A DNA stretch of 64,000 nucleotides from Juglans regia. Its lineage: Eukaryota > Streptophyta > Magnoliopsida > Fagales > Juglandaceae. Positions 1 through 64,000 of the stretch are shown one piece after another. The stretch spans positions 33,371,866 to 33,435,865 of the forward strand of contig NC_049907.1 of NCBI RefSeq assembly GCF_001411555.2. Reading direction: 5' to 3'. The notes under the pieces were generated by a model. The model worked only from the letters and a program-made list of their open reading frames with translations. It made no database searches and had not been told where the DNA came from. Numbering within the stretch: position 1 is the stretch's first letter; each line of letters opens with the position of its first letter. A program made the translations under genes and the position numbers.

Positions 1-336
1 TATCACCCTTCTCTAACCAATGCCTTTTAGCCATCTGCTTCCATTTGATGTCTTCTTGATCTAGTAAAAATCTAATTTCCTTCTGAAACTGTTTCTGAAC
101 ATGCATAGAACTCGGTCCCTCATCCCTTTGTAACTGATTTAAGGCTTTAGATTTTTCCTTAATATCCTTAACTCTGTCTCTATCGACATTCTTGCTCCAT
201 CTTTGAAGACCTCTTTTACACACCTCAAGTTTAGCCTGGACAGTTTCTAAATGATTTAAATGATTCATACCAGCCATCATTTTTTGCCATTCTAATGCCA
301 CTGCATGACCATACCCTTCTTCTCTACTCCGACTAG
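1..336 (-). mobile_element. LINE A, ORF2 segment between endonuclease and reverse transcriptase (runs off the left edge)
   Basis: On the minus strand this reads as the charged linker that follows the endonuclease domain in plant L1-type LINE ORF2 proteins. It contains WSKNVDRDRVKDIKEKSKAL and ends near the edge with KWKQMAKRHWLEKGD, which resembles the conserved W-x-x-x-G-D segment just before the reverse transcriptase. It continues the same LINE seen at 5301-6728 and 10328-10645. The gap is a gypsy element whose target duplication ACTAG lies at 332-336 and again at 5301-5305. No poly-A end is in the window. It is a decayed copy. Confidence 0.8.
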
Positions 337-1143
337 TGATGGACACCAACATGGATCTAGTCTTAACTATCATTTATAAGTTTCAGATATGCCAATTATA
401 AGGTCAAGGGCCAAGAATATCAATGAAGCAATGCAAGAATTGGTGCAATCCACTTGGAACGAGTTTAGCAAGAGCCCAATATTTAAGATGGGCTTGAAGG
501 ATGAAGATCCGGTTTTGTTTCATTTGATAAGTTATGGAAGAGGGCAACAATATGACTTAAAGGCTTTGGGCACTTGAAAGCTTTCAACTTGTTTAATTCA
601 TTTTAAGGACTTATTTTATTAGTTTAGAATAGTTGAGTTTATTACGGAAAGACCTTAAGTGGGGCCTATGTAAGGGCATGTTGAAAAAGTTATTATTTTA
701 TTGAACTAGTGTTTCAAGAGGTTACTGTAGCGTTACTGTAGCCGCGATACTGTTCATCTATGGGCATTTTGGGTAAAAGGGGTTTTATTTAAGTTAGGGT
801 TTTAATTAGGTTTTTGTTTAAATACTCTTTGTAGCCTCATTTTAATCAGTTTATGAAATTTGATGAATTTATTCATTGTGAGTTGAGTTTCTCTCCTCTT
901 GTTATTGATTGAACTTTTGAACTTATCAAAGGTAAATCACAACCTTTGTGGCGTTCCTCCTTTGTAATTTGGGTTCTTGAGACGGGTTCTTCAATGGGTC
1001 TAGATTTTAATATAGTATAGGTTATTGAAACGAGTTCTCATCGGGTCTAGATTCTCTATCAATTGACTTGATTTTGACTTTCTTGGGTGAGTTTTCAAAT
1101 TGATTGTGGGTACAAGGGATTCTATTCCTGTGGGTTCATATAA
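337..1143 (+). repeat. 5' LTR of gypsy copy I
   Basis: It begins TGATGGACACC directly after the target duplication and aligns with 4482-5300. Its first ~240 bases still read as the C-terminus of the polyprotein (389-577, starting with the PIIRSRAKNINEAMQ motif), because this family has coding sequence inside its LTR. Downstream are the GGGTTTTAATTAGG region and a probable TATA-like TTTAAATACTC near 818. Confidence 0.9.
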
Positions 1144-1145
1144 TT

Positions 1146-1158
1146 TGGTACTCAGAGC
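1146..1158 (+). other. Primer binding site of gypsy copy I (Met-tRNA type)
   Basis: TGGTACTCAGAGC lies two bases after the 5' LTR. It differs little from TGGTATCAGAGC, the site complementary to the 3' end of plant initiator Met-tRNA used by most gypsy elements. The same position in copy II reads TGGTATTCAGAGC. Confidence 0.8.
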
Positions 1159-1932
1159 AAGGTTTCCAACCAGGTCTGCTTCTATATTTTAATTCTTGTA
1201 TCTTTAAATTTAATTCTAGAGTTTCATTGTTCTAGAGTTACAAAAAAAAAAAAAAAAGGTGGCTGCCGAATTTCTTCACTGTTCTTTGGGCTGCCAAATT
1301 TCATTGTTCTAGGGTTTGTGTTGGTTGAAATCTCTTATTCTGGGGGCTGCTGTATATCACACTTATCCTAGGGTTTTTGAGTTATTGTTAGGGTTTTCTC
1401 AGTTGCTTATTCTTGATTATGATAAAATGAGTTGGTGAAAAGACATGAAAAAAAAAAGAAAAAAAAAATCGTCAAGAAAAGAAAAAAAAATCGTCTAGAA
1501 AAGAAAAAGAAAAAGAAAGTCGTCCAGAAAAATAAATAAATAAAAATCCAAAATTTTTTTCTTGAGTTTTATCATCAAAGGGGCTGCATACATTATTCTA
1601 GTTGGTATCTTGTCTTATAGTTACTTTTTCATTCGTATAATCTTCTTGATTCACGTGTCGTTTTTTATATCTTTCGTATTTCTCTTGTTCTTATTTCTTG
1701 GACCTAATTACTTGTTGGAATAAAATAAGGTTGCATTGTCTTGATTGAGTTCAATTAGTTCTTAAAGAACTTGAGTGGGAAAACTTTTGAGGTAAAATGC
1801 AAGAGAGTGTGAGACTATTATCGAGAAAAAGTCAATTAAGAGTGAAATACGAGTGGAGTGTCATTATGCTAGTGTAAACATGTAAGGGAGTGTGTAAGGT
1901 TTTCTACTAACATTCTTTTTGTATAACACATT

Positions 1933-3000
1933 ATGATTTCTCATAGGAGTGACCCTTCACCAAAGGGGATGACAGATAACTCATCATTTGTGTTGCTAGC
2001 CATGCAACAACAGTTTGAGCAATTGAACTTGGTGTTGGGCCAAGTGAGAGATAATATGGATCATCAAGAAGAAGTGATTAGAAATTTGCAAGGTGGGAGA
2101 AATAGGAGGCGACGTGAGCCTATAATTGAGAATGGGTATGAGAATGAAGAGTATGGTGAGGATGAAGAAGACCTAATATCTAAAGTTGGATTTGGTAGAC
2201 ATAGAGGGGTTAGGCATGGAAGAGGACTTAGGGCAAACCCATGGGGTCGAGATGGAGTAGATAAGAACCTTGGGAGCTTTAAAATGAAAATACCATCATT
2301 TCAAGGCAGAACTGACCCTGAAGTTTATTTAGAGTGGGAGAAAAGAATAGAGTTGGTGTTTGATTGTCATAATTACTTTGAGGAGAAGAATGTGAAGTTG
2401 GTAGTAATTGAGTTCACTAATTATGCGAGTATTTGGTGGGATCAATTAGTGATCAATAGGAGGAGGAATCTTGAGAGGCCTGTAGAAACTTGGAGAGAGT
2501 TGAAAGCTATCATGAGGTGGAGATTTGTACCTAGCCACTACTATAGAGATCTCTACCAAAAACTATTAAAATCTTACACAGGGGTCTAGGAGTGTAGAGG
2601 ATTACCATAAGGAGATGGAGGTGGCTATGATTCAGGCTAATGTAGGAGGATCGGGAGGCCACGATGGCTAGATTTTTTAGTGGGTTGAATAGGGAGATAG
2701 TCAATGTAGTTGAGTTGTAATATTATGTGGAAGTAGAGGACATGGTACACATGGCTATGGAGGTGGAGAGATAGTTGAAAAAAAATGGTACGTTAAGGTA
2801 TACTTCGGTTTCTAGTACTCATTGGAAACCAAAGTGGGACAAAAATGATCAAGCTGTAACAAAGGGGAAGACCGAACCACCTAAGGGAAAAGATGAGGGT
2901 GAGGCTAAAACCTCAAGAAAAATGGAGAATGAGTTGAAAAACAATTATGAGGCCAAGACTCCAAAACAAAAGGAGAGTGGAAAGGAAAAAAGAGAGTGAG
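1933..3000 (+). pseudogene. gag of gypsy copy I, frameshifted
   Basis: The first frame (1933-2589, 218 residues) is a recognisable gypsy capsid protein. It has an N-terminal coiled segment around MQQQFEQLNLVLGQVRDNMD, an Arg/Glu-rich linker, then the capsid core with YLEWEKRIELVFDCHNYFEE, WWDQLVINRRRNLERPVETW and RFVPSHYYRDLYQKL. Near 2567 the frame breaks just before the expected LTQGSRSVEDY segment; that segment and its continuation follow in other frames with several stops (2590-2775). The Lys/Glu-rich tail (2775-3130) is built of repeated short charged blocks. No zinc knuckle is visible. Expected role: packaging of element RNA. Confidence 0.85.
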
Positions 3001-4215
3001 ATGAAAAAAGAGAATGAGGCCAAAAAATCAAGAGAAAGAGAGAGTGAAAAAGAAAATACAGAGGTGGCTGAGAGTCAAGAAAAAAGAGTGGAGCCACGAA
3101 AGGAAAAAGAAAGAGAGATTGCAGAGAGAAACAGAAAGACAAAAGTGAGTTTTTATGCTACGACAATCTTTTATACTAATGAATTTAACGACTCTTTGCC
3201 AATTGTTGTTGTTTCTTTGTTGCAGGGATATGAGGTCATGATTCCTAGCAGTGTGTTTAGTGGATTGCCACCTATTAGGGAGATAGAGCACTACATTGAT
3301 TTTGTGCCAGGTGCGACAATTCCTAACCGACTTTTCTTTGAAGAACATGAGTCATTGACGCACTTGAACGGACAACGTAAGTTGAATAGAATGCATGCCA
3401 AACGGGTGGAATTCATTGAGACATTTCCTCATGTATTCAAATACACACAAGGTATGAAAAATTTTGTGGTTGATGCTTTAGCAAGAAGGTATGCCATTGT
3501 CTTCATTTTAGATGCAAAATTGTTGAGACTTAAATATGATAAGGAATTGCATGCTAATGATTATGACTTTGCTAGTGTGTATGGAATATGTGAGAAAGCA
3601 TTGTTTGGTAAGTTCTATAAACTAGATTGAAACTTGTTTATAGATAATAGATTTTGTGTGCCTACTAGTTTTATGCGTAAGTTACTTGTGTGTGATAGAC
3701 ATGGTGGTTTGTTGGGTAACCTTGGTGTAAGGAAGACTTTTGTTGTGTTGCATGAACGTTTGTGGAAATATCATTTGACATTCAATGACATGTTGTATGA
3801 ACGTTTGTGGAAGTATCATTTGTCATTCATTAATGTGTTGCATGAATGTTTGTGGGAGTATCATTTACCATTCATTGAAGTGTTGTATGAATGTTTGTGA
3901 AAGTATCATTTGTCATTCATTAACGTATTGCATGAACGTTTATGGGAGTATTGCTTGCCATTAATTGAGTTTGCTTATAATTGGAGTGGTCATTTTGGTG
4001 TAAGGAAAGCTTTCAGTGTGTTTCATGAACGTTTGTGTGAGTATCATTTGCCATATATTGACTTGTTGCATAAACATTTGCGAGAGTATCATTTACATTT
4101 CATTGAGTTTGCATATTATTGGAGTGGTCATTTTGGTGTGAGGAAAGTTTTAGATCTGTTTCATGAACATTTGTGGGAGTATTGTTTGTCATTCATTGAG
4201 TTTACATATAATTAA
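2947..4215 (+). pseudogene. pol remnant of gypsy copy I: protease/RT border fused to RNase H and integrase pieces
   Basis: The frame 2947-3630 reads through the charged tail into [19 protein letters not shown] and [19 protein letters not shown], which is the segment just before the RT. It then jumps to [18 protein letters not shown] and VVDALARRY, the end of RNase H, so the whole reverse transcriptase is absent. After a stop at 3628-3630, 3634-4215 contains the start of the integrase zinc-binding region (RKLLVCDRHGG, GVRKTFVVLHE), then a run of 15-residue repeats made from that motif and from the integrase C-terminal FIEFAYNWSG motif. The catalytic DDE region is absent. The same joins occur in copy II. 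Confidence 0.8.
3747..4215 (+). repeat. In-frame 45-bp tandem array at the integrase deletion junction, copy I
   Basis: Eight units of about 45 bp, each beginning GTTGCATGAACG or GTTTCATGAAC, encode variants of LHERLWEYHLPFIE. The fifth and seventh units carry a 48-bp extension encoding AYNWSGHFGVRK. The array starts where the zinc-binding part of integrase (GVRKT..VLHE) was joined to the C-terminal part (LPFIEFAYN). One unit ends in a stop at 3898-3900. Copy II has a shorter version at 34013-34312. Confidence 0.85.
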
Positions 4216-4320
4216 AGTGTTCATGCTACTACTCAATTTTCACATTTTGAAATTGTTTATAGACTTAATCTATTTACTCTTTTAGATTTAATACCTTTAT
4301 CAATTGATGACAGGAGTATC

Positions 4321-4584
4321 TTGGATGGACTATTCCAAATTCTTGAACAAATTAATGATAATGCATATCAAGTGGATCTTGCAGGTAAGTATCATGTTTA
4401 TGCTATTTTCAATGTTAGTAACCTTTTCCCCTTAGATCCAGGTGAAGATTCGAGATCGAATCATTTTAAAGAGAGGACGAATGATGGGCACCAATATGGA
4501 CCTAGTCTTAAAGATCATTTGCAAGTTCCAAATGAGCCAATTACAAGGTCAAGGGTCAAGAAGATCAAGGAAGCAATGCAATAA
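4321..4584 (+). pseudogene. 3' end of gypsy copy I polyprotein, reading into the 3' LTR
   Basis: The 87-residue frame contains LDGLFQILEQINDNAYQVDL and YHVYAIFNVSNLFPLDPGED, the chromodomain-side C-terminus of gypsy polyproteins, followed by the PITRSRVKKIKEAMQ tail. The tail lies beyond 4482, so it is encoded by the LTR itself. Confidence 0.8.
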
Positions 4585-5300
4585 TTGATGCATCCACTTG
4601 GGACGAGTTTAGCAAGAGCCCAATATTCAAGATGGGCTTGAAGGATGAAGATCTAGTTTTGTTTCATTTGATAAGCTATAGAAGAGGGCAACAACATGAC
4701 TTAAAAGCGTTGGGCACTTGAAGGCTTTCAACTTGTTTAATTCATTTAAATGACTTATTTTATTAGTTTAGAATAATTAAGTTTATTATGGAAAGGACTT
4801 AAGGGGGGCCTATGCAAGGGCATGTTGGAAATTTTATTATTTTATTGAACTAGGGTTTCAAGAGGTTACTGTAACGTTACTGTAGCTACGATATTGTTGC
4901 TGTGGTACTGTTCATCAAGGGGCATTTTGGGTAAAATGGGCTTTATTTTAGTGAGGGTTTTAATTAGGTTTTGATTTAAATACTCTTTGTAGCCTCATTT
5001 TAATCAGTTTATGAAATTTGATAAATATATTCATTGTGAGTTTAGTTTATCTTCTCTTGTTCTTGATTGAACTTTTGAACTTACCAAAGGTAAATCACAA
5101 CCTTTGTGGCGTTCCTCCTTTGTAATCTGGGTTTTTGAGACTGGTTTTTCAACGGGTCTAGATTTTAATATAATCTAGGTTCTTGAAACGAATTCTCATC
5201 GGGTCTAGATTCCCATCAATTGACTTGATTTTGGCTTTCTTGGGTGTGTTTTCGAACTGATTGCGGGTTCAAGAGATTTCATTCCCGCGGGTTCATATTA
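4482..5300 (+). repeat. 3' LTR of gypsy copy I
   Basis: It begins TGATGGGCACC after a purine tract (4468-4481, AAAGAGAGGACGAA) and ends GGTTCATATTA immediately before the second ACTAG. It is 819 bp and aligns along its whole length with the 5' LTR, with small indels. Confidence 0.9.
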
Positions 5301-6728
5301 ACTAGCTTCATATTTGAAACTGGTAGATCGTCTCAACTGACCAGGTCTATTTGCAACACAATCTAATAGTAGGGGTCGATGATAAAAACAAATAGCAGTT
5401 AAAGACTCCACCTCATAATGACTATTACTATCAAACCAAACGTGATTAGCCAACACTCTAATATTTCTTTAGTATAAGTAGCATCTCCATGCCTATTACT
5501 TTATGTGAATTTATCACCCTTCCAGCCTAAATCAAACAAGTTACCCCTTTCTAGAATCTACCTAAACAACACTATCTGGCTCTCATTCCTTAATCTGTCC
5601 CCCACCTTCTCATCATTAGAAAAATCTCACTGAAGTCACCAATGACACACCACCCTATTTCATTAGGCTTAAAGGAGTTTAACAAATCCCACACTCCCTT
5701 TCTTTGACTAACCTCTAGTGACCATAAAAACAGGTAAGCAGCCACCTCTTCTCGCCATGATCATCAGTTATAATAACATTGATATGTCTAAGTGAATAAT
5801 TCGCTAACTCAATATTAAGATCATGCTTCCACATAAGCAGAAGTCCTCCACTTCTGCCAATAGCATCAACCCCTATACAGTTTTCATATCTAGCTTTTCT
5901 AGCAATCAACTTTTCATGCTTAGAAGAAAGCTTGGTTTCCATAAGGAAAACCACCTCGGACACTTTAACCTTCACTTGAGAGCAAAGGGTTTGAACCGTT
6001 CGGGGGTTCCCAAGCCCCAACAGTTCCAACTTAAGATTTTCATAATACTTGGCGGGGCTGACAAACAGCCTTCGCCAATTCCTTTTGGTAATCACTACTA
6101 GTCTAATGAAATCCACTCTTCCCCTTCTTTGAAACAACAGATTCAGACAGCAACTCCTCATTCTCATCAACCAGTCTTTTTTCACCAGATAAAGGACTTG
6201 AGTTAGAAGAAGTTTTACCTTGAGAACAAGTCCTTCTTTTCCATTTTCCCCCTCCTTTTTGTACATCTTGATTCCTGCCATGCACTCTAACCTTTTCCTT
6301 AGGCCTCCCCACAACAAGAGTTGTAACAAACTGATGAGAACTCGCTGGCCCATCAAGGCCCACCAACTTAACCTTATCCCTCCCAGCAGTAAACGCTTCA
6401 GAAATCAAATCAGCTACATCAAGATTTCCACTAACTGGATCAATAACCCCATTAACTCGCAGTGAATCCTCAGACTTATCCCTTCCTTCAAATTCCATAA
6501 CTAATCCACTTGGACTTCCTGGAGTCACGCCATGATTTTTGGTAATGACGTAACTGCCATCCACCTCTGTTCGCTGTCTCGTACCTTCCTCCACCACCTT
6601 GGCTCTGCCCCCGTTATTAGTGCTTCCGACGGACCCCTCCACCACTCTCGTCTCTTTAACTTAACATTCCTCACTTCATTCGAAACTTGTAGCAGGAGAC
6701 ACAAATGAAGTTCTACAACGGAAACCAC
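5301..6728 (-). mobile_element. LINE A, end of ORF1 and endonuclease part of ORF2
   Basis: On the minus strand, the frame at 6103-6645 reads as the low-complexity C-terminus of ORF1. Just downstream ORF2 begins, without a clean start, with NLKLELLGLGNPRTVQTL (the usual form is a W-N-C-R-G-L-G-N-P-R start), VVFLMETKL and GRSGGLLLMWKHDL, the N-terminal half of the apurinic-type endonuclease. Between 5700 and 5301 the endonuclease continues with many stops and shifts through CVIGDF and NLFDLGW-like segments to SFKYEAS at the gypsy junction. It is a dead copy, interrupted on the left by gypsy I and on the right by the captured-gene LTR element. Confidence 0.85.
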
Positions 6729-7179
6729 TGTAATGAACCCGGTTAATTCCTGTAATATTTCTTAAGATTCCTTCTCTATGTTGTAACGAGCTAGTGTAGA
6801 AATGGAAATGGTTATGCAGTGGTTGAATAACAGAGTGCATGGAAAGTGTTTGTGGAAATGTGTGAGTAAGATATAAGAGAAATGAATACTGCAATGGCTA
6901 CACCTTGGGGATATTCGAGATTCCCCAATTCCTCCAAGAAGATGAAAATAACTTCTACAATAATGTTCCAGATCCCCAAACAAGGACACCATTTCCTCTA
7001 CATATACTGGAAGATGATGACCTAATTCCGCTATAGCCAACTAAGGTCATGGGCCAATTCTAACTAACATTAACTAAGCCCATGGGCCACTAAACAACTT
7101 AAACAACTCAATTAAAGTAAAAGGTAACAACTAAGTTGGAGGCCCATCAAGCCCGGCCTCCAAAGTTGGGTTCATAACA
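6729..7179 (-). repeat. 3' LTR of the captured-gene LTR element
   Basis: 451 bp, TG...CA. The sequence AAAGGTGAGAGATT on the minus strand (7180-7193) just before it may be the polypurine tract. It aligns end to end with 9877-10327. Confidence 0.9.
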
Positions 7180-7379
7180 AATCTCTCACCTTTAAAGAAC
7201 CTTGTCCTCAAGGTTCAATATTGAAGCAACTCTATGGATTTTTTTTTTTTTTTTTTTTTAGAGTTGTCCCATGTCTCCTCTCTATCATCAGCAAGGGAGA
7301 CAGTACCATCATCACGAAGCTCACAACAAGAATCTGGCACAGCCAATTCACTAGCCACCTGCTTGATTTCATTGCATCT

Positions 7380-7990
7380 CAGGTAAATTCCTTCTCTAAA
7401 GAAAATCCATCCATTCCTCCCAAATCTGAGTAGCCATTACGATACTTATGTAGTGCAAGTAGAATTGGAAAAGGAAGTACTGGACCAACAAGAGTATCAT
7501 CTCGCTGCACTTTCCATGACCATTTTTTGCTTCGGCGTGAAGGCTTTCTTAGGAAGAAAGGAGGCAATTGAGGTAGGTCTGGAACAACTAGAAGTTCCTT
7601 GTGAAATTCTTTCAACTTCTTCATAGAATCCCACGAGGCAGTATAGTATCTTTGTAATTCAAGCTTCCCTGAAGACATAAGCCTTATCAGTGTAAAACTA
7701 CCAAGTTCATCAGACTCGGCAAGCTGTGCAGATAAACCTTTGTTTAGGATGCCAAAGTCCAAAACTCTCTTTCTCTTGCTACCAATCAATCCATTCAGAA
7801 AGATCATCCTTCAAAATCTCCTTCCTTACAAGACAACTTCCACATCTGCATTCATGACTAGACAATAACAGGTCCGTAGGGAGCTCCCATGCATAAATAG
7901 TTTTTGAAAAGTTTGAAATTTTAGACACAATGTTTCCTCGAGGGGTTGGTAAGGTAGGTCCATAGCAAAAGAGATTAAACTCACAATTCC
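7380..7990 (-). pseudogene. Captured host gene fragment, probably TAF1C-like (Pol I factor)
   Basis: Two minus-strand frames (8033-7779, then 7807-7379) join with one shift into a coherent stretch: FCYGPTLPTPRGNIVSKIS, the Cys-rich CRCGSCLVRKEILKDDLSEW, then LDFGILNKGLSAQLAESDEL and GSFTLIRLMSSGKLELQRY. From memory this pattern is that of the plant TBP-associated factor of RNA polymerase I, subunit C, but I cannot confirm it without a search. The fragment lies next to the 3' LTR, in the element's sense direction and without obvious introns. It is broken by at least one frameshift and has no start of its own. Confidence 0.4.
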
Positions 7991-8039
7991 AAAACGATCC
8001 TAACATCAAGCAAAAACTTGATTCAGAACCCACTGATAC

Positions 8040-8665
8040 ATTTCATTCCCTGAGTTTGATCTCAATTCAGACAATCTAAACACGTCAATGTAGCACGATT
8101 TATCAAGACCATGAGCCCATTGCAACATTGGCACCATCGAAATCTGCACAGGTTGTTCAATTTGTTGAACTGGATGAGTAGAAAATGGCTCAAGAGCACT
8201 TCTCGCATTCATATCAAGAGTTTCAGGCTCAAATAAAGTTGTACACAGACCATTTGCCAATTCGAAATTTGATAACTGGTTCATAGGCCATGTGGACAAA
8301 TGTACTAAGTTATCGCCAAAAGATATCTGCCAATTTGGTTGCCTTGGCACCGTATTTTGAAACTCTTCTTTGAGGACACTCTCGCTAGCTAAATGCTCAC
8401 CTATAGTCATATTTTCTTGTCCAAGGAAGATATCCGTTAAGGTAGATTGAGGTTCAGATGATGCACGAGAAGTTACAGGGGTATGGAATCCTTTGGAGTT
8501 TTCCAAGACCTCTTCCCATGAGCGTAGTAGCAGTGTAGCACATCAACACTACCAACCTTCAGCTTCTCATGAGCTTCCTTCAATGTTTTCCCATCTTCGG
8601 CTTTCAACATGCCAAAACAAGGACCTTGCCTGCGTATTTTATCGAACAAGTAGAGTGCATTGCTC
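8040..8665 (-). pseudogene. Captured CAMTA-like fragment (CG-1 DNA-binding domain and central region)
   Basis: On the minus strand, ALYLFDK (near 8655) leads to HEKLKVGSVDVLHCYYAHG (near 8560-8505). This is the signature of the CG-1 domain of calmodulin-binding transcription activators (CAMTA). A frameshift at about 8505 leads into a 166-residue frame (8506-8006) with EEFQNTVPRQPNWQISFGDN, HLSTWPMNQ and HPVQQIEQPVQ, which looks like the central region of the same family. CAMTAs are Ca2+/calmodulin-responsive nuclear transcription factors. The IQ, ankyrin and calmodulin-binding parts are absent. The piece follows the VOZ-like fragment in the same frame, and exon sequences are joined directly, as expected from capture of spliced RNA. 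Confidence 0.65.
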
Positions 8666-8683
8666 TTACAACTATACGTAATC

Positions 8684-8972
8684 GCATCATCTTCTTCCTC
8701 ACAAAGTCACAAAAGATTGCGAATTCCTCTGAATTGAAACTACACGCAACTAAAGAAGAAGTCGGGGACGGCTCATTGAGCTCGGATTTCCACTCTCGCA
8801 ACATCTAATGTACTTGCTATTCTAAAACCACAATGTCATAAGCTCGACTCTCATTCCTTGCAGATTGGAGGTCGTTGAGCACCCCTTCAAGGTCGTGGAA
8901 CAGGTTCTTAGCCCTCTCCTTCAAGAGCTGGCGCGATGCAAACTCGCACTTGCTCTTCGAACCCTTCTGCAT
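8684..8972 (-). pseudogene. Captured VOZ-like transcription factor fragment (N-terminus)
   Basis: The minus-strand frame starts with an ATG at 8972: MQKGSKSKCEFASRQLLKER, then NLFHDLEGVLNDLQSARNES and, after two in-frame stops, MLREWKSELNEPSPTSSL. This order matches the conserved N-terminus of plant VOZ (vascular plant one-zinc-finger) transcription factors. One shift later LCEEEDDA (near 8690) matches the next conserved VOZ block. The zinc-finger/NAC-like DNA-binding region is not present. The fragment is followed directly by the CAMTA-like CG-1 segment. Confidence 0.75.
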
Positions 8973-9050
8973 CGATCCCCTCCAGAAAAATCTTGAGATA
9001 CACAAAAAAATAGCCGAGCGTATAGCATAGAAATATTTTGCTATCGAAAT

Positions 9051-9875
9051 CTAAAAGTGCTTCGACAATGAGATAGCAACAGCTGGAAGGAGGGCACCGT
9101 GTACAGCGATCTCAGGCACAAGAAGAGTTCCAATATGTGCTTCATCTCCCACAAAATAAGAGGTGAGAAGTGGCAAAGAAGTTGATGGAGATGAGGAATC
9201 AGATTGAAGGGACTTACAACCGAGTGACACTAGATCTACAAAGAGACTGAGCTCTTCTCGGTCCCAAACCCACTCAACGATGAGTGACAGCCACTTGAGG
9301 GTGTGGGTCTCCCATGGGGGTTGCCATACGAGGCATTCAACAACATCTCTGCATCTGCGACCAACTAATCTCACAGAATCATCTACCTTGTTGATGAGGT
9401 GCATTGTGATCAAGTGCTCCCCCTTGGTGATGTCCATTTCTAACAGCGTGTTAATGGAGGAGAGCCACGAAACATGGATGGGAAATTCTGAGGGTTGAGA
9501 CAATATGATGGGATTGTCGAAGGAATTTTCTATAATAGAGGGAAGATACCGTGAGCACTGCCTTCTCTTTTCTTTCTTCCTGGATTTCATCTACATTTGT
9601 CATTCCATTTTTTTCCTGCACTATCCATTTTTTTGAATATTTGATTGAAGCCGTAGCTCCCTTTTCTACTCCCTCCTCCACAGCTTGGTCTTCCCAGACC
9701 AAGAAGGCTTCCTCGACTTGTTGCTGTAAACCTTGTAATTTGCGTGCATTCGATCAAGTAACTCTGTGATGTGCAACATTTTTTCAAGAGCTTTTTCCAT
9801 TAGTGGCAGCAAATTTACTGGCTGATTGTTGAAGGTTATTGCATCCATGGAAGAATCGGTGTCTCTAGATACCAC
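9051..9875 (-). other. 5' interior of the captured-gene element, unassigned reading frames
   Basis: A frame starting at 9875, overlapping the primer site, reads SSMDAITFNNQPVNLLPLME and LHITELLDRMHANYK, a helical segment. After a shift come QQQVEEAFLVWEDQAVEEG and a 179-residue frame (9590-9051) with INTLLEMDITKGEHLITMHL and WLSLIVEWVWDREELSLFVD. I recognise no family. It may be the element's own leader protein or a further captured gene. Confidence 0.4.
9861..9874 (-). other. Primer binding site of the captured-gene LTR element
   Basis: TGGTATCTAGAGAC on the minus strand, two bases after the 5' LTR, resembles the Met-tRNA primer site TGGTATCAGAGC with one inserted base. It fixes the element's orientation as minus. 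Confidence 0.7.
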
Positions 9876-9876
9876 T

Positions 9877-10327
9877 TGTAATGAACCCGGTTAATTCCTG
9901 TAATATTTCTTGAGCTTCCTTCTCTATGTTGTAACGAGCTAGTGTAGAAATGGAAATGGTTATGCAGGGGTTGAATAACAAAGTGCACAGAAAGTGTTTG
10001 TGGAAATGTGTAAGCAAGATATAAGAGAAATGAATACTGCAATGGCTACACCTTGGGGATATTCGAGGTTCCCCAATTCCTCCAAGAAGATGAAAATGCC
10101 TTCTACAATAATGTTCCAGATCCCCAAACAAGGACCCCATTTTCTCTACATATATTGGAAGATGATAACCTAATTCTGCAATAGCCAACTAAGGTCATGG
10201 GCCAATCCTAACTAACATTAACTAAGCCCATGGGCCACTAAATAACTTAAACAACTCAATTAAAGTAAAAAGTAACAACTAAGTTGGAGGCCCATCAAGC
10301 CCGGCCTCCAAAATTGGGTTCATAACA
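9877..10327 (-). repeat. 5' LTR of the captured-gene LTR element
   Basis: 451 bp, same length and boundaries as the copy at 6729-7179. The primer site lies directly downstream on the minus strand. Confidence 0.9.
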
Positions 10328-10645
10328 AGCACCCTCCGCTCGAAGCCATGCACCATATTGCATGGCTGTGAACTCCATCTTCTCATAACCTAAACCCTCT
10401 TTCATGCAACCAAAGACATCATGCACAATCCATCCACGCTTAAAATAAATTTTTGGCAACTTCCCATATTTGAATGAAGCCCACCGTTTCCTACCAAATG
10501 AATTAATAAAACGACCACGAGCAATAGTTTTCTGAAGGGGTAATTCAATTTTCACTTTCATATATTTCCCCCACCCTACTTCATCATCCGCCACATCCAC
10601 CTCCAGAACCCTACCTACAAAGGACCCAAATAGGTTATTTATATT
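10328..10645 (-). mobile_element. LINE A, ORF1 (gag-like) segment, 5'-truncated
   Basis: The minus-strand frame reads VDVADDEVGWGKYMKVKIEL, RGRFINSFGRKRWASFKYGK and LPKIYFKRGWIVHDVFGC. This is the DUF4283-type RNA-binding ORF1 of plant LINEs leading into a degraded C-C-H-C zinc knuckle (the first Cys pair is partly lost: YFKRG instead of CFKCG). Upstream of about 10645 the similarity stops, typical 5' truncation of a LINE. Confidence 0.75.
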
Positions 10646-11504
10646 GTATCTTATAATTTTATATATAAATTTTAACTACAATTTCTTGACTTTTTGGTTA
10701 TTATATTATCCATATAAATATTTAATGTATTCTCATCATAGATATAAAGATAATACTAAAAAACTTATTTAAGTTTATAATAGTCGAACTAAGTTTTGTA
10801 TGAATTAGATCGTTTAATTCTCTATTATTATTTTGTGTTCATGAATAACTTATTTTATAAATGAATCGAGTTGAGTTTGAATTTGAATTTGACTAAGGCG
10901 ATCTCAAGCAATCTGTTTAGTTGTCTTCTTTATATGCAGCCCTAGCTGGCAGGATTTATCGGTCCTTTGGCCCTCCATGGGCATGTGGCTTCTCTTCTTC
11001 ACCACATGGTCGGATCAGTTGGTATGTCTCAGTAATTTCTGGCCTTTTTTTTTTGTTAGTTGTTCTTGGATTTTCTTCCAAATAATTGGATTATCGAGAG
11101 TGATGTGACCCAGGTTATAGGCTTATAGCTAGAAATGTTGACATTTTTTCACTCTTTTGAAATAACTTAGGTTATGGTTCATCTGAATTGTTACATTCTC
11201 ATTTTTTCAGTATTCGTTCATTCAATAGAGGATATAAGATTTATTTCCCCTGCAACACAAAATCATAACATGTTTTGGTAGTTTGAGAGCCATAAAGGGA
11301 AAGCGCGCAGCAGGAGTACTAAAGTCATAGTGTACATCATTTAATTTGCTTATGCCTTTGGCACTATCTGCTAAAATTTTACCATGCAACACTGATGTAA
11401 TCATTCCTAAAAATCATGTCAACGAATGTAATTTCAGTAGGTATTCATCTACTTTTTTCTCAAACCGCTAAGATTAAATATTCTAAATATTTTGTTTTTA
11501 ATGT
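10646..11504. other. Intergenic DNA, no gene recognised
   Basis: A+T-rich sequence followed by a less A+T-rich stretch (10930-11040) that could be an old exon or transposon scrap. A 60-residue minus-strand frame at 11222-11404 has no recognisable motif. I see no supportable gene. Confidence 0.5.
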
Positions 11505-11513
11505 TAATTGTAA

Positions 11514-12675
11514 GAAAAACTCTTGCTGCAGTCCCCTCGTGCAAACACGAGGCAAACAGGTTCGACGTGGCGTAAATAAAAACGCACCATTTCAACGAAA
11601 TAACAACGCACAGTTTCGTTCTACCCTACGTCCTTCGGTTTTCCTCCATCTCTTTTTCACTCCTTCGATTTCTCTCCCTCAAGATGATTTCCATTTTGCC
11701 GTCGTCAAGACTCTCAGTGTTTCTCTCCCTTGAAGACGAAGACCTCTCTCCATTTCCCTCCCTCTTTGTGTTTCTCTCCCTCGAAGATGAAGACTTTCCC
11801 ATTTCGCCTAGTTCGAGCTCCATTTCCCTCCATGGTTACTAATTCCACAGTCAATTATGTGGTGATGCATTTTCTCCCCATCACAAATATAGCTGTGGGA
11901 ATACTTCATGAAGTCGGTAAACAATAAAAAACATAGAGCAAATAGACAAACGACGACACTATCTTTCCCAGATCAAAAGACATCGTGTCTCGTTTGATTT
12001 GGTAACAACCATATGATTGTTAGAACCTCTATTCTAGTCGGCTCTGATAATTATCTGGTAACATCCATATGCTTATCATTTCATATGGGGCATCATTCTT
12101 ATTTGGTCCCTCAAATTCATTGTTTTAGTTGATGAAATGTAGATTGAGAAAAGAAAAAGAAAAAACTTTACCAATGGAGACCCACAGAGAAGACCCCCAC
12201 GGAGAAAACCCACACGGAGAAGACCTACAGAAAATACCCACGAAAATGGAGACCCATGGTGAATAGGAAAACTTAGAAGCAATGTGGGTAGCAAATCCCT
12301 AGATCAGATGAGCAGGAAGATGATGACTGGGCAACCATTACACATGAAGCCGATGATTGAGAAACCATTACACGCAACCGAAAGAAATAGACGCCATACA
12401 AGCAGGAACACAAAGGCCCAGACGATGCAGATCTTTGTTTTTTCTTCAGTTCTTCTTTCAACCATTACACATGAAACTGACGAACCATTACACACAAGAC
12501 CCAGATGCAGAATGAACGGGAAGATGAAGACCGAGCTCTGTTTCTTCAATCAATTCTTCTTTTGATTTCTAGTGGGCTTCTTTTCATATTCTGCTTCTAT
12601 AGTTTTTTTTTTTAATCTGACGTGGCGTCTCGACTGCGCATCGGCTGCATAACTCGACTGTATATAGCAGAATTG
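11514..12675. mobile_element. Putative non-autonomous Mutator-like element
   Basis: A 1162-bp segment flanked by the 9-bp direct repeat TAATTGTAA (11505-11513 and 12676-12684), the duplication length of Mutator-like elements. The ends show only patchy inverted similarity: a shared GCTG..CAGTC then a TGCA block, as in CTTGCTGCAGTC on the left. The inside is less A+T-rich, with CT-rich leader-like DNA (11630-11780), GGAGACCCACA-type short repeats (12175-12250) and four ACCATTACAC motifs (12340-12490). No transposase is seen. The duplication is A+T-rich and could be chance. Confidence 0.35.
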
Positions 12676-12684
12676 TAATTGTAA

Positions 12685-13966
12685 TATTATTTATTGGCAG
12701 TTGTTCAGCATGCATACGAGTTAACAAATGGAACATGTTTTGGATGTATTTCATACGTATCAGGAGGACACTTCGGATAGCTTGAAGGTGGATCAAGAGA
12801 CCTGTAAACATACAAATAAAGAAGGGAGCTCGGGGTGGTCAGGTGATCCTCCGATGCTTAATTTAGTTTTCCTTTTTAGGAAGTCTTTTATTTGCCCGTA
12901 AATTTCGTGTCTTTGATCATACCTTGAGTGGGCTTTTATACTAGGTAGTGTGGAGTGCTGTTGCTTTCATCCCAAGGGGATGTCACATCGTGCTTCATGC
13001 TTCGTGCACGTGCATCAGTTAGGGGGCGTGATATCCTAAGAAAAATAATGAATGTGGCATTAAGCTCTGACTCACATCTCGACGTCCCCTCAGTCAGGTC
13101 CTACGAGTCTCTCTCTCTCTTCTCGGGGAGAGCCATGGTTGTTCTTTCATCACGCATTCCCATGGATACTGCTTCACAACCATCATTTTGGTTGCCTTTC
13201 AACCTGTTGTGACGACTCCCACCTTTCCTTCCTCAGGGTAGGAGTCATGGTTACCTCTCACACACACTTCCTAGTAGCTGTTTTCTAGGTACTTGAAGAG
13301 TTGGTGCCTCCTCTGCCTATCCTGGCGACGCCCACCTTCATTTTCCCAGGTGAATGGTGGTTATAGCTTCTCCCAACCACTTCCTGGTAGCCATGTGCTG
13401 GTGATGATTCAAGGCGGCTGATAGGTCAGCATATGTCACCCTTGACAACCTTTGTCGGTGTCTTATTAGTCTTGAACAGGCCTCTCACTTGGTGGGACAA
13501 GCCCACCAAAAGCCGTTATCTTCACTTTGCTAGACCGATAGGCCTGCTTTAGATCCTGGGATTTCGGACTCTTGAACTGGGCCTTTTTACCCTCTCCATT
13601 ACCCCGCTAATTCTCATTGAACCGGTTCGATGGGAATTTAATTCTCCCTATTATTTTCTCTTCCATTTCCCTCTTTTATGCTTTTACCCTTCTTAGCCTA
13701 ACAACTAGACTCCTCAAACCTATCTTGATGCGCCATTTGGTTTCCCACATCGCATTGTATCGTGTGTTTCACAAGATTTGAGCCCTTCTACATCCCCCAT
13801 CTGACACATGGGCATGGAAGGCCAACCGTCACTTCCCCTTTATATAAACATGGTTCTACCCTCTTTTCCCCATTTTACAACATCCTTATCTCTCTGTGCT
13901 CTAATATTCTCATTCTCTTTGCTCGATTCCCTTTCTTCTCTGGCACTTATCTCAACCTCAATCTCA
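12685..13966 (+). repeat. LTR-like/promoter region preceding a degenerate gypsy-type gag
   Basis: No coding capacity is recognised. The region contains CT-rich tracts, paired 'GACTCCCACCTTTCC..CAGG' type blocks near 13213 and 13325, and a TATA-like TTTATATAAACATGG at 13838-13852 about 115 bp before the presumed gag start. It probably holds the 5' LTR and leader of the element at 13967-15250, but I could not find a second LTR to fix its ends. Confidence 0.4.
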
Positions 13967-15250
13967 ATAGCTCCCAAGAAGACCATTCAACCCAAAATTC
14001 TTGGAGACCTAGACTAGCCCGAGGTTTGCACCGTGGAACAATTCTACATCAGTTATAACTGGCATTCAGACGTCACCCCTGAGTTCTTGTTGTCACTGGC
14101 TTCCACCTTTCAAGTCCCGGAGACGGTGGTTTTTGAGATTCCTGGACTGCACAAAGGGGCTATGGACGACGAGGGTTATGCTTCGAAAGTTGCCCTCTTC
14201 CCCAACATGTTCTCTTGCAGGCTAAGGCTTCCCTTCCCTCACCCTGTCCGTGACCTGCTAGATCGTCTCAAATTGCCCCCTCTAAACTCCACCCAAATGC
14301 TTGGAGGATCTTGATGTGTTGATTTGTCCTCTGGCAACGATTTTTGTTGAAATCAAAACCGGAGCACGTTGACCTTACTGGCCGCGATTTTCTTTTGACC
14401 CATAACCTATGATAAAGCGATATGGCCGAAGGCCTCCTCCGAAGAGTTACGTCATATTGCCCTTGTCAAACAATGGGTAAAGAATCACCCGTTCGATGTC
14501 CTCTTAGAGCCTCTTCTTGGAGAGGAAAATATAAGGGCATTTTTACCTCCCTTCGGTCACACCATTTTTGACGACCGCGTCATTCCTATGCGATCTAAAG
14601 CCACCCTGGCTAGGAAGCGTTCCCCTAGCCCTCCTCCTGCAGATAAGGGGAATAAACCTCGCATGGAGGTTGCTAGGGCCGATAGAAGCCCAGTGTGCCC
14701 TCGATTTCCTTTGGGGCATTCCTCAACGCTGATTGAGGTAAGACGCCCACCACCATCGGTGGCTGTCCCACAGTTAGCCCCTCTATCCATCCATCGAATC
14801 CATCAAGGAGGCAGGGGAGAGAGTCCTGCCATCCTAGAAACCTGTCACGATCACGGTCCCTGCAGTGCCAGCGTCACTAATGTGCCCACTCAGGTTGTCC
14901 AAGGGGTCCAATATGCTTTCAACACATTTCTATGGGGCCTTCCTAGAACCGGCTCCTTGTCGGTCAACTCTGGTAGAGCCTCCTCCTGAGGTGAACGTGG
15001 AGATGATCTCCTCTTCTCCAACCACAACGCAATCCACCGTTGGAGGTCAAGTCTTTGAGGGTGATGCTGAAGATTGCACAGGAGGCCCCAACTCAGATGT
15101 GGAGAGGGTGTCTTCCCCCGAGTCCCCTCGTGCCCAGACCCAACTCAGATGTGGAGAGGGTGTCTTCGAGGACTATTTTGTCAAATGTTCATTTTCAAAT
15201 CTGCACCGTTTCATTAAAGTCTATATTTCCATCTTAGCATTGGTGCGCAA
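13967..15250 (+). pseudogene. Degenerate gag-like protein of a plant 'putative gypsy transposon' element
   Basis: Reading starts at an ATA in place of ATG (APKKTIQPKILGDLD), then a stop. It continues with EQFYISYNWHSDVTPEFLLS, ETVVFEIPGLHKGAMDDEGY and FPHPVRDLLDRLKLPP (14033-14314). This resembles the domain often annotated in plants as a putative gypsy-type transposon or plant mobile domain. A later frame (14588-14989) is Pro/Arg-rich low complexity. Two imperfect copies of CCCAACTCAGATGTGGAGAG lie at about 15088 and 15138. Several stops and shifts; no pol follows. Confidence 0.5.
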
Positions 15251-15299
15251 ATCTGCTTACAACTAGATTTTTCCTTTTCTCAAATCTCATCTTCTCAAC

Positions 15300-15850
15300 T
15301 ACTCAAATGACCAAGTCTAATGCCGCCCCCTTCAACCAAAAACCCTCGTAACATTAATATTTCACAATGTGTGTTTATTATATTTGAAATTGTAACTCTA
15401 ATATTATTACTATGTGTGTTTATCATATTTGTGTAATTGTGTGTTTATCATATTTGGTACTGTTGGAATTTTCATGTCGATATTTTTATTGTTTGGTTTG
15501 TAATTTTGTAGTTAGTTTTTTTTTTTATTATTTTTGATAGATATTGTTTATATTTTAATATTTATATAAAACCAATCAGGTCAAACGGGTTGGAACGAGT
15601 CTGTTCAACCCATTAAGTAAACGGGTTGAAAAATGTCAAGTCGTGTCCTATTGTGTCAATATATTTCGTATTCATTAACGGGTCAAAACGAGTCGTGTCA
15701 TATCAACCCGTTATCTTAATGGATCGTGTTAGGATTTGAGATTTTGATACTAAATCCTTAACAGGCCGTGTTCAGGTTGACCCATTAAGTATAATGTACA
15801 TGTCTTGACACAACATGAACATCACCCGTTAACATGATTTGACACCCCAA
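15300..15850. repeat. Dispersed non-coding repeat with ACGGGTT motifs
   Basis: A+T-rich DNA followed (15590-15835) by many direct and inverted copies of (A)ACGGGTTG/CAACCCGTT and CGTGTC/GACACG, for example 15596, 15628, 15675 and 15705. Blocks like this are common in dicot intergenic repeats. I cannot give its ends or class. Confidence 0.35.
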
Positions 15851-16680
15851 ATCCAGCCAACAACACCTCATACTTCATTGTTGGTAGTTTTGAAGGCTAG
15901 TCGGATGGCGTAATCGTACTCCACTCCTTCATCCAAAACAATATGCACCCCCACTCCTCCAACCCGACATGACGAGCCATCTACTAAGACATGTTAGGGC
16001 TTTAAGGATGGTTCGTATTGTGGCTCCTCTGGGAACCCAATAAACTCAGACACAAAGTCTGCCAACACTTGCCCCTTCAGAGTGATCCTAGGCGCGTAGT
16101 CGATATCAAATTCACTTAGCTCCACGACCCAATTGACCAATAGACCCGATACTTATGGCTGCTAGAGGATTTTCTTTATAGGTGCTTCCATGAGGACACA
16201 GATGGGGTGTGCCAGGAAGTACAGCCGCAGTCTTCGGGCCGTTATAATCAACGTGAAGATGAGTAGTTCTATGCGTGGATATCTCACCTCGCCTCCCTGA
16301 AAAGTCGTGCTAGTATAATAAATTGGCCTTTGTTTGCCTACTTCATCGCGAACTAACATTGAGGACACCGCATGTGCTGAGACCGACAGGTATAGGTTTA
16401 AGACTTCCCCCAACTTGACTTGGCTTAGAAGGGGAGGGTTGGCGAGGTAAGTTTTGAGGGCCTCAAACGCCCTATTGCATTTGTCGTTCCATTCTTGGGC
16501 CTTTGAGATCACCTCAAAACCCAAACACAGTTGTAGTGTGTTTATCCATAATGTTTCTTTTGTCAATGCTTGTTGAATGTCACTTAGAGAGGATCTACAC
16601 CTGAACTTTTGTCTGTTGAGCATTATTGGTATCTGTTGACCATGGTCTTCACCTAGTTTATGGAGGAAGAAAGGACCCTT
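15850..16680 (-). pseudogene. Ty3/gypsy pol remnant: end of RT through RNase H
   Basis: The minus-strand frame 16623-16162 contains EWNDKCNRAFEALKTYLANP, LSQVKLGEVLNLYLSVSAHA, IYYTSTTFQGGEVRYPRIEL and ARRLRLYFLAHPICV, the RT-thumb/RNase H region of Ogre/Tat-like plant gypsy elements. It continues with stops through NWVVELSEFDIDYAPRITLK, QVLADFVSEF and VDGSSC, the start of the additional RNase H domain. There is no gag, integrase or LTR next to it. Its orientation is opposite to the gag remnant at 13967-15250, so the two are probably separate insertions. Confidence 0.8.
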
Positions 16681-17391
16681 TCTTAAGAAGGCAAGAGATG
16701 TTGGTCAGTAGTGGTCTTGCTGAGGTGTTTTATTTTACTTTTTGGATTCCTTAATAGATTTTCATTTTCTTCTTACATTTTTATGCACCCTTTTGATAAC
16801 TTCTTTCATTTAGTTGAGAAATAACCTATACCGCCGATTCATCAATAACATCTTCACCATTGAAATTTGTGAAGCTTCAATAATGTAGATCGAAAGTTAG
16901 CTTAAACTAGTCAAAGACTAACTTTGAGTGGGGGAAAATTGGATGCTGGAATGTTTGTAGGGTCTAGTTGTTTGTCATGCATGCAGATTGCAAGTGGAGG
17001 TTCTGTTGGCATTCTCCACAGTATAATCAGGGCTAAAAAAGTGAATTTTTGTATTGAGATTTTTCCTGTCATATCATCAGGTTTTAATGATGAAAAGAAC
17101 CGCTGATAACAACATAAAACGCAGCAAAAATACCTGTACATTGGCATAAGCAGAAGTGTTTGGGTCAAAAAATTGTAGGAAATCCTAATCCTTATTTTTA
17201 TCCCTTTGATATTAAAAAAGTGTTGGATCCTGATGTTCAATTATGTCCTAAAATATTTACGTCAAATGTTTTTCAGACAAAATTTTGGCACTATGAAAAT
17301 TCAGAACAGAAAACTAAAAGATCTCCTAGAGACAACAAGTCCATCACATTGTCTATTGTCAATGCAGCGCATTACACCTGTTAGGCTAAGA
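16681..17391. other. Intergenic/3' flank of the J-domain gene
   Basis: No supportable coding region. The part next to 17391 must include the 3' UTR of the minus-strand J-domain gene. The stretch at 16915-17100 is less A+T-rich and has open frames on both strands without recognisable motifs. Confidence 0.4.
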
Positions 17392-18936
17392 TCAGGAACG
17401 CGCACAAGTAGATTTGCTTCTAAGCATTGCCCTTTCCGACCTGACTTCAAAAATTGGAGTGTCATACCCCCTGCTTCTTCCCCCTTCATAATTCACACGA
17501 CTCCCAGTCTGTAAGTACCAATATTTCCCTGGTTGCCTGCAAATTCGGGTCCTAAGATGAGGGTATCCTTGGACATTGTGGTCCGATGGATTGAATATTG
17601 GAGATTCTTTCTGGGTCCTTTTGTTGCTTGGGAATAAAGATTCGGATGGAGTGAAGAGTGGGGATTCTTTCCTTGATGTTGCGTTAGCTCTTATACAGTT
17701 CTCTATTACCTTGGCCTCCTCTTTGAATCTTTCTCTGATGTCTTTCAGACCGTGAGACCTTGATTGGCTTTCAAGATTCCAAACATTTTCTGAGCCATTG
17801 CAGTTTCTACGACTGCTGCATATCGAATATGGATTTGTCTTGCACTCAAAGCAAAAGTTTTTCCATCTCTCCAAGTCGAATGCTCTTCTCTTTGCACCAT
17901 CAGAGAGACATGTATATGCCTGCAGATACGTTTTCGTGTTTGAAGTGAAGATTCCAAAAAGAAAATAATATTATTATATTAATCGCGTAATTCAAAACTC
18001 ATGTTTATATTGTACCAATCATTCAATTTGTTTGGGTCATTCGATGCAGGATTCCATACTATGTTGAAACTTCAACAGAAAATAATTACTGAAGAGAGAG
18101 GAAAAAGAAACTTATGTTGACTTTGGAGTGCGGAATAGTGAAAAACTGACAAAAATGAATGCCTTGCAAATGAATGCACTCTACTCATCCACATGCAAAA
18201 AACTAAATTCCAATCCTTCCATGGCCCAGGAGCCAGGACTCATTCATTCTCGGAATGCAGTCAACTACCCTTGTGTGACAAGGCTCATGTGTTAAACCCG
18301 GATTTCAGGTAGGTTGGGCAACTTTATCGATGTTGGAGACTGGAGAGGGCTAAATGCTAACGATTGTTTCTGGGTCCAGTGCTAACTCTGTATCCTATGT
18401 TCTAAATATTTGGTTTTCTATTTCAATCTTCAGCATGTAAATTTTCTCAAGATTGACAAAATGGAAAGAATCAATCTAACCTCTGAGACAAGCTTGAAAG
18501 CAATTTCAGCCTTGGGATGCTTGTTCTTATCTGGATGAAGTTGCAAAGCTGCACAACAAACGATTGATTGTCACCAAAACAAGAAAATGAAAATGCGTAT
18601 TGGAAAAAGAAAGAAAAGCGTGTCCATGAACGGAACCCACCAAGCTTATGGTATCGCTTGCGAATAACGTCTGTCTTTTCATTTTCTTCCACCTATAGAA
18701 TCCATTAACAAACAAATTAAATCAAATGCAAAAGCTCTATGACAAGACTGCTTGAAAGACTTGAGATCATGAGCACCCAATAAACCTACTCCAAGAACGC
18801 GATACCAGTCGATCAAATGCGATTTAAATGGGCTGCGACCATGTCTATGAGTGCAAGAAACTGGACGAGTTGAAATAGAGCAAATTTCAGTGACTAAATG
18901 GGATTTAAGATCGGATTCTTTACCCACTCTACCCAT
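17392..18936 (-). CDS. J-domain (DnaJ-like) co-chaperone, 264 aa, four exons
   Basis: Exons on the minus strand: 18936-18790, 18692-18641, 18548-18481 and 17919-17392; all introns are GT-AG and the joined frame is open for 264 codons. Residues 42-89 and beyond form the J domain: IDWYRVLGVEENEKTDVIRK, then the HPD motif at residues 71-73 (LHPDKNKHPKAEIAFKLVSE) and AYTCLSDGAKRRAFD. J domains stimulate ATP hydrolysis by Hsp70; HPD is the essential contact. The C-terminal half (residues ~105-264) starts with a Cys-bearing WKNFCFEC and is otherwise Ser/Arg-rich without a G/F or zinc-finger region, so it is a type III (class C) J protein. No clear signal peptide or membrane segment. The client and location are unknown. 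The start at 18936 is the first ATG in frame and follows a GA-rich leader. A G-box lies about 250 bp upstream. Confidence 0.88.
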
Positions 18937-19184
18937 TTGGAAGAGAAGAGAGTGAAACTCTGGAAGAGGAGGGAGGAGGAGGAAATGTGAAATGGGTTGT
19001 AAAGATTAATGGCTTTTCTTTGTGTGCATCTCCTTTGGTCTTAAGAAAGAAAGAGGGTAGTGATTGATTGATTACGAGGTGGAGCGGTTAAGAAAAAAGA
19101 GCAAGGTTTCCGGAAGAGATTTTTGAAAGTGGATCAGTTGGTGGGAAGAAAGAAGCGGAGCTCAGAGAGTTTAACGTTAATTAT

Positions 19185-19194
19185 GCCACGTGGC
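19185..19194 (-). promoter_or_regulatory. G-box palindrome upstream of the J-domain gene
   Basis: GCCACGTGGC, a perfect palindrome with the CACGTG core bound by plant bZIP and bHLH factors, lies about 250 bp before the ATG at 18936. Its position suits a promoter element; its activity is inferred. Confidence 0.45.
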
Positions 19195-19466
19195 ATCACC
19201 CAAGAAGGAATAGGGCCGGCCAGTTGGTTTAACCACAATGCTTTGAATTACAGATCCCTTATATTAATCTCAATCATTTTTATGGGTGGGCATTAACCGG
19301 ATGATGTCATACATGCAATCCTACCTATGTATTACTTTTGAAAAACATTGGATTAATCATAAAAAAAAAAAAAAATTTTCATATGAATTTCAGACGTACT
19401 CATTTTTTGAAGGGAGTGTTGCAAACCCAAAGACTGCAAGACGGTTTCTCTTGGATTATTAAAAAA

Positions 19467-19620
19467 AGTGGGGTTGTTTGGTTAGTGATATTATCTCAGA
19501 CCACTTCAGATTATCTTATTACTATTCACAAATTATTTATTATTTTTTTATTATATTTTTATTACTATTCACGTATCATTTGAGAGAGATATCTCAACAT
19601 ACAAACTGAACCTAAATCTC
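19467..19620. repeat. Tourist-like MITE or MITE fragment
   Basis: The left part GGGGTTGTTTGGTTAGTGA and the complement of the right part (AGGTTCAGTTTGTATGTTGA) are related terminal sequences, and both continue into TTATTACTATTCAC / TACGTGAATAGTAATAA inverted matches around an A+T-rich centre. This pattern is common in dicot MITEs. The exact ends are not certain. Confidence 0.4.
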
Positions 19621-20824
19621 ATTTGTTATGTTTGCTGGCAATAAATTATGATGGATGACTACTTAACTAAGAGGAAAAACAATTATTTACTAATAAGTTA
19701 CCAATACAACTAACAAATCATTATAATGTCGATATTTTAATTTTCTTTTATAATTATAATGAATTCTGTAACGAGGGATGCGTTTACAGACTATAATGTA
19801 AACTAATATATATCGTAATCAAATTACAGAAAAATCCCATTAGAGAGAGCATGTAGAGAATGAAGAAAGAGGGATTGCAGACTTAGAGACAGTAAAGCTA
19901 AGAAACAACAGGTATCATGGATTTCAAAACAGGTACTACTACCATATTGAATTCCAAAGTGAAATTACACGTGAACATGGAGCGTTCAGTAGGTGTGTGT
20001 GGCCCACAAATATAATGCCCCGGTTGAATCACAGCATGAAAAGTGATCCAGAGTAGGTGTAAAATAATCCAAAAGGCCCCTACCATCGGTGGAAAAATAA
20101 AAAAGCCTCTGTTGTCTGTCTATCTCCTTGGTCAATTTTTACAGAACAACCTGAATTTTTTTGTTTTGTTTTGTTAAGAACAACTTGAGTTTGAATTCCG
20201 TATATTTGAACTGAATATTGGCTTGAGTATTGTATGCAAATATAATTTGATTTGAAAGATAAATTTTAAATTTTAAATTTTATAAATTAAATTTTACTAT
20301 ATAAATGATATGAATGATGTGCTCTACATACCAACTTAAAAATAGAATAACTGATCGGTTGCCCATATGTCAGACTGCTTGAACTAGAAAGCACTTATTA
20401 CGTTTGTTAGATATTGGTTGGTGTTTATGGCTGCATTTGGTTTTTGTAGCCGACTGGTAACTTGGAATCTAGAGGACTCCATGTGGCTGTCCCCATGCAA
20501 TTATTGAGTAAATGTGGGTCTCATAACCCGATGCTTTCAATTCTCCCTCCCGTCATCAAGTTCAAGTCCAGGCCTGGAGAACCAGAGGCAAATGATCTAG
20601 GCAATGCAATGGCTTTCGATATTGGTTGGCCGGCCGGGGCTGCTTGTGTATCAAATGTAGCTTTTGTTTGTATAGGGACAACTTCCAAAGGGAGTAGGAA
20701 ATACACGTTTTATAATGTCCAATTGCATGAAATGGCCGATCGAAGTTGTTGGAAATTCAAATCCCATGCTGCTCTTTTGCGGAATAGTTGGATCACTGGA
20801 TAGGGTTGGAGGAGCCTGAGGGCC
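19621..20824. other. Intergenic DNA with one unassigned open frame
   Basis: Mostly A+T-rich with nothing recognisable. At 20462-20803 (+) a 113-residue frame reads MLSILPPVIKFKSRPGEPEA and AFDIGWPAGAACVSNVAFVC; it matches no family I know. It has no visible splice context and ends just before LINE B begins. Chance or decayed coding sequence are both possible. Confidence 0.35.
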
Positions 20825-20918
20825 TAGCTAGGGTTATGCTTCCATGTTGCTCAACTCAAGTTTCAGTTTGACTTTGACCAATTAGTCTTTATAATATGGT
20901 GTATAAGTTGGTTTCTAA

Positions 20919-22238
20919 GAGTATTAGTAGTGGATTCAATAAAGTCAAATTTTAGTTCAAGAACAGCTAAAGTGTAACAATGGGCTTAACAAATGAACAA
21001 TAATTTTAACTTCAGATGAATTCATTGGCTAAAATATTCTCTTCCTGCTGCTTCTTCTCTCCCGTGCAAGTAGAAAAATTCTAAGAAATTTACACGGCCT
21101 GCCTTTTCTCTCTTCATTTCCCCTCTTTCAGCTTGAACAAAACCCCAAGTACCGAAACAAAACCCACTCACAAAGGCCATTGACTCCCACCATCGCAACC
21201 ACACGGAACGCCATCGACTCCCAGTTGCAACTGCGGAATGCCATCATCTTCAACAGTCGCCACCGTAAGCCATGCAAACACCATTTTTCTTTCTCTGTTT
21301 TTTCTATCTTCCCTAGCGATTTTAATTTCAGGCTCTTAACTTTTTCCAAATCATGGGTTCTGCCTCCATAAAATCAAATATCATAAAACATCCATTAAAA
21401 TTCGAAAAGGCAGGATTTAATTGTTCTCTTGATGTGTTCTGTCTCAGAGCTAGGATTTAATTGTTCTCTTGATGTGTTCTGTCTCAGAGCTAGGATTTAA
21501 TTAGTTAGTTCCATTTATTTTTCTCTCGGTATTTCTTATTATGAAGTAGATTTTTAAGATTCAGGGATTTTCTAACACCCTTGGTGGTGCCCAGTGTGAA
21601 AGTTGGATTTAGGTGTCTGATATTATTATTGCTTCATTGCCTGAACAACCGCTTGGATTTATAGTGCTTTCTAAGAAAGTCTCCTGGCTCGTAATAGGCT
21701 CCACAAATCTCTTTGCGAAGCCTCCTTTGGCTTCAAAGTTCATTAGCCCTGCTGCCGGTGTTGGTGGGAGTCAGCTTAGTTGAGGCCTGCTGCAATCCCC
21801 ATGGCTCATTTGCCTGTTTTTGCTGCTTGGACTGATACCTAAATAGCTTATATGCATTTTTCACGTAAAAATTTTTCATGCAGTTGGAAAAGGAATAAAT
21901 ATGACCGTAAATTTTAATACAACAATATACTTTTATATAATCACATATTAGTTGAAAAAATATGACCATTGTAAAAAAATGACCGTTAGAAAATTTTATC
22001 TGTTGAAACAATATGAACGTTAGAAAATTAATGAATAGTTTTTAAATAATGAATAAATATTCAAATTACAATTAGAATTAAAATAAATGAAAAGTTTAAA
22101 ATCAATATTTTAATAGAATAGTGAAAGATTTGTTGAGTCTATTATTTGATATTGTTGAAAAATAGCGAGCTAAATTTGTAAAAGTGAATTTCTTAGTCAA
22201 ATTTTGGCTAAAGTTTGTTGAGCCCGCTACTAGTGCTC
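20919..22238. mobile_element. Non-autonomous DNA transposon (MITE-like), 1.32 kb, copy 1
   Basis: The ends are GAGTATTAGTAGTGGATTCA and the complement of ...GCCCGCTACTAGTGCTC, an inverted pair shared with the element at 22347-22907. It sits between codons of LINE B (VSK|VIVNRLK). The left flank is TAA; the matching right TAA appears lost. The inside includes a gene-like, less A+T-rich segment (21030-21370) and a 40-bp tandem duplication. No transposase. Confidence 0.7.
21412..21491. repeat. Perfect 40-bp tandem duplication
   Basis: Two identical 40-bp units beginning AGGATTTAATTGTTCTCTTG (21412-21451, 21452-21491), followed by the first 11 bases of a third. It lies inside MITE copy 1. Confidence 0.95.
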
Positions 22239-22346
22239 GGTCATAGTGAATAGACTCAAGGTTTTTCTATATGCTATTATTTTTTAGTCGCAGTGTGCCT
22301 TTGTTGGTGGAAGGTTGATAACTGACAATGTTTTAGTGGCCTATGA

Positions 22347-22907
22347 GAGCACTAGTAGTGGGCTCAACAAAGTTAAAATTTGGTCAAAGTTTAACTAAAT
22401 TATACAAAAAGGGATTATAGTGGACTCAATAAAGCTACAGTAATTTTAGCTTTCAATATTTTCACTAGCCAAATTTGGCCAGCCCAATGGGTTGGCAAAT
22501 ATTATTTTCATCATAAAATATTCATCTTTCCTGGTTTGTTTCCTTTACTTTTTATTTTTTCTGGGCAGTGCCAATCCAATCTCTGTGCGATTTGGAATCT
22601 GGAAACAAAAATTGGTGTGTTTACCTCGCCGAGAGAGACAGACAGTCTTCTACTCCCATTGCCAAAATATAGCTTGAAATAAAAACATAAACAGGTGTGT
22701 GTATTTTTATTTTATTTTAGACTAATTGTATCCAATTACAATTAGAATTAAAATAAATGAAAAAATCAAAATCAATATTTTAATAGAATAATGATAGATT
22801 TGTTGAGTCTGTTATTTAGTATTGTTAAAGAGTGACTAGCTAAATTTATAAAAGTGAATTTTTTAGCCAAATTTTGGTCAAATTTTATTGAGTCCACTAC
22901 TAAGCTC
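22347..22907. mobile_element. Non-autonomous DNA transposon (MITE-like), 561 bp, copy 2
   Basis: Ends GAGCACTAGTAGTGGGCTCA and the complement of ...GAGTCCACTACTAAGCTC. TGA at 22344-22346 is repeated at 22908-22910; removing element plus one TGA restores LINE B (VAYELVNYLRH). Its 3' half (from about 22735) matches copy 1 closely, but its centre differs. A 3-bp TGA/TAA duplication fits a PIF/Harbinger (Tourist) origin best. Confidence 0.75.
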
Positions 22908-23716
22908 TGAGCTGGTTAATTATTTGAGGCACAAAAAAATGGTAAAAATGTTATATGTCCTTTAAATTGGATATGAGCAAGACCTACGTTCGAGTGGAGT
23001 GGAGTTTTTTAGAAGAAATTATGTTAAAATTGGGTTTTGCTCAATCTTTTGTGAAGCTGATTATGCAATGTGTGAAGACAATTTCTTTCTTAGTTTTGGT
23101 TCATGGGGAGTCTCATGGACCTATTTTACCTACTAGGTGAATTAGGCAAGGAGATCCATTATCCCCTTACCTATTTCTTCTATGTACTGAGGGTCTCATT
23201 ACTTTGTTAAAAGATGCAGATACTAAACAGCTTGTGAGGTGATTAGAGTGTGCCAAGGGGCTCCAATGGTGAGTCATTTATTGTTCGCGGATGATAGCAT
23301 TATTTTTTTTAGAGCTGATGTCCAAACTAATAGACATATTCAGGGGGTTTTAGAGAAGTATGAGGAAACATCTGGTCAGAAAGTTAATAAAGAGAAAACT
23401 ATTGTGATTTTTTCAAAAAATGTTGATTCTGGTAAACAAAGGGAGTTGTTGAGTTTGTGGGGTGTTAGGACCTTCCAACAATATGATAAATATCTAGGGT
23501 TACCTAACCTAGTGGGGATGTCCAAATCTAGAGCTTTTGCTGATATTAAGAGAAGGGTGTAGAATAAGTTGCATAGCTGGAAAGAAAAACTGTTATCACA
23601 AGGTATGAGAGAAGTTCTCATTAAAACAGTGGCTTTGTCAATTCCCACTTATGCTATGTCTTGTTTCAAGCCGCCATTGAGTTTTTGTAGAGAATTGGAA
23701 GGGATGATGGCTAGAT

Positions 23717-26584
23717 TGTAACACTCGGACCCAAAATTGGTATAGTCGGACTTTAGTTTTTTATTCATTTATTTTTTTATTGGAGCTTGATTTTTTTTAA
23801 GTTTTTATTTTACGGACTTGAGTAGTGATTTTTTTTTTTTGGTCTCTTTCGGTCTTTTATCTCTTATTTCCCGTAATTTTTTTTTTCACGTCGTGCATGC
23901 TCACACACAACACAAACTGTCATCCGAGCACACGTCTCTCTCTCGGCTCTCTAGGGTTTCACCTCATATATATATATAGATACTCATAGGTTTTTCCCAT
24001 GCTATTAGAAACTGCCCAGACTCTAGCCGCCGCACCACCTTGGAATCGCAAGCCCAACCTCCTTTCCCTCGGTTTCTTGCACTCCCATACCGAGAGTCAC
24101 CCCACGTAAGCCAGCCCTCCGTCGTCCCTTTCTACCTCCACCAGTGCACCCCTCGTAAGCCTCTGATCAGCTAACCCATCTCCACTGTGCACCGACCAGA
24201 ATTCACGCTGCCCACCCAAGCAAAATCGACACACCGTGCATGCTTTGCATCTCCACGGATCACAACTCCACCTCGCTGTGCATCACCTCCTCTTGACCAT
24301 CACTGGAGTCCAGCTCCTCCGCCGTTCGCGACTACACCACCACTAGAGTGCCGAGAAACAACCATTTGCAGAGTGAATCGAAACTCCTCTGTTTTGAGTC
24401 TGAAAAACAGAGCATTTGGTTGCTCCCCCAAGCACAGCAATTTCGCACTACCAACCCTTTCGGGCGTTTCCTCCGCGGCGCAAAGGGAACCCGTAATACA
24501 GCACCTCAGCCACGCCTCGCCGTGCCACCGACGATAGCCACCCCAGGCCGTCGCCGCGTGTAACTCTCTCGGTAAGGAGCCTCTCTCTCTCCATCTCCTT
24601 CTCCGTGCTCTCGTACCTCTCTCTCTCTCTCTCTCAGTGCCTCACCACCGTGATCTTCTTCGCCGCATCGCGCGCAGCTCCTCCCTTGGCGGTGAGTACC
24701 TCGCGCCCCTGTTCTCACGGTTGTGCACCGAGACTGCATGAATGTTTTTTTTCCAGTCTACGTAACTGTTATTTTGCATAGTATTTTCAAAAGGGAATTA
24801 CAGTTTTACCCTTAGTTTTAGAATGTGTTCAAGTTGATATTTTTGGTCTGTTTTTACGTGGTTTATACGGGTGGTATAAGAATTTTACAGACAATAAATA
24901 GGATTTCAAATTGTACTTTGGTAGCAAATTATTTTAGTAATTGTGAAATTTTATTTTAAACTTTTAAATTACGATTAAAGCTTTTTGTTTATTATTTAAC
25001 GAAAGTTTTACTTGTACTTACCTTGAATCGCTTAAGTATTTTATCATGTTATTAAATAAATGTTTATTTTAAGAGTAAACAATACTGGTGTATTGTTATT
25101 TCTACATTTTAGATATATTTTAGTCTTTTTAATAATAGTTATGGTTTATTTTAAAATATTTTGGGATAATTATATTACTTAGTATTAAACTTCATAAGTT
25201 GTTTTCATTAATAAATAGGTCTGACTTTTAAATGTCTTAGTCATGGTATTAAATTGGCATTGACGATTTTAGAAAGTGATGATTGGTAATTTTAGGTTTT
25301 GAGGAATTGAATAGGTTATTTTATAAGCTTAGGATTAAATATTGAGATACGTGATTAATTGGAAATTTATGAGAATTACGTGATTATTTTATAGGTGATG
25401 ATTAATTATTATCCGACGTTTTTGAGGAATTTTGAAAAAGCTAAGAAGTCCAGGTAAGCGGGGTTCCTATGCTAGACTTTGCATTAAAATAAAATGAGCT
25501 GAGATCATTTTTGGAAAATATGCATGTTTTGCTAAAAGAAATTTGAATTACCTCAGTTATTTGTTCTGCATTACTCATGAGATTATGTTTAAGAAGAAAA
25601 TATTTTCTGTCATGATTGGTGTAGACATAAGTTTATTTTTGACATTTTGTTTCTGAACTTTGAAAATGAGAGCGAATATGAAATTTGTACATAAATTATG
25701 TTGTGATATGATTTTGTTCTGTTCTGAAGATTTTTGTTCAGTACACTGTTTGGAAAAGACGTGATTTCTGAAAACTTTTGGCATGAATCTCTGATTTTGA
25801 ATTTGATTCTGTTTCCATTCTGTTCAGTTACGGCCCTGCCACGGGTGATAATAGTGGCATACGGCCCAACCACGGGTTACAATAGTGGATACGGCCTAAC
25901 CACGAGTAATAATAGTGGATACGGCCTAACCACGGGTTATAATAGTGGATACGGCCCCAACCACGGGTAATAATAGTGGATACGGCCCTGCCATGGGTTA
26001 TAGTAGTGGTCTCTGTTTTGAGTGCACACCCTGGGTGACAGAGTGTTTTATGTTTTGCTTGGCTATCCGCAGATGCACAACCCTACCGCAGGGGTTATAC
26101 ATGGCCTCTGTTCTGATATGATGTTATGATGATGATGATGATCATTTATGCTATGCCAAAGAATATTTTGAATGAAATTATTTCTAAATCTTCGCTCTGA
26201 TATTTTGATAACATGTTTTGCTTCCGCACTCTGAAAATGAAAATATTTTGTTCTGCATTCTAATTTCTGTAAATGCTCATGTTTATACACTGGTATATGT
26301 TCTCTGCTTACTGAGTTGTTGATAACTCACCCCTTATTTCCAATTATTTTTCAGATGATTTTTGAATAAACCAGCTAAGGATCAAAATTATGGAGCAGGG
26401 TGAGATGATTAGTTAAGCATAGTGGATTATTCATAGAAGATTTCTGAGAAGTGGCAGATTTTATTAAGAGACTTTGTAGTATTCTGATGACGTTATATTT
26501 TGGAGTCTATAAATATATTGATGAATTGTGAGTTTTAAGTTATAGGGAGTAACTCTTCGATCCCTGCGGGATCGGGGCGTTACA
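23717..26584. mobile_element. Solo LTR (2868 bp) of a long-LTR gypsy-type element
   Basis: It starts TGTAACACTCGGACCC and ends GGGGCGTTACA (terminal TGTAAC/GTTACA inverted repeat). It is flanked by the 5-bp duplication TAGAT (23712-23716 and 26585-26589), which rejoins LINE B exactly. The large size and the GATCCCTGCGGGATCGGGGC end are like LTRs of Tekay/Del-type elements; this clade call is from memory. It contains a TATA run (23970-23981), CT microsatellites (24577-24640) and a 30-bp tandem array. No internal region, primer site or coding sequence was seen. Confidence 0.75.
25829..26009. repeat. Six-copy 30/31-bp tandem array inside the solo LTR
   Basis: Units of the form TACGGCCYAACCACGGGTTA followed by AATAGTGGA, six copies with a few substitutions. 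A related 'CCCTACCGCAGGGGTTATA' half-unit follows at 26080-26100. Confidence 0.9.
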
Positions 26585-28468
26585 TAGATTCTGGTGGGGG
26601 CAGAGGGATAGGGAGCAAAAAATGCATTGGCTAAGTTGACAAAAATTGTGTACTTCTAAGTTCAGAGGTGGAATAGATTTTAGAAGATTTCATTCCTTTA
26701 ATATGGCTTTATTGGTTAAGCAGGGTTGGAGGATATTACAAAATGAAGGGTCTTTGTTACAAATGATCTATAAGGTCAAATACTTTCCAAATAGTACTTT
26801 TCTCCAAGTTGCTTTGGGATTACATCCATCTTATGCATGAAGGGAGATCTTTGTGGTAAAAAAATGGCTGCTTGAAGGGTGTCGATGGAGGGTTGGGACG
26901 GGTGATTCTATTAAGATATGGAAAGACTATTGGGTCTCAAGTCATAAAGTCTTAATGCTGGACTGTGAAAATATGTTACATTCCTCTCAAGAAAATGCAA
27001 CTGTTGATAGTTTTATATGTCAGGAGACAAGAACATGGAAGGCTGATGATGTTATAGCTCTATTTAATCCAATAGTGGTTGAGAAAATTTTAAAGATTAG
27101 GCTATCTTTTACCCCTTACAGAGATAAATGGATCTAGTCAGAGGAGTCAAATGGTTGTTTTAGTGTGAAAGGTGCATACAAGATGATTCAAGCTTTGAGT
27201 TCAAGTGGTATTGGTGAAAGCTCTAGTTGGATACAAGATAAGCAGCTTTAGAAAAAGCTCTGGTAGATGAAAGTTCCAAGAAAAATTAGAACTTTTGCTT
27301 TGAGAGCTTATAGGGATATACTGCCTACTCTACACAACCTGAGATAGAGAAATATTGTTGTGGAGGGGGGTGCTGTTTTTGTGAAGAGACTAGAGAAGAT
27401 ATTAACCGTGCTTTATTCTTTTGTCATCAGCTTCAAGTAGTCTGGCAGAGGTATGTTCCAATGGTGTTGCTTTTTAAACCTTATAAGTGTTTTATGAAAA
27501 ATGTGAGACATGTTTTGACTAGAGGAAATGATGCAAATTTTACTCTTCTTTTTGTGCTTTGTTAGGGTGTTTGGTATAGGAGGAATAAGATGAAAATGGA
27601 GAAAGAGCTTATTACTCCTTTTGCAGCAGCTAACTTGGCAATGTCTCTTTATAAGTCTTATTCAGATTTAAGCTTATCAATTACTGCTGAGGTGAGGAAA
27701 ATTTGTAGATGGCAGCCTCCATTAAGGGGTTATTTGAAACTTAATGTTGATGAAGCTATTTTCTCAGATATGAGGAAGACTGGAATTGAGCTGATTTTAA
27801 GAGATAGCTATTGATAGGTGGCAATGGCAGCAACTATTTCAGAAATTGAAGTGAATGAACCTGCAACAGTCGAGTTACTTGCAATGCTAAGAGGGTTGCA
27901 ACTTTGCGTTCCTCTTGGTATGGGAACTTAGTTATGGAGGCAAAGAGCTTAATGAATTATTCCAGGAAGTTAGCATTGAGCATGTTAACCGAATGGATAA
28001 TGGAGTTGCACACACATTAGCTAGATATGCATGGAATGTTTTTGACGTTCAAATGTGGTGGGGAAATGTCCTCGATTTTGTTGATCATGCCTTTGGTTTG
28101 ATCAAGTTACTATGTAATTTGCTTTGGGTTTAAATGAAATTCTATTTAAAAAAAAAAAATGCAACACGAATGAATTTGAGGAATGTTATTTTTATCTTAA
28201 ATTTTATTAATTTTAATTTTATTAATCATTTAATAATATTTTAAATAGTTTTATAGACCAACCACTTGAATAAAAAACTAGTTAAGTCATGATACATCAA
28301 TAAATATAATTGAGAACAACAAAATTCATGAAAAAGTATTTCTCATGAATGTATTGCTACATGTCGGGCAAAAATTAGAAGATAATTATCGGTCTAAGCA
28401 ATTATATATTTTCAATTTCTTATAATAAATTTACAAGTATTTACTGTGCTATCTATAACAAAAATACT

Positions 28469-30645
28469 CTTTTTTTATTAAAACGTGACAACTTTCATTC
28501 ATAAGAATTACTCGATACAATGTTTTTCGAATTCTAGCTTACTAGAAATCATAACAGGCCCTTCCTGAACCCAACATTGCATTTCTTCTAAAGACAAAGC
28601 CAGTTTTCTAAGATGTGTGCTACTTCATTACCTTTTCTTCTTACAACTAATCTTCCAACCATTCAACTCTTTGAAACTCTCTTTGACATCTTGAATAATC
28701 TGCCCATATGCTATCCAACATGTATCTGGATTCACCACAGCCTCTAAGATTACTTTTGCATCTCCTTCTATAATCACCCTGTTAAATCCCATATCTGTAC
28801 ACAACTCAATTGTTTTTCTCATGGCTGCTGCTTCTGCTATTAATGGTTGAGACAACAACAAGTTTGGTTCACTGCAGGCTGCCATTTGCTCTCCATTATG
28901 ATCCCTGATTATAACCCCAACTCCTACTTTCTGATTTTTTGAATCTATAGTAGCATCAAAGTTGACCTTAAGCCAACTTTCCCCAGGTTTTCTCCAAAAA
29001 ATCATCTCTAGCATTGGATTTCTTGTTGTATTCCTCATTTCTTTCTTCTGTTGTGCATCTTTGAATTCTTTTAAAGACAATAGGGCAGATTGAACAACCT
29101 ATTTGGGGCCATCAAAGTGATCCTCGAAGACACATCTATTTCTCCTGTGCCATATCCCTCTTAACAAAACTGCTACTTCTTCTAACTTCTCTTGAGGCAG
29201 CCTTGAGAGCATTGTACCCCATAATTTCATAAAATCTCCAACTATAACAGTCCACTTCTGTAAAGCACTTTCATTTTCTCCCCAAACATCACTCACAACA
29301 AAACATTGCCATAAAGCATGTAGGACAGTCTCCCTATCCTGTTTGCATAGTGGACAAACTTCATCTTCAACCACCTTTCTTTGCTTCAGTGCAGCCTTAG
29401 TAGGAAGAGCATTTGAACCAGCCCTCCAAAGAAAGTGTTTAGTTGCAACAGGTACCTGTAATTTCCACACTGATTTCCACAACCACTCCACCTGCCCCCC
29501 ATTTGATGATTCCCCTTCCCTCCTCAAGTGTTGTTGCTTTGCTACATAATAGCCACTTCTAACATTATAATTTCCATATTTGCTATAATTCCATATTAAT
29601 CTGTCTTCACAGTTTCTCTTACTAATTGAGATCCTGCAAATGATCTCAGCTTCCTCTTGACTGAAATGATGCTTTATTAAGGTCTCATTCCATAGTTGCA
29701 ACCCAGGTAGAATAAGGTCACAAACTCTTGCCTCATATCCCAATTCTGAAACTGGTGATTGCACACAGTAAGAAGAAGGTATTGGTAGCCATTTCTGACC
29801 CCAAACTTTTATCTATCTCCCATTGCCCACACGCCATACTAACCCTTCCTTCATGAGCTCTTTTGCTGACCACACACTCCTCTATATCAATGAGGGAGAA
29901 CATCCTATTTTTGCATCCAATATACTACCACCTTTAAAATATTTACTGCTATAGACTCTAGAAACCAATGAGTTTGGCTCGTTTAAAAACTTCCAGCTAT
30001 ACTTTGCTAACAAAGCCATGTTAAAATCTTCTATGTTCCTAAACCCCAACCCTCCCTCACCTTTTGACTTCCCAATTGAATGCCAGCTCTTCCAATGAAT
30101 CCCTTTTTGTCTCTCCCCTCTTCCCCCACCAAAACTTGGTCATCATAGTAGATATTTCATTACATAACCTTTTAGGTAACTGAAAAACATTCATAGGATA
30201 AGTTGGAACAGCTTGCAATACTGCTTTTATTAAAATCTCCTTACTAGCCTTAGATATATAGCAGTTTTTCCAACTACTAATTTTCTTCCATATTCTTTCT
30301 TTAATACTTCTGAATGCATTATACCTTGATCTACCAACTAGTGAAGGTAAACCAATATATTTTTCATAACACCCACATACCACTACCCTTGCTTCCCTTC
30401 TAATATTGTTTCTGTTTTCTTGATGTGTGTTGGAGCTAAAGAATAGAGAAGTTTTATCTCTATTAAGCTTCTGCCCCGATGCCATTTCATACTTGTATAA
30501 AACTGCTTGAAGATTGTCGCAATCTGATTTTGAGGCTCTGCAAAATATTACACCTTTGCAGATGATTGATTCTTGGTCCCCTCCTTGCTACTTTCACCTC
30601 CTTAACAAATTATCTTGTTCTGCTTTGTTAATCAAACAGCTTAGG
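28469..30645 (-). mobile_element. LINE C, 3' half (RT end, zinc region, RNase H)
   Basis: The minus-strand order is: ASGQKLNRDKTSLFFSS (30485), KYIGLPSLVGRSRYNAF, the zf-RVT region (29764-29099, with VCPLCKQDRETVLHALWQCF as the Cys/His motif), and an RNase H domain (29080-28628: WLKVNFDATID, GVGVIIRDHNGE and VIIEGDAKVILEAV). The 3' end is a short poly-A run (plus strand CTTTTTTTATT from 28469). A 13-bp target duplication TAACAAAAATACT lies at 28456-28468 and 38452-38464. The copy is interrupted at 30645/35470 by gypsy copy II. Confidence 0.88.
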
Positions 30646-31533
30646 TGATGAGAACCAAGGTGGGCCTAGTCTTAAAGATATTTTGCAAGTTCCAGATGGG
30701 CCAATTACAAGTTCTAGGGTCAAGAAAATCAAGGAGGCAATGCAAGAATTGATGCAATTCACTTGGAACGAGTTTAGCAAGAGCCCAACATTCAAGATGG
30801 GGCTTAAATGATGAAGATTCAGTTTTTATTCATTTCATAAGCTATGGAAGAGGACAACAACATGACTTAAAGGCGTTGGGCACTTGAAGGCTTTCAACTT
30901 GTTTAATTCATTTAAATGACTTATTTTATTAGTTTAGAATAGTTAGATTTATTATGAGAAGGACTTAAGGGCGACACCTATTCAAAGGGATGTTGGGAAA
31001 GTTATTATTTCTTACGAACTAGGGTTTTTGGGAAGGTCTTGTATTTTGGCCAAAGACTTATTTGGAAAGTTACTTTTCAAGATCTAGGGTTTCAAAAGGT
31101 TACTGTAGTGCTACTGTAGCCATGACATTGTAGCCACGACACTGTTCATCCAGGGGCATTTTGGGTAAAAAAGACTTTATTTTGGTTAGGGTTTAATTAG
31201 GTTTTGCTTTAAATACTCTTTGTAGCCTCATTTTAATAAGTTTATGAAATTTGATGAATTTATTCATTGTCAGTTGAGTTTATCTCCTCTTGTTCTTAAT
31301 TGAACTTTTGAATTTATCAAAGGTAAATCATAACTTTTGTGGCGTTCCTCCTTTGTAATCTGGGTTCTTGAGACGGGTTCTTCAACGGGTCTAGATTTTA
31401 ATATAATCTAGGTTCTTTAAATGAGTTTTCATCGGGTTTAGATTCTCCATCCATTGACTTGATTTTGGCTTTCTTGGGGAGTTTTCAAATTGATTGTGGT
31501 TTCAATGGATTCCATTACAGCGGGTTCATATCA
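30646..31533 (+). repeat. 5' LTR of gypsy copy II
   Basis: 888 bp from TGATGAGAACC to GGTTCATATCA. The first ~210 bases encode the degraded polyprotein tail. The primer site TGGTATTCAGAGC follows at 31536-31548. Confidence 0.93.
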
Positions 31534-32219
31534 TTTGGTATTCAGAGCAAGGTTTCCAATCAGGTCTAATTCTATCTTTTAATTCTTGCATCTTTATATT
31601 TAATTCTAGAGCTTCATTGTTCTAGAATTACAAAAAAAAAAAAAGTGGTGGCTGCCAAATTTCATTGTTCTAGGGTTTGTATTGGCTGAAATCTCTTGTT
31701 CTAGGGGCTGCCGTATATCACACTTATCCTAGGGTTTTTGAGTTATTGTTAGGGTTTTCTTAATTTTTTATTCTTTTGATTGTGATCAAATCAGTTGGTG
31801 AAAAGATAAGAAAAAAAAAAATCCGAAATTTTTTCTTAAGTCTTATCATTAAAGAGGCTACATACATTATTATTCTAGTGGTATCTAGTCTTATAGTTTC
31901 TATTTCATTCGTATAATTGTTTTGATTCACGTGTCGTTTTTATTATTTTATTATTTCTCTTGTTCTTGTTTCTTGGACCTAATTACTAGTTGAGATAAAA
32001 TAAGGTTGCATTGTCTTGATTGAGTTCAATTAGTTCTTAAAAAACTTGAGTGAGAAAACTCTTGAGATAAAATGCAAGAGAGTGTGAGACTATTATCGAA
32101 TAAAAAGTCAATTAAGAGTGAAACACGAGTGGAGTGTCATTACTTGAGTGTAAACATGTAAGGGAGTGTGTGAGGTTTTCTTTTTTTACCACTAACATTC
32201 TTTTGTGCAGTACCTTATA

Positions 32220-33330
32220 ATGTCTCATCGGAATAGCTCATCACCAAGGGGGAGATAAGATAACTCATCCTTTGTATTGCAAGCCATGCAACAACAGTTT
32301 GAGCGGTTAAACTTTGTGTTGGGCGAAGCGAGGGATAATATGGATTATCAAGAACCAGTGATTAGAAATTTGCAAGGTGTAAGAGATAGGAGGCGACGTG
32401 AGCCTAGTATTGAGAATGGGTATGAGAATGGAGAGTATGGTAAAGATGAGGAAGACCTAACATCTGAAATTGGATTGGGTAGACATAGAGGAGTTAGGCG
32501 TGGAATATGACTTAGGGCAAACCTAGGGGGTCGAGACAGAGTAGATTAGAACCTTGAGAGCATCAAAATGAAAATACCATCATAAAAAAGTAGAACTGAC
32601 CCTGAAGTTTATTTAGAGTGGGAGAAAAGAATAGAGTTTGTGTTTGATTGTCATAATTACTCTGAGGAGAAGAAGGTGAAGACGGCTGTAATTGTGTTCA
32701 CTGATTATGCGATTATTTGGTGGGATCAATTAGTGACCAATAGGAGGAGGAATCTTGAAAGGCCTGTAGAAACATGTAGAGAGTTGAAAGCTGTCATGAG
32801 GCAGAGATTTGTACCTAGCAACTACTATAAAGACCTCTACTAAAAACTACAAAATCTTACACAAGGGTCTAGGAGTGTAGAGGATTTACCATAAGGAGAG
32901 GTTATGATTCGGGCTAATGAAGTGGAGGATCGGGAGGCCACAATGACAAGATTTTTGAATGGGTTGAATAGGGAGATAGCCAATGTAGTTGAGTTGTAAC
33001 ATTATGTGGAGGTAGAGGACATGGTGCACATGGCTATAAAGGTGGAGAGGCGGCTAAAAGGAAAGGGTACATCAAGGTATACTTCGGCTTCTAGTACTCT
33101 TTGGAAACCAAAGTGGGACAAAAATGATCAAACTGTAACAAATGGGAAGACCGAACCACTTAAGGGAAAAGTTGAAGGTGAAGTTGAAACCTCAAGAAAA
33201 AGAGATAATGAGTTGAAAAATAATTGTGAGGCCGAGAGTTCAAAAAAAGAGGAGTGTGAAAGAAAAAAGAGAGTGAGAGGAAAAAAGAGAATGAGGCCGA
33301 AACATTAAAAGAAAGAGAGAGTGAAAAAGA
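32220..33330 (+). pseudogene. gag of gypsy copy II
   Basis: Segments in order: MQQQFERLNFVLGEARDNMD (32286), an Arg/Glu-rich linker, stops near 32508-32546, KKVKTAVIVFTDYAIIWWDQ, RQRFVPSNYYKDLY (ends at a stop, 32841-32843), then MEVEDMVHMAIKVERRLKGK (33006) and the Lys/Glu-rich tail. The start codon is unclear: the region equivalent to copy I's ATG reads ATGTCTCATCGG at 32220 but is followed by a stop. At least four disruptions. Confidence 0.8.
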
Positions 33331-33340
33331 AAATAGAGAG

Positions 33341-34312
33341 GTGATTAAGAGTCAAGAAAAAAGAGTAGAGCCACAAGAGAAAAAAGAAAGAGAGATTGCA
33401 GAGATAAACAGAAAGACAGAAGAGAGTTTTTATGCTAAGTCAAGCTTTTATACTAACGAATTTAATGACTCTTTACCTAGTGTTATTGTTTCTTTGTTGC
33501 AGGGATATGTGGTCATTATTCCTAGCGGCGTGTTTAGTGGATTGCCACCTATTAGGAAAATGGAGCACTACATTAATTTTGTGTCAGGTGCGACAATCTC
33601 TACCCGACCTTTTTTTGAAGAACATGAGTCCTTGACACACTTGAAGGAACAATGTAAGTTGTTGACTAGAATGCATGCTAAGTGGGAGGACTATATTGAG
33701 ACTTTTTCTCATTTATTCAAATACACAAGGTATGAAAAATTTTGTGGTTGATGCTTTAGCAAGAAGGTATGTCCTTGTTTTCATTTTAAATGCAAAATTG
33801 TTGAGACTTCAATATGATAAGGAATTGCATGCTAATGATGATGACTTTGCTAGTGTGTATGGAACATGTGAGAAAGCATCATTTGGTAAGTTCTATAAAC
33901 TACATTGGTACTTGTTTATAGAGAATAGATTTTGTGTGTCTACTAGTTTTATACGTAAGTTGCTTGTGTGTGATAGACATGGTCGTTTGTTGAGTAACTT
34001 TGGTGTAAGGAAGACTTTCAATGTATTGCATTAGCGTTTGCAGGAGTATCATTTGACTTTCATTGAGTTTGCATATAATTGGAGTGGTCATTTTGGTGTA
34101 AATAAGATTTTAAACATGTTGCATGAACGTTTGTGGGAGTATCATTTGCCATTCATTGAGTTGTTGCATGAACGTTTGCAGAAATATCATTTGCCTTTCA
34201 TTGAGTTTGCATATAATTGGAGTGGTCATTTTAGGGTGAGGAAAACTTTAGATGTGTTTCATGAACATTTGTGAGAGTATTATTTGCCATTTATAGAGTT
34301 TGCATATAATAG
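33341..34312 (+). pseudogene. pol remnant of gypsy copy II with integrase junction repeats
   Basis: Contains [40 protein letters not shown], then directly the RNase H end ([13 protein letters not shown]) and the integrase start (RKLLVCDRHGRLL, GVRKTFNVLH). The 45-bp array follows (34013-34312) with SLPFIEF-type and AYNWSGHFGVNK extensions. RT and the integrase core are missing at the same joins as in copy I. Confidence 0.8.
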
Positions 34313-34390
34313 GACCATGCATACTACTACTTCATATATTCACATTTTGAAATTATTTTTAGACTTAATCCATTTACTCCTTTAGATTTA

Positions 34391-34702
34391 ATGTCTTTAT
34401 CAGTTGATGATAGGAGTAGCTTGGATGGACTTTTCCAAATTCTTGAACAAATTAATGATAATGCATATAAAGTGGATCTTCCAAGTGAGTATCATGTTTA
34501 TGTTATTTTCAATGTTAGTAACATTTTTCCCTTTGATCCAAGTGGAGATTCGAGGTCGAATCCTTTTGAGAAAATGAGGAATGATGGGAACCAAGGTGGG
34601 TCCAGTCTTAAAGATATTTTACAAGTTCCAGATGGGCCAATTACAAGTTCAAGGGCCAAGAAGATCAATGAGGCAATGCAAAAATTGATACAATTCATTT
34701 GA
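34391..34702 (+). pseudogene. 3' end of gypsy copy II polyprotein, reading into the 3' LTR
   Basis: The 103-residue frame has LDGLFQILEQINDNAYKVDL, YHVYVIFNVSNIFPFDPSGD and, beyond the LTR start at 34582, the PITSSRAKKINEAMQ tail. The purine tract GAGAAAATGAGGAA is at 34568-34581. Confidence 0.8.
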
Positions 34703-35469
34703 GATGAGTTTAGCAAGAGCCCAACATTCAAGATGAGGCTTAAAGGATGAAGATTCAATTTTGAATCATTTGATAAGTTATGGAAGAGGGCAACAACATC
34801 ACTTAAAGGCGTTGGGCACTTGAAGACTTTCAACTTATTTAATTCATTTAAAGGATTTATTTTATTAGTTTAGAATAATTAGATTTATTATGAGAATGAC
34901 TTAAGGGGGACACCTATTAAAGGGCATGTTGGGAAATTTATTATTTTTTATGAACTAGGGTTTTTGGGAAGACCTTGTATTTTAGCCAAGGGCTTATTTG
35001 GAAAGTTACTTTTTAGGAACTAGGGTTTCAAGAGGTTACTATAGTGTTACTGTAGCCGTGACAGTGTAGCTGCGACACTGTTCATCTAGGGGCATTTTGG
35101 GTAAAATGGGCTTTATTTTGACTAGGGTTTGATTATGTTTTGCTTTAAATACTCTTTGTAGTCTCATTTTAATAAGTTTATGAAATTTGATGAATTTATT
35201 CATTGTGAGTTGAGTTTATCTTCTCTTGTTCTTAATTGAACTTTTCAACTTATCAAAGGTAAATCATAACTTTTGTGGCGTTCCTCCTTTGTAATCTGGG
35301 TTATTGAGACGGATTTTTCAACTGGTCTAGATTTTAATTTAATCTAGGTTCTTGGAACGAGTTCTTATCGGGTCTAGATTCTCCATCGATTAACTTGATT
35401 TTGACTTTCTTGGAGATTTTTTAAATTGATTGTGGGTTCAAGAGATTCCATTCTCGCGAGTTCATATCA
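34582..35469 (+). repeat. 3' LTR of gypsy copy II
   Basis: 888 bp, TGATGGGAACC...GAGTTCATATCA; the same length as the 5' LTR. Confidence 0.93.
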
Positions 35470-38451
35470 TTGGGCCCTCTGCACAAAGAATAAAGAGATA
35501 AGGGGATAGATGATCCCCTTGTCTCAACCCTCGAGTTGGCACAAGCTTCTCACCTTCTACTCCATTAACCAAAACTAAATAGGTCACTGATTTGACACAT
35601 CTCATAATAAGATGTATCCAGTTTTGATTGAAACCCATCTTGCCCAACAAAGCTTCCAAATATAACCACTCTACTCGATCATAGGCCTTTAACATGTCAA
35701 GCTTCAAAGCCATTGTACCTTGCTTTCCTTTTTGTTTTGTCTTCATTGAATTGATCACTTCATAAGCAATCATAACATTATCTATAATTGCTCTCCCAGG
35801 TATGAATGCATTTTGAGAAGGTGCTACAATCTCTGGTAACACTTTCTTAAGTCTATTGGCTACAGTTTTTGATAATAACTTATAAAAAGACATTACATAA
35901 ACTAATTGGCCTAAAACCTTATACAGATTTAGGATTTTTGACCTTAGGAATTAATGCTATATAAGTAAAATTAATAGACCTAGGATCAATACCATCATTT
36001 AAGAAATCCAACGTTGCCTTGCATACCTCCTCCTTAATAGTGCTCCAGTGCTTTTGATAAAAGCCAGCTCCAAAGCCATAAAGTCCTGGTGACTTTAATG
36101 GTGTCATTTGCATCAAAGCTTGCTCAACTTCATCTGTTGAGAACAGTTGAGCCAGGTCTGCATTTATTTGATCTGAAACTCTACCTTCCACATTCCTCAG
36201 GACAACATCAATATCTTCAATAGATGGTGTTTTAGTCGAGTAGATGTTTTCAAAATACTCTTTGAAAGCCTTCTGAACACCTTCCCTACTTGTTTGTAAC
36301 CTGTTCTCCATGTCCCTTATTTGAATGATCCTACTCTTCATCCTTCTTTCAGTTGCACATGAGTGGAATATTTAGTGTTCCTATCACCCATTTAATACCA
36401 ATGAGTTTTTGATCTCTGCCTCCACTTGAGATCTTCTTGCTCTAACATAATTCCCACCTCTTCTCTCAACCCCTTTATCTCTTCAATATTTCCCTACTCT
36501 TCAGCCGCCTACATCTCTCTCAACCTTTCAATTTTCACTCTTATCAAATGCTCCCTCTCTCTAAATGTATATTTGCTCCAATTGCTCAAAGCCTTACTGC
36601 ATCTCTTCAATTTTGCTTGTAAAACTGCAACTGAGTTAGGTTCCTGCTTAGCTTTATCCCATTCAACTTTAACTACAAGTCCACATCTTTCTTCAAGAGA
36701 CCGTCCAACCTTATACTTGAAATTCCTTCTTCTTACATACTCCTCTCTTCCCCCCTTAAATGAGTGAAGGATAATAGCACTATGATCAGAAGTGCATGTA
36801 GCCATAACCTCCACTTTCACCTTATCCAAGAAACATGACCACCTTGCATTTGCTACTGCTCTATCAATTCCTTCCTTCATAAAAGTTTCATCATTATGGT
36901 TATTGCACCAAGTGAAGAAACTGCCTGTCCAACCTAAGTCAAATAGGTTTATCAAGAGCCTCTCTAAAATTATCCATTTGGCTTTCACTTCTTGGTCTCC
37001 CTCCCATCTTCTCATTTTGTATTAGAATTTCATTAAAATCTCCTAAAACACACTACATCTCTTTGGTAGGTTTTAGAAGTTCCAATAAATTCCAGCTTTC
37101 TGTTCTTTTGCTAGTGTCTGGATGTCCATAGAACTCTGTCACTACCCATTTTATATTATGTTCCACATCAGTCACCCAACCACTTATATGATGACTTGAA
37201 TAATTAATAAGCTCAAATTTAGTATCTTCTTTCCATAGCATCAACAAATCTCCACTTCTCCCACTTGCATTAACATTAAAGCAGCCTTCATATCGTAACT
37301 TCTTCCTCAGAACTTCAGATCTTCCTTCATTAAGTTTAGTTTCCATAAGGAAAACTAAACTGGGCTTATTTATTCTAATCATTTTGATAAGATCTTGAAC
37401 TGTTCGAGGTTTCTCAAGTTCCCGACAGTTCCAACTTAAGGTTTTCATTGTTGTTGGCGGGGTTACTTAACAACCTCCGCCAATACAAGTTCATTTTCCA
37501 AACTACCTTCGACAATATTCTTCTTACTTTTCTTTCTTATTTGGCTTAAACTCTCATCTTCCCTTACTTCTTTTGCTCCTCTCTTTTTGCCTGTTTCAAC
37601 CATACTCATAGTAACTACTCCAATAGCTCTAGCTCTTCTTTTCCTAGACCCATCTACTGACTTCGATTTCTCAGATATTTCCAAGCTGTCAGTTAGATTA
37701 TAATCTTGCCCTTTCTGCCCTTGTACCAGCTTGTTGTTTACCCCTTATCTACAACAGATACCTCTTTGTTTAAAATCCGTTCAGAAGAATTTTCATTGAC
37801 CAGGTTAACAAATATGCCAGTTAGATCTCCCACCCCTTGATTCTGACCCCTTCATCTACTTTAATCTCATTGAGATTATCTAATCCCACTTCAATCTCCT
37901 TTCTTTTAGCAAAACCCATTTCTTTATCCCTCTTATGCAAATTCAAATTTAAATTTAAGGAATTTGAATTCACATCGAGATTATCTAATCCCACCTCAAC
38001 CTCATTTCTTTTAGCTAACCCCATCTCTTGATCACTCTTATGCAAATTCAAATTTGAATTTAAGGAATTTGAATTCACAGATTTTGATTTCTGCTGAATC
38101 TCTCCTATTTTCTCGGTAACTTCCTCCTGCTATGAAAATTCCATCTACTGCCTCCTTGCCAGCCCTGCCACCTCATCTCCTCCACTCACCACCATAGGGA
38201 CCACCACAAAATCCCATCTACCCCTTTCTTCTCTGTTGTCTGCAGCCTCTCTCCCTCCCTCATTACCACCATTCCATCTTTGCTTTCCTGGTATTTCTGC
38301 TTGCAGCCACTCCCCAAATTGAGAAAAGCATTTCCTTCCAATCTTTCTCTATTTGTCTTACAAGATAGGGAATCATGAATAATTGTACCACAAGAAAAAC
38401 ATACTCGTGGTAATTTTTCATATTTGATAGGAATCCACTGCCTTGAACTGT
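35470..38451 (-). mobile_element. LINE C, 5' half (ORF1 end, endonuclease, first part of RT)
   Basis: The minus-strand order is: an ORF1 end with a zinc knuckle (VCFSCGTIIHD near 38395) and a low-complexity tail that includes a 40-residue direct repeat (38078-37880, EVGLDNL..NSNSLN). ORF2 then starts at 37448 with MKTLSWNCRELEKPRTVQDL, followed by the endonuclease (VFLMETKL, LGDF, NLFDLGWTGSFFTWCNN), the linker, and the RT (SPGLYGFGAGFYQKHW, NAFIPGRAIIDNVMIAYEVI, KLDMLKAYDRVEW, RQGDHLSPYLFILCAEG up to 35475). Several frameshifts. It is 5'-truncated inside ORF1 at the 13-bp target duplication. Confidence 0.9.
37880..38078 (-). repeat. Internal ~120-bp direct repeat in LINE C ORF1 tail
   Basis: Two near-identical blocks (roughly 37870-37960 and 37975-38078) both encode NSNSLN.NLNLHK.D.EMG.AKR.E followed by EVGLDNL. 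It is a tandem duplication within the low-complexity region of ORF1. Confidence 0.7.
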
Positions 38452-38464
38452 TAACAAAAATACT

Positions 38465-39510
38465 AAAAATTATGCTTTATCCATTTCAATTTTAAATTAC
38501 CAATCTCTTTTTACCATGATTTCTCAACTATCAAGTTTGTTATTCAATTGTCAATTAAAATGCAAATTATTTTAATTTACTCCACAGTTTAATATCTTAT
38601 CAGTAATGACGTAGCTAGATATCTATCTATCTTGGAAAATTGGAGGATTGAACTTATATTATTAATTGAAGATGTAAAATATATTAGCATGTTCATCAAA
38701 ATAAAATCGCTTAAGACGATGTATCGTGGTTGTAAAAGACAATGAGTTACGGGATGTGATTTTCTCTTTCCAGTAAAAAAAAAAAAAAAACAAAAACTCA
38801 ATATTTTCATTCAAGATTAGGATTATAGAGACGATAATAAGATAATAGAGGAAAAAAAATCATATGTTAACAGGTGGATTTAAGAAAATACGCCTTCTGA
38901 CTTTCATAAGCTTTTTGAGGTCAAAATTTTTGAGTCGTAAATACTAAATATCAATACTTTAATCAAAGATTTAGGTTAAAGTTTGTATTTATTTTTTCAA
39001 AAAGAATCTTTATTTATTTTATAATAAGATTTTCAAGGGATTTGTGAATTTATTTCAAGCTTATTAGAGTTATGAACTTGAATAATTCTTATCATAAGTC
39101 ACTATTAATTATCCTACATTCTACAATCTATGAAAAATACTCTACACTCTATGAAAAAAAAACTGTCAGGTGTGAAATATGGAGATAAATAGTAGCTGAT
39201 GTATAGCAAAACCTTATAAACTTATGAGGTTATTTTGAACTTTTTGTAGACTAAGTAACTTTTGATAACTTTTTTTAAGATAAAAGAAGGGGGTTTCTTA
39301 AAGATTTTGAGGGGTTAAGGGTTGTTTAAAATTATAAGGAATAATAATTTTAAAGCATTTTAGGGTAGGAGAGGCTTTTTTTTTTAGAATTTTTTTAGAT
39401 TTTAAATATAAAATAATTATCTCATGAGAAAGTTTTTTCTCAATTATTTATCCTTCCGTTCTAGTCAAGCAGTAATTTTATAGAAAATAAAAGATCACGT
39501 AATAATAAGA
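38465..39510. other. Intergenic A+T-rich DNA
   Basis: Nothing coding is recognised; poly-A/T runs at 38776-38793 and 39378-39386 only. Confidence 0.5.
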
Positions 39511-39780
39511 GAAATGTGCATTTTGCTCACCCTCGAATCACAAGTCAAAATCTAGCACATTACAACCTCAAACTATAAGTTATAATAATGATCCTTTATA
39601 CTCTAATTCAATCATGATAGTTGAAATAAATGAAAAATAGACAATATTAACAGTTAGATATTAACGGGGAGGTGTAAAGCATCATTTTGTAATAATTTGA
39701 TAGTGCAATGCGTTAAATCTAATATTTTTGGTACAAAATGCAAAACCTTTCACAAATTGAATGGGCAAAATGTATATATC
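39511..39780. repeat. Possible MITE
   Basis: The left end GAAATGTGCATTTTGCTCAC and the complement of the right end GATATATACATTTTGCCCAT are imperfect inverted repeats about 270 bp apart. There is no clear target duplication. Confidence 0.35.
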
Positions 39781-40840
39781 CATACAAATAAAATATAGGG
39801 GGCTAAGGGTGAGTGACCTTGAAAATAATCTCAATACAAATCATATTAAGATAAAAAGAAAAATAGTGGTGTTGATGCATAAAAAATCGCACAATAGGTC
39901 GAAAGGGGACAAAGAGTCATTCCCGACCTGTTATAATGATTCGAGTCTCAATCGGTATGGTCTGATACCCCCAATAGTGATCCGGTGCAGTCATACGGTG
40001 TCGATACTTACATCCATGGCGGTGTAAAGAAAACAAATACAAGGAAAGTAAGAGATTGAGATACAAATATTTACGTGATTCAACATAATGCTTATATTCA
40101 CGAGCGTTTGGAGATGAAAAATTCACTATAATATATTTATTTATAATCTTTCATAGTCTCTTATTTCTTACTGTATAATGGAGATCTTGAATATATTTAC
40201 TGGAGAAGACCCCCTCGCTGGAGCTCCCCTTCGAGAGATTGAAGAAGAAGTCGAATATCTCTAAGTTGTCTGTCCACTTGCTTTTTATCTGATCCTCTTC
40301 TCTCGTGCACCTCGATAGTGGTAAAGGATGTTCGCTTTACATATCTGATCATCTCTTCCTTTATCACTTTCTCCTACACTTTTCTTTCTTACTTTATGAC
40401 ACATTCTTCTCTTTTACTTTTTTATTTTTTCTCTTATCTCTTAGTGGTGGCATGTGGACTGGGCTGAACTTAGGCATGATATTTTGTCCCTTACCAGAGG
40501 AATGATTATTGGGCCCTGAAATTTTGTCCCGAGGTATGATTATTGGTGTACATACCGAAAAGAAAATGATGATGCATGGAAACAATCTGAAAGTTAGGTA
40601 CCTAAAGAAAGTTGATTACAAAATGAATGGAGGATAGATTGGCGAGTGGGGGATCATAGTTCGAGATCTCAATAATTTAAACAAAAATATTTGTAAAATC
40701 ATTTTTTATGTTTTATTATACTAAATAGAAAAGACTTTAGCCAAAAGTGGAGTCTAATCCCATTATTATACTTATACCGTGTTGTTGTGAGAATCACAGA
40801 CGATCCTCTAGATCATCATATTTCATTTAATGAAATATGA
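39781..40840. other. Intergenic; LTR-like fragment around 40020-40330
   Basis: ATACAAATATTTACGTGATT followed by ATTCACGAGCG resembles the 'tttacgtggttc..cacg' motif seen in several plant Copia-type elements. No paired LTR or coding sequence was found, so this stays an unassigned repeat. Confidence 0.25.
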
Positions 40841-40849
40841 TGAATTGTA

Positions 40850-41215
40850 TTGAATTAGTTAAAAAGATAAATATAAAATTTTGAGTTATAATAAATTGAT
40901 GAATTTCTTTAAACTTAAAGGATTATTATTCATTCATCAAATTTAATTTTTATTTATTTTTAATTTTTTAAAATCTTTTTTATTCACGTTTAATCTTTAA
41001 CCGTCTTATAATAATAATATAAGAATCAAAATAAATTATTAATTAATATATAATTAGTGTAATTATAAAATATAAATTAAAAATAAAAATATTTTTATTA
41101 AAAAAATATTATTATTTTAATAAATTTAATAATTAATTTAACGTGAGATTATAATTAAAGAGATTTTAAATTTATAAAAATTATTTACTTTTTATTAAAT
41201 TTTAAAAATAATTTT
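40850..41215. repeat. Very A+T-rich repeat upstream of the lipase gene
   Basis: A block with AATTAATATATAATTAGTGT and TTTTAAATTTATAAAAATTA. A closely similar block in the same orientation lies at 51590-51730, past the other end of the gene. Probably copies of one A+T-rich repeat. Confidence 0.45.
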
Positions 41216-41901
41216 AATAAAATCAATATCAATGCTCTCGAGGCGAGTGAGGCAAGCGGAATAGGACCGGACCTACTCAATTTATTATTATTAAACTGTA
41301 CTGTCCAGTTCAATGCCCATTTATTTTGACTCCTGGGTTGGATCCAGCCAGCACAACACTCCCCTGTCCTTATCTTCACCACCACCACACGCCCAACGCT
41401 GCGTTTTAATCCTCTCACTCTCAACTCTCCCCCATTTCACCTCCCCATATCCTTACTCCATCCTTAACGTGCGCACCTTTCCCTCTCTTATTATTCCCCC
41501 CCCAACTATATTTATTTATTTCCATTTTTATTATTGCTTTCGTCTCGCCAACTCAACGTTCAAAACTACCCCCACAGGCCACTCTGTCTACGATTGCCGC
41601 GTGAGTTTTACGGTGATTCACGCGTCAATTCTCCAAAACGACAGGACTTTTTTGGAAATTTGTGCTCCTTTCTTCTTTGATATATCGTACAGATTATCTA
41701 TTATTCACTGCTACGTCCCAGTCCCGGATCTCTCCTTCTTCTCCGTCGTCGTCGTCTTCTCCTTCTTCTTTTCTTCAAACCATAGCTCGCATTCATTCAT
41801 TCAGATTTCGATTGTTTTAATTCTATCTTTCCATTATCTTTGAAGCTACGAATATTTTACTCTAGAATGCTTATTGTTTATATTTAATGATTTAAGACCT
41901 G

Positions 41902-41916
41902 ATGGTTTCGGCTTGA
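41902..41916 (+). promoter_or_regulatory. Four-codon upstream ORF in the lipase 5' leader
   Basis: ATGGTTTCGGCTTGA ends 24 bases before the main ATG (41941). If the leader is as expected, ribosomes meet this short ORF first. The leader upstream is CT-rich (CGTCGTCGTCGTCTTC at about 41744). Confidence 0.35.
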
Positions 41917-41940
41917 TTCTTCGATCTCTCTCGTCGATTC

Positions 41941-44900
41941 ATGGCGGCGGGGGCAATGGCGACCGCCGCCGGAGCTGCGGTTCTGCTTTACTACGTGCTG
42001 AGCCGGAGACTGGGAGCGGGTAAGGTTGAGGGAGATGATCGCAGTGGAGATCTATCGAAGTCGACCAGATCCTGTAGAAGGAGAATCGCTCGCAGGCCAG
42101 CGCAGGCCCCGGCCACGCTGTTCGAGTCGATCAACACGCTCTCGGAGACGCTGCGCTTTACGTATTCTGAGACTTTGGGCAAATGGCCAATCGGAGACTT
42201 GGCTTTCGGGATTAAATATTTCATGAGTAGGCAGGTCTGGGATACTTTAGAATTTTGAGTTAATAAAACCGTTTTTTTTTTTTTAAGCATTTGCCTAGTT
42301 GAAACTATAATGCTATATGGCTGAAGGCTTTGGAGTCTTTCCCTATGAATTACATGGTTCCCCCCCGTCATAATGTTTGCTTGTTCAGTACTGACTAGTT
42401 TAATGGGTAAAAGTTTAGATCTTTTCCTTCGAGGTCATTCTCGAAGTAGTGCTCTCTGTTAAGCTTGTGTTGTGAACTCATTCTCGTTATGCTTGCAGGG
42501 TAACTTACAAGTTGCAAGTGTGTATGCTGGTAGTGATTCTATTCAACTTAAAGGTCCGGAAATTGTCGTGGAATTGAATAAGTTTCTAAGGTTGTTGACA
42601 CTTTGTATGCTCTTCTCAAAGAAGCAGTTTCCGGTGTTTTTAGAGTCTGCCGGTTTCTCACAGGAAGATGTCCTCCTTCACAAGCCCAAGGCAGGGGTGC
42701 GTTACTATCTAGAGTATGCTTTTTTTTTTTTTGGTGGGGGGGTTGGTTTCATTTCTATCATATCTTGACCTTTTTTTGCTGCTTCATAGAAAATTAAGCA
42801 ACTGGGACTAGTTACTTCCACTTTGACGATTCTGACTGCAACTGTCTCAGAAGGCTCCTCACATGGGAGATGAAATGAATAGCCATAGAACGGATTGTTG
42901 CACATCTCGTGAGGCTTATTCATAGAGAGGGTAGAATAAATTGATAGGGACTATTGGTAAAAGCAGAGGTCTTTTCAGAAAAATAGCAATTTTCAATTTG
43001 CATTTTTTGCTGTAAAATTGGAACTTACCTATTTATATGCCCAATTAACAACTTACTGATGATCACATATGAGTAGTAAGATTTCCAATGTGGGCTAAAC
43101 TTTACGAAAATATTAAGTTGCAGGTTTGGCCTTTCTCCCAAGGTAGTTGTTCCGATTCTCTTATACTAAATGTAATATACATGGTCAAGAAAAACATGCT
43201 TATTGTTTTCCATATAAGTAGTAAAATCATACTTGAGTATTGCCTTAATTACCAGAACAATGATTGCAGCTTTTGAAGCCCGCTTTCACAATTATACGAG
43301 ATAAAGATTCAAAATGTTTCCTTCTGTTGATTCGTGGTACTCATAGCATTAAAGATACACTAACAGCAGCAACTGGTGCAGTGGTCCCCTTCCACCACTC
43401 GGTTTTACATGATGGTGGGATAAGCAATTTGGTTTTAGGATATGCCCATTGTGGAATGGTTGCTGCTGCTCGTTGGATAGCAAAGCTTAGCACTCCTTTT
43501 CTGCTCAAAGCTCATGATGAATATCCTGACTACAATGTTCAGGTAAATACTACTTCTCTTCTTACTTTAATTTTTATGTCACTATTTAATTGTTCTAATT
43601 TTGCTGTTAAGTTTATTTCTCTTTCTTTCAAACAAATGAAAGCATGTGGTTGTTTCAGAACTAATCCTTTTTTATGGATAGTTGAACGTAGAACACAATA
43701 TGATCTTCCTTGTTCCATGTCTGTGTGTGACATCCTGGTTGTGAAGGTGTTTTGTTAATTTCGTACTGGATGGGTGGATTGTGAAATCATACTGGTGTTA
43801 ATTCTCACATTGGTTGTTAGTCGGTGTCAGTGACCTGGACTTTATTAGTGATTTAAGGAGGTTTCTATTACACCCATGACTTGTTCTTTCAACACTCACC
43901 GCACGCCAAATTTTATTTAGTTATTGACTACTGCTTTACTTATCAAAAAAAAAATATTGTGGCATAACAATATAATTCTTTTAGTTCAACTTATACAGGA
44001 TCTGATGATGCCAAGTATCTTCTAGTAGCTCTTATATAACTGTGCGAGTCCATCATGAGAGCAATATGGTCAGCTCTTTGCCTAAATTTTCATATGACTT
44101 GGTTGATCTGAATATTGAGATTAAATCATATAATTTGCGATCATGTCGATACAAATTAAATTTGAAATATGATGTGTTGGCATTTCACATCCACTTGGAT
44201 TTTCTTTGTAAGATATATAAATATCTCTAATCCTTTGTTTTTGTATATCATGTTATATCTTCAAGATGTCAATTTTGAATCGTGAGTTACTGTACATAAT
44301 CGGTTCACGCAATATATGTTTCTTATAAATAAATTTGTACTTGATTTTTCATATTCAGATTGTTGGCCATTCGCTTGGTGGTGGTACTGCTGCACTTTTG
44401 ACATATATTCTTCGAGAGCAGAAAGAATTCTCCTCGAGCACTTGTGTCACATTTGCCCCAGGCATGTACTAATCAAGTGTGATGCTTATGTTTTCTTTCT
44501 GTTACTACCAGTTAGTGGGTAACTTTATTTTATGGGCTTTATAAGGACTTCATAAATTTCATAGAAGGACGGGGGATTAATAATGTTTGCAACTAGCTTT
44601 TGACGACTACGAATAAGTCGTACTTGTTGATTATTGTCATTTAAGTCAGAATTTTTTTTTTGATAAGTAATCAAATTGTATTAATAAAAGAATAGGCAAA
44701 GCCATATGTAGTATAAGGAGTGCCCTAACTATGTAGGGACATTAGATACAAGGAAATCATGGAACTCTTGTCCATTAAAATTAACGGAAGAGGCCCAAAT
44801 ACAAAGGGTTCTAAAAAAGAAAGCAATGAGTTCCTCCATCGATCTCTCTTTGTCCTCGAACGTCCGTTCATTACGCTCCTGCCATAAACTCCACATGATG

Positions 44901-47900
44901 CAAATAGGAATCAACTTCCAGACAGCCTTGACCTGCCGATTTCCTCTTAGATCTGTCCAGCTAGCCAAAACCGCCATTATTGACTCGGGCGTTACCCAAC
45001 CCAAGTCTAGTCTTCTAAAAACCTCGTTCCATAACCCTCGAGCTACTTCAGAGTGTAGTAGAAGATGGTCCACGGATTCACCCCCATTCCTACACATGCA
45101 ACACCAATTTGCGATGATCACCCCTCGTTTCCTCAGATTATCCGTTGTGAGGATCTTACCCAAGGAAGCTGTCCAAACAAAAAAAGCTGCTTTGAGAGGC
45201 GCCTTGTTTCTCCAAATTCTTTTCAAAGGAAACTGAATAGGGAGCTCATGTGAAAGGGACTTATAGAACGAGTGAATAGAGAACGCACCACCCGAAGATA
45301 TCCACCACAATGAGTCGGCATGTTGGTTATTCGGTTTAAGAGAATACAAAAGTCTAAAAAAGGCTGTAAAGCTGTCCACTTCCCAATCATTTGCTGCCCG
45401 GCTAAAATTAATGTTCCACTGGATTTGTTCCCCTACTAACACCATGACATCCGGCATTAAAACCTCTGTATCATTAGCAACCCTAAAGAGATCAGGAAAT
45501 AGATCCTTTAGGACACCATTATCACACCAAGCATCATACCAGAATTTGATCCTGGCCCCGTCTCCTAAGCATAATCGTGAGTGACGAGAGAATACCTCCC
45601 ATCCTTTTCTTATATGTTTCTACAACCCCACTCCATATGCCCCCCTCACTTCTCTGGTGCACCATACCCCCTATAAACTACCATATTTGCTCTCAATCAC
45701 CAATCTCCATAGAGCTTCTGGTTTTTTATGGTATCTCCACAACCATTTACCAAGCAACGCTCGATTAAAAATCCTCAGATTTCGAATGCTTAAACCACCA
45801 TTAGGGAGAGGACAACAAACCTTCTCCCACCTGACTAGGTGTAATTTAAATTCCTCACCAATTCCCCCCCACAAGAAATCCCTCTGTAATTTCTCAATTC
45901 GAAGCGCCACACTTGCTAGAATGGGGAACAAGGACAAAAAATAGGTCGGTAGATTAGATAATGTACTCTTTATCAGGGTAATTCTACCACCTTTTGATAG
46001 GTACATTCTCTTCCAGCCTGCTAGACGACGCTCTACTTTCTCAATGACTGTATTCCCATATAGAAGCCGCTCTCGAGGCAGCCCCCAACGGAAGGCCAAG
46101 GTATGTCATAGGGAGTAAGGCAATCTTACACCCCAGAGTGTTAGCTAGCTGTCTGATATGTTGGACACCTCCAATAGGCACCATCTCTGACTTGTCTAAG
46201 TTCACTTTCAACCCCGAAGTCGCTTCAAAACATAGTAAGAGAGCCTTCAATACTCGCACTTGATTATTGTCTGCCTCACAAAATATAAGAGTATCATCTG
46301 CAAACAATAAATAAGAAATATTAATAACTCCCCCTCCCGAGGATTTGATCGAGTAACCAGTCACACGCCCATTGGTGACCAAGGCTGTGATCATCCTACT
46401 CAGAGCCTCCATCGCAATAACAAAGAGTAAATGGGATAACGGATCTCCTTGTCTTAGGCCTCGTGAACTATTGAAATAACCTGTTGGACTACCATTAATC
46501 AAGACTGAAAATTTCACTGTAGATATACACCAACGGATCCAAGATCGTCATTTCTCCCCAAAACCACACCTCTCAAGAAGGTCAAGAAGGAAATCCTAGT
46601 TAACATGATCATATGCTTTCTTCATGTCCAACTTGCAAATGATCCCTGCATTACCATCTTTCAGTCTACTATCCAGACATTCATTTGCAATGAGAACCGC
46701 ATCTAAGATCTGTCTATCTTTTACAAAAGCATTTTGGGGTTTTGAGATTATCTGTCCCACCACCTCACTAAGGTGATTTGCCAGTACCTTAGAAAGAATC
46801 TTGTATACTCCATTTACCAAACTAATGGGTCGGAACTCCCTAATCTCCATAGCCCCAACCTTCTTTGGTATCAAAGCAAGAAAAGTGGCATTAAGACTCT
46901 TCTCAAATTTACCGACCGAATGGAATTCCTGGAACACCTTCATAAGATCTTCCTTCAAAACATCCCAACATGTTTGAAAGAAACCCATAGAAAACCCATA
47001 TAGACCCGGAGCCTTGTCTTTAGCCATTTTCCTTACCACATCAAACACCTCTACTTCCTCGAAAGGCCTTTCCAAACAGCTACCATCCATGGTCCAATAG
47101 AGTCAAAGATCAAGCCATCAGGCTTAGGTCGCCAAACCTCCTGCTCAGTTAGTAGCTGTTCATAAAAACCAACCACATGATTATTAATCGCCTGCTCATC
47201 CTTATTGATAACCCCATCAATTTTCAGCATCTCAATATTATTGGATCTCTTGTGAGAGTTGGCGACCATGTGAAAAAACTTAGTGCTTCGGTCTCTTTCC
47301 TTCAACCATAATGCTCTAGACTTTTGCCGCCACGAAATCTCTTCTAGTAGAATGATCCTCTCAAGATCTACAACCAGCACTAGTTTTTGGGCTAGTTCCT
47401 CCTGAGTTAAGGTCCTAGACTCTTGTAACCTTTCGAACTCATGGATTTCCTTCATCTTACTTTCCTTGTGCTCCCCAATGTTGCCAAAAGACTGTAAATT
47501 CCAAAGTTTCAAATCTTGTTTTAAAGCTTTCAATTTACCCGCAAAGATGAAGCTAGGAGTACCTCGTATCTGATAAGATGACCACCACACTCTAACCCTA
47601 TCCACAAAACCTTATGATTTCAGCCACATGTTTTCGAACTTGAAATACTGACGTCTTATTTGAATCCCCCCACAATCCAACATAATAGGCCAATGGTCTG
47701 AACACACACGAGGCAATCTCTTTTGCCAAACCTCCGGATAATGGATTTCCCATTCTGGGGAAATTAGGAATCGATCTAATCGAGACCACGTCTGGTTATT
47801 CGCCCATGTGCATATCCCCCCCGCCATTGGTAGATCCACTAAATTCAACTCAAAAATACATTCCGAGAAATTTGACATTGCTGGACGCATCCTTCTATTA

Positions 47901-50900
47901 CCATAGCTCTCACTGGGAAATCTGATTATGTTGAAATCTCCTCCTATGCACCATGGAAGATCCCACACGCTGTGAACTCCAACTAGTTCATCCCACAATA
48001 ATCTATGATCAATATCTGTATTAGGACCGTACACACCTGCAAAGGCCCACAAAAAACCATCTGACACACTCCTAAAAGAGCATGCTACCGTGAATAACCC
48101 TATGAACTCCTCCCTTTTCTCTACCACCCTTTGATCCCACATCACCAACACACCTCCTGAGGCCCCATCAGCTGCCAGATATACCCAATCAACATGAACG
48201 CAGCTCCATATACTTCTAACCATTTTAGTATTAATGACTTTCAGTTTCGTCTCTTGTAAACAAACAATGTCCGCCTTCCACCCTCTCAGTAAGTTTCTTA
48301 TTTGAAGACGCTTACTGGCCTCATTTAGACCACGGACATTCCATGAGACAATTTTTGGTTTCATTTGGGATAGGCCAAACCCCTTCCCTTAGACCTATCC
48401 CTACTAGAACTACCTTCCAGAGTTCATGGACCAGGTTAGCCTTCTAAGTTCACGTTGTCTCTTAGAGCCAGCTTTTTTGTTGTTGTTGATGCCCAACTTC
48501 AATGGCAGTGAGCAGCACCATGAATTGCTCCTCATATCCCTCACATTTCAAACCCACCAAATCCTGTATATCCTTTACTATGTTAAAAACCCAATTTGAG
48601 ACACTAGACTGGTCTGGAAACAAACAATTCAAAGGGATAGGACTCTGAGTTCTAAACTCAAACTGTTCCTCCAAAACCTCATCCCCGAGTACGAAACCCA
48701 CTTCTCCTCCCAGGTTCTCTTCGTCTGAGAGAATTATGTGTTTTGTGGACTTCCAATCTGAGTCAGATTCTCTTCGTCTGACTCATTTCAATCTGAGTCA
48801 GAATTATGTGGACTTCCAAACTCGAATGAATCTAAAAGTTAGTTACTGGATTTTGTTTTGTTTGTGAGTTCCTTCAATGAGTCAATCTTGCAGATGGTAC
48901 TTATAGAAAAAACAAGAAGTTTCAGATGGTACTTCACAGAAACAGAAAAAAGTCGTACTATGATTGCTTATTTATATCTAGTGAACTTTATATGAGGATG
49001 AAGAACATACTTGTTAAAAAAAAAAAAAAAATATGAGGATGAAGAACGTGCACTTACATTAGGAATAGGCAATATGACATTATCATGGAACCTTGATATC
49101 TTATTTGGGATAAGGAACCAGGTCGAATTTATTTGCATGGCACTTTGTTTAGTAAGATATGTTCTTAAACTCACAGCATGAATGGCCTCTTTTGTCTCAA
49201 AACTTGCAATATTATTATTTGGAGGACATTAATGATGCTAATGAGCAGTAGCTCAAATGGCACCTCCTTCCTCCATAGGAAAAGGGTGGAGCTCGTGGCT
49301 TCAATACCCACTGGATGTTTGTGTGTTACCTACAAAAAATAATGGAGGACGTTAGTGATGAAAATCCTGTTTAGAGTTGTCAGAATCGCATATGCAGCTT
49401 AATTCTTTCAAAGAGGAAGACAAGATAGTAATAATGGAGGGTCGAAGGAAATTGGATCTTTCTGCATTTTTTATTTATAATGTTGAAATTCCCCTCACTC
49501 AAACCCTCTCTTTTTTCACAATGTTTAAAATGCTTTATAAGGTATCATTGTCGCCTCTGAAACTTGTGGTTCAGTACGAGGTGCTTTTTCTAAAGTGCTT
49601 GTATTGTAATTTTCATTTTGCAGCTGCCTGTATGACATGGGAATTAGCAGAATCAGGCAAACACTTTATTACTACCGTCATTAATGGTTCTGACCTGGTT
49701 CCAACATTCTCAACAACTTCTCTTGATGACCTTCGCTCTGAGGTTGGAAATGGCCTGATAGACAATGAATTCTTGACATTAACTGTGAAATTTCAAGTCT
49801 CTCATCCATTAGAAACTTTGGTAATCCTTAGTTAGATTGTTGCTTTCAGGTCAGAGCATCATCCTGGTTAAATGATATGCGGGACCAGATTGGGCACACA
49901 AGGGTTCTAAATGTTGTTTATCGCTCTGCAACTGCTCTGGGATCTCGTCTACCATCTGTAGCTAGTACCAAAGCCAGGGTTGCTGGTGCAGGTGCACTTC
50001 TGAAGCCAGTATCTAGCAGCACTCAGGTAGGCTTTAGCTCACTCTTCTTGGTTAAGTTCTAGCGACATATACTCCTCTACCTTTTCAAGATGTAGACTTA
50101 ACCTAGGGATCAACCTGGTAAATTGCACAAGTTAGTTCTCTTATACATTGCAGGTAATGTAATATTTTCCCATAAATCTGCTCGACAAGGGTTTGAAACT
50201 AGTTCGAGTGCATACATATCGTGGACTCTTTTGCTTGGAAAACTAAATTTTGATAAAATACGATGTAATAACACCTTGTACCTCTTTGTCTCTCAATTCT
50301 TGCTTGAATATATTTTTATCATTAAAGAAAATTCTGCTTGGTAAATTTTAGGTTGTTATGAAGCGTGCTCAGAATGTTGCTCAAGCTGTTGTCAGAACAC
50401 GCTCATCTCTATCATCATGGTCTTGCATGGGTGCACGTCGCCGTCATGTGGGCCCAATTATGGGTTCTGAAGTAGAGGATCGGCCTGAAGCAGCTCTGGT
50501 GTCTGAAAGAAATTCAGACGCTGCTGCAACTGAAGGGATGACAAGTGACCCGCTTCAGAATAAAGTGCAATCTAGTTCTTCTAGCAATGAATCAGGACAT
50601 GATGATACAGATGAAGAAGAGCTGCTTCTTCCAATAGATAGAGTCACCAGTGCATCCACCGTGGAAGACGTCACTGAAGGTGAGTTGTGGTATGAACTGG
50701 AGAAAGAGCTTCAAAGGCAGGAGAATGAATCCGATGTTAGAGCCCAGGAGGAAGAAGCGGCTGCAGCTAAAGAAATCACTGAAGAGGAAAATATGCTGGC
50801 TGATGCAGTGGAAGGCGATAAGCCAATCTCAGTGTCGGACGTATCAGAGAGTATCCGCTTTTGTCCCCCTGGCAGAATCATGCATATCGTTTCCGTGCCT

Positions 50901-51101
50901 GCATCTGTTACTCCTAATATAGAGCATGGTGTGCACACTGAGGAACACGTTGGTATATACGAGACACCGAGAGAACTGTATAGTAAGCTACGACTTTCAA
51001 AAACGATGATAAATGATCATTATATGCCTATGTATAAGAAGATGATGGAAATGTTAATCAGGGAACTGGAAAATGAAGAAGATTGTAGTTGTGAAATGTG
51101 A
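41941..51101 (+). CDS. Class-3 lipase (mono-/diacylglycerol lipase-like), 637 aa, seven exons
   Basis: Exons: 41941-42234, 42499-42696, 43270-43542, 44359-44461, 49624-49742, 49850-50026 and 50352-51101; the joined frame is open for 637 codons. Residues 2-20 form a hydrophobic, Ala-rich segment, a likely membrane anchor. The conserved N-terminal mono/diacylglycerol-lipase region is followed by the lipase_3 fold: LLLIRGTHS (residues 182-190) and the nucleophile elbow GHSLGGG with Ser260; Asp313 in NGSDLVPTF is the likely second catalytic residue. The C-terminal ~210 residues are acidic and Ser-rich, probably disordered. Expected reaction: hydrolysis of an acyl ester from mono/diacylglycerol or a related lipid. 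From memory it is closest to the Arabidopsis At4g16070 type. Introns are GT-AG except intron 4, which begins GCATGT (GC-AG) and holds LINE D. The start ATG follows a CT-rich leader. Confidence 0.9.
44654..48795 (-). mobile_element. LINE D (L1-type) in intron 4 of the lipase gene
   Basis: A near-complete minus-strand ORF2. The endonuclease starts at 48364 ([41 protein letters not shown] and CSDHWPI). It continues with the linker (47605-47051), RT ([63 protein letters not shown] with catalytic ADD) and zf-RVT ([14 protein letters not shown] at 45457-44729). Only a few shifts/stops separate the pieces, so it is the best-preserved LINE here. The end of ORF1 is at 48701-48462. The poly-A tail reads as T's at 44652-44661. 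The target duplication AGTCAGAATT is at 44644-44653 and 48796-48805. The lipase pseudogene has the uninterrupted site at 54736-54745. Confidence 0.92.
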
Positions 51102-51444
51102 AATGTATAAATTAATAGTCAAGAGGTTACGTCTATTGTATACTCTCCATCTTATTTATATACAACTCTTTGTTGCTATTGAGGAATCAGACTATTTCTT
51201 GTGCGATATCGGTTTCTTTTGGATGAGATCCTTCTTTGCATGAAAGGGTGTGTTAGTACTGTGCTCATTGAAAACAGAACTTATCGAAGCCATTAGTTCT
51301 ACTGTACAGAAAACATAAAAGGATTGTTATAGGATCCAGTTTTGGTATCCCAACAACGGGCATTTTGATTTGGATGATTGAGGTTGAGTACTTGCATTAG
51401 TTTAGTCAAATCTCAGTTATTCTTCAAAATTTAAAGAAATAGAG

Positions 51445-51730
51445 ATGGAATTATTTGCATTGGAATAGTAAAATACAAGTAGTTTTAAATATGAGTTACA
51501 GTATTTTTAAATATTTTTTATATTTGAAGATGTAGTTATGGTTATTGTAGTTGGATAATAGGTTGAAGTAAGAAATTAGTTGAAAAATAATAATTTAAAT
51601 AAAAATTAAATTATTAATTAACATATAATTAATATAATTATAAAATAAAAAAAAATCATAAATATTATTATTTTGACTAATTGGAATTATAATTTTAAAG
51701 TTTTAAATTTATAAAAAATATAACAAAATT
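51445..51730. repeat. A+T-rich repeat downstream of the lipase gene
   Basis: TTAATTAACATATAATTAAT and TTTTAAATTTATAAAAAATA match the block at about 41030-41190 in order and orientation. Confidence 0.45.
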
Positions 51731-52054
51731 GCTATTAAATTATCATTCTTTCGCCATGTCACATCAAATGACTTACCAGATAAAGATGAATATAACATCC
51801 GTTTCAGAGTTGGCTTATGTCATATTTTTCATGTTTTTTTGAGATTAATCATGTTCTTTTCTTTGGTTGTTGAGTGTACGGCAAAACGATTCCATATTAC
51901 CCTAGTATTGTTGGCTAAAGTATTTTACGCGTTTGCTGAAATTGGCTTAGTGAGCCCAGCCTTTGAAGAGGCTTAGGCTTCCAAAAATTGACGGGCAAGC
52001 CCACCTAAGTAGGGCGAAACTTGCTCGCCTCAAATAAGGTGTTCGTGATGTTAG

Positions 52055-52510
52055 GTGTCGGCACGACCCGCCGTCTCAAAACGATCATTAACGAGTCGCC
52101 TTTCACCCCTGACAGGACGAGTTATTTTATGTACAACCCGTCGCTTGCTTATTTATAGGAATACTCTGGGCCTTCCCCTTCTTAGCTTTCGCGATGTGGG
52201 ACTCCAATTCCCATCCTCTTTCTTTCTGTTTGTATTGGTTCACACAAAAGTCTACGTGCTGAGCCGGAGACTGGGAGCGGGTACGGTTGAGGGAGATGAT
52301 CTCAGTGGAGATCTATCGGAGTCGACCAGTTCGTATAAAAGGAGAATCGCTCGCAGGCCACAGCTCAGGCCCCGGCAACTGTCTCAGAAGGCTCCTCACA
52401 TGGGAGATGAAATGAATAGTCATGAACGGATTGTTGCACATCTCGTGAGGCTTATTCATAGAGAGGGTAAATTGATAGGGACTATAGACTATAGTCAACC
52501 ACTGAGCTAA
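52055..52510 (+). other. Chimeric 151-codon open frame at the head of the lipase pseudogene
   Basis: It joins unrelated upstream sequence to the lipase exon-1 frame ([16 protein letters not shown] to KRRIARRP), then to a copy of an intron-2 segment of the lipase gene that here is also open ([20 protein letters not shown]). It starts at an ATG at 52055 and ends at a stop at 52508. Whether it is expressed is unknown. Confidence 0.35.
52150..52202 (-). promoter_or_regulatory. snRNA-gene-like promoter elements (USE + TATA)
   Basis: On the minus strand GTCCCACATCG (52202-52192) matches the plant snRNA upstream sequence element RTCCCACATCG exactly. TATAAATA (52157-52150) follows after 34 bp, the longer spacing known for Pol II-type snRNA genes. 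Downstream sequence (52120 leftwards) matches no U RNA that I know. Similar motifs occur in some LTR promoters. Confidence 0.25.
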
Positions 52511-55215
52511 AAAGCAGAGAGGACTTTTCAGAAAAATAGCAATTTTCAAAGAAGCAGTTTCCGGTGTTTTTAGAGTCTGCCGGTTTCTCACAGGAAGATG
52601 TCCTCCTTCACAAGCCCAAGGCAGGGGTGCGTTACTATGTAGAGTATGCTTTGTTTTGGTTTTAGTCTCTGTCCTTTTTTTTTTTTTTTTTTTTGTGTGG
52701 GGGGGGTTTCATTTCTATCATATCTTGTCCTTTTTTTGCTGCTTCATAGAAAATTATGCAACTGGGAATAGTTACTTCCCCTTTGACGATTCTGACTGCA
52801 ACTGTCTCAGAAGGTTCCTCACATGGGAGATGAAATGAATAGCCATAGAACGGATTATTGCACATCTCGTGAAGCTTATTCATAGAGAGGGTAGAATAAA
52901 TTGATAGGGACTATAGGCAACCACTGAGCTAAAAAGCAGAGGACTTTTCAGAAAAATAGCAATTTTCAATTTACATTTTTTGCTGTAAAATTGGAACTTA
53001 CCTATTTATATCCCCAATTAACACTGATGATCACATATGAGTAATAAGACTTCCAATGTGGGCTAAACTTTGCGAAAATATTAAGTTGTAGGTTTGGCCT
53101 TTCTCCCAAGGTAGTTGTTCCGATTCTCTTATACTAACTGTAATACATGGCGAAGAAGAACATGCTTATTGTTTTCCATATAAGTAGTAAAATCATACTT
53201 GAGTATTGCCTTAATTACCAGAACAATGATTGCAGCTTTTGAAGCCCGCTTTCACAATTATAGGAGATAAAGATTCAAAATGTTTTTCTGTTGATTCGTG
53301 GTACTCATAGCATTGAAGATACACTAACAGCAGCAACTGGTGCAGTGGTCCCCTTCCACCACTCGGTTTTACTTGATGGAGGGATAAGCAATTTGGTTTT
53401 AGGATATGCCCATTGTGGAATGGTTGCTGCTGCTCGTTGGATAGCAAAGCTTAGCACTCCTTTTCTGCTCAAAGCTCATGATGAATATCCCGACTACAAT
53501 GTTCAGGTAAATACTATTTTTCTTCTGATTTTAATTTTCATGTCAATATTTAATGAGAAATTCTAAACAAAAATAAACTCACAAATTGATATAACTTCAT
53601 ATGATCCGTTAGATCCACTTTACAATAAAATTAACTTTACAATTTGACGTATTACATCAAACCACATCAGTTTGTGGATTTACTTTTATGTAATCTCTCT
53701 GTGACTAAAGTATTTTTCATATTCAATTGTTCTAATTTTGTGTTAAGTTTATTTATCTTTCTGTCAAACAAATTGAAAGCATGTGGTTGTTTCAGAACTA
53801 ATCCTTTTTTATGGATAGTTGAACTTAGAACACAATATGATCTTCCTTGTTTCATGTCTGTGTGTGACATCCTGGTTGTGAAGGTGTTTTGTTAATTTCG
53901 TACTGGATGGGTGGATTGTGAAATCGTACTGGTGTTAATTCTCACATTGGTTGTTAGTCGTGTCAGTGACCTGGACTTTATTAGTGATTTAAGGAGGTTT
54001 CTATTACACCAATGACTTGTTCTTTTGCGAATAGCACAAATGTAACTAGAACTTTCTTAGGTGATGACATTTTGCTTATATTGTGTTGTAACAATATAAT
54101 CTTTTAAGTTCAACTTATACAGGTACTGATGATGCCAAGTATCTTCTAGTAGTTCTTATATAACTGTGTGATTCATCATAAGAGCAATATGGTCAGCTCT
54201 TCGCCTAAATTTTCATACGACTTGGTTGATCTCAATATTAACCCTCGAGTAGATTAAATCATATATTTTGCGATCCCATGAATGGAAATTAAATTTGAAA
54301 CATGATGTGTTGGCATTTCACATCCACTTGGATTTACTTTGTAAGATATATAAATCTCTAATCTTCAACCGTGAGTTACTGTACATAATCGGTTCACGCA
54401 GTTTATGTTTCTTATAAATAAATTTGTACTTAATTTTTCACATTCAGATTGTTGGCCATTCGCTTGGTGGTGGTACTGCTGCACTTTTGACATATATTCT
54501 TCGAGAGCAGAAAGAATTCTCCTCAAGCACTTGTGTCACATTTGCCCCAGGCATGTGCTGATCAAGTGTGATGCTTATGTTCTGTTTTCTATTACTACCA
54601 ATATGTGTGTAACTTTATTTCATGGGCTTTTTAAGGACTTCATAAATTTTCATAGAAGGATAGAGGATTAATAGCGTTTGCAACTGGTTTTCTACGACTA
54701 CGAATAAGTCGTACTTGTTGATTATTTTTATTCAAGTCAGAATTATGTGGACTTCCAAACTCGAATGAGTCTAAGTTAGTCACTAGATTTTGTTTTGTTT
54801 GTGAGTTCCTTCAATGAGTCAATTTTCAGATGGTACTTGTAGAAAAAACAAGAAGTTTCAGATATACTTTACAGAAACAGCGAAAAAGTCGTACTATGAT
54901 TGTTTATTTATATCAAGTGAACTTTACATGAGGATGAAGAACATGCACTTATACATTAGAAATAGGCAATATGACATTATCATGCAACCTTGATATCTAT
55001 TTGGTACTTTGTTTAGTAAGATATGTTCTTAAACTCACAGCATGAATGGCCTCTTAAAACTTTCAAAGAGGAAGATAAGATAGTAATAATGGAGGGTCGA
55101 AGGAAATTGAATCTTTCTGCATTTTGTATTTATAATGTTGAAATTCCCCTCACTCAAACCCCCTCCTCTTTTTTCACAATGTTTATAGTTCTATCATTGT
55201 CGCCTATGACATCAT
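52251..55215 (+). pseudogene. Truncated tandem copy of the lipase gene (exons 1-4, rearranged)
   Basis: Segments matching the intact gene: part of exon 1 (52251-52380), an intron-2 segment out of place (52376-52546), the 3' part of exon 2 (52547-52626), intron 2 with the same segment again (52797-52970), exon 3 (53236-53507, with a 2-base deletion near 53285 that breaks the frame), exon 4 with GHSLGGG (54448-54550) and intron 4 to about 55215. The start codon and hydrophobic N-terminus, the first part of exon 2 and exons 5-7 are missing, so no lipase can be made. Intron 3 carries an extra ~120-bp piece (about 53560-53700). The GC donor of intron 4 is conserved (CCAG then GCATGT). Confidence 0.9.
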
Positions 55216-55218
55216 TAT

Positions 55219-55335
55219 CAAATTCTAAAATAATAATAATATTAAAAAATAATATTTTAACAATATTTTATTCAATTTTTAATTTTCATCTTAACTCATT
55301 TCATCTCAACTCACTATCTAAACAGGGCTTAGGTG
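55219..55335. repeat. Half copy of the Tourist-like MITE, inverted
   Basis: Matches the complement of the left half of the MITE at 63637-63857 (AATATTTTATTCAA..., CTCATTTCATCTCAACTCAC) and ends near AACAGGGCTTA. It lies at the point where lipase similarity ends. Confidence 0.6.
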
Positions 55336-55426
55336 GGATCGTATGTATAATTGGAAGTCAGATCTTTGGCAAATATTCAAAGCATCTTATAGAACGCGAG
55401 AACTTTGGGTGTGAATTGAGATGATA

Positions 55427-55450
55427 TCTATATATATATATATATATATA
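55427..55450. repeat. TA dinucleotide microsatellite
   Basis: An uninterrupted (TA)n run of about 24 bases. Confidence 0.9.
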
Positions 55451-56100
55451 GCACAAAAGATTGGCTTCATATTCTTTACAGGGGATGAACCCACGAATAT
55501 ATGAAAGAGAATTACTATTACTTAATTAGCGATCGAGTAAACAAGAAGAGACGAATTTTCTCTTTAGAAACTCTAGAAAAATGCTACCATGGGAAAAAGA
55601 TCAATCTCTTCAAATGTTTTGTAGGAAAAGAAACTGTGTGGAAAAATTGTCATATTCAAGCACAAAAATAAATAGAACACTCGAGCAAGGTCTTTCAGAG
55701 ATTAGGGTTTTTGTCGTGTCTTCTTTATGTTTGTGTGGGCTTTTCTCTATCTAAAAGTTGAATTTAAGTGTCGATTGGGGTGGAGGCAACCATTACTCAT
55801 ACTCGTTCTTCAGCCATCACAAAATATGCTTCTGCTATGTTGAAAATGACATTAACCACATAAACCACATTAACCCTTTGAAAACTTTTTTCCACCTCGA
55901 AATGAGGGCTTTCCTCTCGCCTGCGAGACTCCCTGACGCTACCATAGAGCCTTTCCTTTTCCTCTTTTCCAGAACACACTAGCTTCCCTCATCTCGAAAC
56001 CTTAACATCATTCGCCGGTTATCTTCTCATCTCTCATTCCTCTTAAATTTCCTCATTCAGCACCCACCTCATAGTACATCCACCAACCTGCATTCAACCA
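55451..56100. other. Non-coding; probably includes the 5' UTR of LINE E
   Basis: No recognisable coding sequence. The 5' end of LINE E lies somewhere in this stretch; no target duplication was found. Confidence 0.4.
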
Positions 56101-56142
56101 TTGTTTTACCCTGTTTTCTTTTTGAAAACCTCCTCCCCACCC

Positions 56143-57100
56143 ATGTCTATTCTATCTGACTCTAACCCTCCCCCACCCAAACTTAAAGCCTTAAAATGGG
56201 AAGATCTAAAACTTGAACCTAAAACTCAAGCAACCACCCGCTTGTCTAAACATGTCCTAGTTAGGCATGTAATACCGACCAAAGTATTGAACAAACACTC
56301 ACTTCATGCAGCAATCAAAGCAATCTGGAGCTTTTGCGCTGGTCTTTCCATTGTAGATCTCCAACCCAATACCTTCCTTTTCACGTTCCAGTTGCAACAA
56401 GAGAAGAATAGAATCCTTGCACATCGACTATGGAATATTACGGGGTTTCATCTTCTCCTCTCCGAATGGCACCCAAGTTTGAGCCTCCTTGAACTTTAAA
56501 ATGTCGATCTTTTGGGTTTAAATGCATGGGTTACCGTTGGAGTTTATGACAATACCAAATGCTGCGCAAATCGGTATGGTTTTGGGTAACCTTCTGCAAG
56601 TGGAACAAACGTCGAAATATGGGGTTGCATTTAGAAAGTTTATGCGGATCCAAGTTGAAATTAATGTAGAACAACCCCTTCCTGAAGGTTTTCCTCTAAT
56701 CCGCCTGAGAAGGCTTGCAACCTGGATATCTTTTAAATATGAAAGATTATCTGAATTTTATTATTGTTGTGGGCATTTAGATCATACCCAACAAACTTGT
56801 CCAAACCTCCAAGACCTTCAAAACCCATCCCCTTTTGGCCCCTGGATGAGGGGCGTGTTTTCGGATTCCGGGAGGTCAAACCCCTTTGAGGAAAACCACA
56901 CAAAACAGGGCATCCAACAATCGGAACTCATAGCTTTGTCCAACCCTACCCAGCAATTCAATAGAGGAGCATATGCATTCAATCCCGAACTTTGCAAAGG
57001 CATGTCAAGTACTCAAGTCCAGGACTCACAAATGAGAAATGAAAAATGGATGAATTTGAATTTCAAAGTTGCAAACACTGTCATTGAAGAGGATCCATAG
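56143..57100 (+). pseudogene. ORF1 (gag-like RNA-binding protein) of LINE E
   Basis: The frame from 56143 (MSILSDSNPPPPKLKALKWE) holds the DUF4283 region (FLFTFQLQQEKNRILAHRLW, HLLLSEWHPS), then a stop at 56497-56499 and a shift. A second frame from 56522 reads MHGLPLEFMTIPNAAQIGMV, LIRLRRLATWISFKYERLSE and the zinc knuckle CCGHLDHTQQTC. Its role in LINEs is RNA binding and assembly. Confidence 0.8.
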
Positions 57101-60057
57101 TGTAACAGTCCAAGGATGAACTTCTTCCGAAACAACCATTTTTGCGTGAGTATGGATCTTTCTGGGATCAAATACGAGAGACGTGGCGAGTCCTCAAGTC
57201 TTCTGACTAAAACAAAGATATGAGGACTGAAAGCGGCGTGGGTCAGAGCAAATCAGCAGTCTGGGGAACAACAATATTTCCCACAAAGGTACAATCCCTT
57301 TCCCCTTTTGATTCAACCAACATCCGTGCTTTTAATTCCACCTTGGCAGATCCGAGGGACCTTATAAACCCTACACTCATAAAACCCAAACCAACATTTT
57401 CAGTCGTCGAATCCAGCCTTTTAAACCTATGACTCCACATGCTAAAACATTGGAAAAGCAAAGTCTGTCTGTCCCCCATGAACCCAGCCTCTACAATCTC
57501 TCATTGCCTAGTTCGATAATATTCTCGGGCATTCACTATTTGTCCTTGTGATCCCATCCAGACGAGCCTGTCTTGCCCTTCGACCAAAAGAACCGACAAA
57601 CTCCTTTCTGATCTCAAAGCAGCATACCCAAAAAGCTTGTTTCCTTTATGAAGGCCCAACTCAATGGAGCCAAAACCTTTCCCTTTTTGCGAACCCACCC
57701 CACAACCAAACCCTATCTCTCTTCTCCAACCCTATGAAACCCGAAGGTCAGGGAGACTCCTTGCAGCATGACGTTACCTCAGGGCAAACATCAAAGGTCA
57801 AGAACAAAGGGAAGCAAACAGAAAACGTGAACAAAGGAGAGGACAATGTTCCTATTGCAAACCTGATCAAATCAACAAAGCTCAAACGAGTTGATTTAGG
57901 GGTTCAGGGAGGAAAAAAACCATGATTCTCTCCTTACTAGTGCACATGTGAAATAAGATCTGGTAATGTCTCTAAACCCAAACTCTCCAACTTTTCTCTC
58001 TTCATGAAACTCCTATCTTGGAATTGCAGGGGAATTGCCCATCCCCATGCAATAAGAAATTTGAGGGTAAGAATTAGGACCTACAATCCTGATGCCATTT
58101 TCCTTTTAGAAACTTTAATTAATTCGGATAATGCTAGTTATGTTGTTAACAGACTGGGTTTTGATATGTATTTATGTATTCTACCCACTAGTAAATGGGT
58201 GGACTTTTACTTTTGTGGAATACTGATTTGGATGTAGAACTTATTTATAGTGATGCTAATGTAATAGCTATGTTAGTCTATTCGAATCCCACCCATGCTC
58301 CTTGGTTGATTAGCTTGGTTTATTGCCCTGCTGCCATAAACAAAAAATGAAAATTTTGGGACACTTTGCATAAACTCATCAACATGTTTGGGAGTCCTAG
58401 TCTGTCCATAAGTGATTTCAATGCCATCTTGAGTCAGTTTGGAAAATTTGGAGGTAAACCCTTTGCCTCCTCTTCTCAAAAGAGTGGTTTAAAAAAAAAA
58501 TAAAAAATTCATGGATGACAATGGTTTGGTTGATGTGGGGTTTTTGGGTCCAAAATTTACATGGAATAATAATAGACAAGGTTGGGGAAATATTAGAGAG
58601 CGATTAGATAAGGGGAGTTGCAAACCATCTTTGAATCACTCTGTTTCGAAATGCTTCCATAAAACATCTTCCTATCTCAACCTCGGATCATGCCCCATGG
58701 ATCTAGGGGTCATCACAAGTCTTTCCATTTTGAGGAGTTCTGGATTAGGGATCCCACTTGTCAATTAGTCATTCAAAAAGCTTGGGATACTACTTGTGTG
58801 GGAACCCCAGCTTACATTTTGACAAAAAAACTCGAGAAGGTAAAAAAAGAATTAAAAATCTGGAACATAAATTGTTTTGGTCATATTCTGACTCAAATTA
58901 GGAATTTGACCAACTTTCTTTCCCTCCTTCAATCCAAAAAGTCCACTCAACCATACGATTTTATTGAAGATGACATTAAAAGGCCAACCTTCAAGAGATG
59001 CTAAAGAGGGAGGAAACTCTTTGGCGCCAAAAGTCTAGACTCCAATGGCTCACCACAACGAACTTAAACACCAAATTCTTTCATATGTCCACCACCATGA
59101 GGAGGAGAAATAGAGAGTCTGAGAACTAACCAAAATCAATGGACCAGTGAACTCTCTAAGATTCAATCCCTTTTTCTGGAACATTTCAAAAACATCTATA
59201 TTTCCTTTAACCTTGAAATTTCCCCCGAGTTGGAAGAATTATTCCCTCAAAAAATTTCTAATCAAGACAACATCTTCCTCTACCAACTTCCCTCAGACGA
59301 AGAAATTTTTTCAACATAAAGGATTCCCCTTCCTCCAAAGCTCCTAGACCAGACTACTTTACGAGTTTGTTCTACAAGCACTATTGGGACATGGTAAAAA
59401 ATGATGTGATTGAGGCTATTAGGAATTTCTTTTTATATGGAAAATTGTTAAAAGAGCTTAATCACACACACATCTTTTTTATCCCTAAAACAAGAAACCC
59501 AATTTTGTCCATCGATTTTGACCAATTAGCCTCTCTAATGTGTGCTACAAGATCATTTCAAAAATTTTGGCTAATCAGCTCAAGAGAATCCTTGGGAAAG
59601 TCCTTTCTTCCTATCAAACCGCTTTTGTACCAGGTAGACAGATCCATCAAAACTCAATTCTGGCCTGTGAAATCATTCATCATTTGAAAAGAAAAAGAGG
59701 AAATAGTCACTCTATTGCAGTCAAAATTGATATGGAAAAAAATTTGACTATATGGAGTGGAATTTTATCCTGATGATTCTTTCTTTTCTCGGTTTTTCAT
59801 CCGTGTGGGTGAATTAGATTAATGAATGTATTTAATCTGTCACTTTCTCAATCATTGTCAATAGTTTTCCTAAAGGTTTCTTTCAGCCATCTAGAGAACT
59901 ACAACAAGGTGACCCTTTATCACCATTCTTTTTCATCTTGGGGTCAGAAGTCCTTTATAGACTCATTGCAAAAGAAGAGACCAAAGGCAATCTTAAAGGT
60001 ATTAGTATTAGTAGAGGTGCCCCTAAAATCAGTCATCTCCTCTTTGCTGATGACCTA

Positions 60058-60139
60058 ATACTCTTTGGCTCGACAAATGCACATAATGCTCACCTAATAC
60101 TCTTTGGCTCGGCAAATGCACATAATGCTCAATCTTTTC
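60058..60139 (+). repeat. In-frame 39-bp tandem duplication beside the RT active site of LINE E
   Basis: The 13-residue unit LILFGSTNAHNAH is repeated as LILFGSANAHNAQ right after the catalytic FADD, with two base differences between units. Confidence 0.9.
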
Positions 60140-60455
60140 TTTCATGTATTAAAAAGTATTCCACTTGGTTTGGGTAGAAAATTCACAATGGGAAGTCATC
60201 TGTCTAGTTTAGTAATAACACTCCCACGCAGGTCAAAAGAAATATTAGAGATATTCTTATTTTCAAATTGGAAAATTTTAAACTGAAGTATCTGGGTCTC
60301 CCTCTTGCTTTCACACAAAAAAAAAAAAAAAAGGCCTTTTTGAGGATCTTTAGGAGAAAATTGCTAAAAAAACTCTCTTCTTGGAAATAAAAATTGCTCT
60401 CCCAAGAAGGAAGAACCATTCTCATTAAGTCAGTTGTAAGTGCTATGCCTTCCTA

Positions 60456-60964
60456 TGTAAGGCCCACTCTTTGTGTAAGGATCATGAGGATGTGAGTAGT
60501 GCAATGTGGAATATATGTGCAGTAGCAGAAATTGGCTAAGTGTGAAAATTAAGAAGCTTTTGTGTCCTGTGGGACTGAAAATCAAAACGGTGTGTTTGAG
60601 ATATTAATGAAACAGTGTGCAACAAGTAAAGGAAGAAGGCATTAAGTGAAATAGTGCGCATCAGCTAAGTAGTTCATGAAGGCAAGAACAAGTAACAAAA
60701 ATAACAGATTGAAGGCAACAATTCTATTGCAATACGATGTCATTTTGTTTATCTTCTTCAGTGTATAAATATAGTGGAATTCATCAGAATAATCCATTCA
60801 TCATTTAACTTAAAGATTGTTCATTTCTAGTAAAGAGGTTCAGGGTTCCTCCAAAACCTTGTTCAATAATCAATAAAAGTTGATTCTTGGTTTATATCTT
60901 TGTTTGGTGTGAGTTGGGTATTTTCTAGAAGCTGTGTATTGGTATCTTGCAGGGATACCTTACA
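60456..60964 (+). repeat. 5' LTR of the truncated gypsy element
   Basis: 509 bp with a perfect 7-bp terminal inverted repeat TGTAAGG/CCTTACA, a TATA-like GTATAAATATAG at 60763-60774 and TATATC-rich leader sequence. Confidence 0.85.
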
Positions 60965-61021
60965 ATTGGTATTAGAGAGGATGATCCTTTCTTGGAGAAT
61001 TCTTGGATGGCTGAGGCACGT

Positions 61022-61303
61022 GAAGGGCTATCAGGGCCCAGGGCGAAGGGAAACAATAGGTAGTTTAGAGGCAATTGGATGACCACAACAATGCAATTCA
61101 TAGTATTGTTGACAGGTTAGAACAATTATCTGATATGATTAAATCTTTGGTTGAAAGTTACGAGGGGCTATCAGGGCCCAGGGCGAAGGGAAATAGCAGG
61201 AAGCAGTTCAGAGGCAATTGGATGACCACAACAATGCAATCCATAGTATTATTGACAGTTTAGAACAATTGTCTGATATGATTAAATCTTTGGTTGAAAG
61301 TTG
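61022..61303 (+). repeat. ~140-bp tandem duplication at the start of gag
   Basis: Two units starting GGGGCTATCAGGGCCCAGGG (61025 and 61164) contain the same MDDHNNAIHSIVDRLEQLSD reading; they differ by several substitutions and a short indel. Confidence 0.85.
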
Positions 61304-63408
61304 ACCAGTAGTTCACAATTTTGATTTGCATGGTAGTGGCGAAGAAGTATTGATTTTACCTCAAGGAGTGAGGCTAGAATTTTCTCATTTTGATGGCACT
61401 AATCCCTCAGGTTAGATCTTTAAAGCAACCTATTTTTTTGATTACCATCAAACACCTTTGAATAAAAGGTTAGTGATAACAGGGTATCACATGGAATGAG
61501 AGGCTTTGGTCTGGTACCAAGATGCCTTAGATGGGGGAATCTTTAATAGTTGAGATACTTTCATTAAGGCATTGCAAATTAGATTCGGGCCCACTTCCTA
61601 TGATAATCATATGGAGGCTTTTACTTGCCTCAAACAGACTAGTACAATTACCATTTATAAGGCTCAATTTGAGGCTTTGTCTAATAGACTTAAGGGTCTT
61701 TCTGAAAGACATAAGCTGAGTTATTTTTTCAGTGGGTTGAGGGATGAAATTCGATTGCCAGTTAGAATGCTTAATCATGTTAACCTTAATGCTGCATTTG
61801 GATTAGTTAAGATCCAAGAAGAATATGTGGTGGCTTCAAGGAAGTCAACCAGAGTTATGGACAGTAATTTTGATAAGGGGCATTTTGACGGGCCTAATGA
61901 TCGAGGTTAGAGGTTTGTAGGACCTGTTAAGAGAGTTTTTTCTTCACAAATGGATGAGAAAAGAAAGAAGGAGCTGTGCTACCACTGTGATGAAAAGTGG
62001 AGCTCAACTCATGTTTGCAAAAAGCCTAGAGTGTATTTGTTACATGGGGAAGAGCATGGATTCTCTGTTGCAAGAATCTAATGATCAAGAAGTGGAATTA
62101 GAAGCAAATGCTAACAGTAATGAGGGAAGGATGGAAATTTCTATACATGCATTATTAGTATGCATAAATAATAATTCAATGAAGCTGTTGGGAAGAATTA
62201 GAGATGTTTCTGTTGAAATATTAGTGGATTCTGGATCCACTCATAATTTTCTGGACCCTCTTGTTGTTGAAGCAGCCAATCTAAAAGTTAAAGAGGACGC
62301 TAACTTGTAACTTCGAGTTGTAGATGGAGCTACTCTTTTTAGTCATGGGAGATGTGAAGAAGTTCTCAAGTTTCAAAACTCTAAGTTCCTAATTCCTTTC
62401 TATGTGCTTAGCTTGGGAGGATGTGATGTGGTTCTAAAAGTTCAGTGGTTGAAGATCTTGGGGCCCATTATTTGGGACTTTTCTACTATGTCAATGAGCT
62501 TTACAGTTGGTCAGTCTGAGGTGAAGTTGAGTAGTATCTTAAATGCAGATTTGAAGTTGTGTGAGGGGACAGGGTACTTGAAATCTTCTTTTGTTAACCA
62601 ACAAGCTTGGTTTCTCCAATTGGTGGCACAAGATTCTAATAAGCCAATGAGTAATCGTGTGGAAGAAGTGACTGTAGTAGTTGATGAATTTGCAGACATC
62701 TTTACTGAACTAGTAGGGTTACCTCCTAAGAGAAGTTTTGTCATCAAATTCTCTTGAAGGATAACACTATGTCTGTCTCAGTTCGACCTTACAAATACCC
62801 CATTTTTAGAAGACAGAAATAGAAAACATTGTTAAAGATTTGCTAAAATCTAGAGTTGTGAGGCCTAGTCAAAACCCTTTTTCTTCACTCGTTCTTTTGG
62901 TAAAAAAGGCTGATGGTTCATGGAAAATGTGCATTGATTATCGTGCACTTAATCAAGTAACTATTAAGGATAATTTTCTCATCCCTGTTATTGATGAGTT
63001 ACTTGATGAACAATTTGGTGTATCACCAGTAACTATCAAGGATAAGTTCCTGTTTTTCAAAACTGGACCTTAGATCTGGGTACCACCAGATTAGGGTTAA
63101 GGAAGAGGACATTGAAAAAACAGCTTTTCAAACTCATGAGGGCCACTATGAGTTCTTAGTAATGCATTTTAGGCTTACTAATGCACCTGCAACTTTCCAA
63201 GACTTAATGAATGACATATTCAAGCCTTTTCTCAAGAAATTTGTCTTGATTTTTTTTTTATGACATCCTTATTTACAATTGTTCTTTGGCTGATCATTTG
63301 AAGCATTTGAGGATGATTTTGGAAGTCTTGAGGCAGCACACTTTGTTTGCAAATAGATCTAAATGCAAGTTTGGCTTGCAAGAGGTTGATTATTTAGGTC
63401 ACTTATTT
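61075..63408 (+). pseudogene. gag-protease-RT remnant of the truncated gypsy element
   Basis: The gag capsid part reads LEFSHFDGTNPSG, WYQDALDGG, FIKALQIRFGPTSYDNHMEA and YFFSGLRDEIRLPVRMLNHV. The zinc knuckle is near 61975 (LCYHCDEKWSSTHVCKKPRV). The protease carries the catalytic LVDSGSTHNFLDPLV at 62222-62265. RT begins ENIVKDLLKSRVVRPSQNPF, GSWKMCIDYRALNQVTIKD and continues in broken frames to the Y-L-G-H-L motif. The [YF]xDD site lies in the damaged segment ([10 protein letters not shown], so the catalytic pair is not intact). At least six stops or shifts. Confidence 0.85.
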
Positions 63409-64000
63409 TGATGAAAAGGCTTGGAAATCCATTTATCAACCAAAAGCAGCTGGAGGGCTGGGACTGAGACTGACCTCCAATTTTAACAAAGCTTTGTTGA
63501 GTAAATTAAGTTGGCACTTCATGAATGGGACATATTTCATCTGGAAATCTATCTTGACTTTAAAATACTTGAAAAATCCTCCTTTCTTGAGGTCAAACCA
63601 AAAGGCACAGATTTTTGGATCTGGAGAGGGATTCTTAGGGCCCGTTTGTTTTCAGAGATGAGATGAGATGAGTTGAGATTAAAGTTAAAAAGTTGAATAA
63701 AATATTGTTAAAATATATTTTTTAATATTATTGTTGTTTTGGGATTTGAAAAAGTTGAATTGTTTATTTTATTTTGTGTGGGGATTTGTGAAAGTTGTAA
63801 TGATGAGGTGAGATGAGATGAGATGAGATGAAATGTTTTTGGAAAACAAATAAGGCCTTAATCAGCGAGATTTGGTAAAAAGAAATTCTTGTTTTCAGAT
63901 TAATAACAGTACAAATACCCATGTTTGGATGGATCCCTGGATTCCAACACATCCCAATCTCATCCCCACTCAACAATCCGATTCCATTTTAAGTAGTCTA
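63409..64000 (+). mobile_element. LINE E, region after the RT (continues past the window)
   Basis: Reads AWKSIYQPKAAGGLGLRLTS, NKALLSKLSWHFMNGTYFIW and, after the MITE, RDLVKRNSCFQINNSTNTHV and WMDPWIPTHPNLIP, the conserved region between RT and the zinc domain of plant LINEs. The MITE interrupts it at 63637-63857. Confidence 0.85.
63637..63857. mobile_element. Complete Tourist-like MITE, 221 bp
   Basis: TIRs GGGCCCGTTTGTTTTC and (complement of the right end) GGCCTTATTTGTTTTC, flanked by TTA at 63634-63636 and 63858-63860, the PIF/Harbinger target duplication. Removing it rejoins the LINE E frame. GATGAGATGAGATGAG runs lie near both ends. Confidence 0.9.

Follow-up and report, generated by a model that had tools for sequence, protein, structure and literature searches.

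In maize, the LTR element Bs1 carries a chimeric gene made up of pieces from three host genes (PMC13317346), and this cargo consists of exons only (PMC4717578). Intron-less pieces of three genes are likewise present in a small LTR element of soybean, the TRIM GmaRetroS15; the gene-carrying TRIMs comprise 30 elements in 7 subfamilies, with LTRs and a 5-bp target-site duplication (TSD) (PMC4717578). Host-gene-carrying LTR elements have also been reported in numbers of 672, 1,343 and 424 (PMC3726574), retroduplication of NLR genes by LTR elements is described for pepper (PMC5664825), and the BARE-2/Wis-2 and Veju chimeras of the Triticeae are attributed to template switching among LTR-element RNAs (PMC13317346). 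As far as the available text of these articles goes, three genes within a single LTR element is thus an already known situation; an earlier note on the walnut locus described here had called it unusual and had quoted Bs1 as an example with one gene. LTR gene capture is usually described in terms of separate events.

The locus was found in a window of 64,000 nucleotides of the Juglans regia genome (the whole stretch of DNA that was analysed, to which all positions refer). It is a 3.6-kb non-autonomous, LARD-like LTR retrotransposon with a host-gene interior, located at 6729-10327 on the minus strand. The 5' LTR (9877-10327, TGTTATGAACCC...GGGTTCATTACA) and the 3' LTR (6729-7179) are both 451 bp long with TG...CA ends, and they share 95.4% identity (436 of 457 gap-free alignment columns, 21 substitutions), corresponding to a K2P divergence of 0.048. 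Immediately downstream of the 5' LTR lies the PBS-like sequence AGTGGTATCTAGAGAC, so that the LTR element with primer site described in the earlier note is borne out. The candidate target duplication in its flanks is imperfect: the 5-mers read GTGCT (10328-10332) and GTGGT (6724-6728) on the minus strand, which makes 4 of 5 bases equal. The PBS-like stretch TGGTATCTAGAGAC (9861-9874), to which similar motifs exist in relatives, resembles initiator tRNA-Met, as we presume. The 5' leader (9557-9876) is the element's own sequence and is shared in whole or in part by relatives on C11 and C16. At the other end of the interior, the 3' leader (7180-7237) contains a polypurine tract (PPT) with the core CTTGAGGACAAGGTTCTTTAAAG. 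We take the style of PBS and PPT to indicate a likeness to the Ty3/gypsy superfamily, the element itself being without pol. TRIM LTRs are short. With its size of 3.6 kb and LTRs of 451 bp, the walnut element lies outside the TRIM size class, and the gene-carrying TRIMs measure 1,172-1,449 bp (PMC4717578, available part).

All pieces described below are given on the minus strand. A translated search against plant proteins, as the earlier note had proposed, identified pieces of VOZ, CAMTA and TAF1C, all in sense orientation within the element. The TAF1C piece matched 107 proteins (best E-value 4.0e-61), with a local identity of 88-90% to P0001, P0002 and P0004 (Carya, Juglans) over about one third of the query. 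Four proteins matched the VOZ piece (best 6.2e-37; 89% to Carya). For the CAMTA piece, 13 proteins were found, of which 4 are CAMTA (best 3.4e-44; 73% to Carya) and 9 were matched because the query stretch extends into TAF1C. Donor loci were located as well: on C1 for VOZ (94.3%), on C16 for CAMTA (92-96%), and on C8 and C9 for TAF1C (92-94%). The identities of the three pieces thus hold, whereas the limits given for them earlier had to be redrawn to about 9085-8679 for VOZ with its 5' UTR, 8597-8144 for CAMTA and 8150-7254 for TAF1C, with a separate piece, X, at 8680-8597. The VOZ1-like piece (8679-9085) comprises 5' UTR and codons 1 to ~99 of the donor at C1:24209890-24210875. CAMTA blocks 1-3 (8324-8597) consist of two exons fused across a 6,928-bp intron, after which ~2.7 kb of CAMTA are skipped at GGGAAGAG; block 4 (8144-8329) is joined across a 582-bp intron. 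The TAF1C left block (7592-8150) covers codons ~378-567 of P0001, and the right block (7254-7598) continues up to ~codon 815 after a 417-nt skip. An A-run at 7237-7257 was considered as the tail of a captured mRNA and rejected, since the TAF1C donor is A-rich at that point.

The remaining interior pieces have no assigned host donor. S1a (9250-9546) yielded nothing in the protein-match search or in the Pfam scan of the interior and has 73-78% matches in seven other places, so that S1 was rejected as a fourth identified host gene; S1a is probably family sequence. S1b (9084-9152) is a 69-nt piece with 93% identity to L018/L019. Piece X (8597-8680) was rejected as a part of CAMTA, because L018/L019 and L044 have X without CAMTA after it.

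In the Pfam scan of eight interior frames, CG-1 (CAMTA) was matched (1.5e-9), and there was no match to gag, pol or integrase, in agreement with the absence of own gag and pol noted earlier. There is next to no chance that the locus is a decayed gag-pol element and that its matches reflect nothing more than common repeats or noise in the annotation. Stops do interrupt the reading frames of this copy, as expected under such decay, but the main blocks match host loci at 91-96% (with the exception of a 66-nt block of the VOZ 5' UTR, 85%), the protein matches are strong, and gag/pol is absent from the eight frames. The scanned frames of the relatives likewise contain no gag or integrase. The outcome by which the earlier note would have been refuted, with fragments matching repeat proteins only or sister copies holding an ordinary gag-pol, thus did not occur in what was scanned.

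The earlier note had also described the pieces as joined exon to exon, which suggested to it a capture from spliced RNA. For CAMTA, one of the three donors, this is the case: at the first join (GAAG/GTAAGC...TTTTAG/GTTGGT) the 6,928-bp intron, and at the second (GGCAG/GTACTA...TCCAG/ATATC) the 582-bp intron, is gone exactly at GT/AG, and the CAMTA piece therefore derives from spliced RNA. TAF1C is uninformative, because its donor is intron-free across the captured stretch. At the VOZ 5' UTR join, ~590 donor nucleotides are missing. In this assembly, GTAAAT borders the gap at one side, but the opposite side lacks a clear AG, and this join was therefore rejected as proof of splicing. Other transitions coincide with short matches. 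The CAMTA internal skip sits on the short match named above, the 417-nt TAF1C skip on a GGAATTTCT-like repeat, and the switch from CAMTA to TAF1C on TGTGC, which is found in both donors. Such matches would also fit double-strand-break repair, and DNA recombination could likewise yield mosaics among element copies. Nevertheless, it is unlikely that the pieces were gathered at the DNA level, by break repair or inter-copy recombination, and retrotransposed later, considering that both CAMTA introns were removed exactly and that the pieces of all three identified donors lie in sense orientation.

With the whole genome at hand, it becomes visible that the mosaic is common to other loci and that relatives have different cargo. 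Locus L042 (C10) aligns to window positions 9888-7857 in a single alignment of 2056 nt with 90% identity. It is bounded by a separate pair of LTRs, which differ from each other by 35 substitutions over 507 columns, and by the TSD GGTCT on both sides, and its LTRs barely align to those of the window element (score 86, compared to 66 for the best of 50 shuffles). One mosaic thus occurs inside different LTRs. L041 (C10) matches 9366-7857 at 91% and has both CAMTA intron joins. Partial arrangements were found as well: in L018/L019, S1b adjoins X and VOZ is absent; L044 (C12) has S1b, VOZ and X with identical junctions, and CAMTA does not follow; a C6 locus carries VOZ followed by X, and L015 carries VOZ. 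TAF1C ends are present in L016, L017 and L020, and on C13 a CAMTA piece lies ahead of the PPT. It should be noted that L041, L044, the C6 locus and ten sampled PPT sites contain family sequence but cannot all be counted as proved elements. Judged from shared VOZ sites, VOZ was likely captured once, although this is not proved, because the counts partly conflict (5 for L041, L042 and L044; 4 for L044 and L015; 3 for the window element, L041 and L042; 3 for all five). The VOZ piece of the window element is closer to the donor than to any sister (87.8-91.1%).

The PPT signature (core with at most one mismatch) occurs at 97 sites of the genome and at none in the reversed control. Relatives carry pieces of other host genes, including HSP70, HSP90, ATP sulfurylase, importin alpha, a CLK-type kinase and MAP65, and L020, L023, L024 and L034 have a perfect 5-bp TSD. 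The sense frames scanned in relatives (30, and a further 10) gave no match to gag or integrase, and the only reverse transcriptase (RT) match was RVT_1 in L015, by eye of the LINE type. In the set of 30 sense frames, which was partly picked by eye and has longer frames than the antisense set, 16 matched Pfam at E ≤0.01 (11 above the curated cut-off, including RVT_1 in L015) and 14 did not; the antisense frames (0 of 18 matched, from nine interiors) are therefore a fair but unmatched control. Of 16 interiors, 14 have their longest frame in sense and two in antisense orientation, in a comparison with shuffles that preserve base composition only. Both the absence of antisense matches and the predominance of long sense frames argue against a collection of pieces at the DNA level. 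L034 has a fused frame of 603 aa; in L023/L024, a fused frame of 843 aa is kept, one of the two copies having identical LTRs.

Template jumps of a LINE have been held responsible for a tripartite chimeric pseudogene in a fungus (PMC2104539, available part). By analogy, LINE-type template switching could first have made retroposed chimeric genes, which LTR elements then absorbed whole. We regard this as very unlikely for walnut, since host pieces lie between the PBS leader and the PPT in successive relatives, no stand-alone chimera was noticed among the genome matches of the donors and S1 (LTRs were checked at some), and the A-run of the window element falls where the donor itself is A-rich.

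Instead, mRNA capture combined with exchange between co-packaged elements very probably explains this family of non-autonomous walnut LTR retrotransposons. Its conserved parts would be the LTRs, which belong to at least two lineages, together with PBS, leader and PPT, and often an internal purine-rich tract. RT supplied in trans from elsewhere would jump from element RNA to host mRNA and back, and in consequence stretches of spliced mRNA would enter the interior in sense direction. Cargo-bearing elements packaged together may swap pieces in the same way; we favor such template jumping over DNA recombination. Exchange would build, re-sort and re-copy multi-gene mosaics, and may place one mosaic under another LTR lineage. 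The data support capture followed by exchange and accretion between elements, because the same mosaic lies within barely alignable LTRs and partial arrangements are present. No autonomous partner of the family was found.

As is characteristic of host-gene-carrying elements of the Bs1 type, the host pieces of the walnut element lie within LTRs in sense direction and are intron-free (shown for CAMTA). As described in the available parts of the literature, however, Bs1 represents three transductions in one element, whereas walnut has many relatives with differing sets, pieces that recur in other combinations and a mosaic in two LTR lineages. Gene-carrying Helitrons are DNA transposons with many copies and varied host fragments. 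Pack-MULEs resemble the walnut family in the same two features, but they are DNA transposons and also contain introns (PMC4717578), whereas the walnut pieces are intron-free where this can be tested. In the accessible portions of the respective articles, exchange of pieces between element lineages is not met in the GmaRetroS15/TRIM account (PMC4717578), the examples of PMC3726574 have a single gene per element and no modular mosaic family, and the Triticeae chimeras involve element or unknown sequence (PMC13317346) in contrast to the re-sorted host gene pieces of walnut. In the open-access literature searched, there was no report of VOZ and CAMTA fragments together in retrotransposons or of LTR gene capture in walnut, and as far as searched, shuffling of host pieces at the scale of a family is new.

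Since partial and fuller mosaics exist in one genome together with their donors, it can be seen directly in which order pieces were captured, at which sites the jumps took place and how the LTR lineage changed. The walnut family makes testable how multi-gene chimeras are assembled, whether captured pieces generally derive from mRNA, and whether selection acts on long fused frames. More tentatively, this family might be a recently or still active exon-shuffling engine, in which the interior serves as a free cargo slot that is filled from host mRNA and re-sorted among co-packaged elements, and in which selection for open fused frames would give rise to new chimeric genes or to RNAs acting on the donors. 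This possibility draws on the long fused frames of L023/L024 and L034, whose ubiquitin-like start seems to be constrained. If it is true, the family would be a steady source of chimeric genes or donor-acting RNAs in walnut.

The element occupies the minus strand from window position 10327 to 6729. Its LTRs, which start with TGTTATGAACCC and finish with GGGTTCATTACA, differ by 21 substitutions (K2P 0.048). A motif resembling a primer-binding site follows the 5' LTR, a purine tract lies before the 3' LTR, and the flanks GTGCT and GTGGT agree at four of five positions of the target duplication. Parts of a reading frame that resembles a LINE ORF1 flank the element on both sides; a Pfam search of the three flanking frames gave no match. 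Elsewhere in the window, two related stretches (331-5298, with a Retrotrans_gag match at 1927-2586, and 30646-35474), delimited by 0.8-0.9-kb direct repeats with identities of 88% and 90%, are probably LTR elements. Positions 41991-49560 and 52252-55209 are diverged duplicate segments (76-91% identity), one of them broken by LINE-type sequence at 44732-48388 with endonuclease and zf-RVT matches.

Protein searches identified the interior pieces as VOZ1-like, CAMTA and TAF1C, with the top-scoring proteins coming from Carya and Juglans. Genome matches placed the donors, by walnut contig, at C1:24209890-24210875 (VOZ), C16:26874408-26885120 (CAMTA) and C8:19498932-19500229, with a copy on C9 (TAF1C). 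Blocks were 91-96% identical to these host loci, apart from 66 nt of the VOZ 5' UTR that matched at 85%. The CAMTA piece lacks two introns (6,928 and 582 bp), cut out precisely at GT...AG, and is therefore a copy of spliced RNA. Short matches mark the skips and the change of gene: CAMTA skips at GGGAAGAG, TAF1C skips 417 nt at a GGAATTTCT-like repeat, and CAMTA gives way to TAF1C at TGTGC, which is found in both donors.

The same mosaic is present at two loci on C10. One of them, L042, aligns with window 9888-7857 in a single stretch of 2056 nt (90%) and has a perfect target duplication, GGTCT; its LTR pair differs by 20 transitions and 15 transversions across 507 columns. These LTRs are barely alignable with those of the window element (score 86 vs a best of 66 in 50 shuffles), so that one mosaic lies inside different LTRs. 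The other, L041, matches window 9366-7857 at 91%, and LTRs were not seen there; it seems to be interrupted, since the remainder of S1, the 5' interior segment, was found about 2.2 kb further on. Partial states occur as well. On C12 (L044), S1b (the 69-nt segment at 9084-9152), VOZ and X (the piece at 8597-8680) are joined by junctions identical to those in the window, with other sequence in place of CAMTA. On C16 (L018/L019), X directly follows S1b and VOZ is absent. A C6 locus carries VOZ and X, and L015 (C2) carries VOZ. L044 and the C6 locus count as loci with family sequence and not as established elements. Before the polypurine tract (PPT), three C7 loci (L016, L017, L020) have the TAF1C end and a C13 relative has a CAMTA piece. 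We read these partial and fuller mosaics as accretion and exchange; loss can explain some members. In L017 (C7:47627000-47636999), other sequence with a length of about 4.8 kb divides the TAF1C piece. At C13:32836000-32855999 (L009/L010), an opposite-strand retroelement, judged by eye from RT-, integrase- and gag-like frames, seems to be nested between the 5' part of the C13 relative and its host-gene pieces.

Querying the genome with the LTR gave at least 41 matches; 26 surrounding stretches were fetched, and frames were listed for 14 interiors. The relatives carry pieces of HSP70 (4.8e-10), ATP sulfurylase (PUA_2 6.6e-17; PDB 1.5e-25), importin alpha (PDB 1.7e-84), a CLK-type kinase (PDB 5.5e-29), MAP65 (2.7e-21), HSP90 (1.5e-10), an FAE1-type, ketoacyl-CoA synthase-like condensing enzyme (1.3e-41), a CDP-alcohol phosphatidyltransferase (4.4e-16), RGLG (PDB 9.4e-8) and, in L042, LRR (3e-10); a Dak1 match (8.6e-5) stayed under its cut-off. 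L015 has an RVT_1 match (4.9e-16), LINE-type as judged by eye. The Pfam search left 14 of 30 sense frames unmatched at 0.01, and none of 18 antisense frames (9 interiors) matched; for 14 of the 16 interiors, a number that counts sibling copies, the longer frame lies on the sense strand. A TTTGATAGAGGAAGGG-like purine-rich tract is conserved mid-element in 9 of the 17 interiors compared (L013, L016, L020, L022, L023, L024, L033, L034 and the C13 relative), and is possibly a second, central polypurine tract.

Some insertions are recent. L023 (C7:1986000-1992500) has LTRs identical across 383 nt and AAGAC at both flanks; L024 (C6:24907000-24913500), 99% identical to it in the interior, sits at a different site with GATAA flanks and an LTR identity of 99.7%. 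Both are very young copies. In L034 (C3), flanked by GACGC, the LTRs differ at 3 of 359 positions. L023 and L024 retain one 843-aa frame spanning nearly the whole interior (vs largest frames of 173 and 181 aa, respectively, in 200 composition shuffles each); it ends in the RGLG piece, and most of it has no identified match. L034 has a 603-aa frame. The 5' frame of all three weakly resembles ubiquitin, above the cut-off in L034 only. Its dN/dS was 0.16-0.31 between L031, L034 and L023/L024, and 0.48, based on three changes, between L023 and L024; these ratios, from few sequences, suggest constraint.

A 23-base PPT signature occurs at 97 genome sites with at most one mismatch (32 exact; reversed control 0). 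We sampled the first ten listed exact sites not yet seen, taking 1.6 kb upstream of each. Every one of these loci has stretches in common with previously seen elements. Ten frames from eight loci were sent to Pfam, leaving out L050 (longest frame nearly that of L049) and L054 (no 60-aa frame). Host pieces were firm at two of the ten loci (L046, FtsH-type M41/AAA, 5.1e-23; L051, cyclin, 1.6e-29; both above cut-off) and suggestive at three (L052, L053 and L055, weak matches under cut-off); L047, L048 and L049 had no match. Gag, RT and integrase were absent from the Pfam matches of these ten frames, and an autonomous partner was not found among all frames scanned (sense and antisense sets, sampled PPT loci). 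Reverse transcriptase would be supplied in trans, and could jump between templates, both onto packaged mRNAs and from one packaged element RNA to another.

Single LTR elements with pieces of three genes are already known, namely maize Bs1 (PMC13317346) and soybean GmaRetroS15 (PMC4717578), and this feature, common to both and the walnut element, is not new. Word searches of an open-access library found no report of such a gene-shuffling LTR family in walnut. As far as searched, the novelty lies in the swapping of host pieces, as modules, between elements and between LTR lineages, in a genome that also contains the donors and the intermediates.
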